From Brachyhypopomus gauderio (Eukaryota > Chordata > Actinopteri > Gymnotiformes > Hypopomidae): a stretch of DNA of 64,000 bases. This document shows positions 1 through 64,000 of this stretch, one piece after another. Under the pieces are notes generated by a model. It did not search any database, was not told where the DNA came from, and saw only the letters and a program-made list of their open reading frames with translations. The stretch spans positions 24,716,101 to 24,780,100 of the forward strand of contig NC_135218.1 in NCBI RefSeq assembly GCF_052324685.1, given 5' to 3'. Every line of letters begins with the position of its first letter. The first letter of the stretch is position 1. Made by a program: the position numbers and the translations under genes.

Positions 1-116
1 CTGTGTACGTACCAGGAATGATGGCGTCCTCTTCTGTTACACACTTGCCTGGATACAGGTGTTCTATGTCAGCTTGTGTGTATGTAAGAGGATGGAGCCA
101 GGTGTTGTGTGTAAGG

Positions 117-204
<88 letters not shown>

Positions 205-772
205 CTCTGTAGCTTTTCCTTGAGCATTGTGTGGGAGAGTGTGTTGTAGCCCCATGCTCTTAATTATTCATAAGGTACCCATAAATATTTAAAGCCTGCC
301 TGAAATCCTCTTGTCACTACAGAGTTATAGTGAGAGGGATAGACAGTGGAATGGGGGGAGGGTGAGAGAGAGAGAGAGAGATGGAATGACGAGAGAGGGA
401 AGAGAAATGCAATATCTTTGGCTTTTAGTGACTTCCTCTCTCCGAAGCATTTTTACATTCCCTCATTAGAGGTTAGTTGAGTGCTCTCTCTCCCTCTTTC
501 TCTCACACACACTCACTCCTTCCCTTTCTCTCCTCATCTTTTTCTCTCTTTCTGTGTCACTTTCTGTGCTTATGATGTCCTTTTATTCCTCCCACTCTTT
601 TAGCAGTTGTTGGTGTAAGTAAAGCCCTGTTGTCTCTATGTCCTGGTCCCCTCCTTCCCCACTTGTCTTCTGTCTCTTTTTCTCAGTCTTCTGTGGAGTC
701 TGGCCAGCCAGTCAATTAACCCCACTCCTCCTTCTCTACCCCCCCCCCCCCTGCTCCCTCCTTCTATTGCAG
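1..772 (+). other. rbfox2 upstream intron sequence
   Basis: No coding signal is seen. It contains a long (GT)n tract (about 121-202), a (GA)n patch near 367-381 and a pyrimidine-rich tract running into the acceptor at 772. It is presumably intron, because the first visible exon begins in an open frame. Confidence 0.7.
121..202 (+). repeat. (GT)n microsatellite
   Basis: About 82 bp of uninterrupted GT in the rbfox2 upstream intron. A similar run lies at about 1090-1165 in intron 1. Confidence 0.97.
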
Positions 773-1111
773 GGTTCTCAGGACACGATGGGCACTCAGG
801 AGGGTCTTGTCCCCCCTCCTTTCTCTGCCTTTCCTCCCCCTCCCCCTCCGCCCCCCCAGAATGGCCTGCCGCTGGACTTTGGGGGCAGCAGCATCTACCC
901 CGCCGGAGGGCAGGGGCAAGTGGAGCCCCCTGCAGGGATCGCTAACCCCCCCTCCGCCCCCACAACTCTTAGCACACAAGTAAGTGTCATCGAACACACT
1001 TGTGGCATATGGCCGAGTGGACGGCTGTTTGGATAGCTGGCCTTTCACTCTTGGGCCATTTGGGAACTTGGTGGCCTCTTTTCACCTGACCGTGTGTGTC
1101 TGTGTGTCTGT

Positions 1112-1168
<57 letters not shown>

Positions 1169-3870
1169 CGCGCGTGCGTGTCAGGCCACATGGTCTGCAC
1201 TGGAAAACTTTACCGTTTTAGCACGTCTGAGGAGGCAGTCAAGAAAACTTTCCATATGCAAGACTTCTTGTCCATTTGTAATTTAATATAGGACAGGAAA
1301 AATAGGATTAAATGCAAAGTAGTTTTAGCTGTTCCTCTCATTTACCCATGACTAGGCATGTCACGCACACGAACAAAAGACCTAATGACCATCGTCCCCT
1401 GTCACCACCCCTCCCCCCCCAAACAGTTGTCGGACGGCTCCCCCCAGGCAGAGGGCCAGTGTGTGTCTGGTGGAGGTTCAGGAGCAACTGGGGCTGAAGA
1501 CTCTTCAGACAGCAAAGTCACCCCGAAACGCCTCCACGTCTCCAACATCCCCTTCCGCTTCAGGGACCCGGACCTGCGGCAGATGTTTGGGGTACGATCC
1601 TCTCACAACCCCCACTTTTGTTGTTTCGTAGCACCCAAGACATTTTTAAAGAGTAGTAAGCAGATATCTGAAAGACAAAGAAACATGAGAGCAAGGTTAC
1701 CGGAGGGAGCGCTGAACAATAGCGCCTCCTGGTGGTGAGCAGGTTTGATTTGGCACTGCAGCAGTGAGTGGATGCTGTTTGTAGACTCAGTATATTTCAC
1801 ACAACTGTGCATGAAGGTTTTGTGCACATTGCTAGTTGCCATTTGACATCAGAGTCTATTGTGTCCGTCTCTGGACATTAATTATTCATGATGGGGTTTG
1901 TGTTTATTTCCTAGCCTTTCTGATTCATCTGCGTTTCTTTATTCCCTGCAGCAATTTGGAAAGATTCTGGATGTGGAGATCATTTTCAATGAAAGAGGCT
2001 CCAAGGTATGAGGTCTACACCGCGCCCCTGGACACAACCTGGGACGCTTCTGTGAAAAGACAGAACTCCACGTCTCTTGGGTCATGTGCACTGCTACATC
2101 TGAAACCAAGATCCCAGTCTGTCTGTCTGTCCGTCTCACACACGCACACACCGGATCACAAGCCTGTATGCTTCTCTATATGGAACCTGTAAGCTCGGTA
2201 CTCATCCATTTTCATCCCATGTTGATTTCGTAATAAAAATGACTAAACGTTCCGGCAACTTCTGCTCGTTCTGCGGAACTTGGCAGAGCAGCGTCACCAC
2301 TGTCTTCCTGCTGCATGAAAAATACATCAGATTAACAGGAACAGCTTGGCTAAAATGCATGACTGTTACGCTAAAGGAACAGCTTGGCTAAAATGCATGA
2401 CTGTTACGCTAAAGGAACAGCTTGGCTAAAATGCATGACTGTTACGCTAAAGGAACAGCTTGGCTAAAATGCATGACTGTTACGCTAAAGGAACAGCTTG
2501 GCTAAAATGCATGACCGTTACGCTAAAGGAACAGCTTGGCTAAAATGCATGACCGTTACGCTAAAGGAACAGCTTGGCTAAAATGCATGACCGTTACGCT
2601 AAAGGAACAGCTTGGCTAAAATGCATGACTATTACGATAAATGGAAGCTGGAGGTCACCAATTAGCAAATTATTCCATTTGCATAATGGTAATTGGTGTC
2701 TATTTGCCCTTATTTCTTGTTGCCGTTCTGGATGGAACCGTCATTTTAATTCAACTGGAATCGATGGGCAGGGTGGTTTTTCGAAAGGATTCCTTTAGCT
2801 AAATGGAGCAGCTCACTGCAGCGTTTGGCCGTGGTCCGCTTCTCCTGTAAGGAACAGCTGCTGTCGAGCAGACAGAGCCAAACCGCTGACGTGCGAGTGA
2901 GTGTATGCGCATGTCTGAATGTGCGTTTGTTTGTGTGAGAGGGGTAAGCATTTTCGTATAATCCATCCGACGACGGCTTAAAGGAGAGTAGGGATGTGTG
3001 TGTGCACCTGCGGGTCGACTCTCATGTCGGCCGAGAGCTGAGAGCCCTGTGGTGGGGTTAGCGATCCGCTCGGGCTGATTACTGCTAAAGCACCCTGCAC
3101 TGTCAATCAGCGCAAAGGTCACCCGGACCACGCCTACTCCCCCGGGACACTCCTCTTTGGCTGATTGGCCACACCCACTTCAGAAGCAACACTTAAGTAG
3201 TTTTAAAAGCCTGGGCCGTGTGACTTTTAACCCTGGAGCAATTCAGTGTCGGAGGGCATGAGGGGGTGTCCATGTCCAGGGTGACCGAAGGTCTCGCCTC
3301 TGTGCACCTGTGCCTCCATGTCCTGAACACCTGGTGGCCATCAGGATCTCATGATTGGCTTTGTGCTACACAAAATTAGCTTTTTGTTGCCGTGGAAATA
3401 TGTGAAGGTGCCTTAGATAAATGCAATGCAGAAATATTAAATTCTTTGAATTCTAATAATTACAGTAAGAGCAGTAACTCAGGTTCCAAAACTCTCCCTT
3501 GTGCTCTGGGAGGGAGCAGCTGTTCTGTGAGTTGTTTTAAAGCTGTGAGTTGTTTTGGAGGTGGCGTTGTGTTGTGGCAGTGGGCCGTCTGCTCAAAGGG
3601 ACGGAGCTCCGCTGTAATCGCCCTGTCTGATCGACGCCGTCTCTGTCGTCCCCCAGGGCTTCGGCTTTGTGACGTTCGAGAGCAGCGCGGACGCGGAGAA
3701 GGCCCGGGAGAGGCTACACGGGACAATAGTGGAGGGCAGGAAGATAGAGGTGAGTCCTGCCAATGCCTCCTCTCTGCTCCACAAAACCCTCATATTCATG
3801 ACTGACTGCTTTGAGAATGTGCCTTTTCTCTGCTACTCTGGACAAACTGCGTGTGTGTGTGTTTGTGTGC

Positions 3871-3905
<35 letters not shown>

Positions 3906-6900
3906 TGCGCACTTCCATATGAAAGAACGTGTGAAGCATGTTAGAGTGTGTTTAGCATGTTATCTTCAGTCAAAAAATGCATGTGTGATGTAGGTATATT
4001 TTTGTTCCTGAATATGTGTGGAAAATGGTGTACATCTTGGCTCCTGGGTTTGGATATCTGCTGACGCTGGAAAGACTTGAAGCATGTGTGTGCTTTCTGC
4101 ATCCTGCCATTACCGTCCTCCTCCAAGCTCATTAGCATGTTACTGAAGCGTTAGCCAATCACGGTCCTGGGTTTGACTCGTTCCCTGTTCTGTGCTTTTG
4201 GCACGGTGTTGCTTTGTTGGTCTGTGTCTACCGGTAGTGTTGTTCTGTTTGTTTTGTCTGCTAGCGAGTTACATTTTCACAAAGTGTAGCCAGTTTATCT
4301 GTCTGGTCTATGGTTTTTGGTTTTGTTTGTTTTAAACTAATTACTATTAATTTGGCCTAGAAAACACTTTTTGCAGGCCATCACGATCAGTTGTTCATTT
4401 TGCTTGTTTGATTTTTTGTTTGGGGGAGGGGTGGTTCACAGGGATGCCTTTTGCTTGATGTATGCGTGTGATCCTTCCTCCATCTTAGTGACCTGTTAAC
4501 GCATGGTGTGTGTGCGCGCGCGTGTGCAAATGAATTCTCTCCTCTCAATAGACTCACAGAATTTGGGTTGCTCACTTGAGAGACGCTATCACTTAGGAGT
4601 GTACCGCCTTCTCTTTCAACCTCACCGGACACTGTTTCTCCCCAAAATGTTCTGCATGGTGTCTTCCGAGGCTGTGTGTAGTCGTGCGTGTCTGTGTGTG
4701 TGTGTGTGTGCGGCTCTGGGAGAGGGCAAGGAGCGTAGTCGTGTCAGTTGACGGCTGGGTTTTGAACGTTTGTCCTCTAGAAACGGTGAAGATGATGTGG
4801 TACACGTGCATGTCGCCTGGTGAGATCTCTCTAGCTCCCCCTACTGTTCGTGGCTGCTCGTGTTTGCTGTAGCTGGCATGGGTTTCAGACTCCTCCTCCG
4901 ACTGTAGCATCCAGGGCTTGTCTGCAGATCATGGGGAGAGGAAATGCTCACATTGGAGCTGATATTGTTTGTTTCTTTTGTTTGTTTGTTTGTTTGTTTT
5001 GGCATGATCTTCTTTCTGACTGCTCCAATAGAAATCATTAGATTTTTAATTTCCTGTTCATATTATTGACCCCAAACCATCCTTTCCTTACATAGTAATA
5101 TTTAAGATAAGCTTTGTTTTAGAGTACAAGATCTCTCACTGAGATTTTTTATTTTATTTATTTATTTTGCATTTTGTGGTGTTTTCAAGGCCAACACCAC
5201 TATTTACTATAAACCATTTGAATTCCATCAACTTTTTAACTATATGTATAAATGTGTGAAAGGGATAGAGAGAAACAGAGATGATTACATTATTCTTTTT
5301 TCTTTCTCCCTTTTTTTGTTTATCTCTCTCTTGCTCTCTCACTCTCTTGTTCTCTGTCTCTCCTTCTCTCCCTCTCTGTCTCTCCTTCTCTCCCTCTCTC
5401 TCTTTACCAGTCCTTTTTGTCAAAGCCTGTCCCAGCCCTTTTCCTGTCTCTTACATCACTTCCTGCTCTGTCTCTATTTTTTACCCTCTGACATCACGAG
5501 CCATGCTCCTCCCTCAAATGATGTCATCTGTTGGCATGTGAGGATGACTTACCGCTCACAAATGCCCGCTATGGTCCCTCCGTCTTTCTTTGTATGTTTT
5601 TTGGGGGTTTTTTTTTTTAGCGTGTGCTGCAGTTTTAAAGGGTTCATCAAAGGGTTCATCAGTACACCCATGAGTTACTTCATTTCATCTCGGCTTCTTT
5701 GAGGAGGTATATGTGCCTCTAGATGCACTGAAATCAAGTCATTGAATTATTCATAGAGTGGAGAGGTCTGGAAGGGGGCTGTACCAGCTCCTGTTAAATC
5801 CCAGGACCTCATTTGTGGTAAAGCAATAGTGAGCGAAAACTCAAGCTGGAGCTTGTTTGTTTGGTTTTTTTGTGCTTGTGTTTCCTCCTCTGCTACAATA
5901 TTCCTGTGCCCTGCACTTTCTTCCCCACCTAAATTGGCTTTTCCATGCTTATTTTCCTTTGGGGCCTGGTTGTTCTCTCATTATTTATATTAGACTTCTT
6001 TTTTTTTTTTTTTTGGCCATTAGCCTACTCTGTTCATTTTTATCCTATAATTTTTTTTTCTTTCTGTTTCCCTGACAACTTCTGTGTGTTGTTGTTATTG
6101 TTGTTATTGTTGTCAGTCTCCACGGTAACCGCTCGCGTGTCGTCATGCCGTTTCCTGGCACATGGTAAGTGTGTGTATGTACGGCCTCATTCCTGAACCC
6201 CTCCCCCCACCCCTCCCCCGCACAAACTCAGACACCCCTCCCCCTTCACTCACACCCCCGCCGCCAGCTCAAACCCACCCAGCTTTACCTCTGAAACAGC
6301 TGCGTCCAGCAGACCACTGTGGTCTCACGCCTCTTTTTCTCGGGTCTTCTCAGGCGACACAGTTTTTTGTTCTTGTATTTTTTTGGGGGGGTTTTTTCCC
6401 TCTTGTTTTTCTTTTAGCCAGCCCAGTTAGCGTATTTGATGGCGTTTCGAGGGACGTTTGTTTGCTTTTTCGACATTTCATCTGGGCATCCAGCAGTGTT
6501 GCGTGCCCGTCTCTGCTCTTAAGCACTTAGCTGCTGCACGTTAGCCGCTTCACATTAGCCGCTTCACATTAGCCGCGTCCCGCAGGCTCAACATGATATT
6601 TTATTCAATAGAGTGGAGGATCTCAAGGAAAAAAAGATGGTTTATTAAATTACAATCACGAGTGTGTAGAACACCCGCCAACGACCACAGAGTACTGACA
6701 GTAATGATCGTCACCTTCCATCACCTTCTGTTCCTCTCTCATTCCTGCAATTCTCTCTCTCTGTCTCTATCTCTCTCTCTTTCTCACGCTCACTCTCCCC
6801 TCTTCTTTCTCATCACCATTAACACATAATCACTTCTCCCCCGCATTGACATGGCTGATGAGATTCTCCCACTAAATCTCTGTCCTCCACCCGTCCACCC

Positions 6901-7240
6901 ATCCATCCACCCATCCTAATGAGCTTTGCCCACCATCAAGCCTATCCCCCCCTCCCTCCAAAGACCCATTTGAGATCTTTAGCCATTCTTACATCCATCT
7001 GCCTGCCTCCGTGAACCAAGAAGCCTGTGTAGATGTTGATTAATGCATACAATGTGAGTTAATGTATTCCCACCGCTTAATATAAACACACACACTCAAA
7101 TTCACTCACGTGCACTGAAATTGTCTCTCAGGCGATATTGCTCCCCTTATATTCATGTGGGGTGCTTTTTCTGCTTTGTTTCTCTCTTTTGATTTATTTA
7201 TTTTTTCCATTTTTAGTTAAACCTGGAGCTTGTGTTTTGA

Positions 7241-7300
<60 letters not shown>

Positions 7301-10153
7301 GATGGTGTTTGCATATTGGTCTTTAGTGTGTGACGGATCAGTGTCGATGCCTGCCAGTGTTCGGCCTCCATGATTTGATTTGTTATGTCATGTGGCATAT
7401 GCATATCTCTCTCTATCTCTCTCTTTCTCACCCCCCCCCCCCCCCCCCTTTTTCCTATTTTTCTTTCTTTTTCTTCTTTCATATCCTCGCTCACTCACTC
7501 TCCAATCTATCAACAACCAATCACGGGCTCCCTTTCATTTGACGCATATTGACGTTTTGTTCTTGTCGATGACCAAAAATATAAATAATTTTTCCTGGAT
7601 CGCTTCTGTGTTCAGTGTTGCTTACTGGGTGGGTTGCTTTCTCTTCTCTTCTGCCTCTTCTCTTCTCTCACTCTTGCTCTGTCACTCTTTCTTTCTCCTC
7701 CTAACTCTCTATGGCTCCGTTTCTGTACTTCTCACTCTTTCAGTTTTCAGTTCTTCCCCCTCTTACATCTTTGTGGTCCCTTTTCGTTCAGTATTGACTG
7801 GCTCTCACGTTTTCTGCATCTTTTCTCTCTGAACATCTCCCCCCCCCCCCCCCTCCCCCCTCCCCCATGTCTCTGTATGAAGCATTATGAAGGGGTGAGA
7901 TCTGGGCTGCAAAGTGTTTTTGATTGGTCCATATGCTGCATCCGATGCTTGCTGATTGGCTAATGTATGCTCATTCTTGGTCGTGTAATGAACTATAATT
8001 GGCTGAATGTGATCTTGCTGAATGGTGTGCACACTCTTCTGAATATCATCATGTTTGAACTCTTGCTCTCTCTTCTCTCCCATTTTTTAGAGATGGAATG
8101 CACCGTTTTGTATTTAGTTTTTTTTTTTCCTTTGCTTTGACACAGATTTATTTCCGGGTTTTGTGTTTTATTTATTTATGTAGTCGTTTCTTTATTGATC
8201 TGTGTTTGATGATCAGTGGAGATGCTGTGCATGAAGGGACGATCTTTACGCAATATAAGGGAATATCATCGAGCTCACAATTTCTGCTCTATCTCCTCAG
8301 CCGAGGACAATATTGTCACACCTGCCCCAGTGAAATATTCTAGAATATTCTGTCATGCTCTAAATTTTAGTTCTGATCACTGTGTATGATGTGCAGAGCT
8401 TGGGTCAGTACATTTGTTTGGTAACACATTAAAATGTCAGATACAAGCTGCATAAAATTTGCATTACTAAAACCGCTGAACTGTGTGATGAATAGTTACA
8501 ACTCTGTCATAACTATAATCCCTTGAATTTGTACATAATGAATAAATCAGTTGATTGGATCAAAATAAATCTAAATAAATCTGCATAATCCTATAATCTG
8601 AGTCTGGGATGTGGATGAGGTGGTTGCACTGAGACGTTGTGTCTCCCTGTCTTTCTTGCGGTCAGGTAAACAACGCCACAGCCCGAGTCATGACCAATAA
8701 GAAGCTGGTTAGCCCCTATGCTAATGGCGAGGGCCTAAACGCTCTGCCTTACGGTAAATACATGCACACAGACAACACACACGCACATCACCCTTTTAAG
8801 ACATGCTGCGTTACACGGGATGTGGGCTGTTGCTTTCAGCCACAGCCATGCTTGACGAGCGATGTCTACGCCAAGCCTGTGTTTTAGTCAGGTTTCAGCG
8901 AGATGGTTTTCCCCTGTCTCCTGGTGTCCCTGCCCAAACTCCTTTCTCATCCCCAGTAGCTGGTTGGAAGCTGAGTCCCATGGTAGGGGCGATGTACGGC
9001 CCGGAGCTCTACGCAGGTGAGACTCTGGGTATGTGCCGTCTTATTACACACGTTATAACATGCCTGCTGCTACGACGCGTCGCCTTACGTTCGCGGCTGC
9101 CGCGAGAAACCTGCTGAAGCCCTGGTGGTTTGTGGAGGGAATCGTATGAAGTGCCCTCTGTTGCTGGCTCAGTTCCAGGGTTTCCGTATCCCACGGCAGC
9201 AGCGGCGGCCGCCGCTACGACGGCCGCAACCTTTCGAGGGGCTCACCTCCGGGGCCGCGGGCGGCCCGTGTACGGGGCAGTGCGTGCAGCCGTCCCACAG
9301 CCTGCCATTCCAGCATACCCAGGGTAAGACACACACACACACACACACACACTTCCAGTTCAGAATGGCTACAGTGTTCTTCCCTGTTCAAACCCACCTA
9401 ATTTAACTATGTCCTTCATTAGCTAAATCAGGTGAATTGTAGCATGGAAGACACTGCTTTCATGATGTAACATTCACATTATAGAGGACGTTCCAACAAC
9501 TCATATCGGCCAGCCCACTCAAACGATGAAACATTACTGAATCAGACTCAATTAACCGATCATTATACTCGAAAGTCTAGCTAGGTAAAATATATTTCTA
9601 CATATGTCTCCGCTGTTTTGTGGTTTAAAATACACTTTCACCGTCACCATCATTTCTGCATGTTGCATGCATCATTTTTGGGTGTGCTGTGCTTTTAAGA
9701 TTCATAACCGAATGGTGAATGTGTGATTTGAGCTAGTCGCAGAAGTGATGCCAAAAATGCCATCTTCATTTCCACCGGTTCAGCTGCCCCGTCCCCCAAA
9801 GCCTCTACGACTGCTTAGTGCAGCAGGCCAGGTGTAGCGAGCGTTACTCCAGATTCAGCCCGTGTTTTCAGAACAGTGTGACGTGGTGCCCAGCCTCTAT
9901 AAGCCGGGGTCTATCAGTGATGAAAGTGGCATTTTTTTTAACTGTGCACTGCATGTGTGTGTTCTAATTTCCTCACATCTTTTTCTCTTTCCCCTTACTG
10001 TTGTTTTCTGTCCTTCTGTTCACCATCTCCGTGTCTCCTGCCACTCCTCACATGGCCACTTGGTGGCGCTCTTCCCCCACATTTGCTTCCCCCTCTCTTT
10101 TCACCTTTTCTTCACCCATTTCCTCATCTTCCTCCCCTCTCCTCCTTCTTTTT

Positions 10154-10191
<38 letters not shown>

Positions 10192-11581
10192 TATCTCCCT
10201 CTCTCTCCCTCTCCCTCTCTTTCCCTCTCCCAGCGTGGTGTACCAGGATGGTTTCTATGGGCCTGCCGATCTCTATGTAAGTATTGGTCCACCCCTCTCT
10301 TCTCTCTTCCTCCTCATCCTCCTCTTCCTCTTTCGCTCTGAGTCAGAGTGGTTTTGCAGGATGTGTGACAGTGAGCGTCATGGAGTCGTCTCATTCTGAA
10401 TCATACTACATCATGAAGTTTTTATGCAAGCTTTAAATAATAGTTTTAATACAACTACTGGCATGAAAATCTTTTGGCAATTCGGAGACCAACGTTTTTC
10501 TGCAAACAATACAAGCTTATATGCAAATAGAAAGATTTCTCTAAACCCGTTTCTTGTAGTTGTATTTATTGAATCTATTGCATTCTAAGGCTTTAAGTGG
10601 AAACAGTTTCACAGCACTGAATTTAGGTCAGATAACAGGTTCACGAATAGACGACTCCGTGTATGTTTGTGTGGGCGTGTGGCATGAAACTGAGCGTCTC
10701 TGTGTATTTGTGTGTGGAAATGAGTGCAAGTGTGTGTGCGTGCGAGCGTGCGTGCGAGCGTGCGTGCGAGCGTGCGTACGTGTGTGTGTCCAGGTTGACG
10801 ATAGCTCTTTCTGTTCTCCCCGTAGAATAGTGTTTCAGGACTCTGTGGTTAGTAGCAGATTGACGCAGGTAGGGGTTTCTCTGACGGGTAGTGTGCATCT
10901 CTCGTTCTGACTGACTGATTGATTTATCAATTAATAAATTTGTTTGACATATTGATCGTTTGAGATTGTTAATGCGTTTCTGTTTCCCTACTAACTCACT
11001 GCAATCTGACATGGGTGAAGGGAAGGGGGAGAAGACATTTTAACGTGATTTCAACCTGCCTCTCCACTCTTGCAAGAAAAACATTATGGTCATGTCACTA
11101 AATTTCTATTCTCCTCAGCTTTGGTTTGTATTTAAAGGTACTCTACACAAAATTTTTTGCAAATGCGGTGCAAGCAAAATTAAAGTCACACGCAAATGCC
11201 TGAGCCTACAAGGGCTTTACACGATAGTGTGTACTGAGAGTGCCTCTTCATCTGGCACTGTTCCCAGTCTAATCCAAGATCTTTCCCGAGGTATTTCTCT
11301 ATGAGCTTAACAGCAGAAACCAATGATCTGGGTCAGCTGTGCTGTTGGTTCAAGATGGAAACATCGGAGCTGCACAGCAGTCATATTCTGACCCCTTCCC
11401 AGAATCTCTGCGTATCTGTCTCACTGTGGCATGCTGACCGGAGCAGTGTTGGCATGCAGACACCTCATTGCCCTTAGATACCTGCTCTCTCCTCCCTCTC
11501 TCTCTCTCTAGTTCCCTCTTTCTCTCACCCCTCTCTCCCCTTTTCTATTTCTCCACACCCTCTCTATCTCTCCTTCAGCTC

Positions 11582-11635
<54 letters not shown>

Positions 11636-14600
11636 TTCCATCTCCTTTTTACCCTCCCTCACCTTTCTTCTTTTATATTGTTTTACCTTCCATCCATCTC
11701 TCCACATCTCTCTATCAATACAAAACTCTTAATACCCCCGTCCCATTCTGACCCCCCCCCCCCCTTCCCCATCCCAGCAGGCGTGTGGTGGAATGTGGGA
11801 GTTTTACTTGACTGGCTCTAGGGTAGAATGCAGTGGTGTGATTGGCAGAAATCGCTTGTTATTGTGTTCAGTTTGGGGTGCATGCTGTCTGTCTGTACGT
11901 ATGTATGTGTGGCTGTCTGTCCGTCCACCTGTCTGTCTGTGTGGTTGTGGCTACACGAGTGTGAATGAATGTTTCCCTTAATCTCACTCTTTATCTGTCT
12001 GTCTGTCTGTAATGGCACCAGTAATTGACTTGCTCACCCTTTGTCCTGTGCAGCGTGCATTGGGGTTTGGGGGGAGAGATATGGCACCAAAGCTATGCAC
12101 ACTTAATTACGTGTGATTTCAGTTTGTGTCTTCCTCATTGGCAAACTTAAATGGCATTTGACAGTTTTAGGCATATTGCACTACACCATTCCAAGTTTTG
12201 AAATGATTTCATAGGCAGGATTGCCAGTGAGGAAGAGACACACTCACAGCCAAACAGCAAAACTCAACTACGTTTTCAGAATGTGGTTTGCATCTGATCA
12301 TTAATGGCAGTTTGCTTGTTATTCGGTATCGTATCTTGCTTAATGCTTAATGTGTTTCTCCTACCAACCTGTAATATTTAGGCTTGCACCCGTGCATGGG
12401 TGTTAACTGGAGCTTTCATGATCTATATGCTCTCTGTCCCTCTCCATCCCCCTCTCTCTCTCTCTCTGTAGGGGGGTTATGCAGCCTATCGCTACGCTCA
12501 GCCAGCGGCAGTAGCCGGCCCAACAGCAGCAGCAGCAGCTGCAGCTGCAGCAGCCTACAGTGACAGGTTAGTGAATTAGCATCAGAGCTAACCAGTCCTC
12601 ACTCACAGGTTAGTGAATTAGCATCAGAGCTGACCAGTCCTCACTCACAGGTTAGTGAATTAGCATCAGAGCTAACCAGTCCTGACTCACAGGTTAGTGA
12701 ATTAGCATCAGAGCTAACCAGTCCTCACTCACAGGTTAGTGAATTAGCATCAGAGCTAACCAGTCCTGACTCACAGGTTAGTGAATTAGCATCAGAGCTA
12801 ACCAGTATCCTCACTCACAGGTTAGTGAATTAGCATCAGAGCTAACCAGTCCTCACTCACAGGTTAGTGAATTAGCATCAGAGCTAACCAGTCCTGACTC
12901 ACAGGTTAGTGAATTAGCATCAGAGCTAACCAGTCCTCACTCACAGGTTAGTGAATTAGCATCAGAGCTAACCTGCGTCCTCACTCACAGGTTAGTGAAT
13001 TAGCATCAGAGCTAACCAGTCCTCACTCACAGGTTAGTGAATTAGCATCAGAGCTAACCAGTCCTCACTCACAGGTTAGTGAATTAGCATCAGAGCTAAC
13101 CAGTCCTGACTCACAGGTTAGTGAATTAGCATCAGAGCTAACCAGTATCCTCACTCACAGGTTAGTGAATTAGCATCAGAGCTAACCAGTCCTCACTCAC
13201 AGGTTAGTGAATTAGCATCAGAGCTAACCAGTCCTGACTCACAGGTTAGTGAATTAGCATCAGAGCTAACCAGTCCTCACTCACAGGTTAGTGAATTAGC
13301 ATCAGAGCTAACCAGTCCTGACTCACAGGTTAGTGAATTAGCATCAGAGCTAACCAGTCCTCACTCACAGGTTAGTGAATTAGCATCAGAGCTAACCAGT
13401 CCTGACTCACAGGTTAGTGAATTAGCATCAGAGCTAACCAGTATCCTCACTCACAGGTTAGTGAATTAGCATCAGAGCTAACCAGTCCTCACTCACAGGT
13501 TAGTGAATTAGCATCAGAGCTAACCAGTCCTGACTCACAGGTTAGTGAATTAGCATCAGAGCTAACCAGTCCTCACTCACAGGTTAGTGAATTAGCATCA
13601 GAGCTAACCTGCGTCCTCACTCACAGATTAGTGAATTAGCATCAGAGCTAACCAGTCCTCACTCACAGGTTAGTGAATTAGCATCAGAGCTAACCAGTCC
13701 TCACTCACAGGTTAGTGAATTAGCATCAGAGCTAACCAGTCCTGACTCACAGGTTAGTGAATTAGCATCAGAGCTAACCAGTATCCTCACTCACAGGTTA
13801 GTGAATTAGCATCAGAGCTAACCAGTCCTCACTCACAGGTTAGTGAATTAGCATCAGAGCTAACCAGTATCCTCACTCACAGGTTAGTGAATTAGCATCA
13901 GAGCTAACCAGTCCTCACTCACAGGTTAGTGAATTAGCATCAGAGCTAACCAGTCCTGACTCACAGGTTAGTGAATTAGCATCAGAGCTAACCAGTCCTC
14001 ACTCACAGGTTAGTGAATTAGCATCAGAGCTAACCTGCGTCCTCACTCACAGGTTAGTGAATTAGCATCAGAGCTAACCAGTCCTCACTCACAGGTTAGT
14101 GAATTAGCATCAGAGCTAACCAGTCCTCACTCACAGGTTAGTGAATTAGCATCAGAGCTAACCAGCATCCTCACTCACAGGTTCGTGAATTAGCATCAGA
14201 GCTAACCAGTCCTCACTCACAGGTTAGTGAATTAGCATCAGAGCTAACCAGTCCTCACTCACAGGTTAGTGAATTAGCATCAGAGCTAACCTGCGTCCTC
14301 ACTCACAGGTTAGTGAATTAGCATCAGAGCTAACCTGCGTCCTCACTCACAGGTTAGTGAATTAGCATCAGAGCTAACCAGTCCTCACTCACAGGTTAGT
14401 GAATTAGCATCAGAGCTAACCAGTCCTGACTCACAGGTTAGTGAATTAGCATCAGAGCTAACCAGTCCTCACTCACAAGTTAGTGAATTAGCATCAGAGC
14501 TAACCAGCGTCCTCACTCACAGGTTCGTGAATTAGCATCAGAGCTAACCAGTCCTCACTCACAGGTTAGTGAATTAGCATCAGAGCTAACCAGTCCTGAC

Positions 14601-16845
14601 TCCCAGGTTGGTGAATTAGCATCAGAGCTAACCAGTCCTCACTCACAGGTTAGTGAATTAGCATCAGAACTAACCTGCATCCTCACTCACAGGTTAGTGA
14701 ATTAGCATCAGAGCTAACCAGTCCTCACTCTCAAGTGAACTAGCATCAGAGCTAAACAGTCCTGACTCACAGGTTAGTGAATTAGCATAAGAGCTAACCA
14801 GTCCTCACTCACAGGTTAGTGAATTAGCATCAGAGCTAACCAGTCCTCACTCACAGGTTAGTGAATTAGCATCAGAGCTAACCAGTCCTGACTCACAGGT
14901 TAGTGAATTAGCATCAGAGCTAACCAGTCCTCACTCACAAGTTAGTGAATTAGCATCAGAGCTAACCAGCGTCCTCACTCACAGGTTCGTGAATTAGCAT
15001 CAGAGCTAACCAGTCCTCACTCACAGGTTAGTGAATTAGCATCAGAGCTAACCAGTCCTGACTCTCAGGTTGGTGAATTAGCATCAGAGCTAACCAGTCC
15101 TCACTCACAGGTTAGTGAATTAGCATCAGAACTAACCTGCATCCTCACTCACAGGTTAGTGAATTAGCATCAGAGCTAACCAGTCCTCACTCTCAAGTTA
15201 GTGAACTAGCATCAGAGCTAAACAGTCCTGACTCACAGGTTAGTGAATTAGCATAAGAGCTAACCAGTCCTCACTCACAGGTTAGTGAATTAGCATCAGA
15301 GCTAACCAGTCCTCACTCACAGGTTAGTGAATTAGCATCAGAGCTAACCAGTCCTCACTCTCAAGTTAGTGAACTAGCATCAGAGCTAAACAGTCCTGAC
15401 TCACAGGTTAGTGAATTAGCATTAGAGCTAACCAGTCCTCACTTACAGGTTAGTGAATTAGCATCAGAGCTAACCAGTCCTCACTCACAGGTTAGTGAAT
15501 TAGCATCAGAGCTAACCTGCGTCCTCACTCACAGGTTAGTGAATTAGCATCAGAGCTAACCAGTCCTCACTCACAGGTTAGTGAATTAGCATCAGAGCTA
15601 ACCAGTCCTGACTCACAGGTTAGTGAATTAGCATCAGAGCTAACCAGTATCCTCACTCACACGTTAGTGAATTAGCATCAGAGCTAACCAGTATCCTCAC
15701 TCACACGTTAGTGAATTAGCATCAGAGCTAACCAGTCCTGACTCACAAGTTAGTGAATTAGCATCAGAACTAACCTGCATCCTCACTCACAGGTTAGTGA
15801 ATTAGCATCAGAGCTAACCAGTACTCACTCACAAGTTAGTGAACTAGCATCAGAGCTAACCAGTCCTCACTCACAGGTTAGTGAATTAGCATCAGAGCTA
15901 ACCAGTCCTCACTCTCAAGTTAGTGAACTAGCATCAGAGCTAACCAGTCCTGACTCACAGGTTAGTGAATTAGCATCAGAGCTAACCAGTCCTCACTCAC
16001 AGGTTAGTGAATTAGCATCAGAGCTAACCAGCGTCCTCACTCACAGGTTTGTGAATTAGCATCAGAGCTAACCAGTCCTCACTCACAGGTTTGTGAATTA
16101 GCATCAGAGCTAACCAGTCCTGACTCACAGGTTAGTGAATTAGCATCAGAGCTAACCAGTCCTCACTCACAAGTTAGTGAACTAGCATCAGAGCTAACCA
16201 GTCCTCACTCACAGGTTAGTGAATTAGCATCAGAGCTAACCAGTCCTGACTCACAAGTTAGTGAATTAGCATCAGAGCTAACCAGTCCTGACTCACAGGT
16301 TAGTGAATTAGCATCAGAGCTAACCAGTCCTCACTCACAGGTTAGTGAATTAGCATCAGAGCTAACCAGTCCTCACTCACAGGTTAGTGAATTAGCATCA
16401 GAGCTAACCAGTGTCCTCACTCACAGGTTAGTGAATTAGCATCAGAGCTAACCAGTCCTCACTCACAGATTAGTGAATTAGCATCAAAGCAGCTTTCCCC
16501 TCTGCGGACCAACTTCCATTTCAACCCCCCAGAAATGGTTGTCAACAGCAGTCATAACAGATGTACATTGTAAAACAACTCCCCCCCCGGTTCCTTCCTC
16601 AGCTACGGCCGTGTGTACGCAGCGGACCCATACGCCACGGCGCTAGCCGCCCCAGCAGCTGCTGCATACGGAGTTGGAGCTATGGTACATATTTACCTAT
16701 TTTAAGGACTATCACTTATAGAGTGTGAAAGTCTTAGATTGTCTCAGGTAAATTGTCTAGGTGTAGCATCTGTGGGTTAACCTGGTTCTTTCTTCCGCAG
16801 GCCACCCTCTATAGGGGAGGATACAGCAGGTTCTCCCCATACTAA
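773..16845 (+). CDS. rbfox2: RNA-binding protein Fox-1 homolog 2, 3' portion (11 exons)
   Basis: Splicing regulator that binds (U)GCAUG in nuclear pre-mRNA through one RRM. Coding exons: 773-979, 1427-1591, 1952-2005, 3657-3749, 8666-8753, 8957-9016, 9173-9323, 10234-10276, 12472-12566, 16603-16684, 16801-16845. All join in frame and give about 360 residues from the first exon seen. That exon opens in phase 0 with no obvious start (a Met lies 6 codons in), so the 5' exons lie outside the window. The RRM is split: RNP2 (LHVSNIPF) is in exon 2 and RNP1 (GFGFVTFE) in exon 4. The Ala/Tyr/Gly-rich C-terminus has [22 protein letters not shown] and ends [16 protein letters not shown]...WKLSP and PELYA favour RBFOX2 over RBFOX1/3 (remembered human proteins), and so does synteny. 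Exon 5 reads on past PYANG with EGLNALPY, unlike the human protein I recall. Confidence 0.93.
2338..2641 (+). repeat. 38-bp minisatellite, 8 copies, each with TGCATG
   Basis: Eight near-identical 38-bp units lie head to tail in rbfox2 intron 3. Each holds TGCATG in the sense orientation, at 2356, 2394, 2432, 2470, 2508, 2546, 2584 and 2622. Units differ mainly at one position (gactg or gaccg). TGCATG is the high-affinity RBFOX site. Confidence 0.97.
3657..3749 (+). other. rbfox2: rbfox2 93-nt RRM exon (candidate autoregulated exon)
   Basis: The exon is exactly 93 nt, phase 0 on both sides, with acceptor ccccag and donor gtgagt. It encodes 31 residues that begin with RNP1 (GFGFVTFE). In mammals the equivalent 93-nt exon is skipped under Fox autoregulation, giving a protein that lacks half the RRM and acts as a dominant negative (established for RBFOX2). 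Skipping here would also keep the frame. TGCATG/GCATG motifs lie on both sides: an array about 1 kb upstream and a cluster 187-390 nt downstream. Confidence 0.85.
3750..8665 (+). other. rbfox2 intron 4 (4.9 kb)
   Basis: No exon was recognised. It holds (GT)n tracts near 3851-3902 and 7241-7300, CT-rich low-complexity DNA near 5290-5405, C runs near 7433-7449 and 7841-7860, and a GCATG cluster at 3936-4139. Open frames here are low-complexity artefacts. Confidence 0.7.
3936..4139 (+). promoter_or_regulatory. GCATG cluster downstream of the 93-nt exon
   Basis: GCATG occurs at 3936, 3955, 3979 (as TGCATG at 3978), 4082 and 4135, that is 187-390 nt after the rbfox2 exon 4 donor. Downstream Fox sites usually promote exon inclusion (established for the family). 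Whether they work here is inference. Confidence 0.45.
10826..10868 (+). other. rbfox2: Probable alternative rbfox2 exon (muscle M43-type)
   Basis: This 43-nt segment follows a pyrimidine-rich tract (ctgttctccccgtag) and ends CAG before gtaggg. Spliced after exon 7 (phase 2) it reads [15 protein letters not shown] and rejoins exon 9 in phase 0. The length and pattern match the mammalian muscle exon, which reads VVYQEPVYGNKLLQ as I remember it. The 10234-10276 exon ([14 protein letters not shown]) is the brain B40 counterpart, one codon longer. Divergence from the mammalian peptide is high, so this could be a decaying or lineage-specific exon. Confidence 0.6.
12567..16490 (+). repeat. ~93-copy 42-bp minisatellite starting at the exon 9 splice donor
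   Basis: The array fills most of rbfox2 intron 9. It begins exactly at the exon 9 donor (GACAG then gttagt), and each unit repeats CACAG-GTTAGT. The basic unit is 42 bp, with 44-bp variants containing 'tatcc' or 'tgcgtcc'. Variants recur in the same order (for example the same nine-unit series near 12.8-13.2 kb and 13.4-13.8 kb), so there is higher-order repetition. Each unit also has CTAAC about 17 nt before its CAG. Units become more diverged towards the 3' end. Confidence 0.97.
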
Positions 16846-19800
16846 ACTACCAAGCCTCTCAGCACCACCGACTCCCAAACTTTTAGCAATTCAGTCACTT
16901 TGGAGTGGAAAAGTACATTTTTGTGGACAAACAGAAAATGAAACGCACCGCTTTACGAAAGAATACTTGAGAGAGGAAAGTACATCACTACAAGTGTTTT
17001 TTTTTTATATATATATGTAACTCAAGAACTTGAGATGGCTGACTGAGAAATTGCACGGCTGAAAAAAAACAAACAAAAAAACAAAAACAAAAAAAAGCTC
17101 GATTAATACTTCTTCCTTTGGCACGTTTCTCTGCACATATGCATGCAGTACTGGCTCTAGGGTGCCTCTAGTGGCCACCAAACTACATGTGCAAAGAGTG
17201 TCTGGACTACAATGGACAAGTTTGTACATCACATCTTCAGAGTACCACACTACATTTAATATCTTTATTGGAGAAGCCCACACAAAGAAGATGGCTGCCC
17301 ATGCCACCATATTGACTGCAGCAGGAGGGGAAATCGTTTAAACCATCAACAGACAAACCCCACTTGCTCTTTGGTGTGGAACCAAGATGTTGTTCCATAC
17401 AACATGAAAGAGGCAACCGTCTGAGGTGAAATGTCTCTCAAAGTCTCATCTGAGAAAAGAAAGGACTGAGATAAAAGACAAATCAGACAATTGTCGTGGA
17501 TTGCAGGAATTTTGCGCATGCAAATGGGACAAAGTGTCATAAAATAGCATACAGAATCTTGCTTAGATCTTTTTGTTGATGTTGTAAAATTACCTCCTAC
17601 TTAAAGGTCTTTTTGAAAAGACATACCTTTAAAATTGAATAGTCACAATATGCAAATAAACTAGTATAGAACAAAAAGGTTACCAAACATTATTGTTATT
17701 ATTATTATTATTATTACTATTCCTTGACATACCATTTCTGTGGCATAGTTTTTTTTCCTATTCAAGTGAGAACGAGCAGAAATTGTGACTGTAAACAATG
17801 AAACTATCAAATGATCCCATGTAATAAACAGGTTGACAGTACCGCTTGCATGAGCGGCTATATAACACAATTAGGTTCAGAAAATATATAAATTGCGCTT
17901 TTTTTCTCTTGGACTTTAATAACACCTAATTGGATTATGGGCACCTGCCCTTTTTATTAGATTAGCTCTGTCAAATATGCAACTTCCAGACAACATTTCA
18001 GAACGGATTTAGTGGCGATGGAATTTTTTATTATTATTTTAAAGTTAAATTGCATAGTATTTTTGTCTTGCTTCGCTAAGTGTCTCTATCTTCTAAATAT
18101 TGATATTTTGTCATTTGAATTTTTGTTCCAAAGATTTGTGAAGCACATTTTTGGTTATATGTGTGAGCCTATGGTAATTTCTGTTGTTTGGCTTGTTTTA
18201 TTTTTGTATCAATAGATTTTATTGTTTGTTTGAAGTGACTTATTGATTTAGTTCGAAGCAGTTTAAAATGGCATTTGCAGTGTCTTCGGTGCCATTGACA
18301 TCCAATTTACAACCTAATTTATTAACAAACTTCAAAACAAGCAGGTTATTTTTTGGTCAGAATTACCAATATATGTACTTTGTTTGGTGCACGAATCATA
18401 TTTCAGTACATTTAGTAAGAAGTGCTGGATGATGGAGAATGCGTGCAAGCCCAGCTGTTCTGTGATCTGTTACAGCGTACACAGTCATCTCCCTCAAACA
18501 TGGTTTCAGTGATTATGCTTCCTAGCCAACTCTCAGACTTTAGGTAAAGAATGGAACACATTTCAGAATTGTGACTTTTTTAGTTCATCAATTTGCCAGC
18601 ATATTTTTCCTTCTGTGTGGTGTAGGGATTAAATAATATTCCATTGGTGATGAAAGTCACATGGAACATTGTGGTAAGATTAAGGAGATTCCTGCCCTCT
18701 CTTTGAAAGCTCAGTAAGACGGAAAGGTGATGTTTGTCCCTGTCCACTAGGTACTTTGCAGTCTATGCACAATGTTTCTCAGTGTTACCAGGAAACAAAG
18801 ACCTCAGTACCTGCGATCTGACCCTCCTCCCTTGCCCAAGTTAGACTATTTGAAGAGTTGCATTAGGTAAAGAAGGCTGGATTGGTCCACTTCTGTAGTC
18901 CCCTTCTTCCTGCTGTGTTAACTTTTTGTAGTGGCTTTGGTACTACTTGTAAATAGTAGTCTAAAGCCAGAGCTGTCTGAACAGAGGGCCAGGCTCCGCC
19001 CGGTTCAGTTCACAGAGGTGTTTCGTTAGAAGGTATTGTTGAGAGTTGCTGAGAATCAAGTCAGCTGAAAATTCGGGTCAGGTCAAAGGAGAGTTCCTGA
19101 ACTCTGTTGATGGCTGGGGGAGCCCAGGGAAGAAGTTGGATTATTGATTGTCAAGGGTGCGTGAGTCTAGGTTTGTTGGATTGGCTTGTCAAGCACAGGT
19201 ATAAATAATGTCCCGTTGTGCAGTCAAGGTGGAAAAGAAATGCCTGCCACCTTCAGTAGTGTTCCATTCCTGTCATATAACTTCTTTCCATCTTTGCACA
19301 TTATTATATGATACATGTTGTGCATATTATCCTTTAGTTTACAATGTGAGTGTGTTTTTGGTTTGAACTCTTTCTCTCTGCGTACTCGGATGCCATTTGT
19401 GATGTAATTTGTATCTGAATGCCCATATAAACAGTTTTTTTAAATATGCACATGAGTTGTGTCTTGCTTTGGAAGCTCATAGAACTCAGTCGTGTTAGTG
19501 TGATGGTTGGTGACATGCATTCATGTTCACAGTGAGGTTCACAATGAACAAAATAAAGTCGATCCGCGATTAAAGTGCATAAACATAAACAATATATGCG
19601 TATAAATAGGCTGACGAGGAACAAATCCAACATTGATGTCTTAATTTAAATCTTTAGGGTGTGCCTCAATCTGCTCAAATCGACAGCAACATCAGTGCAA
19701 TGCTGACGTGCTCATTCCTGTCCTGACTCATTCCTGCACGGCTCTAGTGTCAAACTAGAACTGGGTGTAAGTGCATCTAAATATTGTAGGTGGTCCTTTA

Positions 19801-20474
19801 GAAAGAAAAGTAAGGCAAGTCCCTTCTTTTTTGCCAACTTGATTGAAATTGTTGACCGATGTCCATAATTATACCATAATGTTAATACATTTTTTTTAAT
19901 ACTTTTGAAAGTCCAGACTATTGTATTGTCCAGGTAATGCCTAAGAGGATAAGGCAGTAGAAGGGTGTTGACTGGCTGTCCCCAAGAGAGAGCAAGACTG
20001 GAGGCTGAGGTACAGCAGGAGTGAACATCTACATCCCCCCATACAGCCAAATCACTCCGGTCTATGTTGCTGTAAGACAAACCACTGAGTTGTGAGAAGG
20101 ACGTCCTGAAATGTACCTCAGCTAGGCAGTTCCTACCACCAAATGCTTTTCAAACCATTAAATGAAACAAAGCTGACTCCTTTTTAATCCTTGCCTTTAA
20201 CAATTCACCAGTGCTACAGAAATCCTGATATGCCTTTTGAAGGATGAGTGAAAGGTGATGCCTGCCACCGAGGCTTTGGTGAGCTTTGTGAACCTCCGCT
20301 ATTGAGGGCTGACTAAAGCTGTCGACGAATTTAACATCTGAAGCGTGGGGTTGGTGTTTATTTGGGCCAAGACTCTGCATGCCAGCAGTGTCATCTCTGA
20401 AGCCCTGTCATCTCTGAACCCATTTTGGCCTGGTTCTGGGGCCTGAAGGGACGGGTGATCTCCTGCTGGAGCCT

Positions 20475-20510
<36 letters not shown>

Positions 20511-20518
20511 GTCTAAAG
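20475..20518 (+). repeat. Homopolymer of 44 G
   Basis: An uninterrupted run of 44 guanines lies between unremarkable sequences. It could form G-quadruplexes. Its exact length is likely to be unreliable in assembly. Confidence 0.95.
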
Positions 20519-21707
20519 ATGGCACCACTACAAGTATAAAAAATAATAAATTTGAATATAATGCTGATGCTAATGCTGAAAAGAACCCCCTCAAAATCTT
20601 GACTAAATAAAATCTTATTTATCTAACCTCTTATCTGTTACACTTGGACATTTACAATTTCTCTCAGATTCTTTAAATACATCCATTCTGCTGAGAAAAC
20701 TATTTTGACAGATTAGCTTTAGCTCATCCTAATCTGGAGTGCAGGGAGCAGACTGTTACGTAATCTCAGGTCTATGTATTTACAAACGGGTCTATTTGTA
20801 GCATATTTAAATAACCTCAGCAGTCTAATATTGGACACTTGCAGTACCTTAACCCAAAACATACATTTTTCAGTTAGCCTTGCCTACCTCAGGAATGTAG
20901 GCCAGTCTTTACACACCGAGGAAAGTCCTTAAGTGCCCTTGAAATGTAATTTCAGTGTTGCTATACAGTATATTAAGAACACTATAGTATCCTGCAGCTT
21001 TTCTTAAAACGCTCGACTGACACGCAAAACCTGACAAGCAGCTCGATTTTATTCTTGGACTTTCTCGTGCACATGTGGCAACCTTATTTGGCCATTAATG
21101 CAAACGTCTGCAACTATTTTCCTATTTTAAGGAACTTTCCAGACACGCGCATTCTCTCTCCGTCTTCCACCTTGCCCTCTGATTTATTTAGTGCCTGACC
21201 CATTCATCACCCAGTGTAAGATTACCAGCACTGACTTAACGAATTTCCAGAGAGTGAAGTCCACGTGGACATGCTCTGAGACCGCAGGTGTTTATCCAAC
21301 ATTTCTACTTCTCCCTTCTGTCTCTTAGCCGTTGTTCTCCGTAAGAAACAGTATCAACACGGGCAGGAGTGTTTGGAGCTTGCATGCTGCTCTGCTCTAG
21401 AGAGTAGAGCGGATGGTTCAGTAATGGTACTGCGGTGTCGCGGCCCAGCAGATTCGGGACAGATGACTGGCTCTCCTCCCTCTAGTTTGCGGTGGAGAAG
21501 TTTTCCGGGGGCTTGATTTCAGAGCGAGCGAGCGCAGAAGTGCAAAACAAAAGAGAGTTTGGATCCTCTTTTTTTTCAACACATCTTTCTTTCTCTCTCT
21601 CTCTCTCTCGCCTCCTGTCTGCAGTCAAACCCGTCCTTTTATACTTACTCTCATCCTCTCTTCTCTCACAAACTCTTCTACAATTAGTGTGTCAGACCCG
21701 CCTCCAT

Positions 21708-21718
<11 letters not shown>

Positions 21719-21786
<68 letters not shown>
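21719..21786 (+). repeat. Compound (CA)n-(GA)n microsatellite
   Basis: A short (CA)n run is followed directly by about 48 bp of (GA)n in intergenic DNA. Confidence 0.9.
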
Positions 21787-21789
<3 letters not shown>

Positions 21790-23002
21790 GGGTGAGGGAT
21801 CCAAAGACTGGTGTATTTTAAAGTAGGCTTACATAACATACGGGGGCTGCCTAAGGTTTGGCCTAGCTCGGCATGTGAAGAATACATGAACCAAGTCTTT
21901 TGACTAATGATATAACAGTTCAGCATCGTTCATGGGGTGTAATAATATGAAGGGCTTTACCTTACAGCCTGTAACACACACGGAGGGCAGGGCACCCTCA
22001 CCCTCCCTCATTCTCTAAACGTTACAGCTGCTTCATGGAAAGCTAGGGATATGAAGACGACCTTTTTGAAACCCTGAATTGCCTACTTGTCCCTACAACC
22101 CAACCGTACCGGTGTTTTCTCGTGCTGTAACGGGCTGGACCGGACCGCCGCTCTCCGTTCGGCGAAAATGTTGCTCTGCTGTAAAAGCTTTAGGTTTTGA
22201 CACAGCTTCGACCTGAGGACGTGTGGTGATTTAGCCCCAACTGCCAAATTAAACATGGCATACACGGTTCTAAACATATGATACTTTTATAAAGGTGACA
22301 TTTTCATTTTAATTGTGCTCATTTTATAGATTTATTTGCAATTGGAATAATTCGAACATCAACCATTAAAGGAACAGGAATAGCTCAGTGTGCCGCGAAG
22401 TGTTTAAATCATGTAACAAATAGATTAAATTAAATAGATAAATCAGGTTTTGGAGAGCTCCATTAGACAAGCATGACCACAGAAACACTGAGGTCATTAA
22501 TCGGTCCATTCCTACTGTCTTCTCATAATCATCATAAACGGGCAGATTGGCCTCCGAGGTCTTCCTGTGAACCCTTGTGTTGTAGATTTTGCCCTGTATC
22601 CCACATACTAAGTTGAACTGCCTCAGAATAATGTAAATTAATATTTTAATAATAGTGCGATGCAGTTCTCTAGTAGGAATCATGACAGCTGGCAGTTTTT
22701 GGTGTCGTAACACATCACGTGCTGAAGTCTTCACTATGTAGGCTGAAACGCCACATTGTGTGTTCAATATGTATTTATCTCAGACTTTTGCTTATTTTCC
22801 AGGTTGCTTGAGGGGAACTTAGACCTCCTTTGGAAGCCTAAAGCAGGATTGTTGTGTCTGTGTGAAACGTTGGTGCTGATGCAACCTGCAGACATCATCT
22901 TTGTTGCACATGCATGCACTGCTGGGCACCCACAAATGGAACAAACTAGAACACACTCTTCTCACACTGTGAGCTGACAGCTCATCCTCGGACGCTTGCT
23001 CC

Positions 23003-23034
<32 letters not shown>

Positions 23035-23905
23035 CACCCCTGTAATGGTCAGGCCAACATCATAGCCCCTAATCACAAACAGCATGGCTAATATTGTGAA
23101 GAGAGCTCAGCCATGATTGTTACAAGGGTGGAGAACCTTACTGTTCCCCTCTGGTCCACTAGAGAGCAGAAGATACAATATATGATTCACGTCAGGCAGG
23201 GGGTGCTGTCAGAATTCACCATCAGCTTCAAATTTCTCTGACAAGAAACAGATTTATTTTGGCCGAAGGTGACTGTGCATCAGCTGTGAAGTGTGGTGTA
23301 ATATCCTAATGTGCCTACAGTGGACCAGATGTGTTTTTAGCATTCTGGGGAACAGGAGGAAGAAACCCAGTAAACTATGGCTGGGTGGAGTGGTGTGGCA
23401 AGCAGGCAAAGGTGAATCCGCTTGACTGCTGATTATGCTTGTTTACCAGAGAACCACTGGAAGACGAAGCTTCTCATGAGCAGATTCTGGTTTGGTTGAT
23501 TGCTTGATTATTATTATTTTATTTTATTTTTTTACATTTTTTGGACAATGTAGCAAATGGTTCACTTGAAGCATTCATTCACACTAGGCACTGGTGCAGG
23601 GAGGGGCTTGTACAAGTTATTTGTCAATGCTGCAGTTGCAGTATACTGACAGTTGTGAGGTGAACCATCGGCTTTCTGTATTATAAGCAAGCGTGCCACA
23701 GTTCTGGTTAAGAAAGACCCTCACTAGTGCTGTGACACGTAATCCAAACCAGCATATCAACACACCTGCTCAGTTCTCACACACCCACCAATCACCACTG
23801 CCCAATTTGTCATGTGATTTGAATGAGGGGGCAAAGAAATAGTGGGGGAAAAGTTGATATTCTTTCATTGCTCTGTGTTTTGTCTTCTCTCGACACTCCG
23901 CCAAA

Positions 23906-25350
23906 ATGTTGTTCGTTTTTTTGTTTCTGTTGATGCTTGCATTCTGCACAGCAGCAGATAAAGGTAAGGTTGTGTCTCCCATGAAACACCTCTCTCCCTC
24001 CCCCTGTGGGAGATTCAAGAATAAATGGGATGTATATAGATTTGGAATGTTAGCTACTGCTATGAAAGATTATCTGTGTTGGTAGATCATTTCTGGGTAT
24101 TTCTGTGTCATCACTGTATATATAGTCTGTAAAAAACAACAAAATCGTCTATAGATACATTTCTGTTTCAGTTTTAATTTGGCTGAGAAGGACAAAAATG
24201 TGTGTAAGTCGTGTTACTTGTCAACTGTGAACAAAGCGGCGCCAGTTGCCGTTGGTGACAGCTCAGGTGTACTGCAGCTCAGGTGTACTGACCTTCTGCA
24301 ACGAAATCCCCACAGAGAACGCCTTGCCCAGACTGACGGACATTTCTGCGGCTGCATCCTTCATTGGCTCGGCTGAGGTGGTCGTCGTCGGGTTTTTTGA
24401 GGTTAGAAGCTGTGTGTGTGTGTGTGTGTATGTGTGTGTGTGTGTCAGACTGTACATGCCTGGGAGATGATCGTTTGTGGGATGTGGAAGAGTGGAGGCA
24501 GTTCCGGAAGTGACCAGAAAAGGCACTTTGTACCGTGAAAAAAAAAAACGCAGCCTGACAAATATGAGAGAAAAAAGCCAGTGTGTGGGAGAGCCCACAC
24601 GAGCCCTGTCACCGCCACAAAGCTGGGCACGGAAAACGCCTGCCATCGTGGCAACGCAGGGCAGCCTGCCAAAATGCCAACCCCTTGGCTCGCCTTGTTG
24701 TGTGGAGGAGGAAACGGACCAGGAAACAAGCGCGCATCTAAGGCATTGTGGGATTGGCAGCCTCCTGTCTCCATAAACCAAAGCAGGAGCAACCCAACGT
24801 GAACCCAAACACAGTCTGGGAGCAGGGACGCAGACCTGGGACCACAGCTCTGCAGTTCAGTCTTCGCTCCCGTTTAAGCCTTCCGATGAGAACATAACAC
24901 AAGACTATAAAAGGTTTTCCCTTTCCTGCTCGCACAAACATGCTTTGCTTCATTTCAATTCAGCATGTTAGTCTTACTCTAAAAGAGTTGAAAGAGTTGC
25001 TGATGTGTTTTAATGTTGACGGCAGTAAGTGTGTTGAAAATATAATAGAAACTGTTCAGATGATGTGTCACTGATGAGATAAAACTGGAAGAATGAGAAA
25101 ATGTGAGAATCTCTGTGATTTGTGTGTGTGTGTGTGTGATGATGGTGTGTGCAAGCTAGTAGCTTGTTCCTGCCTCTATGTGTGTTGTGTGTTGCACCAG
25201 ATGGAAGATATGGCTATAGTTTGACCCTGTGTGTGCGTGCATGTGTGTATGTACATGCTTGTGTCACACAGATGGAGATTATGGCTATATCTTAACCCTG
25301 TGTGTGTGGAGAATGTGTGGCACAGATGGAGGGTATGGCTGTAGCCCATC

Positions 25351-25416
<66 letters not shown>

Positions 25417-25831
25417 CTGTCTGTCACTTGGAGTGCTGTCACATCTTCCGTCTCTCCCGTGTTTTCCCGTGTCTGGGTGGGGACTGCACGGCAGACTGAT
25501 GGAGGCCACGGCTACAAGGAGTTTCTCGCCGCTGCTGAAGAGGTGAGAAACCTCCCCGCCGCCCTGTGCAGCGTGAAGGAGGTGTGGGCCAATTACAGCG
25601 TCAGCTCGGACGCCATCGTCATCTTCAGGAAGGTACGCCTGGGCCTCTTCCTGTTGACCTCTTGAGAGGGTAGTTCAGTCCGCGCTTCATTTCTGCCATC
25701 AGCAGCGTGATCGTCTCACTTAGTGAAAACACTGTTCTTGATTAAATAACCATGAACAAATGTAGACCTGATGAAACATCTTCTGTTCAGCAGGTCAAGG
25801 GCTATAAATTGAATCAGCACTCCTCATTCAC

Positions 25832-25899
<68 letters not shown>

Positions 25900-27527
25900 T
25901 AACATCTACAGGTAGACTTGCATCAGGAACATCTGCAGCTTTCGAAGATTCCTAACCTGGACACTGACGGGGTCGTCCGATTCTTCACTATCAACAACAT
26001 CCGCTTCATAACAGAGTACAATCCAGTGGTACTGCAACAAACACACAAATACACACTTCTCTTCTTCATTGTTTTTGTTCAAGTTTCTAAAAACAATATT
26101 ACAGGGAAGAGAAACTGCTACACACAGGCAAAACTCAAGAAGTACAAAGAAAAAAGTAGAAAATGTACAAAGTAAATTAGAAGCTTTCTTAACCTTTCTT
26201 ATGTCACTGATCCTCCCTTCCATAATAATAATCTCATCCTCCTCTTTCTGTCAGTCTGCTGTGGGTCTGTTTCAGTCCAAAGTGAAGGTGCACCTTGTGC
26301 TCATGGCACATAGGGGGAGCTCTAACTACAAAGAGCTGAAGGGGCGCCTGGAGGTTCTGGCCCCGCAGTACGCTGGCAAGGTACCGTGATAACCTATTCG
26401 GTCCCCCACAACCTGATCTCGGATCAGCTCCACACCAGTACATTTACACTACATTTGTTTTTCGATTTGGCACACTCTTATCCAGAGCGACTTGTACACT
26501 TATCAGTAGATAGCATGTGTACTCCCTGGAAATTGAACCGATGACTTTGATGCTGTTAACATTTCGAGCTGCCTATATTATCAGGTGATCTACATTATGC
26601 AGTCTACGATCATTTAAATCCCATTTTCATTGTTATCCTAATATGTGCTTGGTGTTTAATTTTAGTGTGAAGCAATTTCAGTTGCATTAAACAGCTATAA
26701 AAATGTACTCGAATCTAGCTGGCGCTAAATGTACTCAGACTTTTGAAACCGTCCGCTCACATTTTTTTAGATTCCACAAAACAAGTAAAAATATCAAGAA
26801 TAATGAGCATCTTTTTATGGACAACACAAATAAGTTAAATATTGTAACTTTGAACTTGGGTCCTAAATACCCACTTTCTTTAAATCAGTGAGACTTTTTC
26901 TTTTGAGTTAAAATTTTTTTTTCGATCTTGTATTTGGAGTGAGATAGGTAAGATCAAGGAAAGATTTTAAACGCGACGGTTGCTGCCTGCGTGTGAAAGG
27001 TGCACTGGGTTTTGTGTGCAGTTGTTGTTTGTGCTGGTAAACGGTAAGGACAAGGCCAACGCACGTGTGCTGGATTACTTCCGGCTGAAGTCGCGTGAGC
27101 TGCCGCGCGTGGGCCTCTACGACGGCAGCTCGGACCAGTCGTGGCTCATGGCGCCTGGTGAGATCTCTGCTGACCGTGTGCGTAACTTCTGCGACTCCTT
27201 CCTCAGCGGAGAGCTACAGGTAGATATGATTAGAGCTACAGTACAGATTATTATCATTATAAATAACAGCATACTTGGTATCTGTATTTTTATTACTGAT
27301 TTGACTGAATATACAGTCTATGAGTCAGAATAATTGTATGCATTGTGCCTGAGTATTTGTGAAGTTGAGATTGCAGTAGAAATCGATCATTTTCACTTCA
27401 AATCCACCGCCATAGGTTACAGGCCTACATTATATCATGGGGTTACCTCTATAATCACTCTATGATTTGCTTTCGCCCATAGAAAGAGAAAGTTTCTGGA
27501 GAACAAGAAACAAGGACTGAGCTTTGA
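23906..27527 (+). CDS. erp27: Endoplasmic reticulum protein 27 (non-catalytic PDI family)
   Basis: ER-lumen protein that binds misfolded clients and, in mammals, recruits ERp57/PDIA3. It has b-b' thioredoxin folds and no redox CxxC. Exons: 23906-23963, 24316-24401, 25495-25632, 25912-26028, 26255-26380, 27022-27219, 27483-27527, all phase-compatible, about 255 residues (human 273). Exon 1 gives a signal peptide (MLFVFLFLLMLAFC...). Then come EVVVVGFFE, FFTINNIRFITEYNPV, GLFQSKVKVHLVLM, LLFVLVNG and RNFCDSFLSGEL, which follow human ERp27 in order. No CGHC-type motif is present. The last exon ends RTEL-stop, a KDEL-like retrieval signal (human KVEL). The exon 2 start is the weakest junction: an acceptor about 22 nt earlier is also in phase. 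A family paralogue is less likely given the length and missing catalytic domains. Confidence 0.9.
25198..25348 (+). repeat. Degenerate repeats of the erp27 exon 3 acceptor region
   Basis: Three copies, beginning at CAG 25198, 25269 and 25323, share CAGATGGA(A/G)-(n)TATGGCT(A/G)TA with the start of exon 3 (cag then ACTGATGGAGGCCACGGCTA at 25495). Each copy runs on into a (TG)n tract. They lie in intron 2, just upstream of the real exon. Confidence 0.7.
25352..25412 (+). repeat. (GT)n microsatellite in erp27 intron 2
   Basis: A dinucleotide run of about 60 bp lies upstream of exon 3. A second run of similar length is in intron 3 (25834-25898). Confidence 0.95.
26448..26560 (+). repeat. Degraded interspersed repeat in erp27 intron 5
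   Basis: The block tacatttac...cttatccagagcgactt followed by a degraded 'gaaattgaaccgatgactt' stretch resembles a very common fish interspersed repeat. I recognise the motif but cannot assign its class without a repeat library. Confidence 0.5.
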
Positions 27528-27546
27528 CCATGTCTACAATTCCTCC

Positions 27547-27552
27547 ATTAAA
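27547..27552 (+). terminator. erp27 polyadenylation signal
   Basis: ATTAAA lies 20 nt after the erp27 stop codon, giving a very short 3'UTR before the long TATG/TG repeat. Confidence 0.55.
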
Positions 27553-27622
27553 GCTTTTTATGACACGTCAGTCTTCTGGGTAATATTTTTTTTGCTTAAT
27601 GATGTGTATTGTTTGTAGCACA

Positions 27623-31951
<4,329 letters not shown>

Positions 31952-31958
31952 TATAAAG
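31952..31958 (+). promoter_or_regulatory. TATA box of the osteocalcin-like gene
   Basis: TATAAAG is 126 nt upstream of the ATG, with CCAAT at 31905-31909. A start site near 31982 and about 100 nt of 5'UTR would follow. Confidence 0.55.
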
Positions 31959-32083
31959 ATGCACAGGACAGGGAGGGAAACCAAACACAAAGAGCCTGAA
32001 GACCAGGACAAGACAAACGCCGAGCTCAGACCTCCGCATCGCGAAAGATTCGCCGAAAAACCAACGAGAACCACAACAAAAAG

Positions 32084-33371
32084 ATGAAGACCTTCACTGT
32101 CCTCATCCTCTTTGCTTTGCTGTCTGCCTGCACCCCCACGGGAGGTAAGATCAGAAGAGCTAAATGAAGATTCTCTCTTACCTCTGCAACATAACTACTC
32201 AGACTGACCGATGACCTCTTAAAGAACGTGCATTCTTTTCTATTCCTTAGGCCTTGAATTAAACTAGGTACAGACAGGGTAACGTGTATTCCTACCATAA
32301 GTGTGTGTGTGTGTGTGTGTGTTAAGAGTTTTATTCCTCTGTCTGTGTCTGCAGACTACACAGTGGACTCCCCTGACCCTGAAGCAGTCCCAGCAGCCGA
32401 CCCTGAGGCCAATTCCAATCCAGCCTCTGACTCCACTGCCTCCTCCTCCGCATCTGACTCCTCCTCCGCCTCTGACTCCTCCTCTGCCTCTGACTCCTCC
32501 TCTGCGTCTGACTCCTCCTCCGCGTCTGACTCCTCCTCCACTTCTGACTCCTCCTCCGCCTCTGACTCCGCCTCAGATTCCGATTCCGCATCTGATTCTG
32601 CTTCTTCCTCCTCTGAGTCCAACTCTGCCAGTGATGAAGGTGAGATTATCGTGAGATTATCGTGAGATTATCATGAGATTATCGTGAGGTAAAGGGATAA
32701 TGTCAGTGCTGGAGGAGCTGTGGAATTACGAGTGTCCGTGACTCCGCTGTCTCTCAACCTGCAGCTACAGCGGCTCCTGCAGATCATGTGATGGTGAAGA
32801 GGTCTCTAGCCACGTCTATGCTGAAGAGACACAGGAGAGCCGGCACGCCTGCTGCAGACCTGACCCCAGTCCAACTGGAGAGGTAAACCTGCTCCTAGCT
32901 AGCTGTCCTCAACAACGCTTCTCTTCTCTTCTCTTCTCTTCTCTTCTTCACTAAAGGTAGAAATTCATGTGTTGTTTTACTCTGTTCTTCCCCGTTGAGG
33001 TGTTTTGACAAACACTAAAGTAGCTAGACAGCCAGTAAGATAGATTTTGTCACATCATTTTAAACCACAACATTGATTTATATCACAACGTGCTCCTGGG
33101 ATCTGGGTACCTGTGGAAATGTTGAAAATGTCACATGTGTGTATTGTTATTAACATAATCCTCTTTAATGTAGATTTCCAAGTATTCATTTCTACTTTAT
33201 TTTCCTCTTCACTTGTTTAGTTACAGATTTTGTTATCCTTCTTATACGTCTCTCTCTTTCTCTCTCAGTTTGAGAGAGGTATGTGAAGCCAACCTTGCCT
33301 GTGAGCACATGGCAGACACCGATGGCATCATAGCGGCCTACACCGAATACTACGGCAAAATCCCATTTTAA
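32084..33371 (+). CDS. bglap: Osteocalcin-2-type bone Gla protein with Ser/Asp-rich propeptide
   Basis: Secreted vitamin K-dependent Gla protein that binds calcium and hydroxyapatite. Exons: 32084-32144, 32355-32639, 32765-32882, 33269-33371, phases 1-1-2, 188 residues. The order is a signal peptide ([16 protein letters not shown]), about 90 residues dominated by DSSSAS-type repeats, a carboxylase-recognition-like stretch ([15 protein letters not shown]) with a dibasic cleavage site, then the mature domain. Mature osteocalcin hallmarks are present: [14 protein letters not shown] keeps the three Glu positions carboxylated in mammals (17, 21, 24) and the two Cys of the disulfide, and the protein ends [12 protein letters not shown]. 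Mammalian osteocalcin has a short propeptide. The long acidic, potentially phosphorylated propeptide matches the fish paralogue known as osteocalcin 2. MGP is less likely because the mature Gla domain and C-terminus are of osteocalcin type. Confidence 0.9.
32448..32573 (+). repeat. Coding 18-bp repeat in the osteocalcin propeptide exon
   Basis: Roughly seven copies of an 18-bp unit encode Asp-Ser-Ser-Ser-Ala-Ser. Most differences are synonymous or Ala/Thr changes, as expected for a repeat kept under selection for acidic and Ser composition. Confidence 0.85.
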
Positions 33372-34073
33372 ACCACCTCAAAGAAAACCAGCTTCAACAA
33401 AGACTCAGATGTAATCCTCCATCTACACCAAACCGATATGAGCTCCGTAAGATTCATCTACCTCCCTGCATGAGAGGAGATCACGTGTGGGGGTTTCCCC
33501 GTGACAGCCGCGCTAGCTTCTCTACGGTTGTGTGTTTTTACTGAAACCACTAGCGAGCCTCGCTTTTTTGCTTTGCATCAGAAGTGACCGCAACCAGTGA
33601 CAACTCATTTGTGTAGCAGTCTAAGAAAATTAAAATCTTGTTATCTCTACGGCATCTGTCTTACGAAGTCAAATCTCTGTGGTCTGACAACTGTAAAGTG
33701 TGACAGGAACTGTAAATGCCATAGTCCCAAGCGTTTCATGTTAGAGGTACTGCGCTTTACACGCATTGCTCAAGGTAAACTGTCACTAGGCGAACCATAA
33801 ACTTTTTTTTACTTTTAAGAATTAAATTATTTTGTGGTGTCTACGTTTTCATGAATGTTTTCTTTCATCTCAAAGGTGCTACAGCTCCCTATTCAGCTGA
33901 CTTTCTATATTACGGAGGTTAAAATGAAACTAGATATTTTACTGCAGGTAGACTTTTTACCAGGTCCCAAGTTGACTCTGCCATTGTCTGTCAATAGCAT
34001 TGTCTTCCTGCGCACATATTATTTATACAATGATATAATTATATTGAAAATACCTGTGCATTGTTTGTGTTTT

Positions 34074-34079
34074 AATAAA
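34074..34079 (+). terminator. Osteocalcin-like gene polyadenylation signal
   Basis: AATAAA is about 700 nt after the stop codon and 340 nt before the tom1 start. It is the best candidate seen in this 3'UTR. Confidence 0.5.
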
Positions 34080-34418
34080 CGTTTAAAAAATACAGTGGTA
34101 TTCGAAATGTATTTGTTTGAAATATCTATCGAAATTAAAGTCAAAAGGCAGACATACACAGAAAACTTAGGTCTACTTCTACCATTGTGGACATTAACTA
34201 AAAGGCAACGCAACATTTCTATGGGAAATGGATAATCTTTCACAGGTTGCTGGAAGTAGCTGGTAGAAGCGCGCACTTCCTAACCGTGCCCGTTCACGTG
34301 ATCGCAGTGCACGGCGACTGTGAGCGCGCTTCAGCCGCGCGACATACACCGATGGGAAAACCCACACAGTGGCTCAACCAAATGAATATTGCTCCATTAC
34401 TCGATAGCTTAAACTAAA

Positions 34419-35296
34419 ATGGATTTCCTTATCGGGAGCCCGTTATCGTCTCCGGTCGGACAGCGTATCCGTGAGTGTTTTAAAGTAACTTTTTTAGTCT
34501 TATAAAGTTTTCTTGTGTAATTATTAGCGAGAGTAGGAACTATTATGGAGAATGTGAAGCTTCCTCTTATCGTACACGAACATTTAGTTACAACATCACG
34601 GTTAACGCGTTTCACAACACCACTAAACATGTGCACTACTCAATTTAGTCTGTTTTCATGTCAATTTCAGTTTCACATAGGCTATATATAAACCGTTTCC
34701 TATATCTACACCTTCTTGCGTGGTTTCATCCCACTACTTTTTAAAACGTTCACATTTTTATGAAGTCTAACGTTTCCGCGACTTTACACTGTTGTGTGTC
34801 AGGAGGCACAAACCGCCTCGCAACTTGGTAACATCTTCATTTTACAATAATTATGTGGCTTGTTGTGTTGCCTCCTCCTTGCAATCGATTTTGCATACCA
34901 GAAATGGGCGAGTCCATTAGATTAATTGCAGAACTGAAAACCGAAAAACTATTTGTGGAGTATTGAGCTGCAGCCTGGAAGACCAACACTCGCCTCGCTA
35001 GTTGACCGTTTTATTATTAAAGTTCGGATTGTGGTGGTTCCGTGTGCAGCCTCCACCCAGCACCTTTATCCCACAGTCTTACTCCTGAGGGGGTTCGTGC
35101 ATGAAATGTCTCCCTTATCTGTTCTGATAGCAGGTGCGATTACATTCTCCAGTGTGCTGTGGTAATCTGGCAGAGACGCATATTTAAATATGTGGAGGAC
35201 ATGGACCTTTACTGTCTCACGACACTTCTACTTTACACAGAAAACTCCTAAACCCTGATGGTTTTTAAAGATTTATACTGTTAATATTGTTCATAC

Positions 35297-35333
<37 letters not shown>

Positions 35334-35561
35334 CCAAGTACACTTTCTCTCACATCCATTGTAATTATCACATTAATGTCAGAAATGTTTCGAGTCAGTT
35401 ACTTGGAGCGGATATTAGCAGAGGCAGCTGACAGTCACATGAAGCTGAGGAGAGGGCATGAAGCAGGGAATTAGTGAATTAAAAGGCCACACACAGCTGA
35501 CATGTTGGCATGGTGAAACTCATGTGAGCTGTGTTTGCTTTGCATCACATGAGCAAGCATG

Positions 35562-35594
<33 letters not shown>

Positions 35595-38398
35595 TGAAAT
35601 GTGTCCCAGAATCTCTTTTCATAAGTTCATAGGATGGTTTGGACTGAATGCTCTAATGAAGACCTACAGAATACCACTTCTATTTCTGAAAGAACACAAA
35701 ACAAATTATGTATGTGCTACATTTCTTCTTTCAAGTTTGTTCTTGGTGAATTTCTAAAATAGTTTCTTCCTGTGAGATTTCTGGTACAGGTACTAAAACG
35801 TGACTCCTTTCAGTAGTCTCCTTCTCCAGCCGGGGTTGACCTACCCGACTGTGTGCCTGAGTAGTAGAAGCTGTCTCTCCACCTACGGCGGTGTCATATA
35901 CGATGACTACTCACACCTGTATGGCCTACAGAGGCCTGTTCTGTGTCACTCAATGATGGTTCTGTCATGCAGAGGAAATTCCTCCCCATCCAGTTCCCTT
36001 ATCCTGTTTGCAGAAACGTGCACATAAATTAGAACTCCATGTCTCCGCTGCATAACAGTGTGTCTGACTGCTTAGTGCCATGTCGGAAAAGCACTCCGGC
36101 TCTGAAATGGACAGGATGGCTCAGTGGATAACACATTGCATCCAGTACGCTGCATCAAAAACATGACCGCGGCAGTTTTCATACACTTATGCTTTCTCTT
36201 CTGCATCTCAGATTTTATGAGCATGTGTCTTTTGATGTCTCTTTTGATGTTGGATAATCCTTAAATTGGGTGTCCCAAAAGCATTGCCAACTCCTGTGCC
36301 TGGTGATCAAATGCATCAACGCTGTTGGCTTAAGTGGCGCTGTGAGCTACGGTTTCGTCTGTTCTTTGAGTAGGCATCGTAGACAAATGCAAGACAAATG
36401 TATTTCAGCCTTTACTGTATTTTAAAGGAGTGTGTGTGTGTGTGTGTGTCTTGTTCAGAGAGAGCGACCAGCGCCGCCCTACAGGCTGAAGATTGGGGGT
36501 TAAACATGGAGATCTGTGATATCATCAACGAGACAGATGAAGGGTGGGGACATTACATGAGCACTTGAGTCCTTCTTCTGCTGACTGAATGTGTCTCTAT
36601 CTCTTGTAGCCATCATATTTGTACATGCTAAGGGTTTAACCTCATTTCCTTCTACAGTACTTTTGTTGAATTTGTGCTATTTTATGATTAATAAATGAGT
36701 TCACGTGATGCTAATGCTTCTGTTTACAGACCCAAAGATGCAATGAAAGCCATTAAGAAGAAGATTGTTGGAAATAAGAACTTCAGAGAGGTCATGCTGG
36801 CACTGACTGTAAGATCCATGTTTCTCTCTCTCTCTCTCTCTCTTCTTTCACTGAGGAAACAGCGTTCACCAGCTGCACGGTTTTGATAATGTCTCAGAGA
36901 GACACCCTTGTCAGGAAGTGTTAATGTGCTGACCGCACAGGTAATGCATCTCTCTTGGCGTTTCTATTTGTTATTCACCAAGTTGTTTATTTTTTGTGTT
37001 TTGTACTCGCAGGTACTCGAGACGTGCGTGAAGAACTGCGGACATCGTTTCCACATCCATGTTTGCTCACAGGAATTTGTGGAGGGAGTTCTGGTCCGAA
37101 CCGTCCTTCCAAAAAACAACCCGCCCATGGTCTTGCATGACCGAATCTTAACCCTCATTCAGGTTTACATTTCAATTTTTTTTCAAGCAATAAAAAGCCT
37201 TGAACGCAGGGTGGCGTTGTTTTTGCAGTGGGGCTCATGGGTGTTTGGTTCCTGCAGGCATGGGCCGACGCCTTCCGGAACATTCCGTCGCTGGCCGGAG
37301 TGGTGAACGTGTACGACGACCTGAAACGGAGAGGGCTGGAGTTCCCCATGACTGACCTGGACGCGCTGTCACCCATCCACACCCCCAGCAGGGTCAGTCC
37401 CCTCAACTGTCTCCTCCGCCTGGACCTCACCCTCCCGCACAGAGCTCGGCTGTAGTTGGCTCACATCAGCACCTGTTTGGTGCCCTCTGACCTTTTGCTG
37501 AGCAGCTCATTTTAATATCCTGAGTGGCAGATTTTTTGGCCAGAGAAGAGTGTAGACCAGGGGAGGACATGAGTTCACTTGAAGAGCTATAAATGTGGAG
37601 GCAAATACAAAACTGTTGTTTCTTTTTTCTGACATGCAAATATCGCTGGCGGGTGATGGGTTAGCGGGAAGACATTTTCACAGCTACAGTAAACAAATGC
37701 CGTTGTAATCTCTGCGCTTCGTGCTGTGCTCCATGCAAATGAAACATGCGTGTAGATTTAATGCCTTTAAGTCATGTTTAAAAGGACTCGGTTCCTTCAA
37801 AATATCCTCAACATTTTGTATTTCTTCTCTCAATCAAATTAGAGACATAGAAGTCACCGTGAATAGAACGGTTTAAAGTTGCTAGTCTTAAAACGTGATT
37901 GATTCCACATGTAGGAAAGACTAATGCTGGATTTTGAGGCTTTTCCATGAATCAGTAATCAGTCTAATTCAGATATGGAAAACAAACTAGTAGTTTTTCA
38001 TACAGCCCTGCCAGCCAGTATTACACGAGACTGCAGTGTTTTTTGACACTTGAGATTTTAATGTCATGCTGGTGTTTATGATGTAAGTGTTCTGTTATAT
38101 CCACGGTTAACAGTGTTGTGAACTTTACCCTGCCTTTAATTACCAGTGGCATAGATCACTCTCCATTTTATTGGCAGAGTATTCCGGAAGACGGGACATC
38201 TGCCCCATCTGGTCCTGCGTCGGCTGTTTGCAGGACACACACTACCAACCACACACCCACACCCACTCCTCAGGACCCACAGACAAACGGAACACACGTT
38301 CCCCTCTCACAAGAACAGGTACCTGGTGCATGTGAACATGTAACCGATAAAAAGTTAAAGCAGGCCGTTTTATGTATAACTGCAGTGATGTAGCGCTT

Positions 38399-38459
<61 letters not shown>

Positions 38460-40600
38460 ATCAGAAACGAAAGCTCAGAGCAGAGTTGGGCCTGGTTAAG
38501 GGAAACCTGACCGTGATGACGGAGATGCTGAACCAGTTGAAGCCAGGAGAGAGTTCACCTTCAGACATGGAGCTTCTGCAGGTACAGTTCTCTTTACCTT
38601 TCAGCAGTACGCCCCCACACTCGCCCCCCCATTTCACCTCTCCAGGCCCTCTGACGTCCTCGTGTGTGTGTTTGTGCCGGTATGTGTGTGTGCGTCTGCA
38701 GCAGCTGTACTCCGTGTGTAAGAGCATGCAGCAGCGGGTGGTGGAGTTGATCCCCAGGCTCTCCGAGGAGGAGCTGATCGAGGAGCTGTTGCTGCTAAAC
38801 GACGATCTCAACAACGCTTTCATCCGCTACGAGAGGTACCGCTGTCTCCAAACACACCCACAACTGGGCCTACAACTGCAATAAAGCGCAGGACTTTACA
38901 CTGTCTTAGAGTTGCAAGGAAGTTTGCAACACAAGCACACCCACACACGCATACACTGTGCACACTTGTGCCTCTCTGTGAGTTATATCCCAGGCTTTCG
39001 CTGCTAGGTGTGATCCTACGAGCCTACAATACCAATATCACTGCTCTGACACGGAATGAAAACCTGGCGTTCATCACAAGACATTTACATTGACAATATG
39101 TAAATGCGGGCAGCATGGTGGCTTAGTGGTTAGCACGTTTGCCTCTCAGCACTGGGGTCTTGGGTTCAAGTTCCTATCTGAGTGGAGTTTCCATGTTCTC
39201 CCCGTGTCTGTGTGGGTTTCCTCCGGGCTCTCCGGTTTCCTCCCACAGTCCAAAAACATGGAGGTTAGGTAAATTGGCAGTCCCTGATTCCCTGACAAAT
39301 TCTCCCTGAGTGTGTGTCTATGTCTCTTCGTGTCCATAAAAAGCATTTGTCTGAGTGTGTGTGCATGAATGTGTGTGTGCTTGTATGCCCAGTGGTGGAT
39401 GGTGCTCTGCCACTAGGGTCTGTCCTCTCTCCCCTTCCTGCACCCCATTCAGTCCCCCAGGGGGCTGTGGATCCCGGTAGAGAGTACGCTGTGCGCAATT
39501 GGCTGCCGCTTCTCGCCGGTGTGTGAATGCAAGTGTAAGAGTTGTACCTGCGTTAAAATTGTAAAGCGACCTTGAGTACATTGAAAGGCGCTATATATGT
39601 TGAACGTTCATTCATTCATTCATTCATTCAATATCAACACCCCGAATTTTCATTCTAGTTACCTTATACTTTAGTCTGATTGTGTGATTTGTGTATTCGT
39701 CTGTATAATTTGATTTTGTGTAATTTGTGCCGCCCAATGGAGGATGGGTTACCTTTTGAGTCTTGGTCCTCCCAAGGTTTCTTCCTAATTTCCACCATCA
39801 TAGGGAGTTTTTCCTTGCCACTGTTGCCTCTGGCTTGCTCATTAGGGTTTTGGACCCATACGATTGTTAACCTTGTAAATCCTGTAAAGATTGTAAAGCT
39901 GCTTTGTGACGTGTTGTGAAAAGCGCTATACAAATAGATTTGATCAGGAGCACTGTGGTGTGTGGAGGTTTGTGATGTCGTGGTGTAGATGGTGCGTGTG
40001 TGATACGCGGGCAAGTTTGTGTGGCGATGCCCGCTGGAAACCAAAACCACGATGCCACCGCTCTACCGCGGGCTTGGCTAAGGCCTGTGCCAGATGTGGT
40101 GGTGTGCTGGTCTGAGGTCAGCCCCTCATAACAGTTCAGATCAGAGTTTTGCTTGGGGGCTGGTCCTGCATCAGCTCTAGAAGACATCAGGAGAAAGCAA
40201 AGCGCTCTAGTTCTTGTATAACCACTCAGGCTTTCAGCAGTTCTGATTTCTTTTTAAGGTTTGAAAGACTTGGTGCTGCACCACGAACGGCCACGCAACA
40301 AGTAATTTTACACTTCTTTAAATTCTGTATTAATGCATTAATTATTCAGGCTGTCTTTCAGGCATATCATGTGTTTTTGAATATATTTGTGTATCGTTTT
40401 GATGAATATAGAGCACTGTTATTTTTTTGTATTCTTGCATATGCAAAAGACAGGAAACCTCATAGACCTCAGTCCTGTGATGCCACCGGCCAATCAGACT
40501 TCATTTCCACCGGTCAGTCATCAAGTGGCTGACCCTCCATCCAAACCCAGGGACAATGCAGGTAAGTAATTATTGTGCATCTTTTACTGTGTGTCTGTAC

Positions 40601-40658
<58 letters not shown>

Positions 40659-41193
40659 TCCCACCCTCACAGAGGAAGATGATTAATTTGATGTTTGTTT
40701 AAAGAGTATATTTCTATTTCAGTGGTCTCACGTTATTATTTTCCACAGTCCAATACATCTGTCTCTGTCTCTCTCTCTCTCTCTCTCTCTCCCTCCTCCA
40801 ACACAGAGGAAGATGATGAATTTGATATGTTTGCACAGACGAGAGGCAGCTCACTGGCTGAGCAGAGGAGGAGGTAGGATTTGGGTTCCTCAGTCACGGC
40901 CCTGTGCGACACTCTCACCTCTCACGCACCTTCCTTCTCCCGGGTCTGACACGCGTGATCGAACAGCCAAACACGGTTGTGTGTGTGTGTGTGTGTGTGT
41001 GGGGGGGGGGTCCCCCCCACCACCCCCAGGCAAGAATGACTAGACTAGGCAGGAATGGAAGATGCCATATAGCACCAAACACATACGACTCATAATCTCA
41101 ATATGCATATGTTTCACAAAGCCTTATGCATATTCATCACCATATGCTGCAACTGGAGGAGAAGTGGAGCTGGATCATGCGGTTTAAAGTCTG

Positions 41194-41237
<44 letters not shown>

Positions 41238-41370
41238 GGGTTATTGGGTCCTATCAAATTCCAGCATGTGAATAGAGGAGAAATCCCTTATTTGGTATTG
41301 ACTTTGCTTGAGCTTTGTGAAGAAAATTACGTGGGCAGTGAATTGCATCAGGGATTGTGCGTTTATGTTC

Positions 41371-41408
<38 letters not shown>

Positions 41409-44083
41409 TTGCATGCAGTGTGAGGTACGAGGACCCTGGTGCAGTAGAAAGCCTGGCAGAAGCCTTAGATAATCGTCTCCAGGTCACAGGAGGGGTCAGT
41501 ATTAACTACACCAAGACACTACCTGAACTCACTCATCTGCACTGTCCATCTGTCCCACTTTTAACTGTTTCATACGGTAAAGCTGAGTTTAGCAATAAGA
41601 ATCAAACCTTGCATGTGTTGGATGTTGCTTAATCTAACAGTTGTGCTTTTTCTTAATTTTTTTTGTTGAACTTTTAGTCTGCTTTACCAACAGACTTAAC
41701 TTTCGTGTTTCACTAACATACTAATCCACACTGTGTTTGCCTGCGTGATTGTGTGAAGGATGAATCTGCAGGTTGGCTGCGTCAGTCTCAGTGGATATAC
41801 AGTGAGGGTCTGGTGGGTTCCAGTGCTAACACTGTACACTCCATACTCCATAATCAGCAACACTGCATGAACCACACTGCACACTCGGTTGATAAACTGG
41901 TCCACAGATACACTAAACAAAATTGTACTCGGTGATGTGATCGGCAGACTGATACCCGGTTCAGTGGAGGTGTTGAAGAGGCTCAGGCTTCCACAGCAGA
42001 TTAGCATTCCTTAAAGCTGCTGTAATCAGTTCTTGCACTGATCACTTCTGTCAGACAGCCACTGATGGAATCCACCCCTCCCTCCAACGTCACACCCCCT
42101 GTCTGAACCTTTCTCCACATCCCCTCTAGCAACAGCAGATACGTATGACGGATGTATACTGACGAAAAGACGATTTAAGCTCAACATTATTCAAAACAAA
42201 ATGGCCAACGTCCGTGCCTAACCAGTTCATATTGTCAGGAATACAGGGACCCTGACTGGCTAAACTGAATTACACTCCATCCAAACAAATCCAGCTGGCG
42301 ATTGTTTGGAGTAAAGACACAGCCCAGTGCGTAGCCCTATAGTGAAGACACAGCCCAGTGCGTAGCCCTATAGTGAAGACACAGCCCAGTGCGTAGCCCT
42401 ATAGTGAAGACACAGCCCAGTGCGTAGCCCTATAGTGAAGACACAGCCCAGTGCGTAGCCCTATAGTGAAGACACAGCCCAGTGCGTAGCCCTATAGTGA
42501 AGACACAGCCCAGTGCGTAGCCCTATAGTGAAGACACAGCCCTGTGCGTAGCCCTATAGTGAAGACACAGCCCTGTGCGTAGCCCTATAGTGAAGACACA
42601 GCCCTGTGCGTAGCCCTATAGTGAAGACACAGCCCTGTGCGTAGCCCTATAGTGAAGACACAGCCCTGTGCGTAGCCCTATAGTGAAGACACAGCCCTGT
42701 GCGTAGCCCTATAGTGAAGACACAGCCCTGTGCGTAGCCCTATAGTGAAGACACAGCCCTGTGCGTAGCCCTATAGTGAAGACACAGCCCTGTGCGTAGC
42801 CCTATAGTGAAGACACAGCCCTGTGCGTAGCCCTATAGTGAAGCCCTTTCAGTCTATGGAACCTTCAGTGGTTTAACATCTGGTGAAGGTGAGACTGAAC
42901 TTGTGCATTTAAAGGTGCTGTGTGTGCATTTAAAGATGCTGTCTGTGAGAATTATGTAAAGGTGTTCTTTATAGTAAAACTGCAAAAAAGGTGCTTTCTG
43001 TAGTGCACACTGTAATGAAACTCGGGCCACTGGCTGTGATGTGAAGTTGAGTGATGGCTGTCTCACTTCACCTGCAGCTTCACTTCAAATATAAACCATG
43101 ACGACCCCTGACCTATCCCTTGAAGCAACTGAAACATAAAAAAAATATCTACTATATAAAATTGCCACAAAACTGTTACACTTTGAACACCCTTTAGGGC
43201 TTTAATCATATTAGAGAATGTGTGAAGAATGCATTGACCAGGGACACGTGTGTGTGTGCGTGCATGTGTGTGCATGCATGTGTGTGTGTGTATGTGTGTG
43301 TGTGCGTGGGTGTGTGTCTCCCGGCTTCAAAGACTGGGCTGGTGAATGGATGCATAAAGTGTTGCCGCTAATTTGCAGAAAACTTTAAATAGCTTTGGGC
43401 TTTCAGCTGTTCATTTGCCTAAATGATAACAGTCACTTCAGTGACTCTTTATCTGGCAATTGATTTCTCTGAAGGAGAAAATAAGACAATACACTTCAAA
43501 TCAATGAAGATTCTTCACAATTCAGTGAAGTCATTGAAGATTTTTTTTGTATTCCAGAAATTGTTTTACACTGTTCTTTGTTGGTTTTATGTCGCATAGA
43601 TGCCAGCACCACAAAATGCTGCTATGGATGACATTGAGAAATGGCTGTCCACAGAAACGGTAAACCAGGCATTTCGACTACTCGTTGATTTTCTTGGTCT
43701 GCAGGCATTACCGTATAAGCAGTTCATCTAAGAATGCAATAAAAGTCTGAAATAGCGCAATAGCTCCATCTGGTGGTTAGAAAAAATCAACGTGGAATGT
43801 TTTGTTCTTGTTTCTTGAATTCTTTAATAATAATCTGTTATTGGATACCAAAGTCATTAAACACAAAGCCTAGTTAAAAATATTAAAACATGAAATTAAC
43901 TGAACGTGGCTGACCATTGTGACCATTTGACCATGTGATGAATCTGATTGTAATGTTTGTATATGTAATCAATGTTTGTTTATGTGACAGCTGTGATACT
44001 GATGGCTGCAAATGTGTTTATTACGTTTTCAGCATGATGCTGAGGATGATGAAGAAGGGGTTACCAGTGAAGGTGAGCGCATG

Positions 44084-44114
<31 letters not shown>

Positions 44115-44235
44115 TCTCTCTTTCCTTCACATGTACTCTCTGACTCTCTCGTTCCCACTCTTCCCCCTCTCTCATGTGCTCTCTCCCCCTTTTCTTGCTC
44201 ACTCATCACTCTTTCACTCTACCCCCCCCTTACTC

Positions 44236-44283
<48 letters not shown>

Positions 44284-44544
44284 ACTTATCTCCATCCTCA
44301 CTTCCCAACATACAGTATCTCATGCAGCCACACTCTGGTGCATCATTCTGGTCAATGGCCTGTTTTTCTGTCCCTGACAGCATTCGACAAGTTTTTAGCT
44401 CAGAGAGCTAAAGTGGCGGATCACCTCCCCTCTGTCCAGAAACCCCCTTCCAGCTCCGCCCCCCCTTCCAGCTCCGCCCCCATTCCACCACCCCAGCCGG
44501 GACAGAACCGGGAGAACTCTCAGGATGACCTCTTCTCCCTCTAA
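34419..44544 (+). CDS. tom1: Target of Myb1 membrane trafficking protein (TOM1)
   Basis: Endosomal adaptor that binds ubiquitinated cargo, Tollip and clathrin. Exons: 34419-34470, 36459-36543, 36730-36808, 37013-37162, 37258-37392, 38178-38318, 38465-38581, 38702-38835, 40259-40301, 40450-40561, 40807-40873, 41419-41494, 43600-43659, 44033-44072, 44381-44544. All phases match; 484 residues (human 492). The N-terminus [17 protein letters not shown] and the VHS domain (exons 2-5: [42 protein letters not shown]) are clear. The GAT domain spans exons 7-8 ([32 protein letters not shown]). LIDLS in exon 10 fits a clathrin box. [18 protein letters not shown] and the C-terminal DDLFSL follow human TOM1. 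The exon 10 acceptor is weak. It lies next to hmox1, as in human 22q12. Confidence 0.95.
34471..36458 (+). other. tom1 intron 1
   Basis: A 2-kb intron without a recognised exon. It has (CT)n(CA)n near 35301-35333, (AC)n near 35567-35593, and a short tRNA A-box-like stretch (tggctcagtgg) near 36118 that may be a SINE remnant. Confidence 0.6.
38402..38456 (+). repeat. (GT)n microsatellite before tom1 exon 7
   Basis: About 55 bp of GT ends 9 nt before the exon 7 acceptor. It takes the place of a normal polypyrimidine tract. Confidence 0.95.
39105..39632 (+). mobile_element. tRNA-derived SINE
   Basis: In tom1 intron 8. It has a Pol III A box (TGGCTTAGTGG, 39119-39129) and B box (GGTTCAAGTTCC, about 39163-39174), a 'tctccccgtgtctgtgtgggtttcc'-type body typical of fish SINEs, and a 3' end reading 'aaaggcgctatatatgttg' with a (CATT)n tail. 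The middle is interrupted by TG-rich low-complexity sequence. Confidence 0.8.
39722..39945 (+). mobile_element. V-SINE-like 3' module
   Basis: Contains the conserved block gggagtttttccttgcc, then tgtaaagctgctttgtgacg, and ends aaaagcgctatacaaata. These are marks of V-SINE or LINE-tailed SINE copies in fish. No 5' tRNA head was identified. Confidence 0.65.
40605..40656 (+). repeat. (CT)n microsatellite in tom1 intron 10
   Basis: A CT run precedes a decoy copy of the exon 11 acceptor. A second CT run (about 40767-40790) precedes the real one. Confidence 0.9.
40657..40698 (+). other. Decoy duplicate of the tom1 exon 11 acceptor
   Basis: The polypyrimidine tract, CACAG and about 26 nt of exon 11 are duplicated 134 bp upstream of the real acceptor (40806). 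The copy reads CACAG-AGGAAGATGATTAATTTG; the real one has GATGATGAATTTG. Spliced in phase from exon 10 the copy gives E-E-D-D then TAA, so its use would truncate the protein. Confidence 0.8.
42313..42843 (+). repeat. 31-bp minisatellite, 17 copies, in tom1 intron 12
   Basis: Seventeen head-to-tail units contain gcgtagccctatagtgaag. The first seven carry 'cccagtg' and the last ten 'ccctgtg', so two homogeneous blocks abut. Nothing in the unit matches a signal I recognise. Confidence 0.96.
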
Positions 44545-46254
44545 CGGACTCGGGAGTGATCGGAGAGGTGGACCGGGTGCTCTCTGTGCAGGAACATTCC
44601 TAGGGCCTTTTGTGTAAATGTAATGATAGCAGATAATGAGATTTTTTTTTTTAAGAGAGGATTGTTTTGTTGTTTTTTTGTTTTGAGAGAGAGATATCCA
44701 CTCAGGGTAGGTTAGCATAACGTTATAATGTCAAATAATGACTACTACATGCTTATTGAAGGCAAGATTAATTACTATTTTTTTAAACCTCCTTGAGGCA
44801 AAGGCGATGTATTTTCTGAATCTGTGTGTGTTAAATACACATGTAGAAATTAACACCTCCCTGCAGGTGTGTCACCAGCTACAAGTTTATTATGCAGCAC
44901 CTAAAGTCTGTGCTGGCCATGGAATTTGAGCTTCGACACTCCTGACTAGGTGAATATATCACAGATCCTTTAGTCACAAACTGCAAAAAAAACCCCAAAA
45001 ACAAAAAAGCCCTCATGTCTGCCCCACAACTGAGTTTTACTTACAGACCGACCAGTCTAGACCAGTTCAGTTCCTTTTATTAGTGTTCTGAACATTATTC
45101 AAAGTCTTCTACGCCAGGACAGCCTGTAGCTAACTGTCCTAGCCAGTGGACACTGGGCAAGCAGTCTCACTTCATAAGCATTTGAGATGCACTGCAAGGG
45201 GATTAATGAACAGAAAACGACTTTGCCTTGGGGTAATAAAAATGAACTGCACTTTTATTGCTAAATTAAAACAGTCTGGTTACGGAGATGATCAATGATC
45301 TCCCCGAGTCTGCGTTTGCCTCGGAGTGCCGTTCTGAGTACCTTATCCTGCACTGTCGGACACAGCAGCAATTACTGAATCTACCTGAAGGTGTGTAGCA
45401 TATGAAGGATTGTACTGTGATATCCCTGCATTTTTATTTTATAGGTAATGTATGAAGTTAATGTGCATGTAAGCTTAGACTAAAATATAAATGTGTATTA
45501 ATAATCACCACTGATCTGAGTGATAGTAAATTAAAGATGTTTTGGCTGTCTTTAACTTGGTCTCTACAATGACTTGTTTTCTTAGGATTGTCTGGACTGG
45601 TAACCTGGGGTTTTACACTTTCTTTAGTACATGTTGATTCAACATGTTTCAGATATGATGTAAAGTGATTCTGCTGCTCGTTAGGTTAGGATTGAAGGAT
45701 ATGCTCACGTAGTCAAATCACTCCGCTGCTTTTCGGGGAAAAGTGAAACCGCTCGCTCTTTTGTTTAGAAATACCCAGCGCGATCAGGTGCGCAGAGCAA
45801 ACCCAGACCAAGGGAAGTGTTTTGGAACGCAAAACGGCAAACCGTCATTTCCCACCACCACTGAAGACAACTTGGGAGTTTTTTATATCCATAATGTTCC
45901 CGGAAGGCGTGATTTTTGTAACGTACCAAGCTAACATGTGTACCACCACCTTGAGTTGTCTGAATCTGGGTTACTGTGTTCTGATTCTGTGATTCAGGCT
46001 GCGGCGAGTTCGTTGTTTAGCGGAATAGGCGCTATGGGCTTGTTGAAACTGCGCTCAAGGATGTCTGCTTCCCAGGAAGGGCACAGCGACCCCTAAACAA
46101 CGCACAGACACAGAAGAGAGATGCAGGTTCAATTACACTCCGATGGGTGCTCAATAACAGACGTGTCGTTTAGATGCGCTATAAGACTGATTGCATTGAA
46201 TCCATTTGCATTTCAGCACCTTTTTTTAGACTTTCCTGTGCCGCCTGTATCAAA
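44545..46254 (+). other. tom1 3'UTR and spacer to the noggin-like gene
   Basis: After the tom1 stop, AATAAA at 45235-45240 is a plausible polyadenylation signal. The remainder, to the noggin-like ATG, shows no coding exon. Confidence 0.5.
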
Positions 46255-47121
46255 ATGAATGTATGTTTCAGTTGGCACTGTACTTTTCTCTTGTTGTGGA
46301 CCAGTGTACCTGTGCGTGTCCTCTCGTCTGGTGACGGTGGACCTACCAAAGACGCTTTGATGAACATATTGGACATAGAGCCACAGTTGTCTCTTTTGCG
46401 TAACAGGGACCTAATTACTTCTGCGCAGGGAGTTCGTCCTTATACTCTCTTGCTAAACAAAGAGAACTACCATTACGGCCCGAAGCCCAAGCACCGGCGA
46501 CCTGCTAGGCTCTTTCGTCTTTTGGGTTCATCTTTCGACCCGTTCTGGATGGCCATCGAACGGCCAGCCGAAGCAGACACGCGTCTGTCGGCTGGTGGGT
46601 TATTGGACCAAACCTCACCAGGGAACCACACGTCGTCCTTTACAAACTCCACGACAAGCAGCAGCTTCAACATCGCGGGATCCACCGAGCTGACGGCGAG
46701 CGCTGCGCGGTATCGGCAGAAACTAGAAGAGGAAGCGAAACAGTTGGACCTGGGCACGTTGCCGTCCGATGCTGCAGCTTTGTTAAGGACCTGGCTGGTG
46801 CAGTCGGCCACCTGCGGTCTGCGCTACAAGTGGGTGGACATGGGTCCCGTGTTCTGGCCCCGCTGGGTACGGCACACGGACTGTGATGAAGCCGGGAGCG
46901 CGCGGACCTGCTCGTTTCCCAGCGGAATGGTGTGTCGGCGCGCGCAGGTAACTTATGTGAAAATACTCGCGTGGCACTGTTGGGGGCGCGAGGAGCACGT
47001 GGGGGAGTGCGCGCGACAGGCCAAGGGTGCAGGCGAGACGGGTGCGTGCTTCTGGAGAAAGTGTCTATGGAGACAGGTTCCCTACCCAGTAGTTACAGCG
47101 TGTAAATGTGCCTGTAAATAA
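46255..47121 (+). CDS. Noggin-family secreted antagonist, divergent
   Basis: A single-exon gene, as in noggins, of 288 residues (human noggin 232). I chose the ATG at 46255 because a signal peptide follows (MNVCFSWHCTFLLLWTSVPV); an in-frame Met 27 codons upstream would bury it. Noggin marks: RLLGSSFDPFWMAIERP (noggin LLGGHYDPGFM-type motif), WLVQSATCGLRYKWVDMGPVFWPRWV, TCSFPSGMVC and the terminal PVVTACKCACK. Two NxS/T sites (NHT, NST) lie in the variable middle. Differences: the basic heparin-binding stretch before the Cys domain is replaced by an acidic/neutral one, and a segment of about 17 residues with two extra Cys is inserted before the final Cys group. Noggins bind and block BMPs; some divergent noggins act on other ligands. 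It could be the noggin-4/5 type, which I cannot confirm. Confidence 0.88.
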   Translation: MNVCFSWHCTFLLLWTSVPVRVLSSGDGGPTKDALMNILDIEPQLSLLRNRDLITSAQGVRPYTLLLNKENYHYGPKPKHRRPARLFRLLGSSFDPFWMAIERPAEADTRLSAGGLLDQTSPGNHTSSFTNSTTSSSFNIAGSTELTASAARYRQKLEEEAKQLDLGTLPSDAAALLRTWLVQSATCGLRYKWVDMGPVFWPRWVRHTDCDEAGSARTCSFPSGMVCRRAQVTYVKILAWHCWGREEHVGECARQAKGAGETGACFWRKCLWRQVPYPVVTACKCACK

Positions 47122-47815
47122 GTTTGAAGCATATAGATCAACGCGCTGACGAATGTCACACTGTGTTTTGAGTTTGACAATACATTTGTAATGCTTTTTT
47201 AAAAGACTTTTTATAGACTGTTGATGTATGTACTTTAAAGTGAATACAAAATGTGGACTTCGATGAGGATATATTTGTCACGCGCTTTAACGGACGTCTT
47301 TGAGGTAAAGGCCCGAGCGCTTTATTCTGCTTTAAGCCAATTCCGTTAAAGCAAAACAATATTCAAAATATCTAAAACAATTGTCTTCTGCATACAAATA
47401 AACACACGAGATTGTCATTTCATTTGCTTTAGTACTTTGTTAAATAAAAACCATTTACACCCTTTTAAAGAGGTCTGCACATTTATACATTGATGTACAC
47501 AGAACACAACAAGGCAGAATAATTAACCATTTTGTACAATTCTGCCCTTCATGCTGAACTTTGTATTTAAAAAGATCCAAGTCTGACATGTCAATGTACA
47601 TTACACAAAGCAATTAAACAACGTCTAGTGAAACAACTAAAGAAAGTATGCACAATTTGTTCAAAATATTACATTAAGAAAAAACAAACCCACCATGTAA
47701 TGGTGAAAGTGCAATAAGGGAAGGTCATTTCTGCACCTTCCCCAGGCGACGCTACAGTTTCGCTACACTAACCGTTACTGTAATGTACAGTATTTTACAT
47801 GCCACAGAAGCCCGT

Positions 47816-47997
47816 TTAAAATGCGTAGACTCCCATGCCGACCGTCAGAAGCACAGCCAGACCGAAGAGCATCCTGAGGAACTGTGAGCTGGAGACCAGG
47901 GATGGTGGTACTTCCACACTCCTGCTCGTACAGGGCTCTGAGGGAGGGAGGGAGGGTTGTTGACATGCTGCAAAGTGTATCGAACTCTGGCCTTCAT

Positions 47998-48030
<33 letters not shown>

Positions 48031-49744
48031 ACCTGGCGTCTTTAGGCTGTGTGTTGTGTGTCTCTGCCTCAGTTCAGTCTCCCCTGAAGTGCTCAGCAAG
48101 TTCTGCAGGTCATCGAACACCTGACAGCAAAAACCAAACGTGTGTTTACATTAGCCCGTCTCGCTCTGCACCACAGGCGACATTTACCGAAGCCCAGGGG
48201 GAGAAAATGCAGAGTCATGATAAAAATCACACCGCGATGGAGGTGTAGGTGGTGCTCCAACCTGGATGTTGAGCTCAAAGGCGGTGACGGCCTCCTGCAG
48301 GACAGCCTCCTTCTGGAGCTGCGTCAGGACGATGCTGTTCATCCTGCTTCGGTACAGCTGCTTGAACAGATTTGGGCTGCTGACGCCAGGGAAGGAGAAG
48401 AACGACAAACCCTCTCCGCTCTTCAGCCCCAGAGACTTCTGGGCAATGCGGCCCAGCACCTGACCCCCCGACAGGTCGCCCAGGTAACGGGTGTAAGCGT
48501 GGGACACGAGGTACTCCGGGTGCTCCCTGCCAATCTGGGGGAGGGGAGAAATACATTTTATTACAACGCTTTGTTTACAGTGTGGAATTATTCATTAGGA
48601 CCGGGTGCAGTTATGTTGCTATGTTGCTAGTTATGTTGCCGTATATTCCCAGACCTCATGGTTGTGTTTTACATGCTCCAAAACAACCGTTTCAGCTCAC
48701 GTACCAATAATAAAACATCTATAGCTGAATCAACCATGTAAGCAGTGTTCCACAGGTCTGGGTTTGAAAAGGAAGTACGTAGATACATCTGCTGCATTTC
48801 CAAAAATTAACTTGTTGGGTGTTTTTATCTGGTACCTCTCTGAGCCTCTGAGCGTATCTCAGTGTAGCAGCAGGGACAACAAGCTGCTCCTTCCAAGCTG
48901 GACCATAGAAGTTCTCCAGATCTTTCTTGATGGACTCCAGCCTGGCCAGCTCCTGGGGGAAGTAAATTGGTGCGACACCATCATGGGTACGGTTCCTGTC
49001 CAGTTCCTCTTCCAGGGCCTCATAGATCTTGTATAACGAGCACAGGAGGAGCTGAGGAAGGAGACAAAAAAGAAAGAAAAAGTTAATTTTGCTTCAGATC
49101 ATTTTCTTCTTATTTATTACCAGCAAACCCCAGTTTCTACACTTCCACAGGCAAGTCTAATCAAGTCTGCTCTACAAATGAGTCCAGCCAGCATTGCACA
49201 CCCATGACAATTCCATTAAGTAAAAACCTTGCTGTGTTAAAGCCGTTTAATCCCATTTTTAAAAGCTGCTCGGGGATGTGGAGCAGAGTCTTGGGAAGGA
49301 TGGCTGACCTTGTACTGTGGCAGGGTCACCTGACCCTTCTGGAAGGCCAGCATCAGCTGGGTGTTCTCAGCTCGGACGTGGCACTCCCTCGTAACCTCCT
49401 TAATCTGCTCAGACAGGTCACTGCGGGGATACAACCAGCACCAGCAGCGTGTTAAATTCACACCTACACCACTTTGGAAGTTATTTTTTTATTTGCAAGT
49501 CCTTTTTAAAAGTGGTAAACACTTGAAATAAAAGCTAAACGACCATTTATTTTCACTGTTTTTCACATCCCCCTGAAACACAGACCGTTATCTTCAGTGG
49601 TGTTGTGTGTAATATGTAACTAAGGTCGTGATTGTGGGTAGTCGTGGTTGAAAGGTGCAGTGTGTAGTTGCAAGAGTTGTTTTGCATGTACCTGTCTGTG
49701 ACACTGGTTCCCTCAGCCAGTTGGCTCTTCTGATGGGCTTCCAT
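47816..49744 (-). CDS. hmox1: Heme oxygenase 1
   Basis: Microsomal enzyme that degrades heme to biliverdin, CO and iron. Minus-strand exons: 49744-49692, 49420-49309, 49051-48836, 48534-48262, 48120-48033, 47937-47816. All phases match; 287 residues (human 288). The heme-ligand region [10 protein letters not shown] gives the proximal His (about residue 32). The distal helix has [15 protein letters not shown], and [11 protein letters not shown] is present. The last exon gives a C-terminal membrane anchor ([21 protein letters not shown]). An intron splits the region that is one large exon in human HMOX1 as I recall it, between QRLRE and IGREHPEYL. It is tail to tail with the noggin-like gene. 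It is probably induced by NRF2/small MAF and repressed by BACH1 through the promoter repeats at 50163-50402. HMOX2 is less likely: no heme regulatory Cys-Pro motifs, and the neighbour is tom1. Confidence 0.96.
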
Positions 49745-49948
49745 TTCTGTGAATTAAACCACGATAAGAATTAGAACGGCTTCTGATTCTCCAAAGACAA
49801 GGACCAAACATTTAACTGTACATCTAGTCATCTCAAAGTGATGATGCAGACATATAAGCACCAGTAATTCAGTCGTTCTAAAACAAAAAAGTTATACACA
49901 ATATAGTTTCCATATTCAAAACATTATTATTGAAATAATTCTACTCAC

Positions 49949-50027
49949 TCAGAGTTGAGCTGGTGTCGTGTCGTAGTCCGTGAGATTAGTTTCTGTATTT
50001 CGCCTCTGAGGTCAGGTCCTCTGGAGT
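49949..50027 (-). other. hmox1: hmox1 5' untranslated exon
   Basis: On the minus strand a donor (CTGA then gtgagt) at 49948-49947 ends a segment lying just downstream of a TATA box. The coding ATG exon starts about 200 nt further on. The 5' edge (start site near 50027) is estimated from the TATA position. An acceptor for the ATG exon was not fixed. Confidence 0.5.
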
Positions 50028-50053
50028 CTGGAGTGACACCGAGAAGTCGCCTC

Positions 50054-50060
50054 TTTTATA
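50054..50060 (-). promoter_or_regulatory. hmox1 TATA box
   Basis: Minus-strand TATAAAA, about 310 nt upstream of the hmox1 ATG and about 100 nt downstream of the ARE repeat array. Confidence 0.65.
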
Positions 50061-50162
50061 CCGTCTCTCACGCGCCCTGCCTCCGCGCCTCCTCCCTCAC
50101 GCGCTCAGCCCAGACAAACAGGATGCAGCGCTCAGAACAAAGAGCGAGGGGCGGGATCGCGC

Positions 50163-50402
50163 TAACCGTGACACAGCACACCGGACGGCCTGGCGGAGCA
50201 ACGGGGGAGGGATCGCGCTAACCGTGACACAGCACACCGGACGGCCTGGCGGAGTAACGGGGGCGGGATCGCGCTAACCGTGACACAGCACACCGGACGG
50301 CCTGGCGGAGTAACGGGGGCGGGATCGCGCTAACCGTGACACAGCACACCGGACGGCCTGGCGGAGTAACGGGGGCGGGATCGCGCTAACCGTGACACAG
50401 CC
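50163..50402 (-). promoter_or_regulatory. Tandem array of five antioxidant response elements
   Basis: A 56-bp repeat carries TAACCGTGACACAGCA at 50163, 50219, 50275, 50331 and 50387 (plus-strand reading). This fits the extended ARE consensus TMAnnRTGAYnnnGCR; the fifth copy has C at the last position. On the hmox1 strand it reads TGCTGTGTCA, the stress-response/MARE half-site form known from mammalian HMOX1 enhancers. Each unit also has a GC-box-like stretch. The array lies 135-375 nt upstream of the inferred start site. Confidence 0.85.
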
Positions 50403-50492
50403 TGGACCATGTACAGCAGCAGAGAAGATGGAGGAAGGAGGCGGGCTCAGCACTAACCATGAATCGCTACATTCTTCAGTCTGCGAGGGAGG

Positions 50493-50550
<58 letters not shown>

Positions 50551-50552
50551 AG
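50493..50552 (+). repeat. (GA)n microsatellite
   Basis: A GA run with a few interruptions lies just upstream of the ARE array relative to hmox1. Confidence 0.9.
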
Positions 50553-51115
50553 TGAAATCATGACTTGTTAAATCACATGACCTTAATTCCTGTTGTTGAC
50601 ACAATGTGGCTGAATACACGTTCAGATACGAGTACAAATTTTAGCAGCACAGCAAAAGCTGATATGACAAATGATAACAATTTTAACAAACACTTTCACC
50701 ATAGTCTTGGATTTGTGCATTTTGTTCGTGGTTTGTTGGAGCAGAGCTAAAAGCTTACAGCTTAACCAATATTTTTGTTCATCTCACAATTAGCTACGAC
50801 TCTAGTCCGATCATTCACAATTTTGTGTTTCAGTAGGTAACGTGAGACTTGATGAGAAAATAACCTAGAAAGAGCATTTTTACCTTTTTACACGTATAGT
50901 CCTGGCATAATTGTTAAATAATAAATGTGCATAAAACGGCATAAATAGGTGTGTTCTACTTACACACCCAGTGATTAATATCTTTTTATTGTTCTTTATC
51001 CTTGCATAACCTGTGCTGGAACTAATGACTAAGTGTTTCTCCCAAGTGGCTGAACTGTGATTTGGGCGTTAGAGCTTTGTTTTGATAAGGATGGCTGCGT
51101 CTTTAAATCTGAACC

Positions 51116-51126
51116 GTGACTAAGCA
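51116..51126 (+). promoter_or_regulatory. Isolated ARE-like site 1.1 kb upstream of hmox1
   Basis: GTGACTAAGCA fits RTGACnnnGC and is followed by A/T-rich bases. A single match of this length can occur by chance. Confidence 0.35.
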
Positions 51127-51488
51127 AAACACCAGGCGGCGCCAGACTACATGTAAATGACTTATTCACCAGAGGGTAAGCGTGAGTAAGCGGAAACCTC
51201 TCCGCTAAGCATGAGTACGCGGAAATCGCTCTTTAGTTTTTGCAAAACGGCAAAAATGACGGCATTACGAAAGCGCTGCTCAACTAGACTTTATTTTACT
51301 TTATAGCAAGTACACAAACCAAATGTGACATAATATTTGTTCAGTAGATGAACATTGTTGGTTCGTGAGGCACCTCAGACAAATAACTATAATGGCAGAA
51401 TAATTTCCATATGAAGCAGAGTGCGTTACGGTCAATTCCGTTCCCCCAATACTGCGCATGCGCGAAATCATAACGCGTTAGTCTGCTG

Positions 51489-51640
51489 CAGAGCCATATA
51501 GAGAGATATATATGGCTATATACGTATGCAGAGCCATATAGAGAGATATATATGGCTATATACGTATGCAGAGCCATATAGAGAGATATATATGGCTATA
51601 TATGTATAGCTCTATATATGTATAGCTCTATATGGCTCTG
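51489..51640 (+). repeat. 40-bp AT-rich repeat bounded by an inverted repeat
   Basis: Three 40-bp units (starting 51489, 51529, 51569) begin cagagccatatagag. The segment closes with the exact reverse complement, ctctatatggctctg (51626-51640). Single strands could fold into a long hairpin. Confidence 0.85.
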
Positions 51641-52830
51641 TTACAAACAAGACGTGCACCTGACCGTCTCGCCGCAACGAGCATGCGCCAGAAATCAGTC
51701 CATCAACGCTAATGTGAAGTAGTGATGGGCAAATGAAGCGTCATGAAGCAATGAAGCTTTCCAACTCTTTGCTTTGCAAAAAGGTTCATTACTTGAGGCT
51801 TCATTCATCACTCACTAGTGACATCTGCTGGTGAAACTGTAACAGCCTTGTCATTCAGTTGGATCATACTTTCAAAAATTTGTAAATGCAATATTGTCAC
51901 AAAGTTTCCATCAAACTCATGTTTAGTAACAGGAGAATAAATTAAATCATACTTAATTGTCATGTTTTAATTACTAAAATGATTTAAAGTCAATCTAATC
52001 CTTGACCATCAGTGGTTGTGTTGGGTTTTCTTGTATGTCATGGATTTATTTGACAATGAAGATATGTTGTACTTTACTATATTGGGAATTGAGTGATTGT
52101 TGAGGCAGATTGTTCCGTTTAGATTTTTTTTCCCAACAGCTCATTAAGATCACAAAGCACTTCATTTCAACTGCTGGCGTATTAGATTTTTAGATTTTAG
52201 ATTTGTACTGGTATTTTTTATTTATAATTTTTAATTACAAAGTGCTTCTATAATTTTTTTTCCCACAACACTGAGTGATTCCTGCATTCTTTCCTTGATC
52301 TGGAAAACATTTATGTTACTAATGGTTATACCATAATTTTTTCCAGGATTTGTAATGTCTGGAGTAAAGGAATATTTACCTGGTTTGTTTACACGAAAGA
52401 TGAGCCTTCGTTGGCAAACCCACGTGCACAAAAGACGAGCTCTCATTGGCAAACACACACGCGCGCTAAGACGCGTTACGTGTTTGATGGTTGTGTTTGG
52501 GCTGGATTCCTATGATGTCACTCTGTTTATCAGCTCAACTAGAGCTCTGACACCGAAAGGAAGCAAGCCAAGATCCTGCCGAATCTGATTCTCTTCTGAC
52601 CAAAAAAAGACGACTATTTCAGACAAGTTTTTTTGCTTTTCTTAACAAAGACAAACTGCATCTGAACCTCTAAAAGAACGTGGATGAACTTGTCTATTGT
52701 GCTTCGGTTTTAACTAGCCTCCGAGAATACAGAGAGTAGAGCGATTCAAATCTTTAAAAGTAACCACGAGGTGGCACTGTTTCGCATCTTTTCATTAAAT
52801 CGTCTAATTTAATTTGTGATGGCCGATATA

Positions 52831-53930
52831 CATTGCTCAAAAAAATTAAGGTAACACTTAATCATCACTGTATAACACCAAGTCAGTTAATCTTCAGGGA
52901 CATTCATCTGTATGGTTAGACAGAATAAGTTATAAATAATAACAGGTGCACTGGGGAGGCAACAGCATGATAATCCCCCAAAAGGTCATGATTTTACAGA
53001 CGATGGCCATGTACTCTCTTCTGATCCTTTTTTCTTGGTTCTTCTCAGTTTCTCTACGGTGTCCATGCAACACATCTCTGTCCATCCCTTCACTGAGGTG
53101 AACATGATGCTGCCTGCAGCGTCATCCAGAAGGGCCAGTCTGGCGGTGGGTCAGTGTTGGTCCGGGGAGGCACACCAGTACCCTGACTGCTGTCAGATCT
53201 TGTGGTTTCATCCTGGTGCAGGACAATGGCTGGCCTCATGTGGGCAGAGTGGATGATGATAGCCTCCATGCCATTGACTGGTCTTCAGATTCTCCAGTGA
53301 AATCCATCCCAGTTCCTAGCACTGCCAGAGCCCTACAAAATGACCTCAAGCAGCCTACTGGTGTGTAGGTTTGGATTCCCCTGAATCCAATTGAGAACCA
53401 CTGGGATGTTATGCAAGTAGCGCCGCAGACCGTCCAGATACCACCACTGCCCTGATCCAGATACCACCGCTGCCCTGATCCAGGAACCCACCACTGCCCT
53501 GATCCAGGAACCCACCACTGCCCTGATCCAGGAACCCACCACTGCCCTGATCCAGATACCACCGATATCCTGATCCAGATACCACCACTGATACCCTGAT
53601 CCTGGAACCCACCGATACCCTGATCTAGATCTGACCCCTGCCCTGATCCAGATACCACCGCTGCCCTGATTTGTTATAATGAAACCATTATAACAAATTA
53701 TAATGAAATTGTTTAATGAAACCAGACTATTTACTTTGATCTTCAGTATGATTCTGAGTTGAGCCCTCATTCGATTGATAATTTTGGCTTCCATTGACTG
53801 TTGTTACATCATGCATCATTTTGCTTTCAAAGTAGTACAGTTTACAGTAACAAAGATTTTTAACTTGAATATTTCATTAATTGATATCCGATGTGTGATG
53901 TAAGTGTTTCCTTGATTTTATTGAGCATTG
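52831..53930 (+). mobile_element. Degraded Tc1/mariner-type transposon
   Basis: Both ends resemble a fish Tc1-like family. The left end reads CATTGCTCAAAAAAATTAAG; the right end, reverse-complemented, reads CAATGCTCAATAAAATCAAG. Both continue with a related AACACTTA stretch. TA flanks both sides (52829-52830, 53931-53932), as expected for a TA target duplication. Inside are remnants of a transposase gene (gcggtgggtcagt, caagacaatg-like, aatccaattgag). At 1.1 kb it is shorter than full-length copies (about 1.6 kb), much of the 5' coding part is missing, and a minisatellite sits near its 3' third. It is not active. Confidence 0.8.
53432..53672 (+). repeat. 22-24-bp minisatellite inside the Tc1 relic
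   Basis: About ten imperfect copies of 'ccctgatccaggaaccacc'-like units (22-24 bp) interrupt the transposon. Long open frames on the minus strand here come from this repeat. Confidence 0.85.
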
Positions 53931-54078
53931 TATTTATTTAAGATTACATCAGTGTAATATTTTCTTGGACGGGGCTGTTTGAGTTTTTGCCTTCACTTTT
54001 GCCTCTCAGCCTCTGGGGGCGCCATCGAGCGTTCCCACAACGTACCGTTCAGTCGAGTAAAAAACATATCGGTGGGCA

Positions 54079-54089
54079 AAGATGGCGGC
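54079..54089 (+). promoter_or_regulatory. YY1-type motif at the hmgxb4 promoter
   Basis: AAGATGGCGGC matches the YY1 site often found just after the start site of housekeeping genes. A 5'UTR and a first non-coding exon are expected to begin around here. Confidence 0.5.
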
Positions 54090-54336
54090 GACGATAGCTT
54101 GAACTTTACGAATGGTTTCTAACGGTACATTCTTCTTTTTTCTGAATGAAAATGTTAGTGGTCGTTAAATGCGTGGTGAGACCTGTACCATTTGAGTCAC
54201 GCGGACGAGAGAGAGGAAAGCTTGCGGCTATTGCAAGAGCTGACCGAGAGTTATTCTCTTTCAAAGTTAGCAGGCTAGTCCGCTAATTAGCTTAACGCTG
54301 CTAACCAGCTGAAGAAAGCAGCCTTAGCTCAGCCAG

Positions 54337-54430
54337 TGGCGCGAGCTGGAGCGCGAGGTGGTGCGCGAGCTGGAGCGCGAGGTGGTGCGCGAGCTGGAGC
54401 GCGAGGTGGTGCGCGAGCTGGAGCGCGAGC
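54337..54430 (+). repeat. 24-bp GC-rich repeat upstream of hmgxb4 coding exons
   Basis: About four units of gcgcgagctggagcgcgagg-type sequence. A spurious Ala-Arg-Gly frame runs through it on both strands. It lies between the YY1 motif and the first coding exon, either in a 5'UTR or in the first intron. Confidence 0.85.
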
Positions 54431-54916
54431 TAGCATAGCGGCGTTGCCATTGAAACAGCAGCAGCCTGTAGGGCCGCGTTGGCTTTCCAGGAATATTGTT
54501 TTCAAACAAAGGCGGGAACGCGTTGTTTACCCCCCTCTAATACCCCACACAGTGCTGTAGGATCATGTTGGATTCAGGCATGATTATTAGATCGCTTCCG
54601 AAACATTGCAACGTTTGCGGAACTTAATATATATGCATATATACACCTTGTTTAAAACGACAGTAAAGAGTTTACTGCCTGTTTCTGTCAGCTTAATTAA
54701 TATAATCTTAGTGGTGTTTATCCTGCAGGATTTAAATCCATCTAATGAACTGTTGAGAGTCAAATAAATAAACGATGGGTTAAGATTTGTACATTTAAAC
54801 ACCATAATATGGGAACTTTTAAGTTTAGGTAAACTTTTCTTTTTGTTACTATAGCAATGTTTGTACAAGGAAAACGTGAATCTCGGGGTTTTCTGACATG
54901 ATCCTATGTTTGTCAG

Positions 54917-56491
54917 ATGGAGGGTGAGGTAAGTCTGGTAGCAGGCCGCAGCCAGAGAGAGAAGAGGAGATCTTACAAAGACCTCCTACGAGAAGAGGAG
55001 ATCATTGATGCGGAGGTTCGCAAGTCCTCCAAGAAACGTCCAAAGGTGCGGAGACCCTGGAGTGATGAAAAGTAGAATATGTAGCATTATGAGACGCTGG
55101 TGAGTATTGTACCAGTGGTGCCCTGACCTCCGTCTGGTCTCTGCTGTTCCTCCAGGATCCTGAGGGACTTTCTGCAAGCAGTGAGTTTCACAAGAAGAAA
55201 AAGAAGAAGCATGATGATGATTATCAACGCAAAGGTAGTATATACACACACTATATACCTACACACACTTAAAAAAAAAACAATTCATTCAAAATTTCAT
55301 TATTATTGTTATTATTTTAATTATATACTGTATACATTGTTTTGTAAAAAAAAATCATACATAGGCCATCAACATTATATTTTTTATATTTGTCTTATAA
55401 GTAAATTTAAGCATAAACCATTAGCTAAAAATGCATTTAATACTACAAAGAACACGCATTCAGTCAGCTGCGTCCAAACCTTTGACTGGTAGAGTATAAA
55501 TATTGTGCTGTGGTCATGAAGAGGTTAATTAAGAGTGTCTCAATGAAACTCTTTCCCCCCCCACAGATCATGGCTCTGGGTCACACCACAAAAAGAAGAG
55601 GAGGCTGTCGGAGAGCCACGGGTCTTCCCTGCCCTCCCCTGCACCCTCCAGCTCCCCCCAGACCGCCATGACTGCCATGGGGCTCCTACAGGCCATCACC
55701 TCCCCTACGGCCGTGGGCTCCGAACTGAGCCCCACGCTCCCCAAGAAGCCCTCCTACCCCTCTCTGCCCTCCAGCAAGGAGCGGCGGAGGGAGGGGGCGG
55801 CGCCCAAGCCCAAGAAGAAGCAGCACATCGTGAGAGAAACGCTGCCTGTGGTCGGAGAGGAGGTGGAGCTAGAAGGTGAGGGGTGGGGTTTGGGGGGTGG
55901 GGGGGGGGGGGGTGGGAACCTTTCCCGCATCGATGGGTCCGTGGTGGAGGGACTTGTGGTTGTGTGATTGTGACACAGCTCTCTGTGAGCTGCTGCCCTC
56001 TGGCATGTTGGTGCATTGAGAAAAGAAAGTGTTTGGGTTTTAGCGGGCTTACAGTTCTGAAATGATGATGTCGGAATAAAAGTCAGTTTTTATGCACCAA
56101 GTACTCAATTACTATTCATATAAAAGAGACAAAAACAAGCAGGATGTAAACTTAAACACAGTTGCTGTTAATTTCAACAGTGCGTGTGCTGACGTGTCCT
56201 TCTACCACGCCACAGGGCATTATGGGGGTTTGTACGACCCACTGGACGATGACGACTCCTCCTTGGTGGAAGGCACGGAAAGCAGACAGCTGGTCATTGA
56301 TGACACCTTCACGCCGTACGGAAAAAAGAATAAAAAGAGCAAGAAAAACAAGAAGAAGAAAGATCGTGAGAGGGAGCAGAGGTTCAGTGGCAAGGGCTCG
56401 AAGAAGAGCACAGCAGGTGATGCACCAGTCCTGCGGCCCAGTCTCACAACTGATTCTCAGTCCTTGTGTCACATTGGATTATTGTGATGTT

Positions 56492-56542
<51 letters not shown>

Positions 56543-56792
56543 TCTGTGTCTTACCTCTGCTCGTCTGCCACCTCTCCAACTCCGTAGACAACGGCAACTC
56601 CGAGGATGGTTTATACGTGATGGGGAGATCAGCATCTTACAGTGAGAAGAAGAGAAAGAAAGTAGAGAAGGCCAGATTAAAGGCTAAGAAGGTAGAGTGG
56701 CCAGCTGTGTCATTAAAGGCCCAATCAGGAGGAAACAAAACCATTTATAAAAGTATTAACAAACACATCTTAGGTTTAGTGGTTCTCATTAG

Positions 56793-56837
<45 letters not shown>

Positions 56838-59728
56838 CCTGCATGTTCCCCGCAGGTGAAGAGAAAGGTTCTGACCGCGTACCAGATCTTCTGTAAGGAG
56901 TACAGGATCAGCATCTTAGAAGAACAGCCTGGACTGGGTCAGTACTTTCACACACGGCCATTCAGCAGATGCTCTTTTCCTGAACGACCTTGAAGAGAGT
57001 CGACAGCCAAAAGTGCTTGAAAGAGCCAAAAGAGCTCAGAGGCATTTCATCCCTGCATAGTTTTAAGAGCAGTCTCAAAACATTCCTGTTTAGATCCACT
57101 TTTAGTTAAGAAACTCTATCTTAATAGTTTTATCTTATTTACTTTATTTTTTATTATCTTATTTACTTTTTGGCTTTTTATGTTATTTTAATATTTTTAT
57201 CTTTAATTTCTTTTAACATTTTCTTTTTGTCTTATCTCCTTTTAATGTTTCTTTTTATTTATACTGTAAAGCACTTTGAGTTACATGTATGTATGAAAGG
57301 TGCTATACAAATAAAGATTATTGAGGTTCATGTACATACAGAGTGCTAGCTTGGTCAGGATTCTTATAGTTTGTACAAGTCAGTCACCAAACGTGAGTTT
57401 TTATGTGTATTTTAACATGTTATTAGGTAATTGCCAACCTGGGGCATCATGTGAAGGTTATGATATAATTTGTTGTTGTTGATGAGATGTTTATCATAGA
57501 TTCGCTGTAAACATTTCAATGTCTTGCCTTGTCTAGTAACTTCACTTTAAAAGCGTATAGAAATGGAACGAGCATACCGTAATATTTGATTGTAACAGCA
57601 CACCCTGCTGTAGAACTGCGGTACTGCGGCTGGTCTTGCTTGGACAGGTGATGCTAACTTCAAACTGGGGTCTGCTTTTGTGATGTTCTTTGCTGCAGAT
57701 TTCGGGGATTTGAGTAAGAAGCTCGCAGATGCTTGGAAGCAGCTGCCCGAGGGGGACAAACAGGTGAGTGTGAGGAGCGCACGTGAGAACGTGAGAAAAT
57801 GCGCTGTGTGCCTTAGGAAGCGTCTCATTGGTTGCTTTCTGCTGGTGTCGCTCAGGTGTGGCGGGAGCGGGCGGAGTACCTACAGCACAAACACACGAAG
57901 TCCGAGGCAGCCGCAGGCAAACACAGCAAACACAGCCAGCCCAGACCTGCCAAAGACACCAGCAAAACTAAAGGCTAGTAGCCCGCCACTGCTATTGGCT
58001 GCTGAGGCCTTAACCCCGCCCCCCCCCTGCTCTGTCATATTCATGCTTAATGGATGAATCAGAAGAGCCAGGCACTTAGCTTAGCAGGCCAAACCTGCAA
58101 CACGGGCGAGAAACAGGAACTTTTGTGTTTCTTTCATTCAGTAAGCATGGACAAATGGCATTTCATTGTTATTTAATAATTACATGCCTCTGTGCAGTAC
58201 AGTGATCCTTTACATTGTTAAAGATTTCAGCAGTAAATTCCATTCGTAATTCCACTCTGAAGCAGACTAAAGCCCTTAACCCTCACCCCACTCCCTCCAC
58301 AGGGGTTGCAACCTTCCCGGGCGTCGTTACCTCACCTACTGGAACGTCTGCATCAGGTGTTCCGAAGAGGGCGGAGCCAGTGGTTGCCCTGGCGCAGAAC
58401 GGGTCGGTTCCTGTTCCTGTAGCCGAGGCCTTGTCCTCCCCGCACAGGGACCCGGACGTGGACCCCATCGATGCCGCCGCCCACCTGCAGCTTCTGGGGG
58501 AGTCGCTCTCTCTGATTGGCCGCAGGCTGCAGGAGACGGAAGTATGACTGGTTTCCATGAAGCACTTCCTCATTGTTGACTTGTGGCAGGAACTCCTGGT
58601 GGTTTCTAGTAGCTACGTCTGGTGTGGTGAAGAGGGCGTGGCCAGTGGGTCGATAGAATAGCACTGCAGTCACATAGCACAGAAACTCATACTGATCTCA
58701 CTTATATCAAAGGCTCACACTTTGATTTCAGGTGTTCTCACGCCAATGCAAAACGTCGCCTTTGTAGGTCTGCACAAGACTTAAAGGGAGATAGACATGA
58801 CTGATGTGATAAACTGCAGTGTTCATGATTAACTCTTAAATGTGTGTGTGTGTGTATGTATGTGTGTGTGTAGGGTATGGTGACCGTGTCCGGTTCCCTC
58901 TCGGTCCTCCTGGACTCTATGCTTTGTGCTCTGGCTCCATTGGCTTGTCTCACCTCTCAGGTGCCAGAACTCAACGGCTGTCCTGCTCACATACTGGTAC
59001 GAGCTCCTCGATGCACGGAGCTTCACCACACACCACCTCCATCTTCCTCCACCCTCATCATCCCACTGCTATAACGCTGTTACAGTTGTAATTACTTAGG
59101 CATACATCATACGTGGTTATAACAGTAGCTTATAACACGAGACCCATCATAACAGTGGCCTGTAACAGAGGAGCTGGTAACTATAGTAGCTTATAACACA
59201 GGGCTGTTCAGGACTATTTCATCCTTAAATAAAAAGACAGTACCTATAGTTCTTCAGGACCGGAGCATGGCACAGCTGACCTCGTCTGGGCTTGATTCAG
59301 TGTTCGTCTGGGGTTGATTCAGTGTTCGTCTGGGGTTGATTCAGCGTTCGTCTGTCGTCTGGGGTTGATTCAGCGTTCGTCTGTCGTCTGGGGTTGATTC
59401 AGCGTTCGTCTGGGGTTGATTCAGCGTTCGTCCGGGGTTGAATCAGCATTCGTCTGGGGTTGAATCGGTGTTCAAGATCCAGTTCATTATTCTCAGAGTT
59501 GAAAATCATCTCACGATGGTCACACTGAGATTCAGAATAAGTTATCGTCTGTGTAAATCACACTGAATCAAGGCCCTGCAACCAAACTACTCACAAACTG
59601 AGGATTGAGTGTTTGTGGTTGATGTTTTTACTGATCTTCTCCATTGAGATTGTTGTACAATATTGCCTTTATCTTTTTTCCAGTCAAACACTCTGGACAA
59701 TATCGCCTACGTAATGCCTGGTCTCTGA
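54917..59728 (+). CDS. hmgxb4: HMG-box containing protein 4
   Basis: Nuclear HMG-box protein; in mammals linked to dampening of Wnt signalling and to chromatin remodelling. Exons: 54917-55045, 55156-55234, 55567-55875, 56216-56416, 56588-56691, 56856-56937, 57699-57763, 57856-57973, 58303-58541, 58874-58996, 59684-59728; 497 residues (human 601). Visible parts: [21 protein letters not shown] at the N-terminus, Lys-rich tracts ([22 protein letters not shown]), the HMG box over exons 6-8 ([44 protein letters not shown]), and a conserved C-terminal domain ([51 protein letters not shown]). The ATG follows an acceptor directly, so translation may start in an upstream exon; this is the least certain point. 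The intron after 57973 appears to use a GC donor. The next gene on this side in human 22q12 is tom1, as here beyond hmox1. Confidence 0.93.
56493..56539 (+). repeat. (GT)n microsatellite in hmgxb4 intron 4
   Basis: A 46-bp GT run lies about 50 nt upstream of the exon at 56588. A 40-bp CT run (56793-56835) serves as the polypyrimidine tract of the following exon. Confidence 0.95.
57030..57325 (+). mobile_element. LINE-2-type 3' fragment
   Basis: In hmgxb4 intron 6. Reads ttaagagcagtctcaaaac...cctgtttagatcc (the SLKTFLFRS-like end of a reverse transcriptase frame), then an AT-rich stretch and tgtaaagcactttgagtt...gtgctatacaaataaag, typical of fish L2 3' ends. Confidence 0.65.
59282..59472 (+). 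repeat. 21-bp minisatellite in the last hmgxb4 intron
   Basis: About eight copies of a gttcgtctggggttgattca unit, some with a tandem 'gtctgtc' insertion. No functional motif recognised. Confidence 0.9.
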
Positions 59729-59988
59729 GCGCTAGCAGGGTCATCTCTGATCCCTACAAACACACTCTGTGTCTCTCTCTGGATAAAGGACCTCAGCTGG
59801 TACCATTAGGTCTTGGTCGGCTCAAGCAACTGGTCTCCAGCGACGGAAGGACTTGAATTGCACATTTTTGCACTGGACAAACCACAGGAACATGTCTCCT
59901 TTTAACATGCTTCTTAATCCATTGTTCCATTTTTATCCTGTTTTAGTTTTTGTATTTTTGTTTGTGTGTGTGTTTGGTTGTTCTTTCA

Positions 59989-59994
59989 ATTAAA
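59989..59994 (+). terminator. hmgxb4 polyadenylation signal
   Basis: ATTAAA, about 260 nt after the hmgxb4 stop, preceded by a T-rich 3'UTR. Confidence 0.5.
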
Positions 59995-60255
59995 AGTATT
60001 TTAGTGATCTCTTTTAAGTCATGTGTTACTTTGGTGTTACTGTGTGTTTAGACCAGACATGTCACAGTACCAATGATGTTAATTGGCTCCGAGTTTTATT
60101 GCCAGTTCAGTCATATAGTGTTAAGAGTGCAGTATAAATGAAGCACCATCACAAGTCTTTTATTTTATCCGCATGTTTCAGCTTTTCACTGTAACAAATG
60201 CAGAACAGGAGTGTTTGAAGCAAAGTGTTGATGATTTATCGTTCCTTAGACACAG

Positions 60256-60291
<36 letters not shown>

Positions 60292-61060
60292 AATATAATG
60301 AGTTGCTAAAGTTACACGCGAGTACACATAATTTCTCTTTTGTGCCATTTGTAATTTGTTAGGCAAGGTGCTGTTAGTGATGAATAATTCAGACCAATTT
60401 AGAAAAATCTTCTAAAGCCCTTTAAATGGAGAAGTCTTGCTCCTGGATTCTCATATGCTAAATGCTGTGTTCACTTAAAGTATCTGAGCGCTTAATGTCT
60501 TGTTGTTGCTGGGTAACCTACGGCTGCACGCTGTGACCTTATATGGAGTGACTGACACGCACAAGAAAGATGAACTATTCTATTTTTAAAAGGGTGTTCA
60601 CTTTTGGTGCTGGAGTTCATGTGTTTCCCCTACCATGTGCTTAGAGGTTCTGCTAGCCAGGAGAGAAGCCTGTGTTCTAATCCCGTGTGCTGTAATTTAG
60701 AGTGTGTGAGTGTAGATTAGATGTTGGCTGTTGCGAAGGACAGAAGGTTGTGTCTCACGGCCATTTCCACGCTAGCGTTGGGCCCCTGTATCCAGTCAGC
60801 ATGAGTCTTAACTGAAATGCTGCCATCTTGACAGAGTCGTACAGCGCCACGTTAGAGTCTGATTGGTCGGCAGGTTCAGGTATCGGGGACGTGATTCATT
60901 GGCGTGAGAACCGCCCCGCACCAGAATGTGTGGAAGGCGATGATGAACAATAGCTGTGAGTTTCATTCACTGGAGGGGTGGGTGTGTGTTTGTGTGTTGT
61001 GGAGGTGAGCATGCAGGTGGGTGGAGTACGCCTGCTTCTGAGAGAGAGAGAGAGCGAGAG
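59995..61060 (+). other. Spacer between hmgxb4 and the GIMAP-like gene
   Basis: No coding exon recognised. An (AC)n run lies at 60261-60289. A (GA)n patch at 61040-61066 is probably in the 5'UTR of the next gene. Confidence 0.6.
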
Positions 61061-61135
61061 AGAGAGGAAGAAGGTGTAGAGGACACCCAAACCACTGGGA
61101 CTGCTCCTGAGGAGACACAGACAGAGAAAAGCAAC

Positions 61136-63904
61136 ATGGACCTGTTGTATCAGGGTAAGCAACGTGAATCCTGCCTTTCACATATTGGGGGACATTCAAC
61201 AGCAGTTACAGTAGGTAGTTTCATAGATGAAAATGAATTGTCTGTAACTAGTAGATGGAGTGAAATATGGTTGATTTGACATCAGTTCTTAATAGATGTA
61301 ATGGTTTAATAGCCTAAATGAAGTTACATGACCAGATTACAGAGGATTCTGAGGATTTCTAAAAGGTCTGAAGACTGCGTCTACTCATACAGGACATTAT
61401 TAAAGTCACTTTAATGATGTGTTCCACCTGGTTTCTGGATTGTTCTCATACTTCTTACCTTAAATATCATGTTAACTTCTGAAGCCATGGATGAAAACAT
61501 GAGAAGAGTTTTGTTTCTAAGAATTAAGATGGCGCAGGTGCAGGTGTTTTACATGAGAGCAGTTTATCTGATGGACGAAACCTTTGAAAATGCACAAAGC
61601 TTGTTCATGCCAGATGGAACAGATTGGCTGTATGTGGTTGACATTCCTGGTATGACGCACCGTACCTGGGTGAATGCAAATACCTGTGAGGAACGCGGAG
61701 ATGTGGAGAATCATTAAAGTGAAGGAGATCGCTCAGCAAAGAGCAGGTTCCCTCCGTGTGTGTGTGTGTGTGTGTGATCCACACATAGCTGAATGTGGTT
61801 CAACAGGACTGACTGCTTAATAAGGGAGTGTGTGTGTGTGTGTGTGTGTAGGTGTCTATCTGCAGGTGCCAACAAAGATACAAATCCTGACCTACAGGTG
61901 TATTGTCAGAACAAACAAAGGTCAAAGATGTAATGAACCTGTGAAGACAGCAGCATGTTATCTGCATGCATAAAAACCTAAAGAGTCTCATCTAATTAGT
62001 AATCAGCGACATGCCTGAATTTAAAAGATACATCTTCTGTGTTTAGGTGTTTATAGGGAATCTTATCTAATGGAATCTAAATCTGCATGTTTTCCACATG
62101 GGATTCATAAGCTTTCTTGTGAACTTTAAAGCTGTGTGAGCATTTAATAAGCATTTAATGAAATGAGGGATATGTGGATTAGTAAAATGTGTTTTTCAAA
62201 CATTTGCTTATTTTTGATGGGACTGGCATCCATTGTTTGTCCTGTACAAGAGCAGATTAAGTTCTAGATCTAAGATGACAGATTTTTCAGCATGGAGAGT
62301 GAGGAGCTGTGGACGTTCAGTTTGAAAACTGAACTGTGATCCATATTTATCAGTGTAATAAATGTACTCGTACAGCAAACGATTTGGTCACCCTCTTCTG
62401 TAGTGAATACATTTGTACAGTGAACAATCTGAATAGCTTGACTAATTTGTCCGCCTCCACCGTTTTTCTCTTCCCAGAAGTGTGTGAGGAGCGACGTAGG
62501 AACCCACGCGGCCTCCCCGAGGTTCGCCTGGTCCTGCTGGGCAACATGGGCTGCGGCAAGACCCTGACGGCGGACACCCTCCTGGGCCGGAGCTCGGCGC
62601 CGTCGGCCCTGGACGCGGCGCGGCTGTGTGCGGTGCGGACGGGCGCGTCGGAGGGCCGGAAGCTGGTGCTGGTGGAGACGCCGCGTTGGTACTGGAGCGG
62701 GCAGCAGGTGGAGGCCGGCGTGTTGCGGGAGACGGAGCGGGCGCTGGCCCTGACCGCACCCGGCCCCCACGCCTTCCTCATCCTGGTGCCCGTCGGCCAG
62801 TTCACGGAGATGGAGAACAGGCTGCCTGGGCAGCTGCAGCGTGCGTTCGGGCCGGGGGCGCTGAAGCACACGCTGGTCCTGCTCACCTGCGGCGATTACC
62901 TGCTCGGAGGAGACGCGGAGGGCTACCTGAGGCGGGAGGAGGCCGCCCTCATGGCCATGGTGGAGCAGTGCGGCGGATGCTGGCATGTGATTAACAACCG
63001 GCAGCCACAGGACCGGCAGCAGGTGGTCCGTCTTCTAGAGAAGGTCAGAGAAGGATGGGGTTACGTTATCAGAATCACACACGCTAACAAACGCTAGTTA
63101 TTAGTTTGATAATGAAACTTAGGATTTACATGATAATAACATGAGATCATTTACATGATAAGTTGTTGATATTAATAATAAACAATATTATTATTATTAT
63201 TATTAAAAACTACAGGTCTTGGCAGCTCCTTGTTTTAGGAAATAATGCTGAAAATGGCCGTACTTTATTGAAAATGATTTTGGAGCAAATGTGATCACAT
63301 TTAACTCATTGTAACACTCCAAACATCTCCAGTGAGAAATCCCTACAGCAGACTCACAGGACGAGCATTTTGTTTCTTTATGGACTCATATTCCGTGATC
63401 TGTTAAACCTGCCGCTCTCCACCTGTGGCGGCGTGATTGAGCTCATCTTCTCTGGTCTCCCAGGTGGAGCAACTGGTGGAGACCAATGGTGGCTGCTACC
63501 TGCAGAAACAGGTGGAGGCGAAAGACGTGGAGGTGCAGCGGAGATACAGCCTGCGAGAGGTGGAGAGAGTGGACACGGACCACAGCATCGCGGCGAACAC
63601 CTCCTGGGGGGGCGGGACGTTGAGGGAGGAGTTTGGGAGGATAGGAGGAACATCGGAGAGAACGATAACCAGGATCAGGATCAGGAGCAGGGAGGAGAGG
63701 GGAGAGAGAGCCGCCTCACAGAACTTGGCCAACGGGCTTCACTCGCAGCCGTCGCTGGAGAAACCAGAACCGGACGTCGGCGGACACGGGCAGCTGCTGA
63801 GGAATTCCAGTTTCAAACTAAATAAAGGTGCCACAGTTCACACTGATACACGAGACACCATCTCAAAGTACATTTGGTCTTGGATTATCAGAAAGTTTCA
63901 GTAA
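61136..63904 (+). CDS. GIMAP/AIG1-type GTPase-like protein
   Basis: Member of the immunity-associated AIG1 GTPase family, expanded in fishes. Exons: 61136-61154, 62478-63043, 63464-63904, phases 1 and 0, 341 residues if the last exon runs to its stop. G1 is GNMGCGKT, followed by TLLGR. The family block reads PGPHAFLILVPVGQFTE. The G4-like stretch is LVLLTCGDYL (fish members have T-x-GD). HVINNRQPQDRQQVVRLLEKV and VEQLVETNGGCYLQKQ close the domain. G3 is altered: VETPRW in place of VDTPG. The C-terminal part is Arg/Glu-rich with no clear membrane anchor apart from a short terminal YIWSWIIRKF. Exon 2 is strikingly GC-rich at third positions compared with neighbouring genes. A possible donor inside the last exon (near 63830) and the window edge leave the 3' end open. 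Confidence 0.8.
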
Positions 63905-64000
63905 AATCAGCCACACACAGTAATTTCATTGAAATTTCATTCCTTCATATCAAAGGCCCTGGTCATTGTGCACAGATCTAAGATATTTTTCAACATCCAA

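Follow-up and report, generated by a model that had tools for sequence, protein, structure and literature searches.

Candidate antioxidant response elements in a 56-bp promoter minisatellite upstream of hmox1 in Brachyhypopomus gauderio

The hmox1 locus of Brachyhypopomus gauderio raises the question of whether a tandem array of antioxidant response elements (AREs) represents an inherited regulatory site multiplied beside the core promoter or a repeat that happens to contain an ARE-like word. The locus was analysed within a stretch of 64,000 nucleotides of contig NC_135218.1 (positions 24,716,101 to 24,780,100), hereafter the window. A previous sequence-only reading had described five perfect AREs in the hmox1 promoter, multiplied by a minisatellite. 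The array, its spacing and its position were upheld, and so was the assignment to hmox1; the analysis further supported a CpG-rich proximal promoter and a probable inheritance of the ARE. The word perfect and the full extended match attributed to each copy proved overstated.

The coding region on the minus strand (47816..49744) comprises six exons and 287 codons, with every splice border reading GT or AG. Its product matched Pfam PF01126 with E=5e-72 and HO-1 in the PDB with E=1.2e-76, the top HO-1 entry scoring 260.8 bits versus 225.2 bits for the top animal HO-2, and a hydrophobic C-terminal tail was visible by eye in the translation. By homology the gene is hmox1, HO-1-like, as had been proposed. 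A TATA box, TATAAAA, was read at 50054..50060 on the same strand within the 14-mer GGTATAAAAGAGGC. Inspection by eye with the Inr consensus returned an Inr-like TCCAGA, whose A lies 31 bp downstream of the initial T of that box and would place +1 near 50029, and a GTGAGT donor at 49948; together they would delimit a putative non-coding exon 1 at 49949..50029 on the minus strand. The neighbourhood also contains a noggin ORF (46174-47121, plus strand, PF05806, E=5.2e-31) and ORFs that jointly give an HMG box (56793 to 57978, plus strand, PF00505, E=3.3e-14, exons joined by eye). The array probably does not serve the HMG-box gene, which is several kilobases away.

TRF analysis located the array at 50148..50401 on the plus strand, upstream of the minus-strand hmox1, with a period of 56 bp, 4.5 copies and 98% matches. 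Five exact GTGACACAGC cores begin on the plus strand at 50168, 50224, 50280, 50336 and 50392, each 56 bp from the next, in agreement with the five-fold array reported earlier. Counted upstream from the putative start, the cores span the interval from 139 bp (beginning of the nearest) to 372 bp (end of the farthest), close to the 135-375 nt previously given from a TATA-based start. Motif scanning placed ARE copy 1, TAACCGTGACACAGCA, nearest the start at 50163..50178, copies 2, 3 and 4 at 50219..50234, 50275..50290 and 50331..50346, and the distal copy 5 at 50387..50401, all on the plus strand. As 56 bp corresponds to 5.33 turns at 10.5 bp per turn, adjacent ARE sites lie on different faces of the helix.

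Each unit is more than an ARE. A GC box, GGGGCGGGA, starts 20 bp before the ARE core in four of the five units (50148..50156 in unit 1, repeated at 50260, 50316 and 50372, plus strand), while unit 2 carries GGGGAGGGA at 50204 on the same strand in its place. The CpG observed/expected ratio was 1.15 in the array versus 0.50 in the window, and 35 of the 52 CpGs of 49950-50480 fall inside the array, which thus sits in the CpG-rich, putative proximal promoter of hmox1. The GC boxes and CpG richness might then be what chiefly matters in the repeat, which would set basal rather than induced expression by way of Sp1/KLF factors and an unmethylated island. The four GC boxes and the concentration of CpGs are consistent with such a role, but every one of the five ARE cores is intact and the GC box is missing from unit 2, an argument that is weak since it involves one substitution; overall we consider a mainly GC-box function improbable.

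The quality of the ARE matches was assessed with TMANNRTGACNNNGC, with the 16-mer TMANNRTGAYNNNGCR and with the 20-mer ARE consensus TMANNRTGAYNNNGCRWWWW, which has 15 informative positions. Many validated AREs do not possess the WWWW tail of the 20-mer, and the tail therefore grades a match rather than defining the ARE class. All five array copies matched TMANNRTGACNNNGC and the core RTGAYNNNGC, the latter as given in the available text of PMC5068245. The 16-mer was matched by four of them, the base that follows the distal copy being C where R is required, and the full 20-mer with its WWWW tail by none, so that the full extended match claimed for every copy did not stand. Motif scoring, proposed earlier as a check, gave each copy 12 of the 15 informative positions of the 20-mer and returned three higher-scoring sites in the window. 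The best of these, TTATCATGACTCTGCATTTT (48204..48223, minus strand, core 48209-48218, 14/15 at 48218), lies between hmox1 coding exons 4 and 5 and is a possible intronic ARE; the others, at 49838 and 51116 on the plus strand, both scored 13/15. The latter is a lone upstream site, AACCGTGACTAAGCA (51112..51126). When the array unit was aligned with 50900-52400, which contains it, the score was reached by 1 of 300 shuffles, and its downstream flank gave scores reached by 985 of 5000 shuffles against the array and by 98 of 5000 against the ARE of the hmox1 paralog described below; its kinship with either is uncertain.

Only two substitutions from the array consensus were found, at 50199 and 50208, both outside the AREs. 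The array looks young or homogenised, and with so few differences its sequence gives no test of constraint on the ARE. A diverged unit copy lies distal to it at 50406..50462 (plus strand; local alignment score 39, reached by none of 2000 dinucleotide shuffles) and is probably older than the array units. The motif scan found no RTGAYNNNGC core left in this copy, so that not every copy was kept, a point against the explanation favoured below. A second candidate copy, in the proximal flank (50060-50147), was rejected because its score was reached by 976 of 2000 shuffles.

The number of cores should not be read as improbable in itself. Five copies in exact register are the product of tandem duplication, so five cores in 240 bp amount to one motif and one expansion, and we rejected any argument from their number. 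The loose core RTGACNNNGC occurred 25 times in the window (shuffle mean 16.05; 25 reached by 4 of 100 shuffles), an unremarkable count, and a sixth exact GTGACACAGC stands isolated at 55970. A query of 1.5 units against the 796-Mb genome, with the best candidates scored, matched the array and no other place, and the array was accordingly rejected as a dispersed repeat.

Triplets of the core were nonetheless frequent genome-wide: 7222 versus 4388 in the reversed control for the loose core TGACNNNGC, 222 versus 45 for TGACWCAGCR, and 142 versus 42 for exact GTGACACAGC. The first 100 of the 222 TGACWCAGCR matches listed correspond to 10 loci on C1 to C7 (manual count), and the first 100 of the 142 exact matches listed to 8 loci, the hmox1 array included. 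Minisatellites with an ARE core are not rare in this genome, and amplification as such needs no adaptive reason; since the same 10-mer occurs in other minisatellites, the motif array taken by itself is weak evidence of function. Among the matches listed, many-unit minisatellites with TGACACAGC or TGACTCAGC, some of dozens of copies, were seen at C7:18163115-18164886, C12:14362988-14364233 and C2:39638443-39638932, and further ones at C1:48261253-48261633, C6:26555402-26555941 and C8:23662997-23664414.

This abundance would favour a chance origin, in which the resemblance of the repeat to an ARE is a coincidence unconnected with NRF2. However, extrapolation from the first 100 of the 222 matches listed, with an assumed length for C5, gave about 29 strong-form loci genome-wide, and by our arithmetic the chance that one of them falls in a 600-bp stretch above hmox1 is near 2 in 100,000. 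In addition, a similar element stands above the identical TATA box of the paralog and shares a flank with the array, as detailed below. We regard a purely accidental motif as very improbable.

The paralog provided the best new evidence. Four heme oxygenase loci were found in the genome: the window hmox1, a locus on a different chromosome, C2, near 48.505 Mb, and two others. The domain of the C2 paralog is split over exons as in the window hmox1, whereas most of it lies in one frame at the other two loci; we take the C2 locus to be of HO-1 type and the remaining two to be presumably of HO-2 type. The paralog stretch (L048) contains the same 14-mer GGTATAAAAGAGGC; the TATA within it, at 2578, is one of 15 TATA-like sequences listed for that strand, and the transcription start of the paralog is likewise putative. 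Of six core matches in L048, two stand 224 and 262 bp above the GGTATAAAAGAGGC box in the orientation of the array, the pair reading TCAACGTGACTCAGCAGGAA (13/15 on the 20-mer) and AAACCATGACAGGGCAGGAA (12/15).

The paralog ARE at 224 bp, TCAACGTGACTCAGCA, has 8 of 10 upstream flanking bases in common with the array unit, and of the 72 distinct RTGAYNNNGC cores compared, a set without the array copies and L001-L004, it alone exceeds 5 of 10. When two window units were aligned with the region of this ARE, 1 of 500 mononucleotide shuffles scored as high, as did 198 of 5000 shuffles for a local alignment of the 26-bp upstream flanks; the downstream flanks showed no likeness (reached by 3643 of 5000). 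Alignments with the paralog over the whole promoters (score 42; shuffle mean 31.7, maximum 52 of 300) and over the core promoters (30.5; mean 23.4, maximum 43.5 of 500) stayed within the shuffle range. The related element is array-free: TRF reported no array near the paralog AREs, its only rows in L048 being 4-35, 7061-7094 and 8519-8554. TGACnnnGCAGGAAAACA is common to the two paralog cores (L048 2797-2860), at a distance of 38 bp; 3 of 2000 shuffles reach the score of this likeness (66 of 5000 for the downstream flanks alone). The two cores look like an old tandem duplication, and AREs may have been duplicated more than once at hmox1 promoters.

Taken together, these data make a moderately strong case that both hmox1 genes inherited one ARE. 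As the paralog has a like ARE with a shared upstream flank, the same orientation and the same TATA box, a recent expansion probably captured an ARE that had been inherited, the direction of change being the one we infer. The proposal that a minisatellite multiplied a promoter ARE is therefore strengthened, and on sequence comparison we hold it probable that the ARE was inherited and then amplified.

How readily such an event could occur was estimated from a sample of 114 kb, namely the window and five 10-kb stretches at chosen round coordinates, hence non-random, in which minisatellites with a period of 15-120 bp and at least 2.5 copies were counted. Seventeen were found, and the hmox1 array was the only one with an RTGAYNNNGC core. 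They cover about 9% of the sampled bases (10475/114000), or 2.3% when the hmox1 array and three arrays over 1 kb are left out. Two large examples in the window are a 42-bp unit in about 93 copies at 12563-16490 (94% matches) and a 31-bp unit in 17 copies at 42310-42843 (99% matches).

At this density, the chance of an existing ARE being captured by an expansion would be a few per cent, and the expansion might be a neutral passenger: one ARE would be functional, one or two sites would saturate the response, and the added copies would have little or no effect. The apparent youth or homogenisation of the array and the decay of the older copy fit this explanation. On the other side, sites added next to the core promoter are likely to have an effect there. 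Moreover, according to the available text of a zebrafish reporter study, ctr1l promoter strength was higher with two MAREs than with a single one, and MafK repressed the promoter when paired with Bach1b and activated it when paired with Nrf2a (PMC4073273). We judge a neutral passenger unlikely, though less so than the other alternatives. Given published reporters and promoter repeats, an additive role of repeated AREs is plausible.

Comparison with known systems places the array more precisely. The human HMOX1 promoter contains a length-variable (GT)n microsatellite, another repeat at this gene's promoter but a dinucleotide run without AREs and not homologous to the array. Mammalian HMOX1 distal enhancers hold several StRE/MARE copies; they likewise offer multiple NRF2/BACH1 sites to one gene, but are distal and dispersed, whereas the candidate sites here form a tandem minisatellite adjoining the core promoter. 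The array belongs to a known type, the promoter minisatellite repeating a factor-binding site, as it consists of tandem units of more than 10 bp, each with a candidate factor site, in a putative promoter and with predicted binding. A review describes, in the text available, promoter repeats that alter the number of factor sites, including a human repeat of 61 bp (PMC3899988). That repeat resembles ours in unit length and in having factor sites in its copies, and differs in being polymorphic and tested, while NRF2/BACH1-MAF is proposed here from the motif.

Reporter work in coho salmon showed that Nrf2 activation fell drastically or was lost once the proximal hmox1 ARE had been mutated, and in every promoter examined a core match lay no more than 380 bp from the putative start (PMC5068245). 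Both loci thus have a proximal ARE core near a putative teleost hmox1 start; the available text on coho mentions no minisatellite and describes a flank with 24% interspersed repeat, in contrast to the five copies with a 56-bp period found here. The human GCLM promoter, as described in the part available of PMC6259123, likewise belongs to an NRF2 target and has several AREs in tandem, but in opposite orientations and with no repeat unit, whereas the five copies share one orientation. By visual comparison, the human NQO1 ARE given in the same source, TCACAGTGACTCAGCA, and an array copy have different bases at 3 of 16 positions. A search of the open-licence PMC literature returned no relevant minisatellite carrying an ARE, and the available texts of PMC8594921, PMC9495572 and PMC4967105 gave no fish hmox1 ARE sequence.

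On these grounds we propose that an inherited proximal hmox1 ARE was multiplied to five copies by a local 56-bp minisatellite expansion and that each copy would be bound by a small-MAF heterodimer. The bZIP/MAF factors are assumed to be encoded, as in vertebrates generally. At low heme, BACH1-MAF on the ARE would repress hmox1, and heme or electrophiles would exchange BACH1 for NRF2, whereupon the promoter would fire. The repeated sites, four of the five units having a GC box, would raise occupancy and might widen the range between repressed and induced hmox1. By judgement rather than calculation, binding of the array ARE by NRF2/BACH1-MAF is predicted as likely, and whether copy number matters for the hmox1 response is evenly balanced. 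The multiplied inherited ARE acting as a regulated NRF2/BACH1 site array is, as a whole explanation, the one we lean towards. The interpretation advanced in the sequence-only reading is plausible and now has better support than the motif array alone could give.

A further-reaching proposal is that the array is a length-variable rheostat, whose unit number would differ between alleles and grade hmox1 inducibility, its expansion having been kept by selection for heme or oxidative tolerance. We consider this quite improbable; if true, the diverged distal copy and the paralog's core pair would be what is left of AREs duplicated repeatedly in hmox1 promoters. If copy number does matter, the array would offer a naturally occurring dose series for one NRF2/BACH1 site at its best-known target gene, the paralog would provide a one- or two-site control within the same genome, and the way in which the number of sites sets gain and range in the response to oxidative stress would become directly testable.
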